NCBI GenBank assembly: GCA_008012315.1
Contig: SSEL01000004.1
Location: 62,001 to 126,000, forward strand
From: Rhodospirillaceae bacterium
GTDB lineage: Bacteria; Pseudomonadota; Alphaproteobacteria; Dongiales; Dongiaceae
DNA: 64,000 bases
Direction of reading: 5' to 3'
Each line of letters opens with the position of its first letter. Position 1 is the stretch's first letter. Made by a program: the position numbers and the translations under genes. Below the pieces are notes generated by a model. It was given only the letters and a program-made list of their open reading frames with translations. It had not been told where the DNA came from and did not search any database. This document shows, piece after piece, positions 1 to 64,000 of this stretch.

Positions 1-1
1 C

Positions 2-727
2 AGCGAATTCGTCTTCGCCGCCGGCGTCAAGCTGATGCGCGAGAAGAAGCCGGACATCATGTATCTGTCGACGACGGATTATATCCAGCACAAATATGCG
101 CCGGGTCATGACGTCGCCAACGACTTCTACAAGATGATGGATGGCTATCTGGGCGAGTTGGAAAAGATGGGCTGTATCATCGTCCTGACCGCCGATCATG
201 GCATGAACGCCAAGCACGACACGGCGGGCAAGCCCCAGGTGATCTATCTGCAGGATGTGCTCGACCAGTGGCTCGGCAAGAGCAAGGCCCGCGTGATTCT
301 GCCGATCACCGATCCCTATGTCGTGCATCACGGCGCGCTCGGTTCGTTCGCGACCGTCTATCTGCCGGAGGATGTCGACCAGGCGGCGATCATCAAGCGC
401 ATCGGCGAAATCCCCGGCATGGCGCTCGCCGTGGATCGCAAGACGGGCTGCAGCCGCTTCGAACTGCCGGAGGATCGCCTGGGCGAGGTCATCGTCATCA
501 GCGACAAGAATATCGTTATCGGCACATCCGTCGAGAAGCACGATCTCAGCGGCTTGACCCTGCCGCTGCGGTCCCATGGCGGCATGTCGGAACAGCAGGT
601 GCCGGTGATCGTCAATCGCAAAGTCGATGCACTGCCGGCGAGCTATCGGTTGCGCAATTTCAGTGCTTTCGATCTGGCCTTGAACCACATCGCCGATGCG
701 GCGGCCAGTTTGCCGAAAGCCGGCTGA
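2..727 (+). CDS. phnA: Phosphonoacetate hydrolase, 5' end outside window
   Basis: Hydrolyses phosphonoacetate to acetate and phosphate, the last step of the PhnW-PhnY-PhnA route for 2-aminoethylphosphonate. The reading frame is open from base 2, so the N-terminus lies upstream. Alkaline phosphatase superfamily metal-site motifs are visible: TADHGMN near base 190 and the C-terminal RSHGGMSEQQVP stretch typical of phosphonoacetate hydrolases; DYIQHKYAPG sits near the start of the visible part. The next gene, phnY, makes its substrate, which strongly supports the call. About 240 residues are present of a family normally near 410. Assignment is from family motifs and context. Confidence 0.9.
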   Translation, partial: SEFVFAAGVKLMREKKPDIMYLSTTDYIQHKYAPGHDVANDFYKMMDGYLGELEKMGCIIVLTADHGMNAKHDTAGKPQVIYLQDVLDQWLGKSKARVILPITDPYVVHHGALGSFATVYLPEDVDQAAIIKRIGEIPGMALAVDRKTGCSRFELPEDRLGEVIVISDKNIVIGTSVEKHDLSGLTLPLRSHGGMSEQQVPVIVNRKVDALPASYRLRNFSAFDLALNHIADAAASLPKAG

Positions 728-743
728 GAGGGGAATGGACATC

Positions 744-2174
744 ATGGGTATTTCAGCCCGCAAGGAAAACATGCGCACGGTGGTCAACGGTACGAACGAC
801 CGCTCATTCGACGTCTATAACCCCTATACCGAAGAAGTCATCGGGTCCTGCCCCAAGGCCAGTGTGGCGGAAGTCCAGCAGGCTTTCGAGATCGCGAAGA
901 AGTTCAAACCGAATCTCAGCCGGGCCGATCGCTCGAGCATCTTGCGCAAAACCGCCGACCTGCTGGTTGCCCGCAAGCAGGAGATTGCCGAGCTGATCAC
1001 CGCGGAATCCGGGCTCTGCCTCAAGGATACGATCTATGAGGTCGGCCGCGCTTATGACGTTTTCTTCCTCTCATCGACCGCGGTCGTCAAGGATGACGGC
1101 GAGATCTTTTCTTGCGATATCACCCCGCATGGCAAGAAGCGCCGCATCTATACGCAGCGCGATCCGTTGCTGGGGGCGATCTCGGCGATCACGCCGTTCA
1201 ATCATCCGCTGAACCAAGTGGCGCATAAGATCGCGCCGGCAATCGCGACTAACAATCGCATGGTGCTGAAGCCGTCGGAAAAGACGCCGCTGACGGCGCT
1301 GCTGTTGGCCGATGTGCTCTATGAAGCCGGCCTGCCGAAAGAAATGTTCCAGGTCATTACCGGCGATCCGGCGGAAATTGCCGATACGATGCTGACCGAC
1401 CCGAATGTCGAGGTCATCACCTTTACCGGCGGCGTCAGGGTCGGCAAGTATATCGCCGAACATATGGGCTATCGCCGCGCCATCCTTGAGCTCGGCGGCA
1501 ACGATCCGCTGATCGTCATGGAAGATGCCGATCTCGATGAAGCCAGCAATCTGGCTGTCTACGGTTCCTACAAGAATTCCGGACAACGCTGCACGGCGGT
1601 GAAGCGGATGATCGTACACGAGGCCGTGGCGGATCGTTTCGTCGAGCTGCTGGTCGAAAAGACCAGGAAGATCAAATACGGCGATCCGATGGATCCGGAT
1701 GCCGATATGGGCACGGTGATCGACGAGGCATCGGCACGCTATTGCGAGGACATGGTGAATGACGCGGTGAAGCGCGGTGCGAAATTGCTGCATGGCAATA
1801 TCCGCAAGGGCGCCCTCTATTCCCCGACCGTTGTCGACCACGTCGCCTTCGATGCGCCGCTGGTGAAGTGGGAATGCTTCGGGCCGGTTTCGCCGATCAT
1901 CCGGGTGAAGGATATCGATCACGCCATTCAGGTGTCGAATTCCACCAGCTACGGCCTGTCATCCGGCGTTTGCACCAATCGGCTCGACTACATCACGCGC
2001 TTCGTACGCGAGCTGGAAGTTGGCACGGTGAATGTGCGTGAAGTGCCGGGCTACCGGATCGAAATGTCGCCTTTCGGCGGTATCAAGGATTCCGGCCTGG
2101 GTTATAAGGAAGGTGTCATCGAGGCGATGAAGGGCTTCACCAATGTGAAGACCTATTCACTGCCCTGGGCGTGA
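744..2174 (+). CDS. phnY: Phosphonoacetaldehyde dehydrogenase
   Basis: NAD-dependent aldehyde dehydrogenase of about 476 residues that would oxidise phosphonoacetaldehyde to phosphonoacetate for the neighbouring PhnA. Aldehyde dehydrogenase landmarks are in order: the TPFNHPLNQVAHK cofactor segment, VLKPSEKTPL, TFTGG, catalytic-region ELGGNDPL and the nucleophile motif NSGQRCTAVKR. GQRCTA around the Cys and adjacency to phnA distinguish it from generic betaine aldehyde dehydrogenases. Two in-frame ATGs exist at 735 and 744; the GAGAGGGG ribosome site at 726-733 is too close to the first, so 744 was chosen. Cytosolic. Confidence 0.88.
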   Translation: MGISARKENMRTVVNGTNDRSFDVYNPYTEEVIGSCPKASVAEVQQAFEIAKKFKPNLSRADRSSILRKTADLLVARKQEIAELITAESGLCLKDTIYEVGRAYDVFFLSSTAVVKDDGEIFSCDITPHGKKRRIYTQRDPLLGAISAITPFNHPLNQVAHKIAPAIATNNRMVLKPSEKTPLTALLLADVLYEAGLPKEMFQVITGDPAEIADTMLTDPNVEVITFTGGVRVGKYIAEHMGYRRAILELGGNDPLIVMEDADLDEASNLAVYGSYKNSGQRCTAVKRMIVHEAVADRFVELLVEKTRKIKYGDPMDPDADMGTVIDEASARYCEDMVNDAVKRGAKLLHGNIRKGALYSPTVVDHVAFDAPLVKWECFGPVSPIIRVKDIDHAIQVSNSTSYGLSSGVCTNRLDYITRFVRELEVGTVNVREVPGYRIEMSPFGGIKDSGLGYKEGVIEAMKGFTNVKTYSLPWA

Positions 2175-2201
2175 TGATATCCAGCATAACGAGGCATTGG
2201 C

Positions 2202-3347
2202 ATGTCTATTGAGTTGCTCTCGGCATCGATTGTGGGCGATGTCGTTCAAATTGCATGGCAGGACGGCCGGACGATGGTGTTTCCGGCGATCTGGCTGCGT
2301 GACAATTGCCGTTGTCCCGCCTGTCGCCATGCCAATGGCCAGCGGCTTTTCGAAATCACGGATTTGCCGCGTGACCTGGCCGTGAAACAGGCCGCTATCC
2401 AGGATGGACATCTGCAGCTTGTCTGGGCGCCCGATGATCACATCAGTGCGTTTACGGCTTCATGGCTGGTGGCACATGAGCTGGGCAGCGACTCAAGAGC
2501 AACACGGCGCGAGCAGCCGGTTTTTTGGGACCGCTCCCTGATCGATCGTCTGCCGGTGGCGGATTGGTCGGCTCTGCGAGCCGATACAGCGGTGGAGGTC
2601 GGCTGGCTCGATCAATATGCGGCATATGGTTTCGGCTTGCTGCGCAATGTGCCGACCGAACCCGGCATGGTGGAAGTGGTCGGCAATCATCTTGGCTTCG
2701 TCCGCGTCACCAATTACGGCAGCCTCTTCGACGTGATCTCGGTGCCGAAGCCGAACAATCTTGCTTTTACCGCCGTCGGACTTGGGGTTCACAGCGACAA
2801 TCCCTACCGTGAGCCGACGCCGGGCGTGCAATTGCTGCACTGCCTGGAATCGGATGCGCCGGGCGGCGATACGCTGCTGGTCGACGGTTTCCATGCGGCG
2901 GAGATTTTGCGCCGGGAAGATCCGGCAGGTTTCAAGCTGCTCACGCAACTGCCGCTCAATTTCCGCTTCCGCGATGCGAAAGCGGACCTGCAGGCCGAAG
3001 CGCCGCTGATCAAGCTCGATTTTGACGGCGCCGTGAAGGAGATACACTTTAATAACCGTTCGGCGGATACATTGAATGCGCCGGTCGATTTGGTGGCACC
3101 GTGGTATGCGGCCTATCGCAAATTCGCGGATATCCTGAAACGGCCGGAAATGGAGCTGATCTTCAAGTTGGGAGCGGGTGACCTGGTTGTCATGATGAAT
3201 GAGCGGGCTTTGCATGGCCGGACCGCCTTCGATCCTAGCCTCGGTCGGCGCCATCTACAGGGCTGTTATATCGACAAGGACGGGATAGAAAGCCGCCACC
3301 GCGTGTTGCGCCGTCAGCTCGGCTTGTCGAAAGATCTGGCGGCATAG
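2202..3347 (+). CDS. tmpA: TmpA-like 2-trimethylaminoethylphosphonate dioxygenase
   Basis: Fe(II)/2-oxoglutarate dioxygenase of the gamma-butyrobetaine hydroxylase family, 381 residues. The N-terminal DUF971-type zinc module shows WLRDNCRCPAC; the catalytic part has the HxD motif in GVHSDNPY, the distal His in ERALHGRTAF and the 2OG-binding Arg in LGRRHLQG. Family members include gamma-butyrobetaine hydroxylase, trimethyllysine hydroxylase and TmpA, which hydroxylates C1 of 2-trimethylaminoethylphosphonate. Placement between phnA-phnY and a PhnZ/TmpB-type HD protein favours TmpA over carnitine synthesis. GAGG at 2190-2193 supports the start. Sequence alone cannot fix the substrate. Confidence 0.75.
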   Translation: MSIELLSASIVGDVVQIAWQDGRTMVFPAIWLRDNCRCPACRHANGQRLFEITDLPRDLAVKQAAIQDGHLQLVWAPDDHISAFTASWLVAHELGSDSRATRREQPVFWDRSLIDRLPVADWSALRADTAVEVGWLDQYAAYGFGLLRNVPTEPGMVEVVGNHLGFVRVTNYGSLFDVISVPKPNNLAFTAVGLGVHSDNPYREPTPGVQLLHCLESDAPGGDTLLVDGFHAAEILRREDPAGFKLLTQLPLNFRFRDAKADLQAEAPLIKLDFDGAVKEIHFNNRSADTLNAPVDLVAPWYAAYRKFADILKRPEMELIFKLGAGDLVVMMNERALHGRTAFDPSLGRRHLQGCYIDKDGIESRHRVLRRQLGLSKDLAA

Positions 3348-3356
3348 GGGGCCGAT

Positions 3357-3926
3357 ATGATTGAAGGTGGAACTTTAGGGCGGAAGATGGCGGTGATTGG
3401 TGCGATCACCCAGGCTTTTGCCAAGCGCGGCCATGAAGGCTATGGCGAGGGCGTGACGCAATTGGATCACGCCTTGCAATGCGCGCTTTGTGCCGAGCGT
3501 GATGGCGCTTCCACGGCGCTGATCGCCGCGACCTTGCTGCACGATATCGGTCACATGCTGCATGACCTGCCCGAGGATGTCGCGGAGCAGGGGATTGACA
3601 CGCAGCATGAATCCCTGGGATCGGCCTGGCTGTCGCAATATTTCGGCCCGGAGGTTTCCGAGCCGGTCCGCCTGCATGTCGAGGCCAAGCGGTATCTTGC
3701 CGCGGTGGAGCCTGGTTATTACGACCGCCTGTCGGAAGCCTCGATCCTCAGCCTGAAGCTGCAAGGCGGGGTCTTCACATCGGAAGAAGCAAAGCGTTTC
3801 GAAGAACTGCTCTTCGCCCGCGACGCCGTGAAGCTGCGCCGGTGGGACGAGGAGGGCAAGGAAGTCGGCATGAAGACGCCGGACCTTGCCCATTTCTGCC
3901 GTTACGTCGAGGCTTGCTTGCGCTGA
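3357..3926 (+). CDS. tmpB: TmpB/PhnZ-like HD-domain mixed-valent diiron oxygenase
   Basis: HD-domain protein of 189 residues. HD proteins of this branch (PhnZ, TmpB) are not phosphohydrolases: they cleave the C-P bond of 1-hydroxyphosphonates with O2 and a mixed-valent diiron centre. Seen here: GYGEGVTQLDHALQ near residues 28-41, with a Tyr and a Glu where PhnZ-type enzymes carry their lid Tyr-Glu pair and the first ligand His, then LLHDIGH (His62-Asp63). It follows tmpA by 9 bp with a G-rich ribosome site, so the two are co-translated. With TmpA it would yield glycine betaine and phosphate. PhnZ is the alternative, but PhnZ partners are PhyH-type oxygenases, not this family. Confidence 0.75.
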   Translation: MIEGGTLGRKMAVIGAITQAFAKRGHEGYGEGVTQLDHALQCALCAERDGASTALIAATLLHDIGHMLHDLPEDVAEQGIDTQHESLGSAWLSQYFGPEVSEPVRLHVEAKRYLAAVEPGYYDRLSEASILSLKLQGGVFTSEEAKRFEELLFARDAVKLRRWDEEGKEVGMKTPDLAHFCRYVEACLR

Positions 3927-3946
3927 TCGGATCGCATTGGATCGGC

Positions 3947-4843
3947 TTAGACAATCGGCCCGATTACCGCTTCGACCACATCTTTTGCAGCTTCGCGGGG
4001 CAGGAAATGTCCCGCGACCGGCACCACGCGCCGGCAATAGGGGCCGGTGAAATGCCGATACGCCTGTTCCGATCCGGCCGGCACATCGACGCCGTCGCAA
4101 GCACCATGCAGGACGACACTCGGCACGCCGATCTTTGGCTGTCGGGCAAGCTGATCCTCGATGGCCTCCAGCTCGGGATCGCCGGCCGCCGCCTTGAAGC
4201 GATGGCGATAGGAGTGAATGACGACCTCGACGAAATCGGGGTTGTCGAAAGCCGCGGCCGTTCGGTCGAAGGTCGCATCATCGAAGCGCCAATTGGGCGA
4301 CCACATCTCCCAGAGCATGCGGCAGATCTCGCGCCGGTTTTGCGTAAGGCCCTGGCGGCCTCGCTCCGTGTTGAAATACCACTGATACCAATAGCGCCGT
4401 TCGATATCGGCCGGCGCCGGCTCATGCGACGCGGGAATATTCTGGATGTTATAGCCGCCGATCGACACCAGGCGGTCGACCCGTTCGGGCCATAGGGCTG
4501 CCACGATGCAACAGGCGCGGCCGCCCCAGTCATAGCCGACGAGGCTGGCGCGGTCGATGGCCAGCGCGATCATGAAGTCCAGGAGGTCCTTGCCGAGCGC
4601 GGCCTGTTGACCCGATCGCGGCGTGGCATCGCTCAGAAACTTGGTTGCACCATAGCCGCGCAAATAAGGCGTGAGTGTCCGATAGCCACGACCGGCGAGG
4701 TCGGCCACGACGCCGTCCCAGATTCGCGGATCGTCCGGAAAGCCATGCATCATGATCACCGGCTTGCCATCGGCTGGTCCTGCCTCCTCATAGGCGATCT
4801 GCAGAATCCCGGTTTTCACGCTTTTGATGCTGGCCGTGGCCAT
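3947..4843 (-). CDS. Alpha/beta hydrolase, epoxide-hydrolase/dehalogenase-like
   Basis: Alpha/beta hydrolase of 298 residues. The oxyanion segment HGFPDDPRIWD and nucleophile elbow GYDWGGR put an Asp in the nucleophile position, as in epoxide hydrolases and haloalkane dehalogenases rather than Ser esterases; the catalytic His is in VAGHFLPREAA near the C-terminus. The start at 4843 has a good GGAAGGAGAG ribosome site; an upstream in-frame ATG lacks one. It converges on tmpB with a 20 bp gap, so it is a separate transcription unit. Substrate unknown; no sign of a link to the phosphonate genes beyond position. Confidence 0.75.
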   Translation of the reverse strand: MATASIKSVKTGILQIAYEEAGPADGKPVIMMHGFPDDPRIWDGVVADLAGRGYRTLTPYLRGYGATKFLSDATPRSGQQAALGKDLLDFMIALAIDRASLVGYDWGGRACCIVAALWPERVDRLVSIGGYNIQNIPASHEPAPADIERRYWYQWYFNTERGRQGLTQNRREICRMLWEMWSPNWRFDDATFDRTAAAFDNPDFVEVVIHSYRHRFKAAAGDPELEAIEDQLARQPKIGVPSVVLHGACDGVDVPAGSEQAYRHFTGPYCRRVVPVAGHFLPREAAKDVVEAVIGPIV

Positions 4844-4988
4844 GGCAGATCTCTCCTTCCGTGGAATGACACTGAACCTGCATGGGATTTCCATCAATTG
4901 TTAAGCTTTAAAGCCTATACAGCGGATGGTTGTCCGGGTATTTTCGCCCGGCATGTCGATCGATTATCCGTTTTAACAGGTTCTTGTC

Positions 4989-5462
4989 GTGATCGCTGTT
5001 TCTCGTTTCCGGGGGCAGACAGCCGCAAAGCAGTCCTGGCTGTCCCGCCATCGGGCTGAAAGTGCAATTCTCGTGGCCCTGTTTCTGTTGCTTGGCAGCA
5101 TCGGCTGGCACCAACTGCAGGCAGGACCGAAGGCAGCCGATGTTGCCGATGCGCTGCGCCGTTATGCAGTCCGGTTGCAGGCCTCGGACGGGATGAGAAG
5201 CGGTTCGCTCGGCACCGAGATGCAAGCCTCGCTCTTTGCACCACGCCTGCGCGATATACAGATCAAGGACCGGCGCAGTTATCCCGGCTATTGGTCGGTG
5301 GAAGCCGTGATGCAGGTCGAGCCGCCGATGGGGCTGGCGATCGAGGTGCCGGTGCGACTCAGGCTCGTACATGATCGCGATGCCTGGACCCTGATCGATG
5401 CGCGCGATCTGAGCGGTCGAAGGTTAAATTACAAGAACAATGCAACGAAGATTTCCGGGTAA
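4989..5462 (+). CDS. Hypothetical membrane-anchored protein, tandem paralogue 1
   Basis: 157-residue protein beginning at GTG (AGG at 4977-4979). One hydrophobic segment near residues 26-42 (AILVALFLLLGSIGW) suggests an N-terminal anchor with the rest outside the cytoplasm. No family recognised. The part from VADALRRYAV to WTLIDARDL aligns with the next gene: AL, YAV, a WS(V/L)(E/D)A core, then R..W near the end. The two therefore look like a tandem duplication. Codon use resembles the neighbours. Confidence 0.6.
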   Translation: MIAVSRFRGQTAAKQSWLSRHRAESAILVALFLLLGSIGWHQLQAGPKAADVADALRRYAVRLQASDGMRSGSLGTEMQASLFAPRLRDIQIKDRRSYPGYWSVEAVMQVEPPMGLAIEVPVRLRLVHDRDAWTLIDARDLSGRRLNYKNNATKISG

Positions 5463-5690
5463 TTTAACTAAAACCCGAACATATCGCTGATTATCTTCAA
5501 TCTATAATAAAAGCCTATATGAAACTTTGTCGGCTTTCTCTTCAGAATGCCCCGACAATATTGTCAGCGTAGAGAAGTTCGTGCCTAATACACCGCGATG
5601 GTGGGGCAGGTGGTACGAGACACTTGCGACGGATAATCGGACGGGACTATCGAACGGGAAATTTGCTGCAATGACGATGTCTTCGGAACG

Positions 5691-6032
5691 ATGATGTCTC
5701 TGGCGGGGGTCATGGGCTGGTGGAACACGCGCACCGGGGCGCCAAGTCCGGAAGATGTTACCGGTGCGCTGCATCAATATGCCGTCGCTGCGGATTCGGA
5801 TGACCTCGATCCGGTATCTTCCACAACGGCGATGCTCCTTGCCGACGTGGCGGCGAATTTCAGCCATATCCGGATCTTGGGCGCCAAAGAGAACGCAGGT
5901 CTCTGGAGCCTGGATGCGTTGGTCCGGGTGCAGACGCGCCGGACTTCGCCGGTCGATCTTAAAATCCAGTTTCACTTGATGCAGCAGCGCGGCGATTGGT
6001 CGATCATGGCAGCGAAGCTGCTGCAGGGCTAG
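5691..6032 (+). CDS. Hypothetical protein, tandem paralogue 2 with short N-terminus
   Basis: 113 residues, related to the gene at 4989-5462 over nearly its whole length (VTGALHQYAV, GLWSLDALVRVQ, RGDWSIM). It lacks the long hydrophobic anchor of its paralogue, keeping only a weak SLAGVMGWW segment, and has no clear ribosome site. The frame upstream is closed by stops near 5586 and 5634. The 228 bp before it repeat the AAGCCTATA string found before paralogue 1 (4911 and 5511), as expected if a unit of about 600 bp was duplicated and the N-terminus then decayed. It overlaps the zur 3' end by 4 bp. May be a degraded copy. Confidence 0.45.
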   Translation: MMSLAGVMGWWNTRTGAPSPEDVTGALHQYAVAADSDDLDPVSSTTAMLLADVAANFSHIRILGAKENAGLWSLDALVRVQTRRTSPVDLKIQFHLMQQRGDWSIMAAKLLQG

Positions 6033-6532
6033 GCCTGGTTTCCGCCGGCTTCCCGGAGCCGGGCCGAGCATCGGGTGCAGGTGCCTTCGATCTCAAGCGT
6101 GATTCGTGATAAGCTGAAGCCCTGCTCCTGGGCACAGGTGGTCGCTGCCTGGACAATCCGCTTATCCACCACCTCGATCGCCTGGCGGCATTCGGTGCAG
6201 ATCAAGAACTGGCTGATATGGCGGTCTTCCGGGTGATCGCAGCCGATGAAGGCGTTCAGGGATTCGAGGCGGTGGATCAGTCCCTGTTCCAGCAGGAAAT
6301 CGAGGGCGCGATAAACCGTGGGTGGCGCGGCCGTCCGGTCGTTCACCTTGAGCTGGTCGAGAATGGCATAGGCCCCGATCGGCGCATGGCTGTCCCAGAC
6401 AAGCTCCAGGACCCGGCGACGGGTCGGCGTCAGGCGCACGCCACGCTGTTCGCACAAAGCTTCGGCGCGCTGAAGGGCATCGCTGATGCAATGCATGTGG
6501 TCATGCGGGGCAAGGGCACCGGCCGACGTCAT
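6029..6532 (-). CDS. zur: Zinc uptake regulator, Fur family
   Basis: 167-residue Fur-family repressor, most like Zur. It has the winged-helix segment RLTPTRRRVLELVW...YAILDQL, the PTVYRALDFLLEQGLIHRLES recognition region, and two CxxC pairs (CTECR and CTRCS) for the structural zinc. HPEDRHISQFLICTEC is typical of Zur and Fur metal regions. The start at 6532 follows GGGAGGATTA; an earlier in-frame start lacks a site. It would repress zinc uptake genes when zinc is replete. No znu genes are in the window. It is divergent from cysG with a candidate operator between them. Confidence 0.85.
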   Translation of the reverse strand: MTSAGALAPHDHMHCISDALQRAEALCEQRGVRLTPTRRRVLELVWDSHAPIGAYAILDQLKVNDRTAAPPTVYRALDFLLEQGLIHRLESLNAFIGCDHPEDRHISQFLICTECRQAIEVVDKRIVQAATTCAQEQGFSLSRITLEIEGTCTRCSARLREAGGNQA

Positions 6533-6608
6533 TAATCCTCCCTTTCTTCCCTCACTATATCGCGCCCGGCAGGGCTTCGCATCTGTGAGATTTTTCATCA
6601 TGTGTGTG

Positions 6609-6639
6609 AAATAACATTCTACAGTGTAAAATGTCATTG
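6609..6639. promoter_or_regulatory. Inverted repeat between zur and cysG
   Basis: AAATAACATT (6609-6618) and AATGTCATTG (6630-6639) form an imperfect inverted repeat matching at 8 of 10 positions, in the AT-rich gap between the divergent zur and cysG starts. It resembles the AT-rich dyads bound by Zur-type repressors, so autoregulation of zur is possible. A CysB-like or other site for cysG cannot be excluded. Confidence 0.3.
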
Positions 6640-6731
6640 ACGATGGATGCCCGCATCACATATGACTTCCGTGATTATATGGTCGGATGAAACGCCGATC
6701 GCTTATTTGACGCAGAATAAGTGTGAGATAG

Positions 6732-7646
6732 ATGCAAGTTTTTCCGCTGTTCATCAAGCTCAAGGATCGGCCGGTCCTGTTGGTCGGCGGTGGTGATGCT
6801 GCGGCGGCGAAATTGCGGCTGCTCGCTGCAGCTGGCGCAGCCTGCACTGTCGTGGCGCCGGATTTCAGCGCCGATCTGCTGAAGGCGGCGTCGGATGCAC
6901 GAGCTGTTCTGCAGAATCGGGAATTCCAGCCTGGCGACATCGATGGCCAGCAGCTCGTTTTCAGCGCCCATGAAGATGAAGCGATGGATCGCCGCGTGGT
7001 GGCAGCCGCCAAGGCGCGCAACGTTCTGGTGAATGTGGTGGATCGGCCGGAAATGACCGATCTCGTGATGCCTGCCGTTGTCGATCGTGACGACGTGGTG
7101 GTGGCGATCTCGACCAACGGCGCCGCGCCGGTGCTCGCGCGTAAGATCCGTGCTGCCATCGAAAGCGTGCTGCCGCATCGCATCGGGCGTCTCGCTGTCT
7201 TTGCCCGGCATTTCCGCAGCGCGGTGCATGACAGGCTCGGCGACGCCGTCGCGCGCCGGCGCTTCTGGGAAGATTTTTTTGAAGGACCGGTCGCTTCCGC
7301 TGTGCTGGCGGGCGACGAGCGCCGGGCCGCGCGCGAAGTGATCCGCGCGATCAATCGCCGTCAGGGCCCGATGGAAGGGGAGTTGGCGACGATCGTCGCC
7401 GCCGGTGATCCGGAGCTGCTGACACTGCGCGACCTGCGGTTGCTGCGTCAGGCGGATCTCGTCATCCACGATATGGCGATGCCCCAGGCGATCATCGATT
7501 TCACCCGTCGCGACGCGCGCCGTATCGCGCTTGCGGAACAGAGTGACACGTTCATGCAGGACGAAGCGAGGGCCGGACACCGTGTAGTGCGGCTGAAGCT
7601 GGCGGCGGCCGCGAAGCCGGCCGACCTGCGTGCGGTAGCGGAATAG
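6732..7646 (+). CDS. cysG: Precorrin-2 dehydrogenase/sirohydrochlorin ferrochelatase with truncated SUMT domain
   Basis: 304 residues. The first ~215 match the CysG N-terminal module: NAD-binding LLVGGGDAAAAKLRLL, VNVVDRPEMTDLVMPAVVDR and STNGAAPVLARKIR, for oxidising precorrin-2 and inserting iron to make siroheme. From about residue 220 a uroporphyrinogen methyltransferase domain begins (GDPELLTLRDLRLLRQADLVIHD) but ends around GHRVVRLKL, before the glycine-rich SAM site. Full CysG is about 460 residues, so the methyltransferase part cannot work and precorrin-2 must come from another enzyme. It leads the cysG-DUF2849-cysI-DUF934 operon and would supply siroheme to CysI. Confidence 0.85.
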   Translation: MQVFPLFIKLKDRPVLLVGGGDAAAAKLRLLAAAGAACTVVAPDFSADLLKAASDARAVLQNREFQPGDIDGQQLVFSAHEDEAMDRRVVAAAKARNVLVNVVDRPEMTDLVMPAVVDRDDVVVAISTNGAAPVLARKIRAAIESVLPHRIGRLAVFARHFRSAVHDRLGDAVARRRFWEDFFEGPVASAVLAGDERRAAREVIRAINRRQGPMEGELATIVAAGDPELLTLRDLRLLRQADLVIHDMAMPQAIIDFTRRDARRIALAEQSDTFMQDEARAGHRVVRLKLAAAAKPADLRAVAE

Positions 7647-7658
7647 GAGAGAAGACAG

Positions 7659-7967
7659 ATGTCTGCGCAAATGGTCACCGCGAACCGGTTACAGGACGGT
7701 ATCGTCGTGTATCTGGCCAAAGGCGGCAATTGGGCGACGCAATTCGAAGACGGCGACTTGCTGGCGGATAAGGAAACAGCCGAAGCGGCGCTTGCGGTCG
7801 CCGAAGAGTCGGTGAAAGCGTGCCAGGTGCTCAGCGTCTATCTGATTGATGTCGAGATTGAAAACGGAAAGCCGAAGCCGGCCAGCACGCGCGAACATAT
7901 CCGCGCCAGCGGCCAGCCGACCGTAAAGGCCGAAGCCGGTTCCTGGACCGGCCGGATCGGGGATTGA
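7659..7967 (+). CDS. DUF2849 domain protein of the sulfite-reduction operon
   Basis: 102 residues; recognised as DUF2849 by the LQDGIVVYLAKGGNW opening and by its position between cysG and the sulfite reductase, where alphaproteobacteria commonly carry it. No transmembrane segment or cysteine cluster. It begins 12 bp after cysG, with a GGAGAGAAG ribosome site, and ends 4 bp before cysI, so translation is probably coupled. Function unknown; a role in assembly or activity of the siroheme enzyme is only inferred from conserved position. Confidence 0.8.
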   Translation: MSAQMVTANRLQDGIVVYLAKGGNWATQFEDGDLLADKETAEAALAVAEESVKACQVLSVYLIDVEIENGKPKPASTREHIRASGQPTVKAEAGSWTGRIGD

Positions 7968-7971
7968 GATT

Positions 7972-9654
7972 ATGTATCGTTACGACGAATTCGACGCGAC
8001 CTTTGTCCGCGAACGCGTGCGCCAGTTCCGCGGACAGGTGGAGCGCCGCCTGGCGGGAGAGATCACGGAAGATCAGTTCCGGCCGCTGCGCCTGCAGAAC
8101 GGCGTCTATCTGCAGCTTCACGCTTACATGCTGCGGGTTGCGATCCCCTATGGCACGCTGTCATCGCGGCAGCTCCGCAAGCTCGGCTATATCGCGCGCC
8201 GTTATGATCGCGGTTTCGGCCACTTCACCACGCGGCAGAACATCCAGTATCACTGGCCCCAGCTCGACGAGATCCCGGCGATCCTGGATCATTTGTCCGA
8301 GGTCGAGATGCATGCCATCCAGACCAGCGGCAATTGCATCCGCAATGTGACCGCGGACCATTATGCCGGCGTTGCGGTCGACGAAATCGAAGATCCCCGG
8401 GTCTATGCGGAGATCATCCGCCAGTGGTCGACTTTGCATCCGGAATTTGCCTTCCTGCCGCGCAAGTTCAAGATTGCCGTGACCGGCGCGCCGACCGATC
8501 GCGCGGCCATCCGCGTGCACGATATCGGCTTGCGCTTGCTGAAGAACGATAGCGGCGAAGTCGGTTTCGAAGTCTGGGTCGGCGGTGGCCTTGGCCGGAC
8601 GCCGGTGGTAGGTGTGCCGATCAGGTCCTTCTTGCCGAAGCAGCATCTGCTTTCCTACCTGGAATCGATCCTGCGGGTTTATAACCAGCTCGGCCGGCGC
8701 GATAACCTTTACAAGGCGCGGATCAAGATTCTGGTGACGGCAACCGGCACCGAAGAATTCACCCGCCTGGTCGAAGAAGAATGGCAGTCGATCAAGGACA
8801 GCGCCTTGACCCTGCCGCAGGAAGAGATCGACCGCATTCAGACCTATTTCGCGCCGCCGGCTTATGAGAGCCTGCCCGACTGGCAGCCGGAATTCGAAGT
8901 GGAACGCAAAGCCAATCCCGAATTCGGCCGTTGGGTGCAGAGCAATGTGAAGCCCCATAAAGTGGCCGGCTATGCCATCGTCGATGTGTCGCTGAAGCCC
9001 GAAGGCGGCGTGCCCGGCGATGCCTCGGCGGACCAGATGGATATCGTCGCCGACCTCGCCGATGAATACAGCTTCGGCGAAATCCGCGTGACGCATCAGC
9101 AGAATCTGGTGCTGGCCAATGTACGCAAGCAAGATTTGTTCGCCCTGTGGCAGCGCCTCAGCGCGACGAAGATGGCGACGGCCAATGTCGGCTTCATCAC
9201 CGACATGATTTCCTGCCCCGGTCTCGATTATTGCAACCTGGCGAATGCCCGGTCGATCCCGGTGGCGCAGCGTATCAGCCGTCATTTCAGCAATCCGAAG
9301 CGTCTAGCCGAGATCGGCGAGTTGCGGCTCAACATCTCGGGCTGCATCAATGCCTGCGGCCATCATCACGTGGCCCATATCGGCATCCTCGGTGTCGATA
9401 AGCAGGGTGAGGAATTTTACCAGATCACGCTGGGTGGCTCGTCGCGGGATGACGCCTCGGTCGGCAAGATCGTCGGGCCGTCTTTCTCCACAGAGGATGT
9501 GGTGGGCGCGATCGAGAAGATCGTCGACACCTATCTCGACAAGCGCAGCAACGCCGATGAGCGTTTCATCGATACGTACCGCCGGATCGGCATCGGTCCT
9601 TTCAAGGAGTCCCTCTATGGCAATTCTCAAGCACGGCGCCCTGCAGCCGAATGA
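7972..9654 (+). CDS. cysI: Sulfite (or nitrite) reductase, siroheme/[4Fe-4S] hemoprotein
   Basis: 560-residue hemoprotein that reduces sulfite to sulfide with six electrons. Two ferredoxin-like and two siroheme-binding halves are present; cluster ligands are in ISCPGLDYCN (about residues 413-421) and NISGCINACGHHH (about 455-465). The N-terminal RRYDRGFGHFTTRQNIQYHW stretch includes conserved siroheme-contact residues. No CysJ-type flavoprotein is adjacent, so reduced ferredoxin or another donor is likely. Context with cysG favours assimilatory sulfite reduction; the nitrite alternative cannot be excluded from motifs alone. Confidence 0.88.
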   Translation: MYRYDEFDATFVRERVRQFRGQVERRLAGEITEDQFRPLRLQNGVYLQLHAYMLRVAIPYGTLSSRQLRKLGYIARRYDRGFGHFTTRQNIQYHWPQLDEIPAILDHLSEVEMHAIQTSGNCIRNVTADHYAGVAVDEIEDPRVYAEIIRQWSTLHPEFAFLPRKFKIAVTGAPTDRAAIRVHDIGLRLLKNDSGEVGFEVWVGGGLGRTPVVGVPIRSFLPKQHLLSYLESILRVYNQLGRRDNLYKARIKILVTATGTEEFTRLVEEEWQSIKDSALTLPQEEIDRIQTYFAPPAYESLPDWQPEFEVERKANPEFGRWVQSNVKPHKVAGYAIVDVSLKPEGGVPGDASADQMDIVADLADEYSFGEIRVTHQQNLVLANVRKQDLFALWQRLSATKMATANVGFITDMISCPGLDYCNLANARSIPVAQRISRHFSNPKRLAEIGELRLNISGCINACGHHHVAHIGILGVDKQGEEFYQITLGGSSRDDASVGKIVGPSFSTEDVVGAIEKIVDTYLDKRSNADERFIDTYRRIGIGPFKESLYGNSQARRPAAE

Positions 9655-10177
9655 ATGGCAGGAGCTGAGCGATGATGCGCCGCTGCCTGAAGGCGGCAAT
9701 GTCGTCGTATCGCTGGAACGCTGGCAGCGGGATGAAGCGGTTCTGCGCGCCAGCAATCGGCCGATCGGGATTCGACTGCAAAACAACCAGTCGCCTCTAG
9801 CGTTGGCGGACGATCTCGACCGGATGTCGCTGGTGGTCATCGAATTTCCGAAATTCAGCGACGGCCGGGCTTTCTCGCAGGCACGCCTGTTGCGTGACCG
9901 CCTCGGCTTCAAGGGCGAGATTCGCGCCGTCGGCAGCATCCTGCGTGACCAGTACCTGTTCATGATCCGCTGCGGTATCGATGCCGTCGAATTGCCCGAC
10001 GGCAAGCCGATTGACGGCTACCTGGAGGCGCTGGGCGAGTTCTCGGTCTGGTACCAGCCGGCGGCGGATGACCGTGTGACGGCGATGAGCCTGCGTCACG
10101 GCAAGAAAAAGGCCGCCGCGGCTGCGGGCGCCAGCACCGTCGTCAACGATAGTGTCGCGGCGATGTGGGCCTATTGA
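9617..10177 (+). CDS. DUF934 family protein, sulfur assimilation operon
   Basis: 186 residues, DUF934 type (GIRLQNNQSPLALADDLDRM...ALIEFPKFSDGRAFSQARLLRDRLGF-like core, here with VVIEFPKF). The start ATG lies inside the last 38 bp of cysI in another frame, with AAGGAG at 9604-9609, indicating coupled translation. The family accompanies cysI across alphaproteobacteria. A PAPS reductase (cysH), often in the same operon elsewhere, is not found here. The C-terminus is Ala- and Lys-rich (KKKAAAAAGAST). Function unknown. Confidence 0.82.
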   Translation: MAILKHGALQPNEWQELSDDAPLPEGGNVVVSLERWQRDEAVLRASNRPIGIRLQNNQSPLALADDLDRMSLVVIEFPKFSDGRAFSQARLLRDRLGFKGEIRAVGSILRDQYLFMIRCGIDAVELPDGKPIDGYLEALGEFSVWYQPAADDRVTAMSLRHGKKKAAAAAGASTVVNDSVAAMWAY

Positions 10178-10201
10178 GCCCTTCTTCAGTTGCGGGAGTC
10201 C

Positions 10202-10234
10202 AAAGGGCGGCGCATGAGCCGCCCTTTTTATTTT
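10202..10234 (+). terminator. Rho-independent terminator of the cysG operon
   Basis: AAAGGGCGGC (10202-10211) and GCCGCCCTTT (10218-10227) form a perfect 10 bp stem with a 6-base loop, followed by a T-rich run. It closes the sulfur operon. Confidence 0.9.
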
Positions 10235-10356
10235 GATCACTCGGCGCAGCCGGCGAGAGGCTGACTGAACCATGATGCAAATCACTTCATTTGAACCGGG
10301 GTCACAGGGTATAGAAGCTATCATCCGTCCATTGATTGTCTGAAAGGATGTTTGCG

Positions 10357-11124
10357 ATGACCCGACCGATCGGCATCATCTGCGCCTTGCCGGAAGAACG
10401 CGCTTTGTTGAGCGAATGGTTGAGCGAGGCCGAAGCGGGGCTCGTTGCCGGCAAGCCGATGATGCGTGGCAAACTGGACGCGCAGCCTGTGGTCGTAACG
10501 GAGAGCGGCTGTGGCAAGGTTGCCGCGGCCGTACAGGCGGCGTTGCTCATCGATCGCTATGATTGCCGAGCGCTGGTGGTATCGGGTGTTGCCGGCGGTT
10601 TGGCCCCCGAGCTGGCGATCGCCGATATCGTGGTGGCCGACAGTCTGGTTCAACATGATTATGGTCATATGACGGAAACCGGCCTGCGACGGTTCCGTCC
10701 GGGCGAGCCGCCGGTCGGCGACCGGCGTCACGATATCGTCTTTTCGGTGGATGCGGATCTGCTGCAGCGATTGAAGGCGTCCTTGCAGGATATTTCTTTC
10801 GACATACCTGCCGACCTGGCAAGGCAGGGACATCGCCGGGACCAGCATGTTCGCCTGGCTTTCGGCCCGATCTTGAGCGGCGATCAGTTCATCAATAGTG
10901 AAACGGTGCGCGAGCGGCTGCACAAGGATTTCGGCGCTTTGGCGGTCGAGATGGAAGGAGCCGCCGTCGCGCAAGTTGCCGCCATGTCGAATCTGCCGGC
11001 AGTCGTGGTCCGGTCGCTCAGCGATCTGGCGGGCCGTGAGAGCCATCTCGATTTCGGCCAGTTTGTTGCGACGGTCGCCCCGATGGCCGCCATCGTGGTG
11101 CGACGTCTCGTTGCTGTGATTTGA
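10357..11124 (+). CDS. Phosphorylase-family nucleosidase, MTA/SAH nucleosidase-like
   Basis: 255-residue member of the PNP/UDP phosphorylase superfamily. N-terminal IGIICALPEERALLSEWL, the phosphate/ribose-loop segment VVSGVAGGLAPELAIADIVVAD, the EMEGAAVAQVAA stretch with the ribose-contacting Glu, and VRSLSDLAG with the purine-binding Asp are all present. That fits 5'-methylthioadenosine/S-adenosylhomocysteine nucleosidase or the adenosyl-hopene-type relatives common in this class. The ATG at 10357 lies 9 bases after AAAGG; other in-frame starts at 10336 and 10348 are possible. It stands alone between two terminator-bounded regions. Confidence 0.75.
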   Translation: MTRPIGIICALPEERALLSEWLSEAEAGLVAGKPMMRGKLDAQPVVVTESGCGKVAAAVQAALLIDRYDCRALVVSGVAGGLAPELAIADIVVADSLVQHDYGHMTETGLRRFRPGEPPVGDRRHDIVFSVDADLLQRLKASLQDISFDIPADLARQGHRRDQHVRLAFGPILSGDQFINSETVRERLHKDFGALAVEMEGAAVAQVAAMSNLPAVVVRSLSDLAGRESHLDFGQFVATVAPMAAIVVRRLVAVI

Positions 11125-11209
11125 CTTTGGTCTCGCAGTGCTTGCGAATATATATATCACCCTAGATTGCTAGGGCCCTGGATGCTGGTTTCGGTAGGTG
11201 AGTGCCGTC

Positions 11210-11620
11210 ATGTCTATGTACGTTAAGGGTGCCATTCTTGGATCTGTAACCCTCCTGTTGCTTGCGTCACAGGCCTGGGCAGCGTGTCCGACATCGCAAA
11301 ATTGTGATGTGGAGGATCAGCAGCAGCGGGTTGAGGACCTTCAGCGCCAGACCGATGACTTGCGGTCCTCGGTTTTGAAGAACGAACAGGAGGTGGAGCG
11401 GGCGCGTTCCGATTTCCGGCTACAACAATCAACGCCCTCGGCGCTCCAACGTCAGCGAACTCGGGAAATCATTCAGCGTGCGCAGGATAATCTGCGCGAG
11501 TCTCAGCGCGATTATTGGCAGTCACAAAATGAACTGTTCGACAGTCAGCGAACCCTTCGGCGCCTGCAACAGCCCGCGATCAGCGCCCCGCCAAGCTATC
11601 AAACTCAATTAGGATCTTGA
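11210..11620 (+). CDS. Secreted coiled-coil protein, tandem copy 1
   Basis: 136 residues with a clear signal peptide (hydrophobic LGSVTLLLLASQ then AWA-AC cleavage region near residue 24) and two Cys shortly after (CPTSQNC). The mature part is almost wholly helical and Gln/Arg-rich (QQRVEDLQRQTDDLRSS, then SQRDYWQSQNELFDSQRTLRRL), suggesting a periplasmic coiled coil. No family recognised. The gene at 11846-12250 is a paralogue with the same length and pattern. Start ATG chosen because it is conserved between both copies. Its 3' end overlaps the remnant of an alcohol dehydrogenase on the other strand. Confidence 0.65.
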   Translation: MSMYVKGAILGSVTLLLLASQAWAACPTSQNCDVEDQQQRVEDLQRQTDDLRSSVLKNEQEVERARSDFRLQQSTPSALQRQRTREIIQRAQDNLRESQRDYWQSQNELFDSQRTLRRLQQPAISAPPSYQTQLGS

Positions 11621-11749
11621 GCGCGGCGCGAGCGCCGATCACCAACAATTCGTTCAATGCCAGCCGCGTGGCCGAATGCCATCGACCATGGCACTCCAAG
11701 GAGCCGCGCTGGTCGCAAAATTGATACAGGCATCGGCGCTGCCGAGATC
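11588..11749 (-). pseudogene. Remnant of alcohol dehydrogenase 3' region
   Basis: The block 11661-11749 is the same length as 12481-12569 inside the intact dehydrogenase and clearly similar base by base. Translated on the minus strand it gives DLGSADACINFATSAAPW, against DLGGADACINFAPSAAPW in the intact gene. A second block, near 11588-11660, encodes LNELLVIGARAALK and IEFDSLAG in another frame, against LNELLQIGART and IEFDSFAG. Intervening segments are deleted and the frame is broken, so this is a dead duplicate of the dehydrogenase C-terminus. Confidence 0.8.
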
Positions 11750-11845
11750 TGATGCGGATTTCCCAGTGCTTGCGAAGACCTGGCGGCCTTACCACATAGA
11801 AATTGTCAGGGCCTTGGATGCCGGTTTCGGCAAGTGAGGGCCAAG

Positions 11846-12250
11846 ATGCCTGTATACGTGAAGGGTGCCATTGCTGGATCTTTAGCTCTCCTGTTACTTG
11901 TATCACAGGGGAAAGCGGCCTGCTTGCCCTCGCAGAGTTGTGATGTGCAAACCCAGCAGCAGCAGCAGGTCCAGGAGCAGCAGCGACAGACGGATAGTTT
12001 ACGCTCATCGGTTTTGCGCAACGAACAGGAATTACAGCGCGCGCGGTCTGATTTACGGTTGCGGCAATCCTCGACTTTGCCACTTCAACGCCATCAAGAA
12101 CGGGAACGCGTGAAGGACGCGCGGGATAATTTGCGCGATTCGCAACGCGATTACCAGAAATCGCAAAATCAACTGCTCGACAGCCGTCGCACGCTTCAGC
12201 GCATGCAACAGCCGACGATCATCGCCCCGCGAAGCTATCAAACTCGATGA
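11846..12250 (+). CDS. Secreted coiled-coil protein, tandem copy 2
   Basis: 134-residue paralogue of 11210-11620: signal peptide (AIAGSLALLLLVSQGKA-AC), two Cys (CLPSQSC), then a Gln-rich run (QTQQQQQVQEQQRQT) and a helical RDNLRDSQRDYQKSQNQLL tail. The region before the gene repeats the region before copy 1 (CAGTGCTTGCGA at 11136 and 11764), showing that promoter and gene were duplicated together. The last 32 bases overlap the end of the convergent dehydrogenase gene. Function unknown; probably periplasmic and structural. Confidence 0.65.
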   Translation: MPVYVKGAIAGSLALLLLVSQGKAACLPSQSCDVQTQQQQQVQEQQRQTDSLRSSVLRNEQELQRARSDLRLRQSSTLPLQRHQERERVKDARDNLRDSQRDYQKSQNQLLDSRRTLQRMQQPTIIAPRSYQTR

Positions 12251-13256
12251 CCATGCGGCCATCGACCGTCGACTGAGCGAGGCGATCGAGCGCGTCGTTG
12301 ACATTCCTCAGATCAACGCGCTCTGTTGGAATTTTGAGATTGGTCCGGGCACCGATCTGCAACAATTCGTTCAATTCCTGGCGCGTCCCGACGCTGGTGC
12401 CGGTTATGCGGGCACCGGTATAGGTCAGCCATTCCATGCTGAGCGGTACCGGATCGGGGACCATGGCGACGCCAATGATCCAGCCGCGCGGTCGGATTCC
12501 GTCAACCATTGCCTTCCAGGGCGCGGCGCTGGGGGCAAAATTGATACAGGCATCAGCGCCACCGAGATCGCGTGTCCGGCCGCCGGGATCTTCACCCGCC
12601 AGGAATGTGTGATCGGCACCGGCTTCCCGGGCGATGTCGAGTTTGCGTTGCGACGTATCGACGGCAACAACCTGCGCGCCGGATTGCTTGGCGAGCTGAA
12701 CGGCGTAGAGGCCAAGCCCGCCACAACCGACCACCATACAGGTTTTGCCGGGCGCCAGTTCCGCCTTGCGGATCGCACCGTAGGCCGTCACGCCGGCACA
12801 GAGCAAGGGCGCTGCGGTAACCGGATCGAGGCCGTCCGGAATGCGCGTGGTGAAGCTTTCCCGCACGATCGCATATTCGGCGAAGCCGCCATGAACGCTG
12901 AAGCCATGGGCGCGCTGGTCGGCACAGAAGGACTCCGAACCGCCGAGACATTCCGGGCAGCTGCCGCAGGTATCATGCAGCCAGGGCAGGGCGAGGCGTT
13001 CGCCAAGCTCATAGCGTTTTGCGCCAGGGCCTTGGGCGACCACGCGTCCAATACCTTCATGCCCCAGAATGAGCGGATGGGGATGACCCGCCGCGCTGGC
13101 GGAGCCGTCGCGCACATGCAGGTCGGTGTGGCAGACACCACAGGCTTCCAACTTGATGAGCAGCTCACCTGGGCCCGGTACCGGCACGGGAACTTCCCGC
13201 AGATCGAGCGGGGCTCCGGGTTCGGTCAAGACGGCGGCCAACATCTGTTTCATCAT
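12219..13256 (-). CDS. Zinc-dependent alcohol dehydrogenase, AdhP-like
   Basis: 345-residue medium-chain dehydrogenase. Catalytic zinc motif GHEGIGRV with Cys in ACGVCHTDLH, structural zinc cysteines in CGSCPECLGGSESFC, and the Rossmann motif VVGCGGLGLYAVQLAK near residue 175. It would oxidise an alcohol with NAD(P). A BetI-like repressor gene lies just upstream and a TTGGAT dyad resembling that repressor's candidate operator sits at 13336-13350, so it may belong to a quaternary-amine regulon; the substrate is unknown. Its 3' end overlaps the coiled-coil gene at 11846. Confidence 0.85.
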   Translation of the reverse strand: MMKQMLAAVLTEPGAPLDLREVPVPVPGPGELLIKLEACGVCHTDLHVRDGSASAAGHPHPLILGHEGIGRVVAQGPGAKRYELGERLALPWLHDTCGSCPECLGGSESFCADQRAHGFSVHGGFAEYAIVRESFTTRIPDGLDPVTAAPLLCAGVTAYGAIRKAELAPGKTCMVVGCGGLGLYAVQLAKQSGAQVVAVDTSQRKLDIAREAGADHTFLAGEDPGGRTRDLGGADACINFAPSAAPWKAMVDGIRPRGWIIGVAMVPDPVPLSMEWLTYTGARITGTSVGTRQELNELLQIGARTNLKIPTERVDLRNVNDALDRLAQSTVDGRMVIEFDSFAGR

Positions 13257-13335
13257 CCACCTGCGGAGGTCGAAGGCATGGCGAGCGTGACGGTCGCTAT
13301 GCCGTCTTATATGATTTGGATGTATAGATAGAAAA

Positions 13336-13350
13336 TTGGATGACTGTCAA
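13336..13350. promoter_or_regulatory. Candidate operator upstream of the alcohol dehydrogenase
   Basis: TTGGATGACTGTCAA sits in GAAAATTGGAT...AAATTTA, the same frame of bases that surrounds the perfect palindrome at 14058-14073. It is a degenerate version of that dyad, 80 bp before the dehydrogenase start. Sharing of the motif suggests control by the TetR gene between them. Confidence 0.4.
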
Positions 13351-13359
13351 ATTTAGCTA

Positions 13360-13935
13360 TTAATGCTTCAGCCGCCGATGGGCAAAGTCCTTGATCAGAC
13401 CCACCGCCTCGCTGCGGTCCAATCCTTCCTTGTCGATCGCGCAACGCATCCACATGCCGTCGATCATGACGCTGATGCCTTTGACCAGCAGATCTGCTTC
13501 GGCCGGCGTCGTCAGGCTGGCAAGGCAATCCAGCAGGTTGCTGCGCAGCCGGCGATAAAACAGCCTTTGCAATCGGTCGAATTGGGGATGCTCGGGCACG
13601 GCTGAATAAAAGGAAACCCAGGCGCTTGCAGTAGCCCGGTCATAGAGATCTACGGGGAAATTGCCTTCGATAATGGCGTCCAGGCGGGCCAGTGGCGTGT
13701 CCGCTTCGTTGAGCCTGCGGGTCACGTCTTTCATGATCAATCCGTTGGCGTAGCGCACCATCGCGATCAGCAGGTCATCTTTGCTCTTATAATAATAGTT
13801 GATGATCCCGTGCGACATGCCGGCCTGTTTGCCAATGCGGGCCATTGTGAGACCCCGGAATCCATATTGCCGGAAGGTCTCGTAAGCAGCTTTGATCAGT
13901 TCCTGCCGCCGGATGGATTCGATGCTGGCCCGCAT
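13360..13935 (-). CDS. TetR-family regulator, BetI-like
   Basis: 191-residue regulator with an N-terminal TetR helix-turn-helix (RQELIKAAYETFRQYGFRGLTMARIGKQAGMSHGIINYYYKSKDDLL, residues about 10-58) and a BetI-type ligand domain (ASAWVSFYSAVPEHPQFDRLQRLFYRRLRSNL). BetI relatives are released by choline or related amines. Start chosen at 13935, eight bases after GGAGG; longer in-frame starts exist. It is divergent from a quaternary-amine binding protein gene and upstream of the dehydrogenase, with matching dyads near both. It is distinct from the betI gene at 20610. Confidence 0.82.
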   Translation of the reverse strand: MRASIESIRRQELIKAAYETFRQYGFRGLTMARIGKQAGMSHGIINYYYKSKDDLLIAMVRYANGLIMKDVTRRLNEADTPLARLDAIIEGNFPVDLYDRATASAWVSFYSAVPEHPQFDRLQRLFYRRLRSNLLDCLASLTTPAEADLLVKGISVMIDGMWMRCAIDKEGLDRSEAVGLIKDFAHRRLKH

Positions 13936-14057
13936 GTCAGATACCTCCATGGCAGCCGGCCGGGACAATCGGCGGTTGCCGGGTTTGCTCTCATAGACAT
14001 GTCCAACCTAAGTAACCGGCCGACGCTATACAAATTATTTTCTGAATATCTAGAAAA

Positions 14058-14073
14058 TTGGATAATTATCCAA
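14058..14073. promoter_or_regulatory. Perfect palindrome, candidate BetI-like operator
   Basis: TTGGATAATTATCCAA reads identically on both strands. It lies between the divergent TetR gene (start 13935) and the binding-protein gene (start 14198), about 125 bp from each, in AT-rich DNA. The gene order and the related site at 13336-13350 make it the likely binding site of the TetR protein. Confidence 0.6.
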
Positions 14074-14197
14074 AATTTATTTGACCACCATTGCGGGACT
14101 GCCTAGCCTATGGCCGCGGTTGAATTCGGTGCTCGGCCGGAAAATGCGCCGCCGTCATAACCGCCAAAAAGGCGATGACTGGGAGAGAGGAAACATC

Positions 14198-15139
14198 ATG
14201 AAAAAATACCAATTGGCGGCCCTCGGTTTGGCGACGGCCGTCGGTTTCGCAGCACAGCCGGCTCTGGCGGGCGACCCGGAAAGCTGTGCCTCCGTGCATG
14301 TTGCGGAACTTGGCTGGACCGATATTGCCTTTACCACCGCTGTGGCGGACGTATTGACCGAAAGCCTGGGATACAAGCTGAAGAGCGATTTGCTGGGGCT
14401 TGATGTCGTCTATCAGGCCTTGAAGCTGGGTAAGCTCGATGTCTTCATGGGGAACTGGCGTCCGATTCAGAATGAACAGTTCAAACAGTATTTCGACGAG
14501 GGTTCGCTTGACGTGATCGGCCCCAATCTCCAGGGCGCCAAGTATACCGTCGCGGTACCGACCTATGTCGCGGATGCCGGGGTCAAATCCTTCGCCGATC
14601 TTGCCAAGTTTGGCGACAAATTCGATTACAAGATCTATGGCATTGAACCCGGCAGCAATCAGCCGCTGATCGACGCGGTCCAGAAGAATGAATTCGGCCT
14701 GGGCAAGTGGAAGATCATCGAATCCAGCGAGCAGGGGATGCTGACCCAGGTCGACAAGGCTTATCACAAACAGAAGTGGATCGCGTTCATGGGCTGGGAG
14801 CCGCATGCGATGAACGTTGATTACAATATTACCTATCTATCGGGTGGCGATGACATTTTCGGCGCCAATTTCGGCAGCTCCGATGTCTACACCCTGTCCC
14901 GCAAGGGTTATGCCCAGCAATGCCCCAACATCGCCAAGCTGTTCCAAAATCTGCAGTTCAACGTCGATTTTGAGAATCATGGCATCCAGGCGATGCTGAA
15001 GCAGGGCAAGTCCGGCACCGCGGCGGCGACGGAAATGATGCGCAAGAATCCTGATCTGGTGAAAATCTGGCTGAACGGCGTCACCACGCTGGACGGGCAG
15101 GACGGCCTGGCCGCCGTGCAGAAAAAGATCGGTAGTTAA
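14198..15139 (+). CDS. Quaternary-amine ABC transporter substrate-binding protein
   Basis: 313 residues, OpuAC/ProX/ChoX family. A signal peptide (LAALGLATAVGFAAQPALA-GD) is followed by the family's VHVAELGWTDIAFTTAVADVLTESLGY opening and by aromatic segments that form a cation-binding cage (VFMGNWRP, FMGWEPHAMN). A second family member is at 21516. The order and GGAGAGAGG ribosome site support the start. No permease or ATPase adjoins it, so it probably feeds the transporter at 22570-24655. The ligand may be choline, betaine or a related trimethylammonium compound. Confidence 0.85.
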   Translation: MKKYQLAALGLATAVGFAAQPALAGDPESCASVHVAELGWTDIAFTTAVADVLTESLGYKLKSDLLGLDVVYQALKLGKLDVFMGNWRPIQNEQFKQYFDEGSLDVIGPNLQGAKYTVAVPTYVADAGVKSFADLAKFGDKFDYKIYGIEPGSNQPLIDAVQKNEFGLGKWKIIESSEQGMLTQVDKAYHKQKWIAFMGWEPHAMNVDYNITYLSGGDDIFGANFGSSDVYTLSRKGYAQQCPNIAKLFQNLQFNVDFENHGIQAMLKQGKSGTAAATEMMRKNPDLVKIWLNGVTTLDGQDGLAAVQKKIGS

Positions 15140-15165
15140 GTGGACAGCTCGTCTGCTAAGGATAG

Positions 15166-15205
15166 CGGCGCCATCCCGGATTGTCGGGTATGGCGCCGTT
15201 TCTTT
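15166..15205 (+). terminator. Rho-independent terminator after the binding-protein gene
   Basis: CGGCGCCAT (15166-15174) pairs perfectly with ATGGCGCCG (15190-15198), with an inner CCCG/CGGG extension, followed by TTTCTTTT. Confidence 0.85.
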
Positions 15206-15217
15206 TGAAGCCGTCGC

Positions 15218-15439
15218 ATGTCACCAAATCTGATCACCACGCTGGGTATCCTGGCCGCAGCCCTGATTGTTGCGGGCCTGGCCAATTGGCAATTGCGACG
15301 TCCGGTTTCCGACCGGCTTCTACCGTTCCTGCCATGGCTCGGTGTTCAGTTCCTGGCCGCACTGGTCGCCATCGTCATGCTGGGCCATCTGGTGACCTTG
15401 CTGACGGGGCAGGAATTCAAAAGCCGCTATGGCTATTGA
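15218..15439 (+). CDS. Small two-helix membrane protein
   Basis: 73 residues with two hydrophobic segments (LITTLGILAAALIVAGLANW and LPWLGVQFLAALVAIVMLGHLV) and a polar C-terminus. No family recognised. It begins just after the terminator of the preceding gene and its end overlaps the last 7 bases of the convergent HIT gene. Codon use and membrane pattern make a real gene likely, but there is no homology evidence from the sequence alone. Confidence 0.55.
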   Translation: MSPNLITTLGILAAALIVAGLANWQLRRPVSDRLLPFLPWLGVQFLAALVAIVMLGHLVTLLTGQEFKSRYGY

Positions 15440-15855
15440 GCTTGCGGTACCGCCAGCAGGTGCCGCCAGCGCGACGTTTCCCGTTCCAGTCCAGCCTGGT
15501 CGAAAGGCTGGGGTGGTTGCAGGCCCCAAACAGGCTTGGGCCAGGCCGGATCGCCGGCAAAGCGGGCGATGACATGAATATGTAGTTGCGGCACCATGTT
15601 GCCCAGGGCGCCGACATTGATCTTCGTCGGGTTGCAATCCTGCTGCAAGGCGTCGCTTGCCTGGCTGATTTCATCCATCAACTGGTGGCGTTCCGTATTC
15701 GCGAGATCGGTGATTTCCCGGCAATCCGCGCGCCGAGGCACCAGGATCAGCCAGGGATAGGCTGTGTCGTTCATGCGCAAGACACGGCAAAGCGGCCAGT
15801 CCGTAATCGTCAGGGTGTCCTGGACTAGCTGGGGATGCAGGGCGAATTCGCTCAT
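15433..15855 (-). CDS. HIT-family nucleotide hydrolase/transferase
   Basis: About 140 residues. The histidine-triad region reads VPQLHIHVIARF, and the upstream core CRVLRMNDTAYPWLILVPRRADCREITDL is characteristic of bacterial HIT proteins that act on dinucleotide or aminoacyl-adenylate substrates. No start has a strong ribosome site: ATG at 15855 gives the length usual for the family, while in-frame ATGs at about 15891 and 15918 would add 12-21 residues. Confidence 0.78.
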   Translation of the reverse strand: MSEFALHPQLVQDTLTITDWPLCRVLRMNDTAYPWLILVPRRADCREITDLANTERHQLMDEISQASDALQQDCNPTKINVGALGNMVPQLHIHVIARFAGDPAWPKPVWGLQPPQPFDQAGLERETSRWRHLLAVPQAQ

Positions 15856-16149
15856 CGTCGCGGCTCGATCCGGTAGGGCGTTGAACATGCTGTGAAGTGG
15901 TTGCGGCTGAGCCGTCATAATGCCATGGTTGTCACAACCGCGGGCAAGAATCTGCGGGTGATTAACTGATCGAACGATATCGGATCGGCATGTTCCAAGC
16001 GGGGGAGCGCATGGCGTCGAAAGGTGTCCTGCCAGCAATGGCAGTCATTGGCCTTTTCCAATCTTCCATCCTCCTGGCGGTAAAACCCAATGCGGGCGGC
16101 GTCGTATCTGCCGACCGGAACAGTGTAAAGCGGGGATAGCGGTCGACCG

Positions 16150-17424
16150 ATGTTCCAGGCACTCAATTCTGTTTTTTCGCTGCTGATCGGCGCCGGCATC
16201 CTGGTTCTCGGCAATGGCTTGATCGGCATCTTGCTGCCGATCCGGCTCAGCATCGAGCATGTTTCATCTGAAACCACCGGTCTCATCATGTCGGCTTACT
16301 ATGCCGGGTTCATGCTGGGCAGCAAATATGGCCAGGTGGTCATTCAGCGTGTCGGGCATATCCGCACCTTTGCCGCTTTTGCGGCACTGCTGACCGTCAC
16401 GGTGATGGTCTGCGCCCTGATCTTCAATCCAGCTTTATGGGCCGTTTTGCGGGCGTCGATCGGCTTCTGCATGGCGGCACTCTATGCCACGATCGAAAGC
16501 TGGCTGAATGTCCGCAGCAGCAATGAAAACCGTGGCCAGGTCCTGTCGCTCTATATGGTGACCAACTATCTGGCTTCCTGCCTTGGCCAGTTCCTGGTCA
16601 ATGCGCGGGCGCCGTCAGGCGTGGAGCTCTTCTGCCTCGCGGCGCTGCTGACCTCGCTCTCGCTGGTGCCGGTGGTGATGACGCGGGTTGCCGGCCCGGA
16701 GATTAGCGGCATCCGGCCTCTGGCGTTGAAAAGCCTCTATCTGGCATCACCCCTCGGCGTGGCGGCGACCTTCGGCGCAGGTCTGCTCAGCGGCGCCTTC
16801 TATGCTTTGGGAGCCGTTTACGCCAATCAGATCGGATTGTCGGTTTTCGAGGTTTCGCTGTTCGTGGGGGGACCGGTGTTCGGCGGGCTCATTCTGCAAT
16901 GGCCGATCGGCCGGTTGAGCGACCGCTACGACCGGCGCACGGTCTTGCTGACCGTCCTGGTCGGCGCCGCAACAGCCAGCCTCGTCCTTTCGATTCTCAG
17001 CATCAGCGCCGCGGCCTTGACACCGCTGCTCATTGCCAGTGCCGTTCTCGGCGCCTGCCTCGCCACGATCTATCCGATCGCCGTTGCGCATGCTTTCGAT
17101 TATATCGACCGCGCCGTGATGGTGTCGGCCAATAGCAGCATGCTGTTCATCTGGTCGATCGGTGCCACAGCCGGCCCGCTGATCGCCTCTTTCGTGATGG
17201 GGCAGGTCGGGCCGACCGGCCTGTTCTTCTATCTGACGGTCGTTGCCGTGATCATTGCCGGTTTCACCCGCTATCGCATGAGCGTCCGCCAAGCCTTGCC
17301 GGCAAGCGAGCAGTCCAGCTTCGTGCCGCTGACGACATCTTCCGCCATTGCCGGTGCGCTCGATCCGCGCGCCGATCCATTGCCGGAATTCTATTACGAT
17401 GATGTCGATCCGGGCGATCGCTGA
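16150..17424 (+). CDS. MFS transporter, YcaD-like
   Basis: 424 residues with twelve predicted hydrophobic segments. The loop motif GRLSDRYDRRTVLL between the two halves is the MFS signature, and YATIESWLNVRSSNENRGQVLSLYMVTNYLASCLGQ fits the YcaD-type subgroup of proton-linked exporters or importers. The C-terminal ~45 residues are acidic and cytoplasmic. Substrate unknown. It stands alone and ends at a strong bidirectional terminator shared with betA. Confidence 0.85.
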   Translation: MFQALNSVFSLLIGAGILVLGNGLIGILLPIRLSIEHVSSETTGLIMSAYYAGFMLGSKYGQVVIQRVGHIRTFAAFAALLTVTVMVCALIFNPALWAVLRASIGFCMAALYATIESWLNVRSSNENRGQVLSLYMVTNYLASCLGQFLVNARAPSGVELFCLAALLTSLSLVPVVMTRVAGPEISGIRPLALKSLYLASPLGVAATFGAGLLSGAFYALGAVYANQIGLSVFEVSLFVGGPVFGGLILQWPIGRLSDRYDRRTVLLTVLVGAATASLVLSILSISAAALTPLLIASAVLGACLATIYPIAVAHAFDYIDRAVMVSANSSMLFIWSIGATAGPLIASFVMGQVGPTGLFFYLTVVAVIIAGFTRYRMSVRQALPASEQSSFVPLTTSSAIAGALDPRADPLPEFYYDDVDPGDR

Positions 17425-17427
17425 AAA

Positions 17428-17464
17428 AGACGTCCCGTCAGGATCAATACCTGACGGGACGTCT
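17428..17464. terminator. Bidirectional terminator between MFS gene and betA
   Basis: AGACGTCCCGTCAGG (17428-17442) and CCTGACGGGACGTCT (17450-17464) form a perfect 15 bp stem with a 7-base loop. A-run before and T-rich tail after allow use from both sides. Confidence 0.9.
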
Positions 17465-17469
17465 CTATT

Positions 17470-19134
17470 TCAGCGCTGCGAAGTCCGCCAATTCTCGGCC
17501 ACGTAGACCGGCACATTGGCCTTCGGTAGCGGCGTTTTACCCAGGATCATATCCGAGCACTTTTCCGCCATCATGATGGTCGGCGCATTTAGATTGCCGC
17601 TGACCACGCTCGGCATGATCGAGGCATCGACCACCCGCAAACCTTCCAGCCCATGGACGCGCGCCTGGGGATCGACCACCGCCATCTCGTCGGTTCCCAT
17701 CTTGCAGGTGCAAGAGGGGTGATAGGCGCTGTCGCCGCGCTCGCGGACGAAGGCATCGATCTCGGCATCCGTCTTCACATGGTCGCCGGGACTGATTTCA
17801 GGCCCGCGGAAAGGCTCGAACGCCTTTTGCGCAAAAATCTCGCGCGTCAGTTTCACCGCATCGCGGAATTCGCGGCGATCCTGCTCTTCCTTCAGATAGT
17901 TCGGCTGGATGATCGGGTGCTGGCGCGGGTCGGTGGATTTCAGTTTGATCCAGCCGCGCGATGCCTGGCGCATATTGCCGATATGCACCTGATACGCATG
18001 GCAGGTGCCGTTCTGGCGGCCGTGATCATTGACCGTCGAGGGCAGGAAGTGGAACTGCAGGTTCGGATGTTCGATGCCGGCCTGCGAGCGGATGAACCCG
18101 CCGGCTTCGAGATGAGCCGAGGTGCAGACGCCGCTGCGGGTCAGGAACCATTGCACGCCGGCCAAAGCCATCGGCACCGGCTTCGTATAGGTATAAAGCG
18201 TGATCGGCTTGGTGCATTGCTGCTGGATATACATCTCCAGATGTTCCTGGAGATTCTGGCCGACGCCCGGCAGGTCGTGTTTGACCTCGACCCCGACCTC
18301 CCGCAGATGATCCGCCGGACCGATGCCGGAGAGCATCAGCAATTGCGGCGAGTTGATCGCGCCGCCGGAGCAGATGACCTCGCGTTCCGCCCGATAGCGC
18401 TTCACCTGGCCGTTCTGCACGAATTCAACACCGACCGCCCGCTGGCCTTCCAGAATGATGCGCTGGGTGAGGGCGCGGGTTTCCACGGTGACATTCGAAC
18501 GCTTTTCCGCCGGATGCAGATAGGCCATGGCGGCGGACCAGCGGCGGCCGTTATGGATGGTCATATCCATCCGGCCGACGCCTTCCTGCTGATAGCCGTT
18601 CATGTCCTTGGTGAAGGGATAGCCAGCCTGCTGGGCGGCCTCGATGAAGGCATCGAAGAGCACATTCTGCTGCGTGCCGGTATGAACCCAGAGCGGGCCG
18701 CTATCGCCGCGATATTCATCGCCGCCGATTTCCCGCGTTTCCGCGCGGCGGAAATAGGGGAGGATTTCCTGATAGGACCAGCCGTCGCAATTTTCCTTGA
18801 AGGCCCAGCGATCGTAATCCAGTGCATGGCCGCGGATATAGACCATGGCGTTCAGCGATGACGAGCCGCCGAGGACACGGCCGCGCGGCCAGTACATGAC
18901 GCGGTTGTTCATGTAAGCCTGCGGTTCGGTGTTGTAGTACCAATTATATTTGTCGTCGCACAGATTATACATCAGCGCGGCCGGCATGTGGATTTTCCAG
19001 TTCCACCATTCATCCCTGGGACCGGCTTCCAGCACGCAAACCGAATGGCCCTCGGCCGAAATCCGGTTCGTCAGGACGCAGCCGGCGGAACCGGCGCCCA
19101 CGATCACATAGTCGAAAGTCGCATCGAAATTCAT
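17470..19134 (-). CDS. betA: Choline dehydrogenase (GMC oxidoreductase)
   Basis: 554-residue flavoprotein that oxidises choline to betaine aldehyde. The FAD-binding DYVIVGAGSAGCVLTNRIS opens the protein; GMC signatures WPRGRVLGGSSSLNAMVYIRG and GAINSPQLLMLSGIG and the C-terminal DSAYHPSCTCKMG with catalytic His follow. It is last in betI-betB-betA with a 16 bp gap to betB. The frame stays open far upstream through betB antisense, but the FAD motif and family length fix the start at 19134. Confidence 0.92.
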   Translation of the reverse strand: MNFDATFDYVIVGAGSAGCVLTNRISAEGHSVCVLEAGPRDEWWNWKIHMPAALMYNLCDDKYNWYYNTEPQAYMNNRVMYWPRGRVLGGSSSLNAMVYIRGHALDYDRWAFKENCDGWSYQEILPYFRRAETREIGGDEYRGDSGPLWVHTGTQQNVLFDAFIEAAQQAGYPFTKDMNGYQQEGVGRMDMTIHNGRRWSAAMAYLHPAEKRSNVTVETRALTQRIILEGQRAVGVEFVQNGQVKRYRAEREVICSGGAINSPQLLMLSGIGPADHLREVGVEVKHDLPGVGQNLQEHLEMYIQQQCTKPITLYTYTKPVPMALAGVQWFLTRSGVCTSAHLEAGGFIRSQAGIEHPNLQFHFLPSTVNDHGRQNGTCHAYQVHIGNMRQASRGWIKLKSTDPRQHPIIQPNYLKEEQDRREFRDAVKLTREIFAQKAFEPFRGPEISPGDHVKTDAEIDAFVRERGDSAYHPSCTCKMGTDEMAVVDPQARVHGLEGLRVVDASIMPSVVSGNLNAPTIMMAEKCSDMILGKTPLPKANVPVYVAENWRTSQR

Positions 19135-19150
19135 CGTCTTACTTCCCCGC

Positions 19151-20605
<1,455 letters not shown>

Positions 20606-20609
20606 AGCG

Positions 20610-21203
20610 TTATTCCATCGGTATGTTCAGATTCAGTTTCGCGTTCAGATAATCGATCACCAGGAGCCGGGCCGTTTCACCATTGGGCGGTTCCCGTTTG
20701 AGCGCCGCGCGCAGCCACAAGCCGTCGATAAGCGATGCAACGAGGGTAGCGATGGCCTGCACATCATGTCCCGGTGTGAGCGGTCGCAAAGCATCGACCA
20801 GGTTATCGTGCAGCCGACCGACGATGATGCGCTGCACCCGAGCCAGACGTTCATTGTTGGGCACCTGCGCCCAAAAGGCGAGCCAGGCGGAAACACCTTC
20901 TGGGGTGAAGACCTCGGAACCCATATTACCATCGATCACGGCCATCAGCCGTTCAACTGGAGTCTTGGCCCCTCTCAACCGGCTGACCACGGCGAGCCGC
21001 AGATTCGTGCCGAGCCGACGCAACGTCGCTTCGAGGAGATCGGCCTTGTCCTTGAAATAATGATGGACGATGCCGGTGGAGACGCCGGCCTTGGCGGAAA
21101 TCCGCGACAGGCTGGAATCGGCAAAGCCGACCTCGTGAATCGACGCGATGGTTGCATCGATCAATTGCCGTCGCCGGATTTCTTCCATGCCTAGTTTCGG
21201 CAC
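20610..21203 (-). CDS. betI: Choline-responsive TetR repressor BetI
   Basis: 197 residues. N-terminal helix-turn-helix ([44 protein letters not shown], residues about 7-50) and the BetI C-terminal domain ([31 protein letters not shown]). It would repress betIBA, and perhaps the divergent binding-protein gene, in the absence of choline. A candidate dyad lies at 21307-21320. A second, different BetI-like gene is at 13360. Confidence 0.9.
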
Positions 21204-21515
21204 TTTCCCCTCATCGGTTCGTCGGCCTTGTGCGGCCGGATTTTGACCGGCAGCGCAGGTGACAGATGGCCCGGGCCGCCTAAGTTGGTCATGATGCGGG
21301 TTTTATATTGGTCGATCAATCAAAAAAGACCCTTGGCCTTGGCGCAAAAGCGGCATAAGCTGACGCAGTCGGTGAGATTTCTCACCGCTGGAGCCCATAG
21401 ATTCTGCCGCTCTGACGTCCGCAAGAAGGCTGGGCAGGTTGAACCGACTGGCCTATCGCAAAGAAGGGCGCGGAATAAGCAGGTGGCGATCAACCTTGTG
21501 CTGGGAGGCACAGCG
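21204..21515. other. Divergent intergenic region betI / binding protein
   Basis: No gene recognised. It holds the candidate BetI dyad at 21307-21320 and a second inverted repeat, CGGTGAGA (21370-21377) with TCTCACCG (21380-21387), perfect in both arms. The frame of the binding-protein gene stays open back to about 21228, but the signal peptide and the GGGAGG ribosome site at 21503-21508 place its start at 21516. Confidence 0.5.
21307..21320. promoter_or_regulatory. Candidate BetI box
   Basis: ATTGGTCGATCAAT is a dyad with two mismatches and resembles the ATTGAACGTTCAAT-like core of known BetI operators. It is between the divergent betI and transporter genes, 104 bp from betI. Confidence 0.45.
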
Positions 21516-22445
21516 ATGAACTTTCGTATGCTCGCGATGGCGACTGTCTTTACGGTTGCCTCTTTCACAGCCGCGCAGGCGGCGGAACCGGATTCCTGCA
21601 AGAAGGTCCATCTGGCCGATGTGGGCTGGACCGACAACACCGCAATCAACGGGCTGTTTACCACGACGCTGAAGGGTCTTGGCTATGAGCCGAAGGTCGA
21701 TACCCTGGCACTGCCCGTGATCCTGGAAAGCCTCAAGAATAAAGATCTCGACATCTTCCTCGACAACTGGATGCCGTCGAACGCAGCCAATGTGAAGCCT
21801 TATCTCGACGCCAAGACCATCGATCAACTGAAGCCCAATCTGGTCGGCGCCGGTTATGGTCCGGTGGTGCCGGATTATGTCGCCGCTGCCGGCGTCAAGG
21901 ATATCAAGGACCTCGCGACCAATAGCGACAAGTTCAAGAAGAAGTTCTATGGCATCGAGCCGGGCAACGACGGCAACAAGATCGTCCAGGCCAAGATCGA
22001 TGATCCGGCAAATGGCCTGAAGGGCTGGAAGCTGGTCGAATCGTCTGAGCAGGGCATGCTGGCCGAAGCGCAGAAGAAAATGGCCAAGAAGGAATGGATC
22101 GTGTTCCTCGGCTGGGCGCCGCATCCGGTGATGGGTGCAATGCCGCTGGTCTATCTGACCGGCTTCGAAAAGGACGGCTTCGGCGAAGCGCAGATCCATA
22201 CGCTGACCCGCCCGGGTTATTCGCAGGAATGCACCAATGTCGGCAAATTGCTGGACAACCTGCAATTCGACCTGAAGATGGAAAGCGCGATCATGGATGA
22301 GATCGGCAAGGGGCAAGACGGCGAAAAGGCCGCCACTGCCTGGCTGAAGAAGAATCCGGCCGTGCTCGATAAATGGCTCGCGGGCGTCACCACCGCGGAT
22401 GGCCAGGATGGTGCTGCGGCTGTGAAGAAAAGTCTCGGTCTCTAA
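21516..22445 (+). CDS. Choline/betaine ABC transporter substrate-binding protein
   Basis: 309 residues, OpuAC/ChoX family with a signal peptide (MLAMATVFTVASFTAAQA-AE). Binding-pocket segments VHLADVGWTDN, IFLDNWMPSN and FLGWAPHPVMG carry the aromatic residues expected for trimethylammonium caging, and all align with the paralogue at 14198. It is the first gene of a set continuing with a permease and an ATPase. A strong hairpin at 22459-22495 separates it from them, so it may be made in excess. Confidence 0.9.
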   Translation: MNFRMLAMATVFTVASFTAAQAAEPDSCKKVHLADVGWTDNTAINGLFTTTLKGLGYEPKVDTLALPVILESLKNKDLDIFLDNWMPSNAANVKPYLDAKTIDQLKPNLVGAGYGPVVPDYVAAAGVKDIKDLATNSDKFKKKFYGIEPGNDGNKIVQAKIDDPANGLKGWKLVESSEQGMLAEAQKKMAKKEWIVFLGWAPHPVMGAMPLVYLTGFEKDGFGEAQIHTLTRPGYSQECTNVGKLLDNLQFDLKMESAIMDEIGKGQDGEKAATAWLKKNPAVLDKWLAGVTTADGQDGAAAVKKSLGL

Positions 22446-22458
22446 TATTTGTCATTGA

Positions 22459-22506
22459 AGGCGGCCTCGGCTTCTATTCTAAGCCGAGGCCGCCTATTAT
22501 TTTATC
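22459..22506 (+). terminator. Hairpin between binding-protein and permease genes
   Basis: AGGCGGCCTCGGCTT (22459-22473) and AAGCCGAGGCCGCCT (22481-22495) form a perfect 15 bp stem with a 7-base loop, followed by a TATTATTTTATCTTTT tail. It would terminate most transcripts after the binding-protein gene, or protect its 3' end, with partial read-through to the permease. Confidence 0.85.
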
Positions 22507-22569
22507 TTTTGACCGTTTAGCCGCGGGTGAATCGTAAGGCCGGGTTACCGGAAAGATCGGGGAAAGCCA

Positions 22570-23442
22570 ATGGATCAGCTAGTAAACTGGATCACAGACA
22601 ATAAAATCCCTGTAGGTCCCTGGGCCAAAAGCTTCATTACTTGGATACAGACTAGTTTCGGCTTTTTCTTCGATTTCGTTTCAGAAAAAATCGGCGCGGG
22701 CATGGATGCCTCGGTCGAGTTGCTGAATAATGTCCCGCCCTTGGTCTTCATTGTCGTCTTCGCTGGCCTGGCCTATTGGCGACAACGGGACTGGAAGATT
22801 CCCTTGATCGTTGTCATAGGTTTCTTATTCATCCTGAATCAGAATCTCTGGGATGAGATGATCGCGACTCTGCTGCTGGTGCTCTATTCAACTCTGGTCA
22901 GTCTCGCGATCGGAATTCCGCTCGGTATTCTCTGTGCCCGCCGCCCGTGGCTTTACAACACCGTCGCCCCTGTCCTCGATATGATGCAGACGCTGCCGAG
23001 CTTCGTGTACCTGGTTCCGGCGCTCTTTCTCTTCGGGCTCGGCATGGTTCCCGGTGTTGTTGCGACAGTCATATTTGCCGTTGCTGCCCCGGTCCGTTTG
23101 ACATATCTCGGCATAACCCAGGTGCCGACCGCATTGGTGGAAGCCGGTGAGTCATTCGGGTGCACGAAATGGCAATTGCTCACAAGGGTGAAGCTGCCGG
23201 CTGCCATGCCAAGTATCATGGCGGGCGTTACACAAACTATTATGCTCTCGCTCTCCATGGTCGTGATCGCCGGCCTGGTTGGAGCCCCGGGGCTTGGATC
23301 GCCTGTGGTACGCGCTTTGGCTTCCGCAAATGTCAGTCTCGGTTTTGAGAGTGGACTTGCCATTGTTGCCTTGGCGATCATCCTCGATCGTGCCATGAAG
23401 CAGCCTACGCCTCGGCGGCGATTGGCGAAAAAGCCGGCTTGA
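22570..23442 (+). CDS. Quaternary-amine ABC transporter permease
   Basis: 290 residues with about seven hydrophobic segments, ProW/ChoW family. The cytoplasmic coupling motif EAGESFGCTKWQLLTRVKLPAAMPSIMAG is the EAA loop that contacts the ATPase, and NQNLWDEMIATLLLVLYSTLVSLAIGIPLGI is typical of the family. GGAAAGATCGGGGAA precedes the start. It forms a pair with the ATPase 10 bp downstream. Confidence 0.9.
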   Translation: MDQLVNWITDNKIPVGPWAKSFITWIQTSFGFFFDFVSEKIGAGMDASVELLNNVPPLVFIVVFAGLAYWRQRDWKIPLIVVIGFLFILNQNLWDEMIATLLLVLYSTLVSLAIGIPLGILCARRPWLYNTVAPVLDMMQTLPSFVYLVPALFLFGLGMVPGVVATVIFAVAAPVRLTYLGITQVPTALVEAGESFGCTKWQLLTRVKLPAAMPSIMAGVTQTIMLSLSMVVIAGLVGAPGLGSPVVRALASANVSLGFESGLAIVALAIILDRAMKQPTPRRRLAKKPA

Positions 23443-23452
23443 GGAGAAGGAT

Positions 23453-24655
23453 ATGAGCAACCCATCCACCGTTCGCTTCGAACATGTTGATGTCATCTTC
23501 GGTAAAAAAGCCAAAGACGCTGTCGCTTTGTTGGATGGCGGCGAGGGCCGCGACAGCATCCTCGACAAAACCGGTTCGCTCGTGGCCGTTCATGACGCGT
23601 CAGTTTTCGTCAATGAGGGCGAAATCCTGGTTTTGATGGGACTGTCGGGTTCAGGCAAATCCTCGCTGCTCCGCTGCATCAACGGCCTCAATAAGGTAAC
23701 GCGCGGGAAGGTGTTGGTGCATGACGGCAACCAGGAAATCGATGTCGCCTCCTGTGGCGGCGAGACCCTGCGTCGCCTACGCCAGAACCGTATCTCCATG
23801 GTGTTCCAGCAATTCGGCCTGATGCCCTGGTTGACCGTCCACGACAATGTCGGCTTCGGTCTCGATATTCGCGGCATGAAAAGGAACGAGCGCGATCGCC
23901 TGGTCGATGAGAAGATCCAATTGGTGCGGCTGGACAAGTTCGCCGACAAATTCGCCCATGAACTATCCGGCGGCATGCAGCAGCGTGTCGGTCTCGCCCG
24001 GGCTTTTGCGACCGAGGCGGATATTCTGCTGATGGATGAACCGTTCTCCGCCCTCGATCCGCTGATCCGCGAGCATCTGCAGGACGAACTCCTCGAACTC
24101 CAGCGCAACCTGAAGAAGACTATCGTCTTTGTCAGCCACGATCTCGACGAGGCGCTCAAGATCGGTAACCGCATCGCCATCATGGAAGCCGGTAAGGTGG
24201 TGCAGTTCGGTCCGCCGGAAGAAATCATTCTCAACCCGGTCAACGACTATGTCCGGCAATTCGTCGCCTCGATGAATCCGCTGACGGTGTTGAAGGGCGG
24301 AACCTTGATGCGGCCGGTGGCCGATCTGGTGCGCGAGCCGGGTAGCAGTTTCGTCCAGCTCGACCGGGCTGGTCGCTGCCGTTGCCGGCTGGACGATATC
24401 GGCCGGCCGATCGACCTGATGATCAATGGCCGCGCGGGCAGCTTCGTTCCCTATAGCAGCGAGCTCGATCTCGCCAATCTGCCGGATGATGTCATGGTCA
24501 GCGGTGGCGAGCGGACGCCGATGAAAGCCGCCGTCATGGTGCGGCAAATGACAAAACGGCCGCTGGTGCTGCTGAATGGCGACGGCGAGTTGATCGGCGT
24601 GGTCGGTGAGCATGAGCTGTATCGCGGGATGTTGCGCCAGACCGAATACGCCTGA
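23453..24655 (+). CDS. Quaternary-amine ABC transporter ATPase
   Basis: 400 residues, ProV/ChoV family. Walker A GLSGSGKSS (about residues 63-71), Q-loop VFQQFGLMPWLTV, signature LSGGMQQRVGLARA, Walker B ILLMDEPFSALDP and switch His VSHDLDEAL are all intact. A ~40-residue insertion before Walker A is usual for this family. The C-terminal ~120 residues are a regulatory extension that resembles degenerate CBS repeats rather than a clean pair. Confidence 0.92.
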   Translation: MSNPSTVRFEHVDVIFGKKAKDAVALLDGGEGRDSILDKTGSLVAVHDASVFVNEGEILVLMGLSGSGKSSLLRCINGLNKVTRGKVLVHDGNQEIDVASCGGETLRRLRQNRISMVFQQFGLMPWLTVHDNVGFGLDIRGMKRNERDRLVDEKIQLVRLDKFADKFAHELSGGMQQRVGLARAFATEADILLMDEPFSALDPLIREHLQDELLELQRNLKKTIVFVSHDLDEALKIGNRIAIMEAGKVVQFGPPEEIILNPVNDYVRQFVASMNPLTVLKGGTLMRPVADLVREPGSSFVQLDRAGRCRCRLDDIGRPIDLMINGRAGSFVPYSSELDLANLPDDVMVSGGERTPMKAAVMVRQMTKRPLVLLNGDGELIGVVGEHELYRGMLRQTEYA

Positions 24656-24690
24656 GCTTGACCGTATCGACGAGCCTGAAAGTTTCGACG

Positions 24691-25395
24691 ATGAGTAACG
24701 TCCGGGGTGTCCTGTTCGACAAGGACGGAACGCTGTTCGATTTCTACCGTACCTGGGGACCCGTCACCGAGGCGGCAGCCCTTGCCGTCGCGCAGGGCGA
24801 TCCGGCCAGGGCCGAGATCATTCTCACCGGCTCCGGCAAGGACCCGGAGACCGGTCGGTATCGGCCGGGTTCGCCCATCGCTTCCGGCAGCAATCAGGAG
24901 ATCGCCCAGCTTTGGGCCGATCTCCTCGGCCGTCATGATGAAGCGGGCGAGATCTACCGGCAGATGGAGGGCATGTTCCTGGACCGCCAGCGGCAAGGGG
25001 CCGTGCCGGTGCTCGATTTGCCGGCCTTCTTCGGCCGATTGCGGGATCGCGGCTTGAAGCTCGGCGTCGCGACGATGGACAGTGAATTGGGCGCCGTGAC
25101 GGCGTTGGACCGTTACGAAGCCCGCGCTTGCCTCGACTTCATCTGCGGCTTCGATACCGGCCACGGCGTGAAGCCGGGCGGCGGCATGGTCCAGGCCTTC
25201 GCGCGGCAAATGGGCATCGCTGCTGCCGATGTCACCGTGGTGGGCGACAGTCCGCATGATATCGAAATGGCGCGGGCCGGCGGGGCAGGGCGCGCGATCG
25301 GTGTCCTGACCGGGGTCAGTCCGCGCGAAGCCCTGCTGGATTACGGCGCCGATATCGTGATCGACAGCATCGCTGACCTGGAAGCCATCCTTTAG
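24691..25395 (+). CDS. HAD-family phosphatase, phosphoglycolate phosphatase-like
   Basis: 234 residues. HAD motif I LFDKDGTLFDF, motif II ATMDS, and motif IV VTVVGDSPHDIEMARAGG are present, with a helical cap between I and II. It follows the ABC ATPase by 35 bp and could be in the same transcript. Substrate unknown; phosphoglycolate or another small phosphate ester is a family-level guess. ATG at 24691 lies directly before the conserved core; an in-frame TTG at 24658 is less likely. Confidence 0.8.
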   Translation: MSNVRGVLFDKDGTLFDFYRTWGPVTEAAALAVAQGDPARAEIILTGSGKDPETGRYRPGSPIASGSNQEIAQLWADLLGRHDEAGEIYRQMEGMFLDRQRQGAVPVLDLPAFFGRLRDRGLKLGVATMDSELGAVTALDRYEARACLDFICGFDTGHGVKPGGGMVQAFARQMGIAAADVTVVGDSPHDIEMARAGGAGRAIGVLTGVSPREALLDYGADIVIDSIADLEAIL

Positions 25396-25403
25396 CTTTT
25401 CGG

Positions 25404-26540
25404 TCAGGGCCGGTTGCGCATTAGATGGGCGCGCATGGCTGAAAGCCCTTCGATCGTATGGCGCCGCCCGAAGCCGATGCGGAAGCGGTCGGCCGGCGTC
25501 CTGCTCAGGGCCGATTCATAGATGCTGGCTGGCAACAGGACGATGCCGTCTTCCTCCGCCAGTTTGCGGCAGAAGGTCTCGACACCGTCTTTGCCCTTGT
25601 AGCGGGGGAAGGCAATGCAGCCTCCATCCGGCACCGACCAGTCGAACAAATCGGAAAATTCGTCGAAGAAGGTATTCATGGCCCTGAGATTCTCGGCAAT
25701 CAGGTCGTGATTGCGCTTCAGGATCCGTTCACGTGCTTTTAAAGCGATGACGGCCAGATGTTCCGATGGGCCGGCATTGCAGATCGACAGGTAATGCTTG
25801 ATGCGTTCCATGCGTGACAGCAGCTCGCGATCGCGGCAGGCGATCCAGCCGATGCGCAAGCCCGGCAGGCCATAGGCCTTCGACATGACATTCAGCGACA
25901 AGCCGCGTTCATAGGCATCGGCGGCCTGGGGCAGCTGGATGCCGGGATCGCGTTCCAGTCCGCGATAGACCTCGTCCGACAGCAGATAAATGCCATGCTG
26001 GCGGCAAAGCGCGACCAAGGTGTTGAACTGGCCGCGATCCATCACCTTGCCGGTGGGATTATGCGGGAAGTTCACATAAATGAGCTTCGTCTTCGGCGTG
26101 ATCATCCGCTTGACGGCATCGACATCGAGCGCCCAGGCATTGCTTTCATCCAAAGGAATGCCTTCCGTCTTGCAGATCGTCATCGGCAGCGTCTCGGCCG
26201 ACTGATAATTCGGCGTGACGATCAGGGCATGATCATCCTTATCCAGGATCGCATGCATCGCCGCGAAGATTCCTTCCTCGGCGCCGGCAAAGCAGAGCAC
26301 ATCCGCCGCCTGCAGCGTTTCATAAGTCGAGGCCACGGCCGCGCGCAAAGGCGGCGTGCCGAAGGTTTCGATGTAGCAGAGCGGCATATTATGGAAGCTG
26401 TCGCGATCGGCCGGCTCCGCCATTTCCAGCAGCTCGTTCAGCGTCAAGGTCTCCATGTCCGACGCCGTCATGTGGTAACGCGCGCTGAATTCCCATTTCG
26501 ACAAATAGGTTTCCAATCGGAAATCGGGCAGCATGGTCAT
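25404..26540 (-). CDS. Class I/II pyridoxal-phosphate aminotransferase
   Basis: 378 residues. PLP-lysine segment SLNVMSKAYGLPGLRIGWIAC, the NFPHNPTGKVMDRGQF substrate/cofactor region, SDEVYRG with the cofactor-contact Asp and Tyr, and the C-terminal RFRIGFGRR arginine are visible. The first three bases overlap the preceding regulator gene as ATGA, so the two are co-translated. Likely controlled by that regulator. Substrate not deducible; the enzyme resembles capreomycidine/alanine-type members in length. Confidence 0.82.
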   Translation of the reverse strand: MTMLPDFRLETYLSKWEFSARYHMTASDMETLTLNELLEMAEPADRDSFHNMPLCYIETFGTPPLRAAVASTYETLQAADVLCFAGAEEGIFAAMHAILDKDDHALIVTPNYQSAETLPMTICKTEGIPLDESNAWALDVDAVKRMITPKTKLIYVNFPHNPTGKVMDRGQFNTLVALCRQHGIYLLSDEVYRGLERDPGIQLPQAADAYERGLSLNVMSKAYGLPGLRIGWIACRDRELLSRMERIKHYLSICNAGPSEHLAVIALKARERILKRNHDLIAENLRAMNTFFDEFSDLFDWSVPDGGCIAFPRYKGKDGVETFCRKLAEEDGIVLLPASIYESALSRTPADRFRIGFGRRHTIEGLSAMRAHLMRNRP

Positions 26541-27205
26541 GACTTGACTCGCTTCGGTTTGGAGATGGTTTTTGCCGCGGGCGATCGGCGTGCCTCCGCC
26601 AACAGACCGTAGACGGTTGCGCGGCTGACGCCAAGCGCTTGCGCGATGAAGGGCGTTGCATTGCGGGTTTGAAACAGTGCCGCTTTATCCAGCCGCGCCA
26701 GGAGCGATATCCGGTCGGCACGATCGAGAGCGGCCATGGATTTGCCGGTTTCCGCAAGGAAATCCCGGATCTCCAGATTGATCTGCTCACGCCAGTCGTG
26801 ACGGAACAGCGGCTCCGGCCGGTCGGTCAGCGGTGTTGCAAAGGCACTGAGCAAGGCGATGGCGGCATCGAATTTCGACAGGTCCAGATTGATGCAGAGA
26901 AAACCCGCACGCTTGCCGTCCTTGTCGCGCAAGACGGCGCTGATGGACTTGATCCGGCTGCCATCGGGATTGGCCTTCTCATAAGGCCCGTAGATACCGG
27001 CCTCTTTCAGGAGATCGGGATCGTGGCCCAGATATGACGGAGCACCTGGCCGGCGTTTTGAGAAGGCATTCCAGATACGCACGACACGGTCGGTGACGAC
27101 ATCATGAATCACCACTTCCGCATGCGGATGCAGCAAGGCCGCCACGGCTTCGGCAGTGGGGTAATGAATGGCCAGGGAATGTGGTGCGGCAACGATCTTC
27201 TTCAT
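26537..27205 (-). CDS. YheO/DauR-type transcriptional regulator
   Basis: 222 residues: an N-terminal PAS-like YheO domain (HPHAEVVIHDVVTDRVVRIWNAFSKRRPG...GFLCINLDLSKF) and a C-terminal HTH_22 (RISLLARLDKAALFQTRNATPFIAQALGVSRATVYGLL). Relatives control amino acid use, for example D-arginine catabolism. Start set at 27205, the M of MKKIVAAPHS; the ORF opens slightly earlier. It heads an operon with the aminotransferase. Confidence 0.82.
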   Translation of the reverse strand: MKKIVAAPHSLAIHYPTAEAVAALLHPHAEVVIHDVVTDRVVRIWNAFSKRRPGAPSYLGHDPDLLKEAGIYGPYEKANPDGSRIKSISAVLRDKDGKRAGFLCINLDLSKFDAAIALLSAFATPLTDRPEPLFRHDWREQINLEIRDFLAETGKSMAALDRADRISLLARLDKAALFQTRNATPFIAQALGVSRATVYGLLAEARRSPAAKTISKPKRVKS

Positions 27206-27362
27206 GTTTGGACAATAAGTATAATTTAGACGAAATGTCAATTGAGGAGGCGAAAGACAAAACCGTTATCGGATTGCGGTTGTTACAGATTGTTACCTTT
27301 TTCTCGGTCTCTGTTGCTTGACCCTCTCAACGAACGGGCATACCGATTGGTCAGAGAACGCG

Positions 27363-27381
27363 AATGATTTGCATCTTCATT
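27363..27381. promoter_or_regulatory. Possible Fur-like operator before efeU
   Basis: AATGATTTGCATCTTCATT carries AATGA/TCATT arms and loosely resembles the classical Fur box. It lies 80-98 bp upstream of efeU, in the 255 bp gap after the regulator gene. Evidence is weak: only five bases per arm match. Confidence 0.3.
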
Positions 27382-27460
27382 TTCGCCGTTCTTCTTCTAT
27401 CTGTTGCGCCGTGGCCGTTATCGGCGCCGTTGGTTTCGCGTATCCGAGGTCAGCTACCTG

Positions 27461-28291
27461 ATGCTGGTTCCATTTCTGATCATGCTGCGAGAAGGGATCG
27501 AAGCGGCCCTGATCGTTGGAATCGTCGCCAGTTATTTGAAGCAGACCGGTCGCCGGAAATGGATGATCGCCGTCTGGATCGGTGTCATCGCCGCCTGCGT
27601 GCTGTGTCTCCTGATAGGTATCTTGCTGGATCTCAGCAGCGCGGAATTCCCCCAGCGTGAACAGGAAATGTTCGAAGCGGGAGTGGGGCTGATTGCCGTC
27701 TGCATCCTGACCTCGATGGTCTTCTGGATGAAAAAGGCCGCACGATCCATCAAGGCACAATTGCACGATTCCATCGATGCGGCCTTGAAACCCGGTGATC
27801 GACAGGGTTTCGCCCTGGCCGGCATGGCCTTCTTCGCTGTTGCCCGTGAAGGCCTGGAATCCGTTTTCTTCCTGCTCGCGACATTTCAACAGAATGTCGG
27901 CATCGCCGCGCCGATCGGCGCCATCATCGGCCTGCTGGCGGCGGTCGGCGTGGGCGTCGGGATTTATTATGGCGGTGTCCGGATCAACCTGAAGCGCTTC
28001 TTCCATTGGACGGGCGTGTTCATCCTCTTCGTCGCTGCCGGCTTGCTGGCCGGATCGGTACGGGCGCTGCATGAGGCCGGCCTGTGGAACGGCTTGCAAT
28101 CCATCGCTTTCGATCTGAGCGGTGTCCTGCCCTCCGATAGCGTGCTGGGTTCTGTCCTCGGCAGCATTCTCGGCTATCAGGACATGCCCACGGTCAGCGA
28201 GGTGCTGGCTTATTGTCTCTTTCTTGTTCCCACCCTGGCGCTGTTTCTGGGCAACTTGCAACGCCATGCCGTGGCTAAAACCAGTGCCTGA
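27461..28291 (+). CDS. efeU: Iron permease EfeU (FTR1 family)
   Basis: 276 residues with seven hydrophobic segments. Two REXXE iron-binding motifs are seen, REGIEAALIVG near residue 10 and REGLES near residue 128. Length equals that of E. coli EfeU. GAGGT at 27446-27450 precedes the chosen ATG; an earlier in-frame start at 27404 would add a basic stretch not seen in the family. First gene of efeUOB plus an extra efeM-like gene. Confidence 0.88.
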   Translation: MLVPFLIMLREGIEAALIVGIVASYLKQTGRRKWMIAVWIGVIAACVLCLLIGILLDLSSAEFPQREQEMFEAGVGLIAVCILTSMVFWMKKAARSIKAQLHDSIDAALKPGDRQGFALAGMAFFAVAREGLESVFFLLATFQQNVGIAAPIGAIIGLLAAVGVGVGIYYGGVRINLKRFFHWTGVFILFVAAGLLAGSVRALHEAGLWNGLQSIAFDLSGVLPSDSVLGSVLGSILGYQDMPTVSEVLAYCLFLVPTLALFLGNLQRHAVAKTSA

Positions 28292-28312
28292 CGGCCTGGA
28301 AGGGTATTGTTG

Positions 28313-29506
28313 ATGTCGCGGTCTCGTACAACCACCTATCTGATCGGCGCCACCGTTGCCGTCATCATCTTGGGTATTCTCGGCATCTATGCCGTTGCCT
28401 CGGTCAAAAAGAGCAAGGATCATCAAACCGCGAACTCGATCCAGTCTGCGCCGCAAGATCAGAATGCCGTCACCGTTGCCGTAACGGCGAAAGCCTGTGA
28501 GCCCAATGCGCTCGCCGTGCCGGCCGGTAAAACCACTTTTCTCATCGTCAATAAAAGCGCGCGGGCCCTGGAATGGGAGATCCTGAACGGCGTGATGGTA
28601 GTCGATGAGCGCGAGAACATTGCGCCGGGCTTCACGCAGAAGCTGACGACGACATTGACGCCCGGCAGCTATGACATCACCTGCGGTCTGCTGAGCAACC
28701 CGAAGGGAAAGCTCACGGTGACGGCGACGGGAACAGAGCCGGCGCAGGTGAAGCCGTCGGCAGTCGATCTGATTGGGCCGATCGCCGAATACAGTGTTTA
28801 CGTCATCGGTGAGACCGATGAGCTGCTGACCGATACGAAGAAGTTCACCGATGCGGTGCGCGGCGGCCGCCTGGAAGAAGCTCAATCGCTCTATGCGCCG
28901 GCGCGTCTGCATTATGAGCGGATCGAGCCGATTGCCGAATTGTTCAGCGATCTCGATGCCAGCATCGACTCCCGTGCCGACGATCACGAGAAGAAGGAAC
29001 AGGACCCGAATTTCATCGGCTTCCATCGCCTCGAATACGCTCTCTTCAGCCAGAAAAGCACGGCGGGGCTCAATGCCGTTGCCGACAAGCTGGACGCCGA
29101 TACCCAGGAGCTGCAGAAGCGGATCGCTGACCTGACCATCCCGCCGGAAAAACTGGTGGATGGTGCGGCCGCCCTGATCGAGGAAGTAGCTTCCAGCAAG
29201 ATCAGCGGCGAAGAGGACCGCTATAGCGGCACGGATCTCTGGGATTTCCAGGCCAATATCGATGGATCGGAGAAGATCGTCGATCTGCTGCGCCCGCTGA
29301 CGCGGAAAGCGGATAAGGCGCTGAGCGACAGGATCGACGGCAACTTCAAGTCTGTCGATCAGGTGCTGGCGAAATACCGGACGGCGGATGGCAGCTACCA
29401 GAACTACGACAAATTGACCAAGGAAGATCGTATGGCATTGCAGGGGCCGATTACCGCACTGGCCGAGGATCTTTCCAAGCTCCGCGGCACGCTGGGATTG
29501 ACCTGA
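28313..29506 (+). CDS. efeO: EfeO: cupredoxin plus M75 iron-binding protein
   Basis: 397 residues: an N-terminal membrane segment ([21 protein letters not shown], about 9-30), a cupredoxin domain (about 45-140, with Cys in KACEPNAL and DITCGLL), and an M75 peptidase-like domain (about 150-395) with the HxxE metal motif in [17 protein letters not shown]. It would bind ferrous or ferric iron at the periplasmic face and pass it to EfeU. GGAAGGGT precedes the start. The M75 half is closely matched by the gene at 30864, even at DNA level. Confidence 0.88.
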
Positions 29507-29523
29507 GCTGGCTGGAGGCGGTG

Positions 29524-30816
29524 ATGACGACCAGGAAACCGAAGCGGGAAAACGGACCAGCCTTGCCGGAGCGGCGCAGCCTGTTGCTTGGCATGGGGGC
29601 CGCCGGCGGTGGGGCGGTGTTGGCGGGCTTGTCGAGCAGCGCCGTCCGCGCCGATCAATCGGCGACCACCGAAATGCCTGCTGCAAAAATTGGCGGCATG
29701 AGCGATGCCCAGCCGTTTCATGGTGATCATCAGGCCGGCATAACCACCGCGCGGCCGGCGGCGGTGATGGCGGTTGCTTTCGATGTGCTGGCGACGACGC
29801 GCGCCGATTTGCAGCGCTTGTTCCAGACCTTGACCGAGCGTATTTCCTTTCTCATGAAGGGTGGAACGGCGCCGACCGGCGACCCGAAATTCCCCCCGGC
29901 GGATTCCGGCGTGCTTGGACCGCAGATCGTTCCCGATAACCTGACGATGACGGTTGCCGTCGGCGCATCGCTGTTCGACGATCGCTTCGGTCTTCAGAAC
30001 GCCAAGCCAAGCCACTTGGTGCGCATGACGGAGTTTCCCAACGATGCATTGGACGCCGATATCTGCCATGGCGATCTCCTGCTGCAGATCTGTTCCAACA
30101 GCAACGAGGTGAATATCCACGCCTTGCGGGACGTGGTGAAAAATCTCCCTGATCTGCTGATGGTGAGATGGAAGCAGGATGGATTCCTGCGGATCGAGGA
30201 AAGCGCCAGCAAAAAGACGGCGCGGAACCTGCTGGGTTTCAAAGACGGGACGGCAAATCCGAATGCGGCGGATGAAGCGGTCATGAACAAGGTCGTCTGG
30301 GTGCAGCCCGATGCGGGCGAGCCGGCCTGGGCGACCGGCGGGACCTATCAGGCGGTTCGCGTCATCCGCCATATGGTGGAAAGATGGGACCGCACGCCGT
30401 TGCACCAGCAGGCGGGAATCTTCGGCCGGGACAAGGTCGAAGGCGCACCTCTCGGCATGAAATCGGAATTCGATGCACCGGATTATGCGAGCGATCCCAA
30501 AGGGCAGCGAATCGCGCTCGATTCCCATATCAGGCTCGCCAATCCGCGTACGCCCGAGACCGAGGAAAACCTCATGCTGCGCCGGCCGTTCAATTATTCG
30601 CGCGGCGTTACCAAATCCGGACAGCTCGATATGGGGCTGTTGTTCATCTGCTTCCAGTCGAATTTGGAGAAAGGCTTCCTCACGGTCCAGAAGCGACTGA
30701 ATGGCGAACAACTGGAGGAATACATCAAGCCGATTGGGGGCGGGTATTTCTTCGTTCTACCTGGTGTGCCGACCAAAGACGGATATTTGGGCCAGAGCCT
30801 TATCGAATCCACCTGA
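29524..30816 (+). CDS. efeB: EfeB, Tat-exported Dyp-type heme peroxidase
   Basis: 430 residues. A twin-arginine signal ([16 protein letters not shown]) shows export of a folded hemoprotein. The Dyp motif [11 protein letters not shown], the proximal-His region [14 protein letters not shown] and [18 protein letters not shown] are typical of EfeB/DypA. It probably oxidises ferrous iron before uptake by EfeU. GGAGG at 29514-29518 supports ATG 29524; GTG at 29521 is an alternative. Confidence 0.9.
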
Positions 30817-30863
30817 GCGATGTCGATCTTCTTCGATCAATCAGATATTCCTGAGGGACAGAT

Positions 30864-31697
30864 ATGATGAAACGTCTTCAAGCAATCATTATCGGTGGCG
30901 CCGGCCTTTGCCTCGCTTCCACCGCCTGGGCGGCACAGCCGGCGGTCAATCCGATGGATCTCGTCAAGCCCGTTGCCGCCTATAAGGTCTATGTCTCGGC
31001 CGAAGCCAAGGTGCTCACGGCCAAGACCAAGAAATTCACCGATGCCATTCGCGCCGGTAACCTGAATCAGGCGCAGGCACTCTATGCACCGACGCGCGTG
31101 CATTACGAGCGCATCGAGCCGATTGCCGAACTGTTCAGCGATCTCGATGCCAGCATCGACTCCCGCGCCGATGATCATGAGAAGAAAGAGCAGGATCCCG
31201 GTTTTACCGGTTTCCATCGCCTCGAATACGGCCTGTTCTCCCAGAAGAGCACCGATGGTCTGGCCTCTTTTGCCGACAAGCTGGACGCCGATACCCAGGA
31301 CCTGCAAAAGCGCATCGCCGGCCTGACGGTTCCGCCGGAAAAGATGGTGGATGGCGCGGCGGCGCTGATCGAGGAAGTCGCTTCGAGCAAGATCAGCGGT
31401 GAAGAAGACCGCTATAGTGGCACCGATCTGTGGGATTTCCAGGCCAATGTCGATGGCGCGGAAAAGATCGTCGATCTGCTGCGGCCGCTGACGAAGAAGA
31501 CCGACAAGGCGCTCAGCGACAAGATCGACGGCAATTTCAAGACGGTCGACAAGGTGCTGGCGAAGTACAAGACCTCGGGCGGCGGCTATGAGAGCTACGA
31601 CAAGCTGACCAAGGAAGACCGCACCGCGTTGCAGGGGCCGATCACCGCGCTGGCAGAAGATCTCTCCAAGCTGCGCGGTACGCTCGGCTTGAACTGA
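30864..31697 (+). CDS. efeM: EfeM-like M75 protein without cupredoxin domain
   Basis: 277 residues: signal peptide ([21 protein letters not shown]) then one M75 domain with HxxE in [17 protein letters not shown]. Over the M75 domain it is nearly identical to EfeO of the same operon, and long stretches of DNA are also very similar, for example around 28916-29000 versus 31106-31200. It is thus a recent duplicate of the EfeO C-terminal half with a new signal peptide, or the product of gene conversion. GAGGGA ribosome site present. Confidence 0.85.
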
Positions 31698-31721
31698 GCG
31701 ATACAAGAAGCGTGAAAAAGC

Positions 31722-31757
31722 AAACCCGGCTGAAGGTCTTCGGCCGGGTTTCTTTAT
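31722..31757 (+). terminator. Terminator of the efe operon
   Basis: AAACCCGGC (31722-31730) and GCCGGGTTT (31743-31751) pair, with the inner GAAG/CTTC extending the stem, followed by TCTTTAT. Confidence 0.85.
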
Positions 31758-31775
31758 ATTGCCTGCAAAGGTTAT

Positions 31776-32645
31776 TTATGACGGCTGCGTCTTTGCAAAT
31801 TGCCAATAGAGGGCGCGCGCCCGTTGGGTGATGGGACCATAGGCCAGGTTACGGCCCTCGATGCCATTGATCGGCTGCACCTTGCTGTAATTGCCGCTGG
31901 CAAAGGCTTCGTCTGCCTGCATGACCTCATCATAGGATAGGCTACGCTCGACAACGGGAATACCGTCCGCCTCCAGCAGCTTGACCAGCCGCTGGCGGGT
32001 CAGGCCATTGAGAAAGGTACCGTTCGGGATCGGCGTGATCGCGGCGCCGTCCTTGACGATCCACAGATTGGAGGCGGTCAGTTCGGCGACATTCCCCAAC
32101 TGATCGAGCATGACCGCATCGTCGAAGCCGCGCTTCTTGGCTTCGGCATTGGCTCGCCCGGAATGGGCGTAGAGCGCCACCGCCTTGGCATTGGTGGTCG
32201 CCGTCTCCTGTGTCGGCCGACGCAACGGCGACAGGGTTACGCGGATACCTTTCGGATCCGGCACTGGCGCTTCGGCAATCGACAGCGCAAAGCGCGTGCT
32301 CGCCGGATCCGGAAAAATGTCGCCATCCGCCGCCCAGAAGAAGGGGCGGATATAGAGATGAGTGCCGGGCTCGAACAGCTTGATGCCCTCGCGGGCAAGA
32401 CGTTCGATTTCCTGCGCACTGACCGGCGGTTCCAAACCCAGCGCATGGGCCGAGCGGATCGCCCGCTGGCAATGCAGGTCAAGGTCCGGCGCCATGCCGT
32501 CGAAGGAACGGGCGCCATCGAAGACGGCTGAGCCGAGCCAGGTCGCATGATCCCATAGCCCCAGCGCCGGCGGGTTGCCGGTCAGCCATTCGCCATCGAG
32601 ATAATGCTGTGCATTGACCACTTTTACTTCCGCCACGATGCGCAT
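31776..32645 (-). CDS. Class IV PLP aminotransferase, branched-chain type
   Basis: 289 residues. Fold-type IV features: HATWLGSAVFDGARSF with the conserved FDG substrate stretch, THLYIRPFFW, the PLP-lysine in TNAKAVALYAHS, and the phosphate-binding ELTASNLWIVKDG and LNGLTRQRLVKLL regions. Probably IlvE-like (branched-chain amino acids), though D-amino-acid transaminase or ADC lyase relatives share these motifs. Convergent with the efe operon across a terminator. Confidence 0.82.
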   Translation of the reverse strand: MRIVAEVKVVNAQHYLDGEWLTGNPPALGLWDHATWLGSAVFDGARSFDGMAPDLDLHCQRAIRSAHALGLEPPVSAQEIERLAREGIKLFEPGTHLYIRPFFWAADGDIFPDPASTRFALSIAEAPVPDPKGIRVTLSPLRRPTQETATTNAKAVALYAHSGRANAEAKKRGFDDAVMLDQLGNVAELTASNLWIVKDGAAITPIPNGTFLNGLTRQRLVKLLEADGIPVVERSLSYDEVMQADEAFASGNYSKVQPINGIEGRNLAYGPITQRARALYWQFAKTQPS

Positions 32646-32693
32646 CCTCCCAGTTGAATGATCGTTCTTTTCACCCTGTCATTGGTGCAGGGT

Positions 32694-34454
32694 TTACATC
32701 CGGTCCGGCGTCTCGATCCCCAGCAGTGAGAGACACAGTTCGAACTGCCGCAAGGTCAGCGCGCAAAGCGCCAAGCGCGAGTGGCGGATCGCCTCATCCT
32801 GTTCGCTGAGGATATGGCAGGCGGCATAGAAGCTGCTGAAGGTCTGGCCGAGCGTGTAGGCGAAATCGGCGATCCGGTTCGGCGCCAGATCCTCATAGGC
32901 GCCGATGATCGCATCCGGCATGGCGCCCAGCATCAAGGCGAGATCGCGTTCCGTTGCTGCTGTCGGGATGATGGCGCCTGGCTTGTCTCCCTGTGCCTCG
33001 GCCTTGCGCAACAGCGATTTGATGCGCACGGCGGCATAAAGCAGGTAAGGGCCGGTCTTGCCTTCGAAACGCGAGAAGCGGTCGAGATCGAAGACGTAAT
33101 TGGCAATCGGGTTGTTGCTGAGATCGGCGAATTTCAGCGACGCCACACCGACCTTGCGGGCGATATCCTCGCGCTCTTCCGGCGAATAATCGCTGCCCAG
33201 CCCATGCTCGGTCAGGCGCTTCTTGGCCTCGTCCGAGACCATGGTGATCAGGTCGTCGAGCTTCATGACGCCGCCGGTCCGGGTCTTGAACGGCTTGCCG
33301 TCGGTGCCGTTCATGGTGCCGTAGCCGAGATGCACCATGCTGGCCTTGCCGTTGATGCCGGCCTTGATCGCCGCGCGGAAGACCTGGACGAAATGCAGGT
33401 GCTGGCGGTGATCGACCACATAGATGATGCGATCCGGATTCTGGCAGTTGACGCGGTCGATGATGGTGGCGAGATCGGTCGTGGAATACATCGCCGCGCC
33501 ATCCGACTTCACCAGGATCAGCGGCGGGATTTCCATCTTGTCGCTGTCTTCGGCGACGCGGACGATCAGCGCGCCATCGCTTTCCTCGACGACGCCCTTT
33601 ACCTTCATCTGCTCGACCATCGGCGCGATCAGGTCGTTGACGCAGGCCTCGCCTTTCCAGAGGTCGAAATGCACACCGAGATTGCCGTAATCGCGCTTCA
33701 TCGCATCGACGGAAATGTCGAAGAAATGCTGCCACAGCGCGCGATAGCCGGGCCGTCCGTCCTGCAATTCCGCCGTCGCCTGGCGGGCGCGTTCCAGCCG
33801 GGCTGGATCGGCCTTGCAGGCCGCGGATGCGGTCGGATAGAGCTCTTCCAACTCCCGCAAGGTGACCGGGCTTTCGGCCGGGAAGGAGCCGGTCTTCTGC
33901 AGGTCGAAATAGGGCAGCTCGGGGCGGCGGATCTCCAGTTCGGAAATCAGCATGCCCATCTGCAGGCCCCAATCGCCCATATGCACATCGCCGACCGTTT
34001 CATCGCCGACGAAGGCGAAGATGCGGCGGATGGAATCGCCGATGATGGCGGCGCGCAGATGGCCGACATGCATGGGCTTGGCGATATTCGGTCCGCCGTA
34101 ATCCAGCACCACCATCTGCTTCTGCTTGTCCGGCATGCCGAGGCGCTTGTCCTGGCTGAGGCGGTTCATCTGCTCGGCCATCCAGGCATCGGTGACCGAG
34201 AGATTGATGAAGCCCGGGCCGGCCAGCGAAATGTCGCGGAACATCGGTTGCGCCTGCAGCTTCTCGACGATCCTGTCGGCGATCTGGCGCGGCGGTTGTT
34301 TCGCGGCCTTGGCGGCGGCGAGGGCGCCGTTGCATTGGAATTGCGCCAGATCGGGGCGGTTGGAAACTGTCACCTTGCCATAGTCGGCCGGCAGGTCGCA
34401 GGCGGCGAAGGCGGCGCCGACGATGTCGCTGAGCAAGGCGGTAAGCGAAGACAT
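32694..34454 (-). CDS. argS: Arginyl-tRNA synthetase
   Basis: 586 residues, the normal size. The N-terminal Add-1 domain (SNRPDLAQFQCNGALAAAK) is followed by the class I HIGH-equivalent KPMHVGHLRAAIIGDSI near residue 130, TRTGGVMKLDDLI, a DALR anticodon-binding helix bundle (RIADFAYTLGQTFSSFYAACHIL, ALTLRQFELCLSLLGIETPDRM). Essential housekeeping gene, unrelated to the catabolic genes around it. Confidence 0.93.
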   Translation of the reverse strand: MSSLTALLSDIVGAAFAACDLPADYGKVTVSNRPDLAQFQCNGALAAAKAAKQPPRQIADRIVEKLQAQPMFRDISLAGPGFINLSVTDAWMAEQMNRLSQDKRLGMPDKQKQMVVLDYGGPNIAKPMHVGHLRAAIIGDSIRRIFAFVGDETVGDVHMGDWGLQMGMLISELEIRRPELPYFDLQKTGSFPAESPVTLRELEELYPTASAACKADPARLERARQATAELQDGRPGYRALWQHFFDISVDAMKRDYGNLGVHFDLWKGEACVNDLIAPMVEQMKVKGVVEESDGALIVRVAEDSDKMEIPPLILVKSDGAAMYSTTDLATIIDRVNCQNPDRIIYVVDHRQHLHFVQVFRAAIKAGINGKASMVHLGYGTMNGTDGKPFKTRTGGVMKLDDLITMVSDEAKKRLTEHGLGSDYSPEEREDIARKVGVASLKFADLSNNPIANYVFDLDRFSRFEGKTGPYLLYAAVRIKSLLRKAEAQGDKPGAIIPTAATERDLALMLGAMPDAIIGAYEDLAPNRIADFAYTLGQTFSSFYAACHILSEQDEAIRHSRLALCALTLRQFELCLSLLGIETPDRM

Positions 34455-34489
34455 GATAAGCGGGTTACCTGTTTTGGTCTTGGATCGGA

Positions 34490-35557
34490 TCAGAAGGAGG
34501 CATCGTCGGCGCTGGCGCGACGGCGACGGCCACGGCGTTCACTATCGCCACCACCGGCTGGCGCATGACCGGAAAGGCTGGCCTCGGCACCGGAAGTGAG
34601 GGGGCCGAGCTTCGAGGTGATGGTTTCCAGTGTCGGCTTCTCGCCGGGCGTATGACTGTCGAGTGATGCGCGAATGGATTCCAGATGTTCGGGCGAGGTG
34701 CCACAGCAGCCGCCGACGATCCGGGCGCCGGCATCGCGCACCAGCTTGGCATAATCGCCCATCAATTCCGGCGTGCCGTTATATTTGATCTTGCCTTCCT
34801 CGTAGAAGGGAATGCCGCAATTGCCCTTGGCGACGATGATATCGCCCGGCTGCGCCGCAGCGGCCATTTGCAGGATCGTCGCGGTCAGGTCGGAGGCGCC
34901 GACACCGCAATTGGCGCCATAGGCCACCGGTTTCGGGTCGAGCGTGTGGACGAATTGCGCAAAATCGGCCGGGGTGATGCCCATCATGGTCCGGCCATTG
35001 GTGTCGAAGCTGCAGGTCGTGACGATCGGCAGCCCGGCTTTGGCGGCACCCTTGACGGCGGCCGCGACTTCCTCGCGCGCCGACATGGTTTCGATCCACA
35101 GCACATCGACCCCGCCATCGCGCAGGGCGATCGCTTGTTCCTCGAAAGCGGCAATGCCGTCCTCTTCCGTCAGGGCGCCCAGCGGCTGGAACAACTCACC
35201 GGTCGGGCCGATCGAGCCGCCGACGATGACCACGCGGCCCGGCGTCTCTTGCATCGCTTTGTCGGCGACAGCACGGGCGATCTCAGCGGCGCGCTTGTTG
35301 ATCTCATAGACCTTGTCCTGGTCGCCATGGAGCTTCAGGCGATGGCGGGTGCCGCCGAAGGAATTGGTCAGGATCACATCGGAGCCGGCATCGACGAAAG
35401 ATTGATGCAGCGCCGTGATTTTCTCGGGATGGAGGAAATTCCAGGTTTCCGGGGAATCGCCCGTCATCAGCCCGGCCAAGAACAGATTGGTGCCCGTGGC
35501 GCCATCCGCCATCAGAAACGGCTTGTCCTGCAATAGCTGCAGAAAACGGTTGGTCAT
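34490..35557 (-). CDS. bmt: Betaine-homocysteine S-methyltransferase
   Basis: 355 residues. Transfers a methyl from glycine betaine to homocysteine, giving dimethylglycine and methionine. Zinc ligands are seen in YGANCGVGASD and GGCCGTSPEHL, and the homocysteine loop DGATGTNLF opens the protein. AAAGGAGG before ATG 35557 fixes the start. The last ~20 residues are a basic Arg-rich tail (ERRGRRRRASADD) after an Ala/Gly linker, unusual for the family. Position beside a DMGDH-like gene supports betaine rather than another methyl donor. Confidence 0.85.
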   Translation of the reverse strand: MTNRFLQLLQDKPFLMADGATGTNLFLAGLMTGDSPETWNFLHPEKITALHQSFVDAGSDVILTNSFGGTRHRLKLHGDQDKVYEINKRAAEIARAVADKAMQETPGRVVIVGGSIGPTGELFQPLGALTEEDGIAAFEEQAIALRDGGVDVLWIETMSAREEVAAAVKGAAKAGLPIVTTCSFDTNGRTMMGITPADFAQFVHTLDPKPVAYGANCGVGASDLTATILQMAAAAQPGDIIVAKGNCGIPFYEEGKIKYNGTPELMGDYAKLVRDAGARIVGGCCGTSPEHLESIRASLDSHTPGEKPTLETITSKLGPLTSGAEASLSGHAPAGGGDSERRGRRRRASADDASF

Positions 35558-35680
35558 GGCAGCCTCCTTTTCGGTCCAGTTTCCTGGCGTAATTCGGTCA
35601 AAATCCATCGTAACTGCGCCGCACAGTAGGGTTTTGCCGGGACAGTCGCAAGCCCGGTTTCATGTAGTCCGCCAGACCGA

Positions 35681-35715
35681 AAAAGCAATCGGCGGCCGGT
35701 TTCCCGGCCGCCGAT
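35681..35715 (-). terminator. Terminator of the DMGDH-like gene
   Basis: ATCGGCGGCCGG (35688-35699) and CCGGCCGCCGAT (35704-35715) form a perfect 12 bp stem with loop TTTC. A-run on the plus strand at 35679-35684 becomes the T-run for minus-strand transcripts, placing it after the flavoprotein gene and separating it from bmt. Confidence 0.88.
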
Positions 35716-35755
35716 CGATGCTTTTTATGCCTTGGGGGCAATATCACGCCAGATA

Positions 35756-38317
35756 TCAGGTCCGGGGCTTGAGGTTCTCCGGATCGTAGAGCGGCGTATA
35801 GCCGACCGCGACAACCTCGACCGGATAGGTCTCGCCGAAATATTCGACGACCAGCTTGCGGCCTTGCTGGCAATGGGACCAGGGCAGGTAGGCGAGGGCG
35901 ATGTTCTTGCCGATGGTCGGGCCATAGGCGACTGAGGTCGTGAAAGACCGGCGGCCCAGTTCATCGACCAAAGTCTCGCCGGTTTCCGGATCCATCACCG
36001 GCATGATGCCGACGGGGTAGCGGGCGACGCCCTTGGAATCAATGTTGTCGGTCATCATGAGCGTGCAGAGCATCGCCGGCTGATGGTCGCGCGCCTTGTA
36101 TTCCAGGTGCTTCGCCTTGCCGCGGAAATCGGCATCCTTCACCTTCGGGCGGGCGAGGCCGGATTCGAACAGGTTGTATTCGGTCAGGAGATCGGCGTTC
36201 TGCAGACGCAGGCTCTTTTCCATGCGGCGGCTATTGGCATAGGTCTCGACGCCGAAAGCCATCACACCGGTCGAACGGAGAGCATCCCAGACGGCGAGGC
36301 CGTCCTCGTATTTCATGTGCAGCTCCCAACCCTGTTCGCCGACATAGGAGATGCGGAAGGCGGTGACGTTCTTGCCGGCGATCTTGATCTGCTTGATGGC
36401 GGCGAAGGGGAAGTTTTCGTTCTTCAGACCTTCCGGATCCTCGACCACTTTCTGCAGGTTCACGCGGGCATTCGGGCCCCAGATGCCGATGGTGACATAT
36501 TTCGAGCTGACATCGGTGACGGTGACGTCGAAGCCTTTGTCTTCCGCCATGCGCTTCAGATAGTGGTAATCGCGCGGGCCGGCATCGGCGCCATCGACCA
36601 CGCGGCAGCGGTCGGGCATGCGAATGACGGTCAAGTCGGCCCGCACCATGCCCTCATCATCGAGGAAGTGGGTGTAGATGCCCTTGCCGAGCATGTTGTC
36701 GCCGCCGACCTTGGCAGCGCAGACCCATTCCATCAGCGCGACGGCATCGGGGCCTTCGACATCGATGACAGCGAAATGCGACAGGTTGACGATGCCGCAA
36801 TCCTCGCTCATGGCGAGATGTTCGGCATTGGAGACGCGCCAGAAATGACGGTTGTCCCATTCGTTCTCGCGCACCGGCACGCGGTTGCCGTATTTTTCCA
36901 GCAGATGCTCGTTGGCCTTGTAGCCATGAGCCCGTTCCCAGCCGCCGAGTTCCATGAAATAGCCGCCGAGCTCCTGCTCGCGTTCATAGAACGGCGAGCG
37001 GCGCACGTTACGGCCGGTTTCGTAGGGTTCGCGCGGATGGACCGCCGGATTGTAGATCTTCATCGCCGCTTCGCCGCAGCGGCCCTTGATGAAGTCTTCG
37101 TTCATCATATGGGTGTAGAAGCGCGAGAAATCGATGCGGGAATGGTCGAAATGGGTACGGCCATCGGTCATCCAGTCGGCGAGCAGCTTGCCCATGCCGG
37201 GACCATCCTTTACCCAGATGCCGACGGCATACCACAGGCCGCGCACCTTCTGGCTTTCGCCGATCGAGGGGCCGCCATCGGTGGTCACCTGCAGCAGGCC
37301 GTTGAAGGAGCGCTTCTCTTCATAGCCGAGCTCGCCGAGGATCGGCGTCAGTTCGATCGCGCGTTCCAGCGGCTCGAGGATCTGGTCCATCTCCAGGTCG
37401 CGCTGCGAGGGCGAGAGGCGTGCTTCGTGCTTTTCCAGTAGCTCGCGCGGATGGACGAGGCGCGGGTTCTTTTCTTCGTAATAGCCCCATTCGATCATGC
37501 CGCCTTCGGCCGTGGTCGGATCGCCGGTGTCGCGCATATAGGCGGAATTGCCCTGGTCGCGCAGCAGCGGCCAGCCGATCTCCTTACCGGTATTGGCAAA
37601 CTCGGTATACGGTCCGAAGAAGGTGAGGGGATGGTCGACCGGCATGACCGGCAGGTCCTCGCCCGCCATCTCGGCGATCAGGCGGCCCCAGAGGCCGGCG
37701 CAGACCACGACGTAATCGGCCATGATAGTGCCGCGATCGGTGACGACACCCTTGATGCGGCCATTCTCGATGACCAGCGACTTGGCCGGGGTATTGGCAA
37801 AGACCTGCAGCTTGCCGCCGGCCTCGGCCTGCTGGACCAGCTTGCCGGCGACGGTCTGGGAGCGCGGAATGACGAGGCCGGCATCGGGGTCCCAGAGGCC
37901 GCCCTGGACCTGGCTCTCTTCGATCAGCGGGAACTTCTTCTTGATCTCGGCCGGTTCGACCAGGCGGGCCCGGGTGCCGAAGGCCTTGGCCGAGGCGACC
38001 TTGCGCTTGATCTCGTCCATCCGGCCGTCATCGCCGACGCGGGCGACTTCGAGGCCGCCGACGCGCTCGTAATGGCCGAGCTTGCTGTAGAAATCGATAG
38101 AGTAGAGCGAGGACCAGCAGGACAGGAAGTCGTGGCTGGTCATGTAGCAAAAGTCGGAGGCATGGGCCGTCGAGCCGATATCGGTCGGGACGCCAGACTT
38201 ATCGATGCCGACGATGTCGTCCCAGCCGCGCTCGATCAGGTGATGGGCGACCGAGGCACCCACGATACCACCCAGACCGATGATGACGACCTTCGCCTTT
38301 TCCGGAAACGCTGCCAT
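35756..38317 (-). CDS. Dimethylglycine/sarcosine dehydrogenase-type flavoprotein
   Basis: 853 residues: an N-terminal DAO-type FAD domain (VVIIGLGGIVGASVAHHLIERGW, residues about 10-32) with a STAHASDF stretch in the position of the covalent FAD-histidine region, then a GcvT-like folate domain over the last ~420 residues (CGIVNLSHFAVIDVEGPDA, RISYVGEQGWELHM, NLFESGLARPKVKDADFRGK). The family oxidises N-methyl groups of dimethylglycine or sarcosine, passing formaldehyde to tetrahydrofolate. Divergent from the MttB-family gene at 38679. Exact substrate cannot be fixed. Confidence 0.85.
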   Translation of the reverse strand: MAAFPEKAKVVIIGLGGIVGASVAHHLIERGWDDIVGIDKSGVPTDIGSTAHASDFCYMTSHDFLSCWSSLYSIDFYSKLGHYERVGGLEVARVGDDGRMDEIKRKVASAKAFGTRARLVEPAEIKKKFPLIEESQVQGGLWDPDAGLVIPRSQTVAGKLVQQAEAGGKLQVFANTPAKSLVIENGRIKGVVTDRGTIMADYVVVCAGLWGRLIAEMAGEDLPVMPVDHPLTFFGPYTEFANTGKEIGWPLLRDQGNSAYMRDTGDPTTAEGGMIEWGYYEEKNPRLVHPRELLEKHEARLSPSQRDLEMDQILEPLERAIELTPILGELGYEEKRSFNGLLQVTTDGGPSIGESQKVRGLWYAVGIWVKDGPGMGKLLADWMTDGRTHFDHSRIDFSRFYTHMMNEDFIKGRCGEAAMKIYNPAVHPREPYETGRNVRRSPFYEREQELGGYFMELGGWERAHGYKANEHLLEKYGNRVPVRENEWDNRHFWRVSNAEHLAMSEDCGIVNLSHFAVIDVEGPDAVALMEWVCAAKVGGDNMLGKGIYTHFLDDEGMVRADLTVIRMPDRCRVVDGADAGPRDYHYLKRMAEDKGFDVTVTDVSSKYVTIGIWGPNARVNLQKVVEDPEGLKNENFPFAAIKQIKIAGKNVTAFRISYVGEQGWELHMKYEDGLAVWDALRSTGVMAFGVETYANSRRMEKSLRLQNADLLTEYNLFESGLARPKVKDADFRGKAKHLEYKARDHQPAMLCTLMMTDNIDSKGVARYPVGIMPVMDPETGETLVDELGRRSFTTSVAYGPTIGKNIALAYLPWSHCQQGRKLVVEYFGETYPVEVVAVGYTPLYDPENLKPRT

Positions 38318-38346
38318 TGCCCATCACTCCAAAATAACATTGCTGG

Positions 38347-38374
38347 CCTTGGATTAAGCCCCTTGGATTAAGCC
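38347..38374. repeat. Tandem 14 bp direct repeat
   Basis: CCTTGGATTAAGCC occurs twice head to tail, 30 bp upstream of the DMGDH-like start. It may be a slippage product or a regulator-binding repeat. Confidence 0.8.
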
Positions 38375-38470
38375 CGACTCTATCCAGTGACTTCGCGAAC
38401 CGCGACAGCAATTTGCGAAAACGCGGCAGCCTATATCACAGGCTGAATCTGCCCGGCCGGCTTTTGGCCC

Positions 38471-38502
38471 AACGGGTAATTTAGTTGCAAAATCAACCCG
38501 TT
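38471..38502. promoter_or_regulatory. Inverted repeat, candidate operator
   Basis: AACGGGT and ACCCGTT arms, separated by an 18-base AT-rich spacer, with further near-matching flanks (CCC before, GGG after). It sits mid-way between the divergent flavoprotein and MttB-family genes. Confidence 0.4.
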
Positions 38503-38678
38503 TGGCTGGGCGGTGCGGGGAACGCGTCGAACCCTGCCGGCGGGCGGATGACCGGTGGCGCGAACCGGTAAACCGTTGTCGCTGATCCGCTAGAGGATAC
38601 CGGGCCAAGGTGACGAAATGGCGCTAGAGTCGCCAATTACCTGCGACCACACCCCAATTCATTGAACGAGGCGGTCTT

Positions 38679-40244
38679 ATGGCCACGGCAGAACAAAGCA
38701 ACACGGAACAGACTGGTGGCCGCCGCGCGCGCGGCGGCGCCGAGGCGCGGCGCCAGGCGCGGCAGAAGCCGCCGATCGTGCAGAACCCCTATATCCGCCG
38801 GAATATTCCGCTGGTGACGGTGCTGGACGAGGAAGGCCTCGCCCTCATGGAAAAGAATGCCGATACCATCCTGCAGGAAGTCGGCATCGAATTCCGTGAC
38901 GAGCCGGAAGCGCTCGAACTCTGGAAGGCGGCGGGCGCCGATGTGAAGGGCACCCGTATCCGTTTCCCGCGCGGCCTCTGCCGGTCGATCGTGCAGAAGA
39001 GCGCGCCGAAGGAATATGTCCAATACGCCCGCAACCCGGAGCGCAATGTTACTATCGGCGGCAACAACACGGTTTTCGCCCCGGTCTATGGTCCGCCCTT
39101 CGTGCGCGACCTCGACAAGGGCCGCCGCTATGCGACGATCGAGGACTTCCGCAATTTCGTGAAGATGGCCTATATGTCGCCCTCGATTCATCATTCGGGC
39201 GGCACCGTCTGCGAACCCGTCGATCTGCCGGTGAACAAGCGGCACCTCGACATGGTCTATACCCATATCAAGTATTCCGATAAGCCCTTCATGGGCTCGG
39301 TGACGGCGCCGGAACGCGCCCAGGATACCGTCGATATGGCGAAGATCGTGTTCGGCGAAGATTTCCTGCAGAAGAACACGGTTCTCACCAGCCTGATCAA
39401 TGCCAATTCCCCGATGGTCTGGGACGGCACCATGCTGGGCGCCATGAAGGTCTATGCCCGCAACAACCAGGCAAGCATCACCACGCCCTTCATTCTCGCC
39501 GGCGCCATGAGCCCAGTGACGGCGGCCGGCACGATCGCCCAGGTCCTGGCCGAGGTCCTGGCCGGTGCTTCGACCGCGCAGCTCTACAAGGCCGGTGCGC
39601 CGGTGATCTTCGGCGTGTTCGCCAGCTCGATCTCCATGCAGTCGGGGGCGCCGACCTTCGGCACGCCGGAACCGACCCTCGTCTCGCTGGCTTGCGCGCA
39701 GCTCGCCCGGCGTCTCGGCCTGCCGTTCCGTACCGGCGGTTCGCTCTGCGGTTCCAAGATCGCCGATGCCCAGGCAGCCTATGAAAGCGCCCAGACCCTG
39801 CTGCCGACACTCCAGGCGGGCACGAATTTCGTGCTGCATGGCGCCGGCTGGCTGGAAGGCGGTCTCTCGGCGGGCTATGAGAAGTTCGTGATGGATGCCG
39901 ATCAGCTCGGCATGATGCAGACCCTGGCCAAGGGCGTCGATCTCAGCGAGAACGGCCAGGCGCTCAATGCCATTCGCGAAGTCGGCCCGGGCAGCCATTT
40001 CCTCGGCTGCGCCCATACCCAGGCCAATTTCGAGACGGCCTTCTATCGCTCGAGCATCGCCGACAATAACAGCTTCGAGCAGTGGGAATCGGAAGGTGCC
40101 CTCGACGCTTCCCAGCGCGCCAACAAGATCGTCAAGCGCATGCTGGCCGATTACGAAGCTCCGGCGCTCGATCCGGCGATCGATGAAGCCTTGCAGGAAT
40201 TCATCAATAAGAAGAAGGCCGCGGTGCCGGACAGCAACGTCTGA
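38679..40244 (+). CDS. MttB-family (non-pyrrolysine) methyltransferase
   Basis: 521 residues, trimethylamine methyltransferase (MttB) superfamily, without any in-frame amber codon. N-terminal basic linker, then TILQEVGIEFRDEPEALELWKAAGADV and PFILAGAMSPVTAAGTIAQVLAE barrel segments. Known non-pyrrolysine relatives (MtgB) move a methyl from glycine betaine to a corrinoid protein. No corrinoid protein or pyl genes are in the window, so the acceptor is unknown. Neighbouring dimethylglycine-type flavoprotein and Bmt suggest betaine or a related quaternary amine. CGAGGCGG precedes the ATG. Confidence 0.85.
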   Translation: MATAEQSNTEQTGGRRARGGAEARRQARQKPPIVQNPYIRRNIPLVTVLDEEGLALMEKNADTILQEVGIEFRDEPEALELWKAAGADVKGTRIRFPRGLCRSIVQKSAPKEYVQYARNPERNVTIGGNNTVFAPVYGPPFVRDLDKGRRYATIEDFRNFVKMAYMSPSIHHSGGTVCEPVDLPVNKRHLDMVYTHIKYSDKPFMGSVTAPERAQDTVDMAKIVFGEDFLQKNTVLTSLINANSPMVWDGTMLGAMKVYARNNQASITTPFILAGAMSPVTAAGTIAQVLAEVLAGASTAQLYKAGAPVIFGVFASSISMQSGAPTFGTPEPTLVSLACAQLARRLGLPFRTGGSLCGSKIADAQAAYESAQTLLPTLQAGTNFVLHGAGWLEGGLSAGYEKFVMDADQLGMMQTLAKGVDLSENGQALNAIREVGPGSHFLGCAHTQANFETAFYRSSIADNNSFEQWESEGALDASQRANKIVKRMLADYEAPALDPAIDEALQEFINKKKAAVPDSNV

Positions 40245-40274
40245 TCGACGGCTCTTCGATATCCTTCTACGCAC

Positions 40275-40303
40275 AAACCCGGGAGCGATCCCGGGGTTTT
40301 TGC
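40275..40303 (+). terminator. Terminator of the MttB-family gene
   Basis: CCCGGGA (40278-40284) pairs with TCCCGGG (40289-40295) over a GCGA loop, with AAA/TTTTT flanks, 30 bp after the stop codon. Confidence 0.8.
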
Positions 40304-40312
40304 TTTTCCGCT

Positions 40313-40608
40313 TCAGGCTGGGTCGTCGAGGCTAAAAGAGCCGGTTTCGTCGTCGTAGGTAAAGGTGAAAGCAGCGACAATCCCAGCGCCACGAGCATGC
40401 GCAGGGGGGCGGCATAGGCCGGCAGATGCCAGGGGTCCAGCGAGAGCGGCGCCGATTGCATATCGGTCAGCGGCTGGGACAGTTTGCTGCCGGTAACGAC
40501 GAAGAAAACCAGCAGCGCAAGGACGAGCAGCCCCGCCAGAAAATCCCAACGGCCGACGGCCAGCCTGCGCCGGCCGATGGAAAGGGGCGGCAGGATGCGC
40601 TGCATCAT
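40313..40608 (-). pseudogene. N-terminal remnant of a NitT/TauT-type ABC permease
   Basis: From 40608 on the minus strand, the frame reads RRLAVGRWDFLAGLLVLALL, then PLSLDPWHLPAYAAPLRMLV, which matches the start of the long NitT/TauT family permeases as I know them (RWD, PLSLDP..LP.Y, LRM motifs). After about 80 residues the family's FTFTY stretch continues in another frame (FTFTYDDETGSFSLDDPA) and ends. So a frameshift and loss of the remaining ~500 residues are implied. No ABC partner gene is near. Identification is from memory of the family, not a search. Confidence 0.55.
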
Positions 40609-40912
40609 CGGCCGTGCTCCACCAACCGCCAAGCGGCCACCATGGTCACAATTCGGGGAAATCCAACGAGGGATATGCATTTGCCCGTTTGCCTTTCAAC
40701 ATGACAAACCGGGCGATAGCGACGATCAGCGCCCGGTCAGAGGTATTCCTCGATAAGGTCGACTGCCATCGTCCATCTGATGCTTCCTTAAGACGCGATC
40801 CGATCGGTGGGGCCGATCAGCCCCAATGATACCGGCATTGCCATGGAGCAACGCGGCGACCTTTTTGCACATTTAGCTTGCTTGATCCTATCGGCTGGGC
40901 TTACCGGAAGCC

Positions 40913-41467
40913 TCAACCCTGATCGACACTATGCCGTTTGATCAAGGGAAGCTGGGCGAAAATGAACAGGATCGTCAGACCGATAATCCCGAACACCTTG
41001 AAATCCACCCAGAAATCGGTCGATTGCGTCCGCCAGACGATTTCATTGAGCACCGCCATGGCAGCAAAGAAGCAGCCGAACCGGAAGCTGAGGCTGCGCC
41101 AGCCGGCATCGTCCAATTGCAGCGCCCCGCCCATGACATAACGGATCAGGGGCTTGTTCAGCAGCAGGCCGACAAAAAGGATGATGGCAAAAAGCCCTTG
41201 GATTACCGTCGGCTTCATTTTAATGAAGGTGTCGTTCTGCAGCCAAAGCGTCAGGGTACCGAATACCCCGACCACAACCAATGTAATCAAAGGGACAACG
41301 GCCAGCTTCCGGGTAGCCAGGTAAAGCACGGCAGTCGCAATGACCGTCGCAATCAGGAGAACCAATGTGGCCGTCATCAAGCCGGCCATCTTGAAGGCGA
41401 TAAAAAAGGCCAGGATTGGCCCATAGTCGACAGTCGTTTTAAGCCAATTGGGCATTCTGGACGTCAT
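40913..41467 (-). CDS. yciB: Septation protein A, YciB-like inner membrane protein
   Basis: 184 residues with five hydrophobic segments. The opening WLKTTVDYGPILAFFIAFKM and the NKPLIRYVMGGALQLDDAGWRSLSFRFGCFFAAMAVLNEIVWR stretch are signatures of YciB (intracellular septation protein A), linked to envelope and division functions. Starts at 41455 and 41467 are both possible; neither has a strong ribosome site. Confidence 0.88.
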   Translation of the reverse strand: MTSRMPNWLKTTVDYGPILAFFIAFKMAGLMTATLVLLIATVIATAVLYLATRKLAVVPLITLVVVGVFGTLTLWLQNDTFIKMKPTVIQGLFAIILFVGLLLNKPLIRYVMGGALQLDDAGWRSLSFRFGCFFAAMAVLNEIVWRTQSTDFWVDFKVFGIIGLTILFIFAQLPLIKRHSVDQG

Positions 41468-41542
41468 CTGGATCAATTTAGAGTTAGACTAGGGCTATGT
41501 TAGTACAGGCCCCGATGCAAGAAAAAGTGAGTCGAGACCAAG

Positions 41543-42205
41543 ATGAGCAATGCCTTTTTGCAGCGAATTCTGGACCAGAACCGAGAATGGGCACGCCAGA
41601 CCACGGAAGGCGATCCCGGATTCTTTTCCCGCCTGGCGGAACAGCAAGCACCGGAAATCTTCTGGATCGGCTGTTCGGATGCGCGGGTGCCGGCCGACCG
41701 CCTGCTGAATTTGGATCCCGGCCAGGTCTTCGTTCACCGCAACATCGCCAATCTGGTTTATCAGATCGACGTCAATTGCCTCTCAGTTTTAGAATATGCG
41801 GTTAACGTTCTGAAAGTGAAGCATATTATCGTCTGCGGCCATTACGGTTGCGGCGGCGTGCGGGCAGCGGTGGAACGGACCGAATTGGGTCTAATCGATA
41901 ATTGGCTGCGCCAGATCAAGGATATCTATGCCTCGAATGCCCGTGTCCTGGATGCCCAGCCCAGTACGGATAAGCGCCTCAACATGCTGTGCGAATTGAA
42001 CGTGCGTCAGCAGGTGCTGAACATCTGCCACACCTCGATCGTTCAGGATGCCTGGAAAAGAGGCCAGTCGCTCACCGTTCACGGATGGATTTACAGCATC
42101 CGCAATGGGCGGCTGCGCGATCTGGATTTCTGGGTCGATGGCGTGCATGACCTCAATCCGATTTATCAGATGCTGAATGTCGAGGAAGACACGCCGGGTT
42201 TCTAA
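41543..42205 (+). CDS. Beta-class carbonic anhydrase
   Basis: 220 residues. Zinc ligands and active-site pairs are visible: IGCSDARVPADRL (Cys, Asp, Arg) near residue 44 and VCGHYGCGGVRAA (His, Cys) near residue 105. FVHRNIANLV is also conserved. Interconverts CO2 and bicarbonate in the cytosol. It is divergent from yciB and stands alone. Confidence 0.92.
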   Translation: MSNAFLQRILDQNREWARQTTEGDPGFFSRLAEQQAPEIFWIGCSDARVPADRLLNLDPGQVFVHRNIANLVYQIDVNCLSVLEYAVNVLKVKHIIVCGHYGCGGVRAAVERTELGLIDNWLRQIKDIYASNARVLDAQPSTDKRLNMLCELNVRQQVLNICHTSIVQDAWKRGQSLTVHGWIYSIRNGRLRDLDFWVDGVHDLNPIYQMLNVEEDTPGF

Positions 42206-42328
42206 AGGGCGACGCTTCATGTGAAAGCTGAAGCGCGCTCTATCTATCGAGTAGAGACGGATTCAGATCGCACATGCGCTCGCTCCTGCGATACCATGGG
42301 TGATCCGGCTTTGTCTCTTTATGAGGTC

Positions 42329-42372
42329 GCATTTTCTTCACGCGAACCGGTATCCATTTCGCTCGAAAATGC
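42329..42372. repeat. Palindromic intergenic repeat element
   Basis: GCATTTTC (42329-42336) pairs with GAAAATGC (42365-42372) and GCGAA (42342-42346) with TTCGC (42358-42362) around ACCGGTATCC-like bases. This resembles the short dyad repeats with a CGAACCGGT centre scattered between genes in many alphaproteobacteria. Only one copy was seen here. The preceding 120 bp after the carbonic anhydrase gene show no other feature. Confidence 0.5.
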
Positions 42373-42373
42373 T

Positions 42374-43303
42374 CTAATCCGGCGAAACCACCTGTTCCGG
42401 CACGGTGCAGTCAGCGGGGCGCTTGCCCTGCTGTGCCTCGCGATGAGCGATATAGAGGCTGGAGGCGATGATGACGGCGGCGCCGGCCAGCACCTGGATG
42501 GTCGGCAGATCGCCCCAAAACATGTAGCCCAGGATCGTCGCCCAGAACAGCGCGGTATATTCCAGCGGCGCCAGCAATGAGGCCTCGCCGATCTTGAAGG
42601 CGCGGATCATGCAGAGCTGGCCGATGGTGCTGCAGCTTCCTTGAATCAGGAACAGCAGCCAATCCCTTGCACTTGGTGTTTTCCATTCGAGAATGGCAGG
42701 GATGACGGCCGCGAGGCCGCTGAACAACGTCGCGTAGAAGATGATGTTGTAATTCTGCTCTTTGCCGCTGAGCGGCCGCAGCCAAAGCTGGCCGAGGGCA
42801 TAGGTGATGGCTGCGATCAGCGCCAATATCGCACCCCAGGTAACGCCGTGCTGGCCGGGCCGCAGCGCAATGGTCACGCCGATGAAGCCGATCGCGACGG
42901 CAGCCCAACGGCGCGGCCCGACGCGTTCGCGCAGCAGGGGACCGGATAACGAGGTCATGAAAAGAGGTGCGGCAAACGCGATCGCGATGGCATCCGCCAG
43001 TTGCAGATAGCGCAGGCACTCATAGAACGTCCATGTGGTGGCGACGACCAGGACTGCGCGCATCAGATGCGTCGTGATGAAGGTCGTCCGGAATCCGAAG
43101 CATCGGCCGGTGGCGCGATACATGATGAAGCAAGCGGCGATCAGCGGGCAGATGCGCGACAGCAGCAGGAGCTGCCAGGTGCCATAGCCTTCGCCGAGAA
43201 ATTTGGTCACCGCATCGAGAACGGAAAAAAAGAAAACGCCGACGGCCATGAAAATCAGCGCCTGCAACGTGCTTCCCGTTGTCGATGGGGTGGTTGAGTT
43301 CAT
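42374..43303 (-). CDS. EamA-family drug/metabolite transporter
   Basis: 309 residues with ten hydrophobic segments in two EamA repeats: FMAVGVFFFSVLDAVTKFLGEGY opens the first, and YALGQLWLRPLSGKEQ starts the second with ASLLAPLEYTALFWATILGYMFWGDLPT. Substrate unknown. The C-terminus overlaps no other gene but ends against a palindromic repeat. A second DMT transporter of another subgroup is at 60120. Confidence 0.82.
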   Translation of the reverse strand: MNSTTPSTTGSTLQALIFMAVGVFFFSVLDAVTKFLGEGYGTWQLLLLSRICPLIAACFIMYRATGRCFGFRTTFITTHLMRAVLVVATTWTFYECLRYLQLADAIAIAFAAPLFMTSLSGPLLRERVGPRRWAAVAIGFIGVTIALRPGQHGVTWGAILALIAAITYALGQLWLRPLSGKEQNYNIIFYATLFSGLAAVIPAILEWKTPSARDWLLFLIQGSCSTIGQLCMIRAFKIGEASLLAPLEYTALFWATILGYMFWGDLPTIQVLAGAAVIIASSLYIAHREAQQGKRPADCTVPEQVVSPD

Positions 43304-43500
43304 ATTCTACCCTGACACATGTATTTTGTTACCGGCATAGCTGGCCGGATGCCGTTGGACGAGGCTTAGCATGCAGGCTGCATTGGGAGTTCGGCGATTT
43401 GCAGGAGTCGTATATGCAGAACTTGCGATGCCACAGTTCTAAAGTGTAATTTGTAGGAGCTGCCCACCGGGTAGCGGGCGAATGAATTGATGAGGTGTGG

Positions 43501-43908
43501 ATGCCGGGGCCCAGTAGCCGATTTGCCGTTGCAATTCATGTGTTGCTGATCCTGGCCATGCATCCGGGCCGTTCGATATGTTCTGATTCCATCGCCTCAT
43601 CGGTCGGAACCAATCCAGTCTTGATACGGCGGATGATGGGCACGCTGCGATCTGCCGGCTTGGTGGCATCGCGGGCGGGCTCATTGGGCGGTTTCATGCT
43701 TGGCAAGCCTGCGAGCGGCATCTCTTTGGATGCTGTCTATCGCGCCGTGGAAGAGAGTCAGGTCTTCCATCAGCATGAGCCCAATAAAGATTGCCCGATC
43801 GGGCGACGTATCCAGCCGATTTGCCGCAAGGTTTTCTCTGAAGCGGAAATGGCTTTGGTCGACAGCCTGAAGGATAAGACCATCGCCGATCTTGTCGATT
43901 TGGCGTGA
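43501..43908 (+). CDS. Rrf2-family transcriptional regulator
   Basis: 135 residues. Winged-helix segment SSRFAVAIHVLLILAMHPGRSICSDSIASSVGTNPVLIRRMMGTLRSAGLVASRAGSLGGFMLGKP is the Rrf2 signature. Only two Cys in the C-terminal half (CPIGRRIQPIC), so a three-Cys iron-sulfur site like IscR's is not evident. Target unknown. A short TG start at 43495 is an alternative. Confidence 0.8.
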   Translation: MPGPSSRFAVAIHVLLILAMHPGRSICSDSIASSVGTNPVLIRRMMGTLRSAGLVASRAGSLGGFMLGKPASGISLDAVYRAVEESQVFHQHEPNKDCPIGRRIQPICRKVFSEAEMALVDSLKDKTIADLVDLA

Positions 43909-43997
43909 GGCTCAAAAGACTTGTCACCTTAAACATTCACACCGCTGGCACGCTCGAAATTTCCGACCGAGTTCGGCCCGTGACAACCCTGCGTTTT

Positions 43998-44023
43998 TGA
44001 TATATACAATTTTCAATATATCA
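43998..44023. promoter_or_regulatory. AT-rich dyad upstream of membrane protein gene
   Basis: TGATATAT (43998-44005) and ATATATCA (44016-44023) are perfect inverted arms with a 10-base spacer, in a stretch clearly more AT-rich than its surroundings. It could be an operator for the Rrf2 regulator or the next gene. Confidence 0.35.
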
Positions 44024-44106
44024 TAAAAGAATTCAGTCTCAATCGTAGGATTTTCAAGCTAACAATTAGCTGTACAATCCGACCAGCCGTGACTTGGAAT
44101 GGGGAC

Positions 44107-44682
44107 ATGAGTTTAAGCGTCGCAAAAAAGATCACGATATTGATCTTCGTTTTCTGCGCGTTTGTTTTCCCCGCCGTGCTCACTGTTTCCCTTTGGCTTG
44201 TGCCAACGATCTTTGCCAAGGCCAGTGGCGAGGGTGTTTGCGGTTATTTCACGTTGATCGTTGGCGGCATTGCCACGCTTTCATATATGGCCGTGACTCG
44301 GCATTTCGCCGATTACCTTTGCCTTGAATTCTGCCGGGCGGAAAAGCAGTTGGAGCAGCCTGCGCTTGCGGAGCAGCGTAATCGGGCCATCGATCTTATC
44401 GAAGCGATTCAGATGGTGGGAGGCGCCCGGACTTACTATTGGTTTCTCGTGCCGCTTGCCGTGGCGGCGCTGGCCTTTTACGGGGCAGCCCTTTTGATCG
44501 ATCTCTATCTGGCTTTTGCCGCCGCGACATTGCCTTTGGTCTTTATCGCTCTTGTCGTTCTGGCCAGCTCTCTGACGATTTGCCTTGCCTTGCCCTCTAT
44601 CCTGTTTGCGCAAGAGCGCCTGGAACCCGCCGCCATCCTGGCGCGATTCCAGCAGGAAATCGGAACGCGGCATCGCGGATAG
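44107..44682 (+). CDS. Hypothetical four-segment membrane protein
   Basis: 191 residues with about four hydrophobic segments: two near the N-terminus (ITILIFVFCAFVFPAVLTVSLWLV and YFTLIVGGIATLSYMAV) and two after residue 120 (YYWFLVPLAVAALAFYGAALLI and LPLVFIALVVLASSLTICLAL), with a charged cytoplasmic stretch between. No family recognised. The upstream DNA and the first codons are AT-richer than the neighbourhood. GTG at 44089 is an alternative start. Confidence 0.55.
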   Translation: MSLSVAKKITILIFVFCAFVFPAVLTVSLWLVPTIFAKASGEGVCGYFTLIVGGIATLSYMAVTRHFADYLCLEFCRAEKQLEQPALAEQRNRAIDLIEAIQMVGGARTYYWFLVPLAVAALAFYGAALLIDLYLAFAAATLPLVFIALVVLASSLTICLALPSILFAQERLEPAAILARFQQEIGTRHRG

Positions 44683-44683
44683 C

Positions 44684-44710
44684 AAAAGGGCCGCTGGTTT
44701 CAGCGGCCCT
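44684..44710. terminator. Terminator between membrane protein and soxG
   Basis: AGGGCCGCTG (44687-44696) and CAGCGGCCCT (44701-44710) form a perfect 10 bp stem. The AAAA run at 44684-44687 supplies the T-tract for the minus-strand sox transcript, which ends at 44737. Confidence 0.85.
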
Positions 44711-44736
44711 GATTGGTGAGAGGTCTGGTTTGGCCC

Positions 44737-45348
44737 TTACGCGCCGATAGCCAGGCCGAAATTGGTGGCGATCTTTTCCGTCCATTGCCACAGATAGTCG
44801 GAAAAGCTTTTCAGCACATAGATATCATAGCTCGGCTTGTCATCGGTCTGATGCAGCAGCACGTTGCATTTCGACATGCCGGTTTGGGCACATTGGCCCG
44901 GACCGAAGACCTGCGGATGAAGGTCGAGGCTGATGCCGCGCGCCAGGACATCGCGTGCTTTCGCTCCGCTGATGGTGATCACCGTCCGTGATTCGCTCAC
45001 ATCGATGACCGCCGCATGCTGACCCTGAAAAGCCTGGCGGAGGGCAGGGACCAGTTCGTCACTGCGGTCCGGCGTGGTGACGACCCACCATTCGTCCGGC
45101 CCCAGCCAAAGAATGCTGACCTCGCCAGCTTTATTGACCGTGTTGGCCTTGGTCGGCACATCGACGCCAGTGACCGATTTCACCGCATTGGTGAAAGCCG
45201 CGTCATTGGCATCACCACGAATATTGATGATCGTGCGATGGGCGCTCTCGCCCAGGATCACGCCGGCCGTGGCATGGCCGCCTTGATTGGCACGCGCCGC
45301 CAGGCCGAAGTGATTGAGGGCGCTCCGCCGCTGATAGGCTTCAACCAT
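44737..45348 (-). CDS. soxG: Sarcosine oxidase gamma subunit
   Basis: 203 residues. Gamma subunit of heterotetrameric sarcosine oxidase, identified by its IWLGPDEWWVVTT core and position after soxA. It opens 8 bases inside the end of soxA, so the two are translationally coupled. Part of the enzyme that oxidises sarcosine to glycine and passes the methyl to tetrahydrofolate or releases formaldehyde. Confidence 0.88.
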   Translation of the reverse strand: MVEAYQRRSALNHFGLAARANQGGHATAGVILGESAHRTIINIRGDANDAAFTNAVKSVTGVDVPTKANTVNKAGEVSILWLGPDEWWVVTTPDRSDELVPALRQAFQGQHAAVIDVSESRTVITISGAKARDVLARGISLDLHPQVFGPGQCAQTGMSKCNVLLHQTDDKPSYDIYVLKSFSDYLWQWTEKIATNFGLAIGA

Positions 45349-48300
45349 TGATGCGCTTTCCTTCCAAATCGAAGAATTTGGGCTCGGTGATCCTGGCGGG
45401 GATCACTTTGCCTTCGTAAGGCAGATAGACCGTTTCGCCCATGCGGTTGCGGCCATTCTTGACCAGGGCAAGAGCGATCGAGCGGTTGCAGTTCGGGCTG
45501 TAATAGCTCGAGGTTACATGGCCGATCATGTCCATCGGCGGCTTGTCCTTGACATGCGCCACGATCTGCCCGCCTTCCAGCAGCACTTCGTTCGGATTGT
45601 CGGTCAACAAGCCGACCAGATGCTTGCGGTCCGGGCGCTTCGTATCCTCTCGGGTGAGCGAGCGGCGGCCGAGGAAATCGGTCTTCGATTTCGCCATGAT
45701 CCAGCCCATGCCGAGATCATAGGGCGTGATCGTGCCGTCGGTTTCCTGGCCGACGATAATGAAGCCCTTTTCGGCGCGGAGCACATGCATGGCCTCGGTG
45801 CCGTAAGGGGTGATGTCGTACTTCTCGCCAGCCTGCATCAACGCGCGCCAGATATGCAAGGCATGCGACGGCTTGCAGTTTACCTCGAAGGCCAACTCAC
45901 CAGTGAAGCTGATGCGGAAGATCCGCACCGGCACGCCGGCCAGATGGCCGTCCTTGAAGGACATGAAGGGGAAACTGTCATCGTCGAGCGGGATATCCGT
46001 CGTCAATTCCTCCAGCAGCTTCCGCGACAGGGGACCGTTCAGCGCCATGACCGACCACTGTTCGGTGACGCTGGTGAAGTAGACCTTCTTGTCCGGCCAT
46101 TCGCACTGATGCCATTCCTCCAGCCAGCTCATGACGCGTGGCGCACCGCCGGTCGTGGTGGTCATGTGGAAATGGTTTTCCGAGATACGGCTGGTGACAC
46201 CGTCATCGAAGACCATGCCATCTTCGCCCAGCATCAGGCCATAGCGGCAGCGGCCGGGCTCTAGCTTGGTCCAGGCATTGGTATAAACCATGTTCAGGAA
46301 CCAGGCGGCATCCGGACCCTGGATGTCGATCTTGCCGAGCGTCGTCGCATCGACGATGGTGACGCCGGTACGGGCGGCCTTCACTTCGCGGTTGACCGCG
46401 TCATGCATGCTTTCGCCCGGCTTCGGATAGTAATAGGGGCGGTGCCACTGGCCGACGCATTCGAAGACGGCGCCGTGCTGCTCGTGCCACTGATGCATCG
46501 CCGTCTTGCGGATCGGATCGAGGAAATCGCCCTTGTCGATGCCCGAGAAGGTGCCGAGGGTGACCGGCGTATAAGGTGGGCGGAAGGTCGTCGTGCCGAC
46601 CGATGGGATTTCGACATTGCGCAATCCGGCCATGATCGCCAGGGCATTGACGTTGCTGGTCTTGCCCTGATCGGTCGCCATGCCCATCGTGGTATAGCGC
46701 TTGAGGTGCTCGACCGACCGGTAACCTTCACGATGCGCCAGCATCACGTCGGCCGCCGTCACGTCGTTCTGGTAATCGACGAAATGCTTGCCGCCCTGGC
46801 CGACCGGCTTGTCGCTCGGCACGATCCAGACGGGCAACAGCGCTTCTTCCGCCGGTTCGTCCGAGACAGTCGGCGCCTGGCCGCTTTGGCCACCGAAGCC
46901 CAACTTGGCGGCGCCTTCGCTGCCGGCGGCATGACCTTCGGCCAGGCAGTCCGCCAAACGGAAGACGCCATGAGCCCCGCCGATCGACCGGTTATTCTGG
47001 CCCGGCAGCTTGTCGCCGGGAACGAAGGCTTGGATGTCGTCGCTCCAAACAACCTTGGCGCGGGTCTGGGAATGCAGATGAACCGTCGGCTGCCAGCCAC
47101 CCGAGGACAGGACCAGATCGCAATGGATATGGCGGCTGGCGGAGGTGACGCCTTTGCCATCGGCCGTCAGCGGCATGACATCGACACCGGTCACGGCGAG
47201 CTTGCCTTTGACGCCGGTGATGGCATGGCCGGCAATGATCTCGATACCTTTGGCGCGAGCCGCCTTGACCAGTTCGCCTTGCGGATTGGACCGCAGATCC
47301 ACCACGGCAAAAACCGTCACGCCGGCATCGGTCAGATCCAGGGCTGTGCGGTAGGCGCCGTCATTATTTGTCATAATAACAGCGCGTTGTCCTCGCATGC
47401 TACCATAACGGTTGGCATAGGTGCGAGCGGCCGAAGCCAGCATGCAGCCCGGTCGGTCATTGTCGCTATAGACCAAAGGACGCTCGATAGCGCCGGTCGC
47501 CAGGATGACTTCCTTGGCGCGGACCCGCCACAGTCGCTGGCGCGGTTGATTGGCGCCAGCCACCGGGCCGAGGTGATCGGTGACACGCTCCATCAGGCTG
47601 ACAGAATTATGGTCGTAATAGGCCCACGCGACCGTGCGCGACAGCAAAGTCACGTCCGGCATCGCTGTCAATTCGGCGACGGCAGCGGCCACCCAGTCGG
47701 CGGCCGCTTTGCCGTCGATCTCCGCGGTGCGTTCGGACAGCAGTGAGCCGCCCAGCTCCTGCTGCTCATCGACCAGGATGACACGTGCGCCGGTGCGGCC
47801 GGCGGCGAGCGCCGTCGCCAGGCCGGATGGGCCGGCGCCAATGATCAGCAGGTCGCAGCTGGCATAGAGCTTGTCATAGCGGTCCGGATCCTGTTCGGTC
47901 GGGCCCTTGCCCAGGCCGGCCGCCTGGCGGATGAATTTTTCGTAAAACATCCAGGCCTTAGCCGGCCACATGAATGTTTTGTAGTAGAAGCCGGAGGGGA
48001 TGAATTTCTGAATGACGCTGTTGGCGGCGCCGAAATCGGTGGTCAGGGACGGCCAGCGATTCTGGCTTTCCGCGACGAGGCCGTCATAAAGCTCGATCTG
48101 CGTCGCCCGAAGATTCGGCTCCGTCCGGTCGCCGAGTCCGAGCTGGATCAGCGCATTCGGCTCTTCCGCGCCGGCCGACAGGATGCCGCGCGGGCGGTGA
48201 TATTTGAAGCTGCGGCCGACCAGCGTCACGCCATTGGCCAGCAAGGCCGAAGCCAGCGTATCGCCCTGATAGCCGTAATAGATCTTGCCGTCGAAGGTGA

Positions 48301-48364
48301 AGCGCAGCGGCTTGGTCCGATCGATGCGGCCGCCTTGTCCGAGGCGGTTCTTCTGCGCGGTCAT
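45341..48364 (-). CDS. soxA: Sarcosine oxidase alpha subunit
   Basis: 1007 residues. N-terminal ferredoxin-like fold (KPLRFTFDGKIYYGYQGDTLASALLANG), an NAD-binding Rossmann motif (LLIIGAGPSGLATALAAGRTGARVILVDE near residue 172), a Cys-rich-region-free middle, and a C-terminal GcvT-like folate domain (over the last ~400 residues, including the FRISFTGELAFEVN and GTEAMHVLRAEKGFIIVGQETDGT stretches). Length fits SoxA (~970-1000). Overlaps soxD by one base and soxG by eight. Confidence 0.92.
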   Translation of the reverse strand: MTAQKNRLGQGGRIDRTKPLRFTFDGKIYYGYQGDTLASALLANGVTLVGRSFKYHRPRGILSAGAEEPNALIQLGLGDRTEPNLRATQIELYDGLVAESQNRWPSLTTDFGAANSVIQKFIPSGFYYKTFMWPAKAWMFYEKFIRQAAGLGKGPTEQDPDRYDKLYASCDLLIIGAGPSGLATALAAGRTGARVILVDEQQELGGSLLSERTAEIDGKAAADWVAAAVAELTAMPDVTLLSRTVAWAYYDHNSVSLMERVTDHLGPVAGANQPRQRLWRVRAKEVILATGAIERPLVYSDNDRPGCMLASAARTYANRYGSMRGQRAVIMTNNDGAYRTALDLTDAGVTVFAVVDLRSNPQGELVKAARAKGIEIIAGHAITGVKGKLAVTGVDVMPLTADGKGVTSASRHIHCDLVLSSGGWQPTVHLHSQTRAKVVWSDDIQAFVPGDKLPGQNNRSIGGAHGVFRLADCLAEGHAAGSEGAAKLGFGGQSGQAPTVSDEPAEEALLPVWIVPSDKPVGQGGKHFVDYQNDVTAADVMLAHREGYRSVEHLKRYTTMGMATDQGKTSNVNALAIMAGLRNVEIPSVGTTTFRPPYTPVTLGTFSGIDKGDFLDPIRKTAMHQWHEQHGAVFECVGQWHRPYYYPKPGESMHDAVNREVKAARTGVTIVDATTLGKIDIQGPDAAWFLNMVYTNAWTKLEPGRCRYGLMLGEDGMVFDDGVTSRISENHFHMTTTTGGAPRVMSWLEEWHQCEWPDKKVYFTSVTEQWSVMALNGPLSRKLLEELTTDIPLDDDSFPFMSFKDGHLAGVPVRIFRISFTGELAFEVNCKPSHALHIWRALMQAGEKYDITPYGTEAMHVLRAEKGFIIVGQETDGTITPYDLGMGWIMAKSKTDFLGRRSLTREDTKRPDRKHLVGLLTDNPNEVLLEGGQIVAHVKDKPPMDMIGHVTSSYYSPNCNRSIALALVKNGRNRMGETVYLPYEGKVIPARITEPKFFDLEGKRING

Positions 48365-48660
48365 TACTTCTTCTCCGTATCGATCTGCGGTGCCGGCTTA
48401 CCCATTTCATAGACGGCGAGGATTTCGTGGGTCACGGTGTGACGTGCCACGTTGAACCAGCGCCGGCAGCCTTTAGTGTGAACCCAGCGTTCGAAGTGAA
48501 CGCCCTTCGGGTTCTTGCGCATGAAGAGATACTGAGCCCATTCGGCATCCGACATCTGCTCGTATTCGGCCGGGGTGGGGCGGACGATATGCGCCTCATG
48601 GCCATAGCCGAATTCGTGTTCGTCGCGGGCGCCGCAGTAAGGGCAGGTGATGAGAAACAT
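48364..48660 (-). CDS. soxD: Sarcosine oxidase delta subunit
   Basis: 98 residues. Zinc-binding subunit; ligands C6 and C9 (TCPYCG) and H61 and C65 (VHTKGC) match the known SoxD site. EFGYGHEAHIVRP and RKNPKGVHFERWVH are family stretches. It links the alpha and beta subunits in the tetramer. Confidence 0.92.
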   Translation of the reverse strand: MFLITCPYCGARDEHEFGYGHEAHIVRPTPAEYEQMSDAEWAQYLFMRKNPKGVHFERWVHTKGCRRWFNVARHTVTHEILAVYEMGKPAPQIDTEKK

Positions 48661-48677
48661 GGCTTTTGCCTCAGATA

Positions 48678-49931
48678 TCAGTGAGCCACGCCAGCGGCGC
48701 CGTGCTCGTCAATGAGATAGCCGGTGGTGAAACGTTCCAGGGCAAAGGGAACGGCCAGCGGATGCGGTTCGCCGCGCGCGATCGTATGGGCGAAGACATT
48801 GCCGGAACCCGGCGTCGCCTTGAACCCGCCCGTTCCCCAGCCGCAATTGATGAACAGGTTCTGCACCGGGGTCTTGCCGATGATCGGGCTGGCATCCGGG
48901 CAGGTATCGACGATACCGCCCCATTGCCGCATCATCCGCAACCGGCTGAAGGCCGGGAACAAATCGCAGAGAGCGTTCAACTGGTTCTCGACGATCGGCG
49001 GGCTGCCGGCCTGGGCATAGGAGTTGAAGGCGTCGATGCCGGCGCCCAGCACCAACTCGCCCTTATCCGACTGGCTGACATAGACATGCACCTGTGGTGA
49101 CATGACCACGGTGTCGAGGATCGGCTTGATCGGCTCGCTGACCAGAGCCTGCAGCGGATGGCTTTCCAGCGGCAGGCGGAAGCCCGCCATGCCGGCGATG
49201 ACGCCGCTATGGCCGGCAACGACGACGCCGACCTTCTTGGCGCCGATGAAACCACGGGTGGTTTCGACGCCCTGGACGGTGCCGTTGACGATCTTGAAGC
49301 CGGTGACTTCGCAATTCTGGATGATATCGACGCCACGCTCATCGGCGCCGCGGGCATAGCCCCAGGCGACCGCGTCATGGCGCGCCGTGCCGCCGCGCCG
49401 CTGGAAGCTGGCGCCCATGATCGGGTAGCGGGCATTCGGCGAGCAATCCAGCATCGGCACCAGTTCCTTGATCTGAGCCGGCGTCAGGATCTCGGAATCG
49501 ATGCCGTTGAGCTGAATGGCGTAGACGCGGCGGCGCAGCGCCTGCATGTCGTGGACCGTATGGGCCAGGTTCATGATGCCGCGCTGGCTGAACATGACGT
49601 TGTAATTCAGGTCCTGGGACAGGCCTTCCCACAGCTTCAGGGCATGTTCGTAGAGATGCGCGGATTCATCCCACAGGTAATTGGAACGGACGATCGTCGT
49701 GTTCCGGCCGGTATTGCCGCCGCCGATCCAGCCCTTTTCCAGGATGGCCACATTGGTGATGCCATGTTCCTTGGCGAGATAATAGGCGGTCGCCAGACCA
49801 TGGCCGCCGCCACCGATGATGATCACATCATAGGCCGGTTTGGGATCCGGGCTGCGCCAGGCTTCCTGCCAGTCGGCGTGGTAGTTCAGGGCATTCCGTA
49901 CCAGAGAGAAAATCGAATAGCGTTGTTTCAT
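48678..49931 (-). CDS. soxB: Sarcosine oxidase beta subunit
   Basis: 417 residues. DAO-family FAD domain with [20 protein letters not shown] near residue 36 and the FAD-binding [13 protein letters not shown] stretch; C-terminal [40 protein letters not shown] is typical of SoxB. It carries FAD and the covalent FMN site of the tetramer, where sarcosine is oxidised. First gene of soxBDAG, 17 bp before soxD. Confidence 0.93.
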
Positions 49932-50360
49932 GGAGATAACCGGCCAATCGGTTGAGACTCAGTTTTTCAGCGGTCGCATCCTGCCAAACGGTTAAGAGCG
50001 ATTCCGGCGGTCAAGCGCCACGTATTGTCCCGCCCGCGTCTCGCGGTCAAGTAGTATGAGAGGGCTAATCGCATGACTTTTTTACAGAATTCATTAAACA
50101 GGCAGCAATACCGCCGGATCGCCCCGTCCGGCGGGCTTAAAGCGGACCGCAGCGTCGGTCAGGGGCGAAGATTTTTCGTATCCGCGACATAAAGGCCTAG
50201 TAAAAATCCGGAAAATTTGGTCTATTCTCGCCGCTCAATGTCTTGTCCACGGCGGGGTCAGTCAGGGAGGGCTTGACCGATCGCCTCGCGCCTGAAGGGT
50301 TGAAAAAACCATCGGTGGATCGTGGACTGTTAGCGACATTGATGAGGATGAGGACCTCAC
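49932..50360. other. Divergent intergenic region between sox operon and regulator gene
   Basis: 429 bp without a gene. A perfect hairpin, CCGCCGGA (50111-50118) with TCCGGCGG (50127-50134), lies in what would be the sox leader. No T-run follows it on either strand, and I could not recognise a glycine or folate riboswitch. The GbdR-like regulator binding sites would be expected here. Confidence 0.5.
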
Positions 50361-51374
50361 ATGTTTGGCGCATTGCCATCAAAGCTGCCGCAGCAGATTG
50401 CGTTTCTGCTGGTGCCCAACTTTTCCATGATCGCTTTTACTTCTGCCGTCGAGCCATTACGTCTCGCCAACCGCGTCAGCGGCCGTGAGCTTTACCACTG
50501 GCATCTGTTTTCGCCGGATGGCCAGCTGGTCAATGCCAGCAACGGCATCAATCTGACGCCGGAAGGAGCGGTGGATCAGATCACCAACTACCAGACCGTC
50601 GTCCTTTGTAGCGGCGTCGACGGCCATCTCTTTGATGATAAAGCCGTTTTTGCTGCACTTCGGCGGGTTGACCGGCAGGGTGCCGATATCGGCGCGCTTT
50701 GCACCGGTAGCCATATTCTGGCCCGGGCCAACATGCTGAACGGCTATCGCTGCACCATCCACTGGGAAAATCTGGCAAGCTTTTCGGAGAATTTCCCCGA
50801 AATCGAGACCACCTCGGAGCTCTTCGAGATCGATCGGAACCGCTTCACCTGTTCGGGCGGGACGGCGGCTCTCGACATGATGCTGAACATGATTTCGCAG
50901 CAGCACGGCCATGAACTGGCGGCGGCGGTTTCAGAGCAGTTCATCCATGAGCGCATCCGCGACCGCCATGACCATCAGCGCATGGCGCTGACGGCCCGGC
51001 TGGGCGTTCGCCATCCGAAGCTGATCCAGGTCATCCAGTTGATGGAAGCCAATCTGGAAGAGCCGCTGAGCCGGAGCCAGTTGGCCGATGCGGCCGGCCT
51101 GTCCAGCCGACAGATGGAGCGCCTGTTCAGCAAATACCTGCACCGGTCACCGGCCCGGTACTATGTCGAACTGCGGCTCAATCGGGCCAGGCTGCTGCTG
51201 CTGCAGACCAATATGTCGGTCATCGACATCGCCTTGGCTTGCGGCTTCGTCTCGGCGTCGCATTTCTCGAAATGCTATCGCGACTTCTTCGGCAAGACGC
51301 CACGTCGCGAACGGGCGACACCCTCGGCCTTGCGGGATGCGGAGCTGCTGGCCATGGAAGGCGTCATCAACTGA
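50361..51374 (+). CDS. GlxA/GbdR-like AraC-family regulator
   Basis: 337 residues: an N-terminal DJ-1/PfpI-like amidotransferase domain (QIAFLLVPNFSMIAFTSAVEPLRLANR, then LCTGSHILARANML with a Cys in the elbow position) and two C-terminal AraC helix-turn-helices (LSRSQLADAAGLSSRQMERLFSKYLHRSPARYYVELRLNRARLLLLQTNMSVIDIALACGFVSASHFSKCYRDFFGKTPR). The GlxA family includes GbdR, which activates dimethylglycine/sarcosine genes; divergence from soxBDAG fits that role. GATGAGGACC precedes the start. Confidence 0.85.
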   Translation: MFGALPSKLPQQIAFLLVPNFSMIAFTSAVEPLRLANRVSGRELYHWHLFSPDGQLVNASNGINLTPEGAVDQITNYQTVVLCSGVDGHLFDDKAVFAALRRVDRQGADIGALCTGSHILARANMLNGYRCTIHWENLASFSENFPEIETTSELFEIDRNRFTCSGGTAALDMMLNMISQQHGHELAAAVSEQFIHERIRDRHDHQRMALTARLGVRHPKLIQVIQLMEANLEEPLSRSQLADAAGLSSRQMERLFSKYLHRSPARYYVELRLNRARLLLLQTNMSVIDIALACGFVSASHFSKCYRDFFGKTPRRERATPSALRDAELLAMEGVIN

Positions 51375-51467
51375 GGCCGGCGCATTCGGTCACGGCACAT
51401 TCCTGGCAAATGACCGGCCTGGCAAATGACTGGAATGTGCCGTCATAGTCCCTTGGTTATGCAGCTT

Positions 51468-51695
51468 TCAGGTATGAACAGCGCCGGCTGACGGTTGCCT
51501 GTCGCCGGTCGGCGGCGGCAGGTGGTCGAACTCATAAATGTCCGGATCGCGATCCGGTTTCGGCGCGGTCGCAGCTGCGCTCGCCGGTACGGCGGCGGTG
51601 CCTGTCATGGGTGCTGCCATGGCAATCGCGGCGCCGGCAAGAAAGCAGACGATCAGCATCAGCCAGGTTGCGAGGGTCATCAACCGCATCAGCAT
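51468..51695 (-). CDS. Small hypothetical membrane-anchored protein
   Basis: 75 residues with a single hydrophobic segment (LATWLMLIVCFLAGAAIAMAA) that could be a signal anchor, then an Ala/Pro-rich acidic tail (DRDPDIYEFDHLPPPTGDRQP). GGAGG precedes the ATG at 51695; the frame is open further but without a better site. No family recognised. Confidence 0.5.
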   Translation of the reverse strand: MLMRLMTLATWLMLIVCFLAGAAIAMAAPMTGTAAVPASAAATAPKPDRDPDIYEFDHLPPPTGDRQPSAGAVHT

Positions 51696-51838
51696 GTTTT
51701 CCTCCATTGCACCAGCCGACGAGGAATGCCGGTGTTCACACCTGGAGGATTGACGCAGGATCGGCTTTAACGCTGTGATCTGACGCACAGGCTTTGACAG
51801 TTTCATGGCCGGATTGCATCTCCCTGGCGGTCTTCTGC

Positions 51839-52531
51839 ATGATGACGCCGGATCATATTAACGAATGCGAGTCGTTTGGGATGTTTGCGCGTACGGAAGT
51901 CAAAGATGTGTTTCCCACCCCAATCTGGGTGGTCGATCTGGAGCCGGCCAAGGCGGCCAACCTGAACGCGCATCTCAAGAAACAGATCTATGACTTGACG
52001 GAACCGCGGAAGGAGATGCCCGTCGGCGGCACCTGGCAGACCGATCCGGTCCTGCATCAACGGCCCGAATTCAACGAATTCTGCGGCATGGTGCGCCAGG
52101 CGGCGAAAGCCACGCTGGATTTCCTGCAGGTCGTGCATAACGGATTCGAGATCACCGGCTGCTGGGCCAATATCAATCCCAAAGGCGGATTGAACTCGGC
52201 CCATATGCATCCCAACAACTTTCTGAGCGGCGTCTATTATGTTTCCTTGCCGCCTGGCACCGAGCAGATCGTGTTCAGCGACCCGCGGACGCAAGCGGCG
52301 CCGATCATGCCGACGGTCCGGCAATGGAACAAATATATGGGCAATGAGATCAGGCTGGACTTGAAGGAAGGCCGCTTCGTGCTCTTCCCGTCCTGGCTGG
52401 TACATTCCGTGCCGGTCAATCGGAGCGATGAACACCGTATCAGCATGTCGTATAATATCATGTTCTCCAATTACACCGAGACCATGAGCCGCCCGCTGTG
52501 GAAGGGGACGGCGAAGCTGAAACAGGGATAG
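51839..52531 (+). CDS. 2OG-Fe(II) oxygenase family protein (TIGR02466-like)
   Basis: 230 residues. DVFPTPIWVVDLEPAKAANLNAHL opens the fold; the metal region reads NSAHMHPNNFLSGVYYVSLPPGTEQIVFSDPR, followed by the second His in LFPSWLVHSVPVN and the 2OG-binding Arg in EHRISMSYN. This is the TIGR02466 type of putative Fe(II)/2-oxoglutarate oxygenase; the substrates of the family are not known to me. Start ATG at 51839 or 51881 (MFARTEVKDVF). It lies between the GbdR-like regulator and an HD-domain gene, so a role in amine or phosphonate breakdown is possible. Confidence 0.75.
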   Translation: MMTPDHINECESFGMFARTEVKDVFPTPIWVVDLEPAKAANLNAHLKKQIYDLTEPRKEMPVGGTWQTDPVLHQRPEFNEFCGMVRQAAKATLDFLQVVHNGFEITGCWANINPKGGLNSAHMHPNNFLSGVYYVSLPPGTEQIVFSDPRTQAAPIMPTVRQWNKYMGNEIRLDLKEGRFVLFPSWLVHSVPVNRSDEHRISMSYNIMFSNYTETMSRPLWKGTAKLKQG

Positions 52532-52542
52532 TGAGCCGCGCC

Positions 52543-53049
52543 ATGGGGGAACTCAGTGTCGAGACGGTGCTTCTGGATATCGAAGCGATCGAACTGCCGA
52601 CGTTGGCGCGTCTATATGCTTACTGGCGGGGGCTGTGCCGGGGACGTTTCGCGCCGTCCCGCGCCGATATTGATCCAACCGAGCTTGGCTTTATCCTGCC
52701 GCGCATTCTGATGTTCGATGTGCTGGACAATGGCGCGGACTTCCGGGTCCGGCTGGCCGGCAGCGGCACCTTCAACCTGCATGGTCGCGATATCACCGGT
52801 ATGCTGGTCTCAAGCTTCACGCCGGTGGCCTTCCGCGATGCCGTCACGTCATCCTATCAGCAGATCGTGCACGACCGTCTGCCGGTCTATGTGCACAATG
52901 CCTATCGGCAGGATGGCTTCGAGGTCGACGCCTATCATGTCCTCCGCCTGCCGCTTTCCAGCGATGGCGAGAACGTCAATATCATCCTCGTCGGGGAGGA
53001 CTATCGGGGGCATGAGGCGGACCTGGTCAAGATCATGGGGACCGATTGA
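52543..53049 (+). CDS. PAS-domain protein (PAS_5/DUF type)
   Basis: 168 residues with one PAS fold: YAYWRGLCRGRFAPSRADIDPTELGFILPRILMFDVLDNGADFRVRLAGSGTFNLHGRDITG matches the PAS_5 family common in Rhodospirillales. No output domain, so it may be a partner subunit or small-molecule sensor. It starts 12 bp after the oxygenase stop (GTG at 52531 overlaps it), so the two form a unit. Confidence 0.72.
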   Translation: MGELSVETVLLDIEAIELPTLARLYAYWRGLCRGRFAPSRADIDPTELGFILPRILMFDVLDNGADFRVRLAGSGTFNLHGRDITGMLVSSFTPVAFRDAVTSSYQQIVHDRLPVYVHNAYRQDGFEVDAYHVLRLPLSSDGENVNIILVGEDYRGHEADLVKIMGTD

Positions 53050-53076
53050 ACCCGCCGTCACGCGCCCCGTTTGGAC

Positions 53077-53667
53077 TTACGCCAAGTCCGTCATCCGGAC
53101 GTTGATGTGATCGCCGAAAGGCTGACGGGCGAAGATGCGCTCGACCATCGGCATGAAAGTTTCGATCGGCTGCGTCTCGTAATTGGGATCGAAAGACACC
53201 TGGTCCCAGCGCTCGCAGAAGCGGGCGCAGCGGTCGAACAGGGGATGACCGCGATATTGTTCGCGGGCATGACGGTCGCCACCCACGAAATGCCAGAAGT
53301 AATAGCCCTGGAAAATGCCGTGATGCTTGATCACCCAGTGATTGTCCTCGCTCACATAGGGCTGGAGAATCGCGGCGGCGAGGTCGGAATGGTTATGCGG
53401 CGCCAGGATATCGCCGATATCATGGAGCAGGGCGCAGACGATGCTTTCTTCATCGGCGCCGTCACGTAAAGCGCGCGTCGCGGATTGCAGGGAGTGCTGA
53501 TAGCGATCGATCTTGTAACCCATCTTATCGCCGGCCAGACGATCCAGCATGGCGATGGCGTTACCCGCCAGCCCTTCCTCATGCACCTTGTACAACTGGT
53601 CGAGCAATTGATACTCGGCTTCGGTGCCTTCATCCATGCGTATGAAATTGACAGTCTCAAGCGACAT
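53077..53667 (-). CDS. HD-domain protein, MIOX/PhnZ-like superfamily
   Basis: 196 residues. Iron-site candidates: a His in RYQHSLQSATRA, the HD pair in CALLHDIGD, and a HHGIFQGYYFWHFVGG stretch. The order H...HD...H resembles mixed-valent diiron oxygenases (MIOX, PhnZ) as much as phosphohydrolases. It differs from the tmpB at 3357, lacking the YGE motif before the first His. GGGGAGAGATG ribosome site. It is convergent with the PAS gene. A possible partner of the oxygenase at 51839 is inferred only from position. Confidence 0.65.
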   Translation of the reverse strand: MSLETVNFIRMDEGTEAEYQLLDQLYKVHEEGLAGNAIAMLDRLAGDKMGYKIDRYQHSLQSATRALRDGADEESIVCALLHDIGDILAPHNHSDLAAAILQPYVSEDNHWVIKHHGIFQGYYFWHFVGGDRHAREQYRGHPLFDRCARFCERWDQVSFDPNYETQPIETFMPMVERIFARQPFGDHINVRMTDLA

Positions 53668-53742
53668 ACATCTCTCCCCGATCTTACCGATGTCGTTTTT
53701 CGGCATGTAAATGCGGCGTGATTATTGTTGAAATAGGCCATC

Positions 53743-54492
53743 ATGACGAGAACCGCAGCCGATATAGCCGCCATGCTCGAGCCGCATGGCCTGATTTTGC
53801 GAGGCGGCTTTGCACTCGAACCGGCGCTCGATGACGATCTGTTGCACTTGCGGCCGACTGCGCGGCAATTGCTGCTCGTCGGCAATGCGGGCTCGGCGAT
53901 TTGGCCGGCCCTGGCCGATTTCATCAAAGCCAATCCGGGGGAGCGGCATCCGCTGGATCGCTGGACACAAAGGGTCGTCTCGCTGCTGGCGCAGGATCTG
54001 GCGGTCACCGATCTCTATCCATTCGGCGGTCCGCCCTGGTGGCCTTTCCAGCGCTGGGCGCAGCGGGCGGAGCCGGTGGCAGCGTCGCCGATCGCCATTC
54101 TCATTCATCCCGTCTTCGGTCTCTGGCACGCCTATCGCGCGGCTTTGCTACTGGACGAACCGGTGGCCTTGCCGCCACGGATGGAAGCCGAAACGCCCTG
54201 TGCGACCTGCCGTGACCAACCCTGCCTCTCGAGCTGCCCGGTAGGGGCCTTCGACGGGCAGAGCTATGATGTCTTCCGCTGTGCCGATCACGTGGACGGC
54301 GAAGACGGGCAGGCATGCCGTGATCTGGGTTGTCTTGCGCGTCTCGCCTGTCCGGCGGGTGCGGCGTGGCGCTACGAGACGGCACATGCCCTGTTCCATA
54401 TGAATGCATTCCTTCGCGCCCGACGGGAAGCCAGAAATACAGCCAAAGCGTCTGAAACCGCCAGCAGTTACGCCTCTCCTTACAAAGGTTAA
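53743..54492 (+). CDS. [4Fe-4S] protein, QueG-like C-terminal region
   Basis: 249 residues. N-terminal domain with LLLVGNAGSAIWPALADF and PFGGPPWWPFQRWAQRAEP, then eight Cys in two groups, CATCRDQPCLSSCPVG and CRDLGCLARLACPAG, suggesting two iron-sulfur clusters. The arrangement resembles the ferredoxin-like part of epoxyqueuosine reductase and related cobalamin-linked proteins. Could donate electrons to an enzyme such as a corrinoid-dependent demethylase, but no such role is shown here. Divergent from the HD gene. Confidence 0.7.
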   Translation: MTRTAADIAAMLEPHGLILRGGFALEPALDDDLLHLRPTARQLLLVGNAGSAIWPALADFIKANPGERHPLDRWTQRVVSLLAQDLAVTDLYPFGGPPWWPFQRWAQRAEPVAASPIAILIHPVFGLWHAYRAALLLDEPVALPPRMEAETPCATCRDQPCLSSCPVGAFDGQSYDVFRCADHVDGEDGQACRDLGCLARLACPAGAAWRYETAHALFHMNAFLRARREARNTAKASETASSYASPYKG

Positions 54493-54605
54493 TATTTGAG
54501 CGATTCCAACGTGTTGCAGGAATAGGGCCTTGTTAATGCTCGAGTCGGTAGGGTATTAAAAGCCAGTCCGCGACATCGTCCCGCTCGATCTGCAAGAGGT
54601 TCTCC

Positions 54606-55487
54606 GTGCGCAAGCTGTTTCGTCTTCCCTCCATTCTTGCCGCGATCTTTGCCGGCAGCCTTTGCGCCCCGGCGGCCTTTGCCGCCGATGTGACCTTCAC
54701 CGCGACCATGGGGCATGACGGTGATCAGATTAAGACGCCGGTCACCTGGACGGTCACGAAACTGGACAAAGCAGGCAAGCCGGAAGCCAAACCGACGGCA
54801 GTGCAGACTGGTTCGACATTCCATGGCGCATTGAAAACAGGCCATTACGTCATCTTGGCGCAGAGCCAGGGAATCGCAACGAAGGAGAAGGTTTTCGTCG
54901 GCTCCGACAAGCTTTCCCACAACGTTGTCATGGGCTTGGCCCATATCACGCTGAACATGATCGCCAGCCGTGGCCGCAAGCCCATCACCGAACCGATTGA
55001 ATGGGAAGTCTACACCTATCAGAAGGGAAAGACCGAAGCCGGCGTCATGGTCGACAAGTCCAAGGGGTCGACTGCGAGTTTCTCGCTCATGGCCGGCGGC
55101 TATGTGGTGCGGGCCAAATATAAGGACACCAAAGCCGATCTGGTCGTGCCGCTGATTGCGGGCCAATCTTATGATTATACCATCAATCTCTATGCCGGTT
55201 ACGCCAAGCTGGCTGCGGTTGCCGGCAAGAAGGCCGTCACACAGAAGGTCACGTATCAAATCGTGCGGCAGAAGCCGAACGAGAACGGCGAATATGAATT
55301 GATCGCCGAAAAGGAAGGCGCGACACCGAATGTCATGCTGCGCGAGGGCAATTACGTGTTGATCGCGCGTTACGGCAAGATGTGGGGCCGTGAGGACCTG
55401 GCGGTCCAGGCCGGCCAGACCAAGACGGTTAAGGTGACCGTGCGGGAAGGCGTCGGCGCGCCGATCGTGATATCTTCCGCCAACTGA
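54606..55487 (+). CDS. Secreted protein with three Ig-like repeats
   Basis: 293 residues, GTG start with AAGAGGTT before it. A signal peptide (PSILAAIFAGSLCAPAAFA-AD) leads into three repeats of about 80-90 residues, each with a (P)V/I-TW-x-V or EWEV strand and a G-x-Y-V-I/V-x-A motif: HYVILAQSQG near residue 82, GGYVVRAKYK near 162, GNYVLIARYG near 255. This looks like beta-sandwich or carboxypeptidase-regulatory-like domains exposed in the periplasm. Function unknown. Confidence 0.62.
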   Translation: MRKLFRLPSILAAIFAGSLCAPAAFAADVTFTATMGHDGDQIKTPVTWTVTKLDKAGKPEAKPTAVQTGSTFHGALKTGHYVILAQSQGIATKEKVFVGSDKLSHNVVMGLAHITLNMIASRGRKPITEPIEWEVYTYQKGKTEAGVMVDKSKGSTASFSLMAGGYVVRAKYKDTKADLVVPLIAGQSYDYTINLYAGYAKLAAVAGKKAVTQKVTYQIVRQKPNENGEYELIAEKEGATPNVMLREGNYVLIARYGKMWGREDLAVQAGQTKTVKVTVREGVGAPIVISSAN

Positions 55488-55514
55488 ATTTTCCGAACAG
55501 GTCCTGAAAACCAG

Positions 55515-55542
55515 AAAGGCCGCCTCCGGGCGGCCTTTTTGC
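55515..55542 (+). terminator. Terminator of the secreted protein gene
   Basis: AAAGGCCGCC (55515-55524) and GGCGGCCTTT (55529-55538) pair perfectly with loop TCCG, followed by a T run. Confidence 0.9.
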
Positions 55543-55724
55543 TTGCCGGCCGGACACAGGCGGCTTGCTCAATTCAAAAAACACAATCGCTCATGATTAA
55601 ATTGCGCCGACCGGCTGCTTGTCAGATGTCCGGGGGAGTGTTTGAGTGCTGTGATAACGAAAAGGTTGATGGCCAGCCCGATCAAGGAACCGGTTGGCTG
55701 TCCAATGGCATGGGAGCATGATCG

Positions 55725-57251
55725 ATGTCGCGTGAACAAAGGGTCCGGCGTGAGCGGCGCGGGGGCGATAAAGGCCTGAAACAGTTGCCCTGGCGGCAAT
55801 ACCGCAATCCCTACAAGCCGATCGAGGTCGTGTCGGCAGATCAGCTCGAAGCCATTCATCAGGCGTCCTTGCGGATCCTCGAGTAAATGGGCATCGAATT
55901 CCTCGATGCGGAGGCCCGGGAAATCCTCAAGGAAAAGGGCGCCGATGTGGTGCCCGGTTCCGATCGCGTCCGCCTGGACCGGCATATGGTGAGCGAATAT
56001 GTCGCCAAGGCGCCGTCGCAGTTCACACTGCATGCCCGCAATCCGGCGCACAACCTGATTTTCGGCAAGGACTACATCAATTTCGGGTCGGTCGCCTCGG
56101 CGCCGAATGTCTCGGATCTCGATCGTGGCCGGCGGCCGGGCAATTTCGATGATTACGCCGATCTGATGCGCCTGTGCCAGAGCCTGAACGTGGTGCAGTT
56201 CATCGGCGGCTATCCGGTGGAACCGGCCGATCGTCCGCCCTCGACGCGCCACCTCGATGCGCATTATGCGGCGATCACCCTGACCGACAAGATCTGGCAT
56301 CCCTATTCGCTGGGCCGCCATCGGATCGAGGATGCGATCGAGATGATCTGCATCGCGCGCGGCATCGATAAAGACCAGTTGCGGCGCGAGCCAAGTCTGT
56401 TCTCCATCGTCAACAGCAATTCTCCGCTGCGTCTCGATATCCCGATGCTGCAGGGCCTGATGGCGATGGCACGCCACGGACAGCCGGTGGTGCTGACCCC
56501 CTTTACCTTGAGCGGCGCCATGGCGCCCGCGACGATTGCCGGTGCCCTGGCGCAGCAGAATGCCGAGGCCCTGGCGGGCATTGCTTTCATTCAGATGGTC
56601 AATCCCGGCGCGCCCTGCGTCTATGGTGGCTTCACCTCGAATGTCGATATGAAGACCGGCGCCCCGGCCTTCGGCACGCCGGAATATACCCGTGCCGCGC
56701 TGGTCGGCGGGCAATTGGCGCGCAAGCACGGCCTGCCTTACCGCTCAAGCAATGCCTGCGCCGCCAATGCCGTCGATGCCCAGGCGGCCTATGAATCGGA
56801 GATGTCGATCTGGGGCGCCGTCATGGGCCACGCCAATCTCATTCTACACGGCGCCGGCTGGATGGAGGGCGGCCTGGTTGCGTCCTTCGAGAAGATGATC
56901 GTCGATGCCGAGATCATCCAGCATATGGGCGAGTTCCTGCAGCCGCTGGAGGTCAATGACGACACGCTCGGCCTCGATGCCATCCGTGAAGTCGGTCCGG
57001 GCGGCCACTTCTTCGGCTGTGCGCATACCTTGGCGCGGTATGAGACCGCTTTCTATGCGCCGATCCTGTCGGATTGGCGGAACTTCGAGAACTGGCGACT
57101 GGCCGGCGGGCTGGATACCGCCCAACGTGCGAATAACCTGTGGAAGCAGATATTGCGCGACTACACACCACCGGCCCTCGATCCTGCCCGCGATGAAGCG
57201 CTGCAAGCCTTTGTCGCCAAGCGCAAGGAAGAGGGCGGGGTGCCGGCTTAA
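55725..57251 (+). pseudogene. MttB-family methyltransferase gene interrupted by TAA at codon 54
   Basis: The gene starts at ATG 55725 (GGGAG eight bases before) and encodes 53 residues ending in QASLRILE, then TAA at 55884-55886, directly followed by ATGGGCATCGAATTC, which encodes MGIEFLDAEAREIL and runs 454 codons to 57251. The intact paralogue at 38679 reads TILQEVGIEF at the same place, with Glu where the stop sits, so one G-to-T change (GAA to TAA) would explain it. All remaining barrel segments are intact (FTLSGAMAPATIAGALAQ, GGFTSNVDMKTGAPAFG). Either recent pseudogene, sequencing error or reinitiation at 55887. The stop is TAA, not amber, and is N-terminal. Confidence 0.85.
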
Positions 57252-57278
57252 GCCGGCATCTCGGTTGCCGGAGACAAC

Positions 57279-58226
57279 CTAATCCGATTGCGGATGCAAC
57301 AGCGGTTCCTTCGCCGTGAAGGCGTGGCGCCCGAATAATCGGCGATAGCCGGGCACGACATAGTGTTCGGCTTGGGCAGTCAGCTCCGGCTTACGCAGGC
57401 GATAGCGTGCCGGCCGCTTGTACCAGGCAAGGCCCGGTTCGTCGTGATGCACGACATGCAGGTTGTTATAGAGGAAGAGCCAGCTCCAGAACCGGCCCGC
57501 CTCGCAGATCACTGTGCGGCCCCTGATGGATGCATGGGCGCGATGTTCGGCAAAGGAACGCACCAAGGCGAGCGCCGTGCCGGGATAGGCAAATCCGAGC
57601 ACATAAACCCAAAGCGGAATGCCACAAACAACCAGCACCCAGTAGAGGATCAAGGCGGCCGCCGGCAAATGCCATGCCCAGGCCCGCAAAACGGCGAGGT
57701 TGCAGCGCAGCAGCGCATTGGTCAGGTCGTGTAAGCCCATCACCGCATAGTAGATCGGTCCGAAAATCATGCGGCCCAGCAGCGGCCGCATCGCTTGGCG
57801 CATCAGCCGATGGAAGGGCGACATCGCCAGCCATTGCGTCTGGGTGAGGTAATTGGATTCCGGATCGATCGAGGGATTGGTCAGGTTTTCGTCGATATGG
57901 TGCTGGAGATGGGCGCTGCGATAATTGAGATAAGGCAACCAGAGCCAGAGCGGCCAGCCGACAATAAAGCTGTTCACAGCCGTCCAGCGGGTCGGATAGC
58001 CATGCGTGCCTTCGTGCTGCAACGATCCGTGAAAAGCAACGATGACGGTGCCGAGCGGACAGACGACCCACCAGGGCAGATAATGATAGGAAAAGGTGAT
58101 GAGGAGGAAGGAAAAGTAAATCCCGTACGCCAAAGTCAGAGTTGGCCAATCGATCCGATACGCATGGCGACCGAAGTCACCTTTTCTCTGGCCGGCACCA
58201 AGGACCGGCGGCATACGCGTTTCCAT
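57279..58226 (-). CDS. Membrane fatty acid desaturase-type protein
   Basis: 315 residues with four hydrophobic segments. The three His boxes of membrane diiron desaturases are seen: HEGTH, HLQHH and HVVHH (in LHVVHHDEPG), which suit a desaturase or hydroxylase of the fatty acid type. It converges on the interrupted MttB gene with a 27 bp gap. Substrate unknown; chain desaturation of membrane lipids is the default family role. Confidence 0.8.
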   Translation of the reverse strand: METRMPPVLGAGQRKGDFGRHAYRIDWPTLTLAYGIYFSFLLITFSYHYLPWWVVCPLGTVIVAFHGSLQHEGTHGYPTRWTAVNSFIVGWPLWLWLPYLNYRSAHLQHHIDENLTNPSIDPESNYLTQTQWLAMSPFHRLMRQAMRPLLGRMIFGPIYYAVMGLHDLTNALLRCNLAVLRAWAWHLPAAALILYWVLVVCGIPLWVYVLGFAYPGTALALVRSFAEHRAHASIRGRTVICEAGRFWSWLFLYNNLHVVHHDEPGLAWYKRPARYRLRKPELTAQAEHYVVPGYRRLFGRHAFTAKEPLLHPQSD

Positions 58227-58310
58227 TTTCCTCTGTTATACACGCCTGTATATACAAGTAATAACCGCTTGACGAATTGGGATCAAGCGGCAAGTTGCAA
58301 CCAAGCTTAA

Positions 58311-59291
58311 ATGTCGTCGGTTAAGAAAAGCATAGCGACCGATTGGGTGACAGCGAGATTAACTGGGGAGGGCCTGAAGTTGAGCTCAATACCGGCAACC
58401 GCCCTGGCGGAAATTCAACCCACTGATCGGCACGCCTCGGGGCAGTGCCTGTGCGGCGCTGTGCGCTATGAGATCGAGGGGGCCCTCTCGCCGCCTTCGG
58501 CCTGCCACTGTGGCATGTGCCGGCGGCATCACGGCGCTTTAGGCGTTTTTACCGGTGCGCCGGTGACGGCCTTCCGCATCCATGGCGCGGATCATGTCGG
58601 CTGGTACCGTTCGTCGCCCGAAGCCGAACGTGGCTTCTGCCGGCAATGCGGTAGCAAATTATTCTGGCGGCAGATCGATAGCGACCGGCTGGATGTGACG
58701 ATGGGAAGCTTGCACGAGCCGAGCGGCCTGCAGCTCGATCATCATATCTGGGTCGCCCATCGCGGGGATTATTACGACATCGCCGATGGCCTGCCGAAAT
58801 ATGCGGAATCCGCTGTCGGTCATGGGGACCGCGCGGTACTGGAAGGGCATCGGCCGGCACCGGTTCCCTCGGTGCATGAGGGTGGCTGCCTGTGCGGTGC
58901 GATCCGTTTCAAAGTCTCTGGCAATATGCGCGACGTCGTTGTTTGCCATTGCGGCCAGTGCCGGCATTGGCATGGCCACGCGGCCGATTACAGTGCGGCG
59001 CGAACGGCCGAGATGACCTTGCAGGGTGAAGCCGCACTTTCCTGGTATATCTCGTCGCCAGGCGCAGAACGCGGCTTCTGTCGACATTGCGGCACGAGCC
59101 TGTTCTGGCGCGCCGCGACCGAGGGGGCAGCACCAGCCAAGATTTCCATATCGGCGGGAGCACTTGACGGTCCGACAGGGTTGCAGACGGTCAGGCATAT
59201 TTTCGTGACAGACCTCCCCGATTACTACGACATCCCAGGCGATGCGGCACGTGATGCCGGCAGCATGGCATCCAACCCGGTGGCATTCTGA
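58311..59291 (+). CDS. Protein with two tandem GFA (glutathione-dependent formaldehyde-activating type) domains
   Basis: 326 residues with two GFA-type zinc domains in tandem: CLCGAVRYE, CHCGMCRRHHG and CRQCGSKLFW in the first, CLCGAIRFK, CHCGQCRHWHG and CRHCGTSLFW in the second. Most family members carry a single domain. The namesake enzyme activates formaldehyde with glutathione; most relatives are uncharacterised. The surrounding demethylation pathway produces formaldehyde, which makes the name plausible, but this is inference. No strong ribosome site for ATG 58311. Confidence 0.78.
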   Translation: MSSVKKSIATDWVTARLTGEGLKLSSIPATALAEIQPTDRHASGQCLCGAVRYEIEGALSPPSACHCGMCRRHHGALGVFTGAPVTAFRIHGADHVGWYRSSPEAERGFCRQCGSKLFWRQIDSDRLDVTMGSLHEPSGLQLDHHIWVAHRGDYYDIADGLPKYAESAVGHGDRAVLEGHRPAPVPSVHEGGCLCGAIRFKVSGNMRDVVVCHCGQCRHWHGHAADYSAARTAEMTLQGEAALSWYISSPGAERGFCRHCGTSLFWRAATEGAAPAKISISAGALDGPTGLQTVRHIFVTDLPDYYDIPGDAARDAGSMASNPVAF

Positions 59292-59311
59292 ATAAAAGGA
59301 AAGATTGCCAC

Positions 59312-60115
59312 ATGATCATGGGTTTGCCGATGTATGCCTTGCCGGAAGTGTCGCGGGCGACACTGGATTGGTGGATCGGTCTCTGTCGCCATTTCCGCCA
59401 GGCCGGCATCGATGATTTGCCGCTGACGATGGTGGAGCCGGGCGATCTATACGAGCATTGGCGCCAGCCATCTCTTCTGTTCACCCAGACCTGCGGTTAT
59501 CCGCTCACCCACAATCTGGCCGGTCAGGTGCAACTGGTGGCGACGCCATGTTACCGGGCGCCTGGATGCGAGGGATCCACGTATCGGAGTTTTGTCGTCG
59601 TCCGGGATGATGACGCGATCGAAGACCTGGAGGATCTAAAAGGCAAACGCGTGGCCTTCAACAGCCGGGATTCCCAGTCGGGCTACAATTGCCTGCGCCA
59701 TCTCATTGCGCCTTTGGCGCAAGCGGGCCGTTTTTTTGAGATGGCGGTGGAAACTGGCGGCCATCGAAGATCGCTTGCCGCCGTGCGGCAGGGCAAGGCG
59801 GATGTCGCCTCGATCGATTGCGTCAGCTATGCGTTGATTGCTGCGGTTGCGCCCGGCGAGGTTGCCGGCATTCGTGTCTTGTGTGAGAGCGCGCTGGCGC
59901 CGAACCTGCCTTACATCACGGATGCGGCGACATCGGCACAGAAGCTCGCCCGGTTGCAAGACGGCTTGCGCGCTGCAGTCGCAGATCCTCAGTTGGCAGC
60001 GACGCGCGAGACCCTGCTTATCAAGGATGTTACGGTCTTGCATCGCGACGTCTATGACGTGATTTTGTCAATGGAACGTGCTGCAATCGACGCCGGATAT
60101 CGGGATTTGGATTAG
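59312..60115 (+). CDS. PhnD-family substrate-binding protein without signal peptide
   Basis: 267 residues. The PhnD-like type 2 periplasmic binding fold is seen in the LLFTQTCGYPLTHNLAGQVQLVATPCY, DLKGKRVAFNSRDSQSGYNCLRHLI and AVRQGKADVASIDCVSYAL segments. The protein starts MIMGLPMYALPEV with no signal peptide, so it is either cytoplasmic (a sensor or chaperone) or misstarted; the family is normally exported. No phosphonate permease or ATPase adjoins. Co-transcribed with the GFA and DMT genes (20 and 4 bp gaps). Confidence 0.75.
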   Translation: MIMGLPMYALPEVSRATLDWWIGLCRHFRQAGIDDLPLTMVEPGDLYEHWRQPSLLFTQTCGYPLTHNLAGQVQLVATPCYRAPGCEGSTYRSFVVVRDDDAIEDLEDLKGKRVAFNSRDSQSGYNCLRHLIAPLAQAGRFFEMAVETGGHRRSLAAVRQGKADVASIDCVSYALIAAVAPGEVAGIRVLCESALAPNLPYITDAATSAQKLARLQDGLRAAVADPQLAATRETLLIKDVTVLHRDVYDVILSMERAAIDAGYRDLD

Positions 60116-60119
60116 ACCC

Positions 60120-61061
60120 ATGCCAGCAATGAATAAAAAGAACGGGACGACCCTGCCGATGATCGCGGTGCTGGTTGCTGCGGCACTTTGGGGCAGCTTC
60201 TGGATCCCGTTGCGTCAGATTACGGAAACCGGCATTTCCGGCGCCTGGGCAACGATGCTGGTTTATGGCGGCCCACTGCTGCTGATGTTGCCGGTTGTTC
60301 TTCTCCGTTGGAACCGGATCGGCAGCTTCGGGTTGGGCGCCCTTTGGGTCGGCGGTGCATCGGGCATATGCAACACGTTTTACGGCATGGGCTTCATTGA
60401 GGGAGAAGTCAGCAAGGTCATGCTGCTTTTCTATCTCAACCCGATCTGGGCCGCCTTGCTGGAACGGACGATCCTGAAAACCCCGATCGCGCGTTCACGC
60501 CTGCTGACGATCCTGCTGGGCTTTCTCGGCATGGCCGTGCTGGTCAGCGGCAATGGCTCGCTCCTGCCGCTGCCGCGCAACATCTCCGAATGGTTCGGCG
60601 TCATCGCCGGGTTCTTCTGGGCCCTCAGCATGGTGGGCATGCGGTATACGGGTGAGGGGGATATCATCCCGAAATCCTGCTACCAGTTCCTCATCGGCCT
60701 CGTGGGCTGCGGCATCATCCTGGTATCAGGTTTGTTCCCGGGTGAGCTGCTGCCGCCACCAGGCCAGTTTGCCGCCGCCATGCCCTGGACCGCCATTACC
60801 GTCTTCCTGTGGATCTTCCCGACCATGCTTCTGGCTTTCTGGGGGATCAGCTTCATGTCACCCTCGAAAGCATCCATCCTCTTCATGCTGGAAGCGATTG
60901 TCGGCGTGGTCTCGGCGGCCATCCTGACGGATGAGCCGTTCGGCTGGCGCGAGATCGTCGGCGGCCTGCTGATCCTTAGCGCCGCCTTGTTCGATATCCT
61001 GTTTACCGGCGGCGATTCAGATACGGTGAACGGCAACTGCAAACTGGAAGCAGCGGAATAG
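60120..61061 (+). CDS. EamA-family DMT transporter
   Basis: 313 residues with ten hydrophobic segments, first EamA repeat starting at LVAAALWGSFWIPLRQITE and the second near ISEWFGVIAGFFWALSMVGMRYTGEG. ATG at 60120; a second Met follows at 60129. Overlaps into tusA at 61062 with no gap. Substrate unknown; membership of the GFA-PhnD-TusA unit is the only context. Confidence 0.8.
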   Translation: MPAMNKKNGTTLPMIAVLVAAALWGSFWIPLRQITETGISGAWATMLVYGGPLLLMLPVVLLRWNRIGSFGLGALWVGGASGICNTFYGMGFIEGEVSKVMLLFYLNPIWAALLERTILKTPIARSRLLTILLGFLGMAVLVSGNGSLLPLPRNISEWFGVIAGFFWALSMVGMRYTGEGDIIPKSCYQFLIGLVGCGIILVSGLFPGELLPPPGQFAAAMPWTAITVFLWIFPTMLLAFWGISFMSPSKASILFMLEAIVGVVSAAILTDEPFGWREIVGGLLILSAALFDILFTGGDSDTVNGNCKLEAAE

Positions 61062-61295
61062 ATGGCGAAGATTTTCGATGCGCGCGGCATGAAATGCCCC
61101 TTGCCAGTTTTGAAGGCGCGCCGGTTACTGAGGGATATGGAACCGGGCGATATCCTGGAAATCCAGGCGACCGATCCCGGGGCGCCGGCGGATTTCATCC
61201 ATTTCTCCGAGACCACCGGAAATCGATTGCTCGAGACCCGGGAAGAGGATGGATTGTTCATCATCCGCCTGGAGGTCGCTTCGCGTCCCGAATGA
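61062..61295 (+). CDS. TusA-family sulfurtransferase
   Basis: 77 residues. The conserved DARGMKCPLPVLKARRLLRDM with the catalytic Cys in CPLP, followed by GDILEIQATDPGAPADFIHFSETTG, defines the TusA/YedF family, which carries persulfide sulfur to other proteins. It begins immediately at the end of the DMT gene. Role with its neighbours is unclear. Confidence 0.88.
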   Translation: MAKIFDARGMKCPLPVLKARRLLRDMEPGDILEIQATDPGAPADFIHFSETTGNRLLETREEDGLFIIRLEVASRPE

Positions 61296-61307
61296 CTCTG
61301 CTGCGCC

Positions 61308-62375
61308 CTAGATCAGATTGCGGACCGACAGCTCGTCTTTGATATAGGCATAGAAAATCGGCGCGGCGATAACACCGGGTATGCCGAAGGCGGCCTCCAT
61401 CACCAGCATGGCCAAGAGCAGTTCCCAGGCGCGGGCGCGGATCTGGGTCCCGATGATGCGCGCATTGATGAAATATTCCAGTTTGTGAATCAGCACCAGG
61501 AAGACCAGCGAACCTGCCGCTGCCAGGAATGAGGCGCTCAGGCTGACAATGACGATGATCGTATTGGAGATGAGATTGCCGATAACCGGTATCAGCCCGG
61601 CCATGAATGTGACGGCGATCATCGTTTTCTTGAGTGGCAGATCCACACCGAAAAACGGCAACAGAACAATCAGATAAATACCCGTAAAAATGGTGTTAAG
61701 CGCCGATATGCGTACTTGAGCGAAGACCACCCGGCGAAAGGCGGTGCCGAGAAAGCTCAGCCGGTCCCGCATGGCGCGTCCCAGCGGCTTCGGTTCTGCG
61801 GTCATGATGCCGGTGCTGATGGCGATCATGCCGCCGATAATCATGCCGATCAGAATACGGACGAAAATCCTGCCGAAATTCTCGCCGACCTGTCGCAGGT
61901 CGCTGGCGTGAACGCGCAGCCAGTCCGAAGCGGTGGCGCGAAGATCCTCGACATTCGCCGGCAGGTAATGCTGTGCCCAAGGCGGAAAATGAATACGCGC
62001 GGCATCGATGATGTCAGCCATTTTCTGCAGCAGCAGAAAAGGGCTGTCGGATCTGTCGGTGATCATAATGGCTACCGAGCCGATCGCCAGGAGCAGCAGC
62101 AAGGTAACGAAAGTGGCAAGCAGGCTCAGGGCAATGACTTTGCCGGCACGATAGGTGACACCGAAGCTCCGGTGGCGAATGCCGGCCATTTGCACCAGTT
62201 CATAAACCAGCAGCCCCGGCAAGAGACTGGTCAGGAGACCGAGATAAAGAACGAGGAAAAGGCCGATCCCCATCAGGATCCAGGCGGTGATGTTGTATTT
62301 CAACGAATGATCGGCGAGGTCCGTACTGAGATGATCGGTGGCAAATACCGTACTACCCTGGTCCTGATCCCGCAT
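61308..62375 (-). CDS. AI-2E/PerM-family transporter
   Basis: 355 residues with seven or eight hydrophobic segments. Family stretches: ALNTIFTGIYLIVLLPFFGVDLPLKKTMIAVTFMAGLIPVIGNLISNTIIVIVSLSA and the C-terminal AFGIPGVIAAPIFYAYIKDEL. Members move autoinducer-2 or act as sodium/proton antiporters; which applies is unknown. Convergent with tusA over a 12 bp gap. Confidence 0.82.
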   Translation of the reverse strand: MRDQDQGSTVFATDHLSTDLADHSLKYNITAWILMGIGLFLVLYLGLLTSLLPGLLVYELVQMAGIRHRSFGVTYRAGKVIALSLLATFVTLLLLLAIGSVAIMITDRSDSPFLLLQKMADIIDAARIHFPPWAQHYLPANVEDLRATASDWLRVHASDLRQVGENFGRIFVRILIGMIIGGMIAISTGIMTAEPKPLGRAMRDRLSFLGTAFRRVVFAQVRISALNTIFTGIYLIVLLPFFGVDLPLKKTMIAVTFMAGLIPVIGNLISNTIIVIVSLSASFLAAAGSLVFLVLIHKLEYFINARIIGTQIRARAWELLLAMLVMEAAFGIPGVIAAPIFYAYIKDELSVRNLI

Positions 62376-62649
62376 TGGCCTGCCTGACGATGACTGGTAA
62401 TCGACTGTTATTGCGCGATCTTAGGGTGCTGCCTACTGACTGTGCAAGCAAAGCCGGCCGGTGGCGATTTCGGGCCGTGTCTCAACCTATTATTTCACAT
62501 TTCCACAAGTGACAATTCCTAGTTGATGCCTCCTTTATGGAGGGGCATAGTTAAGACAGCTTTAAAAAGCACCTGCGATTCAAGAATGGCCGCCGGCTCG
62601 CGGGGCGGTGGGCGGAAATAAGAATTTTATCAATCGAGAGGGGAACATA
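62376..62649. other. Intergenic region upstream of the peptide-type binding protein
   Basis: 274 bp without a gene. Contains a short GAGGGGAA ribosome site just before the next start and AT-rich stretches near 62510 that could hold its promoter. Nothing else was seen. Confidence 0.5.
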
Positions 62650-64000
62650 ATGATCTCTTGGGCAAATTTGACATCCGCTTTTGCTGGTGGGCGCTTGTCC
62701 CGGCGCGACTTCCTGGCCGGTGCGACGGCACTGGGCATGACCACGGCAGCGGTCGGCTTCCTTAATGTCACTGAGACGAAGGCCGATGAGCCAAAGCGGG
62801 GCGGCGACTTGCGGCTCGGCCTGGCCGGCGGGAGCACGACCGATAGCTTCGATCCGCGCGGCTTCACCGAGATCGTGATGATCACGCTTGGATCGCAAAT
62901 TTATAACAGCTTCGTTGAATTCGACGCCAATAATCGGGTTCAACCGGATTTGCTGGAAAGCTGGGAGGTCAAGCCGGGCGCCACGGAATGGGTGATGAAT
63001 GTCCGCAAGGGCGTCACCTTCCATAACGGTAAGACCCTGGATGCCGACGACATCATCTATTCGCTGAACCTCCATCGCGGTGAATCGAAATCGGCGATGG
63101 TCGGCCAGACCAAGCACATCAAGGATGTTCGAAAGCTCGACAACAATCAGATCAGCGTCACGCTGGAGCGGGGCGATGCCGAGCTGATCTATCTGCTGGG
63201 CGACTACCACATGAAGGTCGTTCCAAATGAATTCCAGGATTGGGCGAAGCCGATCGGCACGGGCGCCTTCACATTCGATTCTTTTAATCCGGGCGTCAGC
63301 GCCAAGGTCAATCGCAATCCCAATTATTGGCGCAGCGATCGCGGTTTCGTGGATTCCGTCGAAACCTCGGTGATCAACGATACGGCGGCGCGCATGAATG
63401 CTCTGGTCGCCGGGCAGGTGGATATCATCAACCGGGTCGATAAGAGGGCTGTCGAGCTGTTGAAATCCGCCGGCACGATCAAGCTGGAGGAAGCACCAAC
63501 AGGCTGGCATGCGATCATGGCCATGCAGGTTGATAAGGCGCCCTTCGACAATCCCAATGTTCGCCTGGCACTCAAGCATGCCATCGACCGCGAGCAATTG
63601 CTGAAAACGCTGTTCAACGGCTTTGGCGTACTCGGCAACGATCATCCCGTGCCGCAGCGCGACCCATTCTACAACAGCGAATTGCCGCAAACCGCCTACG
63701 ACATCGACAAGGCCAAGTTCTATATGAAGAAGGCCAATCTCGGTAATATCTCGATACAGCTGACGGCTTCCGACGCGGCCTATGAGGGGGCGGTCAATGC
63801 CGCCGCCCTGTATCAGGCGACGGCAGCCAAGGCCGGGGTCAATATTTCGATCAAGCGCGAGCCGGTTGACGGCTTCTGGGATAATGCCTGGTTGAAGCGG
63901 CCATTCTGCGGATCGTATTGGGCCGGCCGTTCGACCGCCCTGCAGATGCTGACGACGGCCTATAAATCCGATGCCGCCTGGAATGAGACGGATTGGCACA
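62650..64000 (+). CDS. Tat-exported peptide-type ABC substrate-binding protein, 3' end outside window
   Basis: 450 residues to the window edge. Twin-arginine signal in GRLSRRDFLAGATALGM, then the SBP_bac_5 (DppA/OppA type) fold: IYNSFVEFDANNRVQPDLLESWEV, WVMNVRKGVTFHNGKTLDADDIIYSLN and ALKHAIDREQLLKTLFNGFG. Ligand could be a peptide, opine or other solute. Tat export of this family is known for several alphaproteobacteria. The C-terminal ~80 residues are missing from the window; transporter genes are expected downstream. Confidence 0.88.
   Translation, partial: MISWANLTSAFAGGRLSRRDFLAGATALGMTTAAVGFLNVTETKADEPKRGGDLRLGLAGGSTTDSFDPRGFTEIVMITLGSQIYNSFVEFDANNRVQPDLLESWEVKPGATEWVMNVRKGVTFHNGKTLDADDIIYSLNLHRGESKSAMVGQTKHIKDVRKLDNNQISVTLERGDAELIYLLGDYHMKVVPNEFQDWAKPIGTGAFTFDSFNPGVSAKVNRNPNYWRSDRGFVDSVETSVINDTAARMNALVAGQVDIINRVDKRAVELLKSAGTIKLEEAPTGWHAIMAMQVDKAPFDNPNVRLALKHAIDREQLLKTLFNGFGVLGNDHPVPQRDPFYNSELPQTAYDIDKAKFYMKKANLGNISIQLTASDAAYEGAVNAAALYQATAAKAGVNISIKREPVDGFWDNAWLKRPFCGSYWAGRSTALQMLTTAYKSDAAWNETDWH

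Follow-up and report, generated by a model that had tools for sequence, protein, structure and literature searches.

Genes of the MttB superfamily (PF06253) include those of pyrrolysine MttB, in which a TAG is read through, and a non-pyrrolysine branch. Genes with an early stop are also known among nonsense pseudogenes, some of which have an in-frame start shortly after the stop; restarts seen after early lacI nonsense mutations are the textbook case. In M. barkeri MttB, the TIM barrel comprises residues 82-395, and the hexamer is stabilised by N-terminal strands and a subdomain formed by residues 23-81 (PMC9842639). In bacteria, translational restart is common at short intercistronic distances, and its dependence on Shine-Dalgarno (SD) pairing has been stressed (PMC5972666). 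The gene described here occupies positions 55725-57251 of the window, a 64,000-nucleotide stretch from the genome of a Dongia-like alphaproteobacterium. By a profile match across its whole length, it belongs to the non-pyrrolysine branch of the MttB superfamily and is a predicted methyltransferase; its frame is broken by a premature TAA, which is probably a nonsense mutation of recent date, one of several breaks that have lately arisen in genes of this organism.

The TAA is codon 54 of the frame that opens at ATG 55725, and a second ATG (55887-55889) directly abuts it. Downstream, the frame is open until TAA 57249-57251, which gives 454 residues counted from the second ATG. The chain starting there matches PF06253 on its own (632 bits, profile positions 53-500), and a Pfam search of the organism's own genome reads through the stop to give a near-full match (profile 4-500, with '1 TAA' inside). 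The score against TIGR02369, the TMA methyltransferase equivalog, is 293 bits and lies below the cut-off of 525. The frame contains no TAG, the TAA at codon 54 being its sole stop before the end, and an Rfam search at the stop site matched no RNA element. Conserved coding sequence lies on both sides of the stop in a single frame, and the synteny is conserved; the stop therefore interrupts a real gene rather than a chance frame, and its presence in the sequence is confirmed. A homology scan for further breaks returned many shadow frames; within the syntenic, homology-covered part of the window, the stop at 55884 is the sole gene break judged real.

Table 1. Positions of features in and around the interrupted mttB-like gene (window coordinates)
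Feature	Position	Strand	Remarks
Betaine-homocysteine methyltransferase (BHMT-like)	34493-35608
Protein with GcvT/SoxA-like C-terminal half	35759-38317
Intact MttB paralogue	38679-40244
Sarcosine oxidase soxG, A, D, B	44740-49931
GbdR-like regulator	starts 50361
Terminator-like inverted repeat and T run, 3' of upstream gene 54606-55487	55515..55538		10-pair stem, 7 GC
SD-like GGGAG stretch, 5' of original start	55709..55714	+	duplex energy -6.5 kcal/mol
5' part of mttB-like gene, 53 codons (MSREQ...SLRILE)	55725..55883	+	65-77% identity to 15 orthologues; differences biased to third positions; no relaxation
Premature TAA	55884..55886	+	replaces a codon that is Glu in 15/15 family orthologues
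Main gene part, open from the ATG abutting the stop, 454 aa	55887..57251	+	PF06253 53-500; 46 near-invariant columns without deviation

The locus is a true orthologue of loci in related genomes. GbdR, two small genes, mttB, an opposite-strand desaturase, and GFA, PhnD-like and EamA genes recur: Dongia deserti and PB1.008 have them all, D. mobilis has most of them and strain R-7 some. The mttB gene, at 78-82% identity, is better conserved than most neighbours, which show about 40-60%, GbdR being an exception at 87-94%. After mttB, window positions 57279-61061 encode the desaturase (opposite strand), a protein with two GFA (formaldehyde-activating) stretches, a PhnD-like binding protein and EamA; the order mttB-desaturase-GFA-PhnD-like-EamA is kept across Dongia relatives and mostly so in Pelagibius. 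The surroundings of the broken gene also include a glycine-betaine catabolic cluster (34493-51374), in which the protein with the GcvT/SoxA-like half is perhaps a dimethylglycine dehydrogenase. The terminator-like site between mttB and the upstream gene was called on the minus strand (10-pair stem, 7 GC), and by eye the plus-strand copy of the repeat also ends in TTTTT. This repeat suggests that the mttB-like gene may form its own transcription unit.

Full-length orthologues, 75-82% identical, were found in 15 other genomes of the family, and at the stop column all of them have Glu, encoded by GAA or GAG. Among 84 relatives complete at that column, the residue is Glu in 48, Asp in 24 and Thr in 7, with a few others; none has a stop there and none is split at that point. 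In all 84, the frame is continuous through the N-terminal helix, whereas here it is interrupted. The codon after the stop column specifies Ile, Leu or Phe in the 15 family orthologues and Met in none, and Met occurs right after the column in only 1 of 85 relatives. The combination of stop and adjoining start was sought in the 15 orthologues and the 84 relatives, among which is no second species of its genus, and was found in none of them. The lesion thus has the mark of a nonsense pseudogene, namely a stop without counterpart in orthologues in conserved synteny.

Drift would be expected in the 53 codons ahead of an old stop. On a tree of the C-terminal part, the tip branch of the window gene is 0.194 for the N-terminal part and 0.132 for the C-terminal part, a ratio of 1.47, compared with 1.83 over the whole tree. 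By this measure, the 53 codons change no faster than their counterparts in intact relatives, and the N-terminal part is not relaxed. Codon differences in this part fall predominantly on third positions (33 of 51 in the comparison with R-7), the same pattern as between intact relatives, and none of 46 near-invariant columns shows a deviation in this gene. Taken together, the normal rate, the third-position differences and the preserved columns indicate that both parts were constrained until very recently; the conservation of the N-terminal part means that the lesion is either very young or a base error. An earlier sequence-only reading had described a TAA at codon 54 with conserved MttB sequence in the same frame on both flanks, Glu at that spot in the intact paralogue (as is the case in the copy listed in Table 1) and an otherwise undamaged frame, and had taken the event to be recent or the protein to be still working; the analysis agrees with it on the stop, the flanks, the Glu, the undamaged frame and the recency.

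The explanation that we favour is that of a young nonsense mutation. As conservation shows, the gene was maintained until very recently as a normal enzyme of ~508 residues. The original start is strong, its SD pairing being among the best 11% for ATGs of the window; translation from it would end at the TAA after 53 residues, and the full-length enzyme would be lost. Some ribosomes may start again at ATG 55887, yielding the whole catalytic barrel without the N-terminal arm and the first helix, and this product would probably be made at a low level and be poorly assembled. The genome (5.72 Mb in 93 contigs) contains seven full-length PF06253 copies and one fragment at a contig edge, and the in-frame stop is confined to one of the seven; the broken copy is 43% identical to the nearby intact copy and 58% to its closest paralogue. 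Its loss was likely tolerated owing to the six full-length paralogues and other betaine-catabolic genes. Automatic annotation would report an intact 454-residue MttB protein for what appears to be a truncated, probably inactive copy; beyond this point of annotation, the broken gene has little significance.

The strongest alternative, though an unlikely one, is that ribosomes reinitiate, or start afresh, at ATG 55887 and produce a 454-residue methyltransferase that works without the arm and helix of the N-terminus. Given the rarity of Met at this column, the ATG abutting the stop in the TAAATG arrangement is unusual and leans slightly towards a useful restart. In an AlphaFold model of the read-through sequence (mean pLDDT 93), residues 1-16 are disordered, residues ~20-37 form an ordered arm, and residues 38-55 form the confidently predicted first helix. 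The stop is placed at the last turn of this helix, and the chain from ATG 55887 would begin just before the predicted strand 57-59, which speaks for the restart. The truncated chain is itself predicted at a mean pLDDT of 94.0, a confidence score that does not demonstrate stability or activity. Residue 41 of M. barkeri MttB aligns with residue 2 of the 454-residue form; given that the N-terminal region of the archaeal enzyme serves oligomerisation and its barrel begins only at residue 82 (PMC9842639), the catalytic barrel would be left intact by a restart, at the cost of part of the assembly region. Restart over short distances is frequent in bacteria, but the same source stresses SD dependence (PMC5972666), and the SD-like pairing at ATG 55887 (-3.3 kcal/mol) is median, about half of the ATGs in the window being equal or better. 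The lost segment also includes the invariant Leu52 and is kept in 84 of 84 relatives, and the N-terminal part is still conserved as a portion of the longer protein. The proposal of the sequence-only reading that translation could reinitiate behind the stop stands in so far as ATG 55887 is a possible start giving 454 residues; production of a working short protein from it is hypothetical. If such a form were active, the MttB catalytic barrel would work without the arm and helix that belong to the assembly region of archaeal MttB.

Several other genes of this genome (G000) are broken in a similar way. An aldehyde dehydrogenase gene (L120, G000:C29:36646-38007, minus strand) has one in-frame TAG (MGKPYA*AMGEL), and no further damage was noticed; judged by the family consensus, this stop may be a former Glu codon. 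In a 400-kb sample of the genome, an ABC permease gene and a LysR-family gene (L123 and L127; G000:C79:23571 and C79:117839, both minus strand) carry one in-frame TAG each, which Pfam matches span in both, and the LysR-family gene may have an additional frameshift near its N-terminus. A frame change breaks a Peripla_BP_6 gene (L121, G000:C54:86340-87357), and an SBP_bac_5 gene for a periplasmic binding protein (G000:C45:114034-115126) is divided between frames. As for relatives, about 100 full-length MttB genes had no in-frame stop, Aldedh genes had 1 stop among the matches listed, and the same scan of a 360-kb sample returned only operon junctions or candidates judged unconvincing by eye, with no clear break. 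The pseudogene search covered samples of G000 and its relatives. The damage rate was 2/25 in G000 and 1 in about 220 in relatives (Fisher p about 0.03, with approximate counts and few events). These results fit a modest load of apparently recent pseudogenes in G000, the difference from relatives being modest as well. A mutator phenotype through loss of mutY was considered, as both the Aldedh stop and that at 55884 are compatible with mutation of a Glu codon, and was dropped: mutY is present and intact. Since several genes are similarly broken, the stop at 55884 needs no special explanation.

These breaks also bear on the somewhat less probable alternative that the TAA is due to a wrong base in the assembly, the gene being intact in the living organism. 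One substitution would be enough, the genome is a 93-contig draft with an estimated contamination of 3.7%, and it has several further single-stop and frameshift breaks. However, 150 short ABC_tran domains checked in G000 had no stop inside, and the nonsense lesions seen in the sample would then imply a rate of substitution errors that is high for a consensus of short reads. A nonsense lesion is favoured for the 55725-57251 gene, a base error being less likely. It is more doubtful still that stop and new ATG became fixed as a pair, so that a 508-residue MttB enzyme turned into one that consists of the barrel only, is produced by restart and assembles differently.

That the cell produces both the 53- and the 454-residue piece and that these join to form a single enzyme is very improbable: the N-terminal part still looks constrained and the break is placed at a predicted helix end, but a recent stop accounts for the same conservation, none of the complete relatives has such a split, and the small piece is predicted to consist of about 16 disordered residues followed by one arm and one helix. 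An old, maintained split is rejected on the absence of such a split from the 84 relatives and on the normal evolution of the N-terminal part.

Compared with known systems, the gene is alike in predicted fold to the glycine betaine methyltransferase MtgB (PDB 9YCE/2QNE) and the S. meliloti protein 4YYC (Foldseek TM 0.89-0.90, 38% identity). It resembles non-pyrrolysine MttB methyltransferases in its near-invariant columns, its length and, when read through, its N-terminal helix; unlike them, it would give only a 53-residue product from its native start. With pyrrolysine MttB genes, it shares the superfamily and an in-frame stop, but this stop is a TAA, lies in the N-terminal helix rather than the barrel, and occupies a Glu column of relatives; the single stops of the other broken genes are TAG in unrelated families, and recoding of the stop, as pyrrolysine or otherwise, is rejected. 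With lacI-type nonsense cases, the gene shares a single early stop, an intact downstream frame and an adjacent start. The broken mttB-like gene is ordinary in kind, and most likely a recent knock-out.
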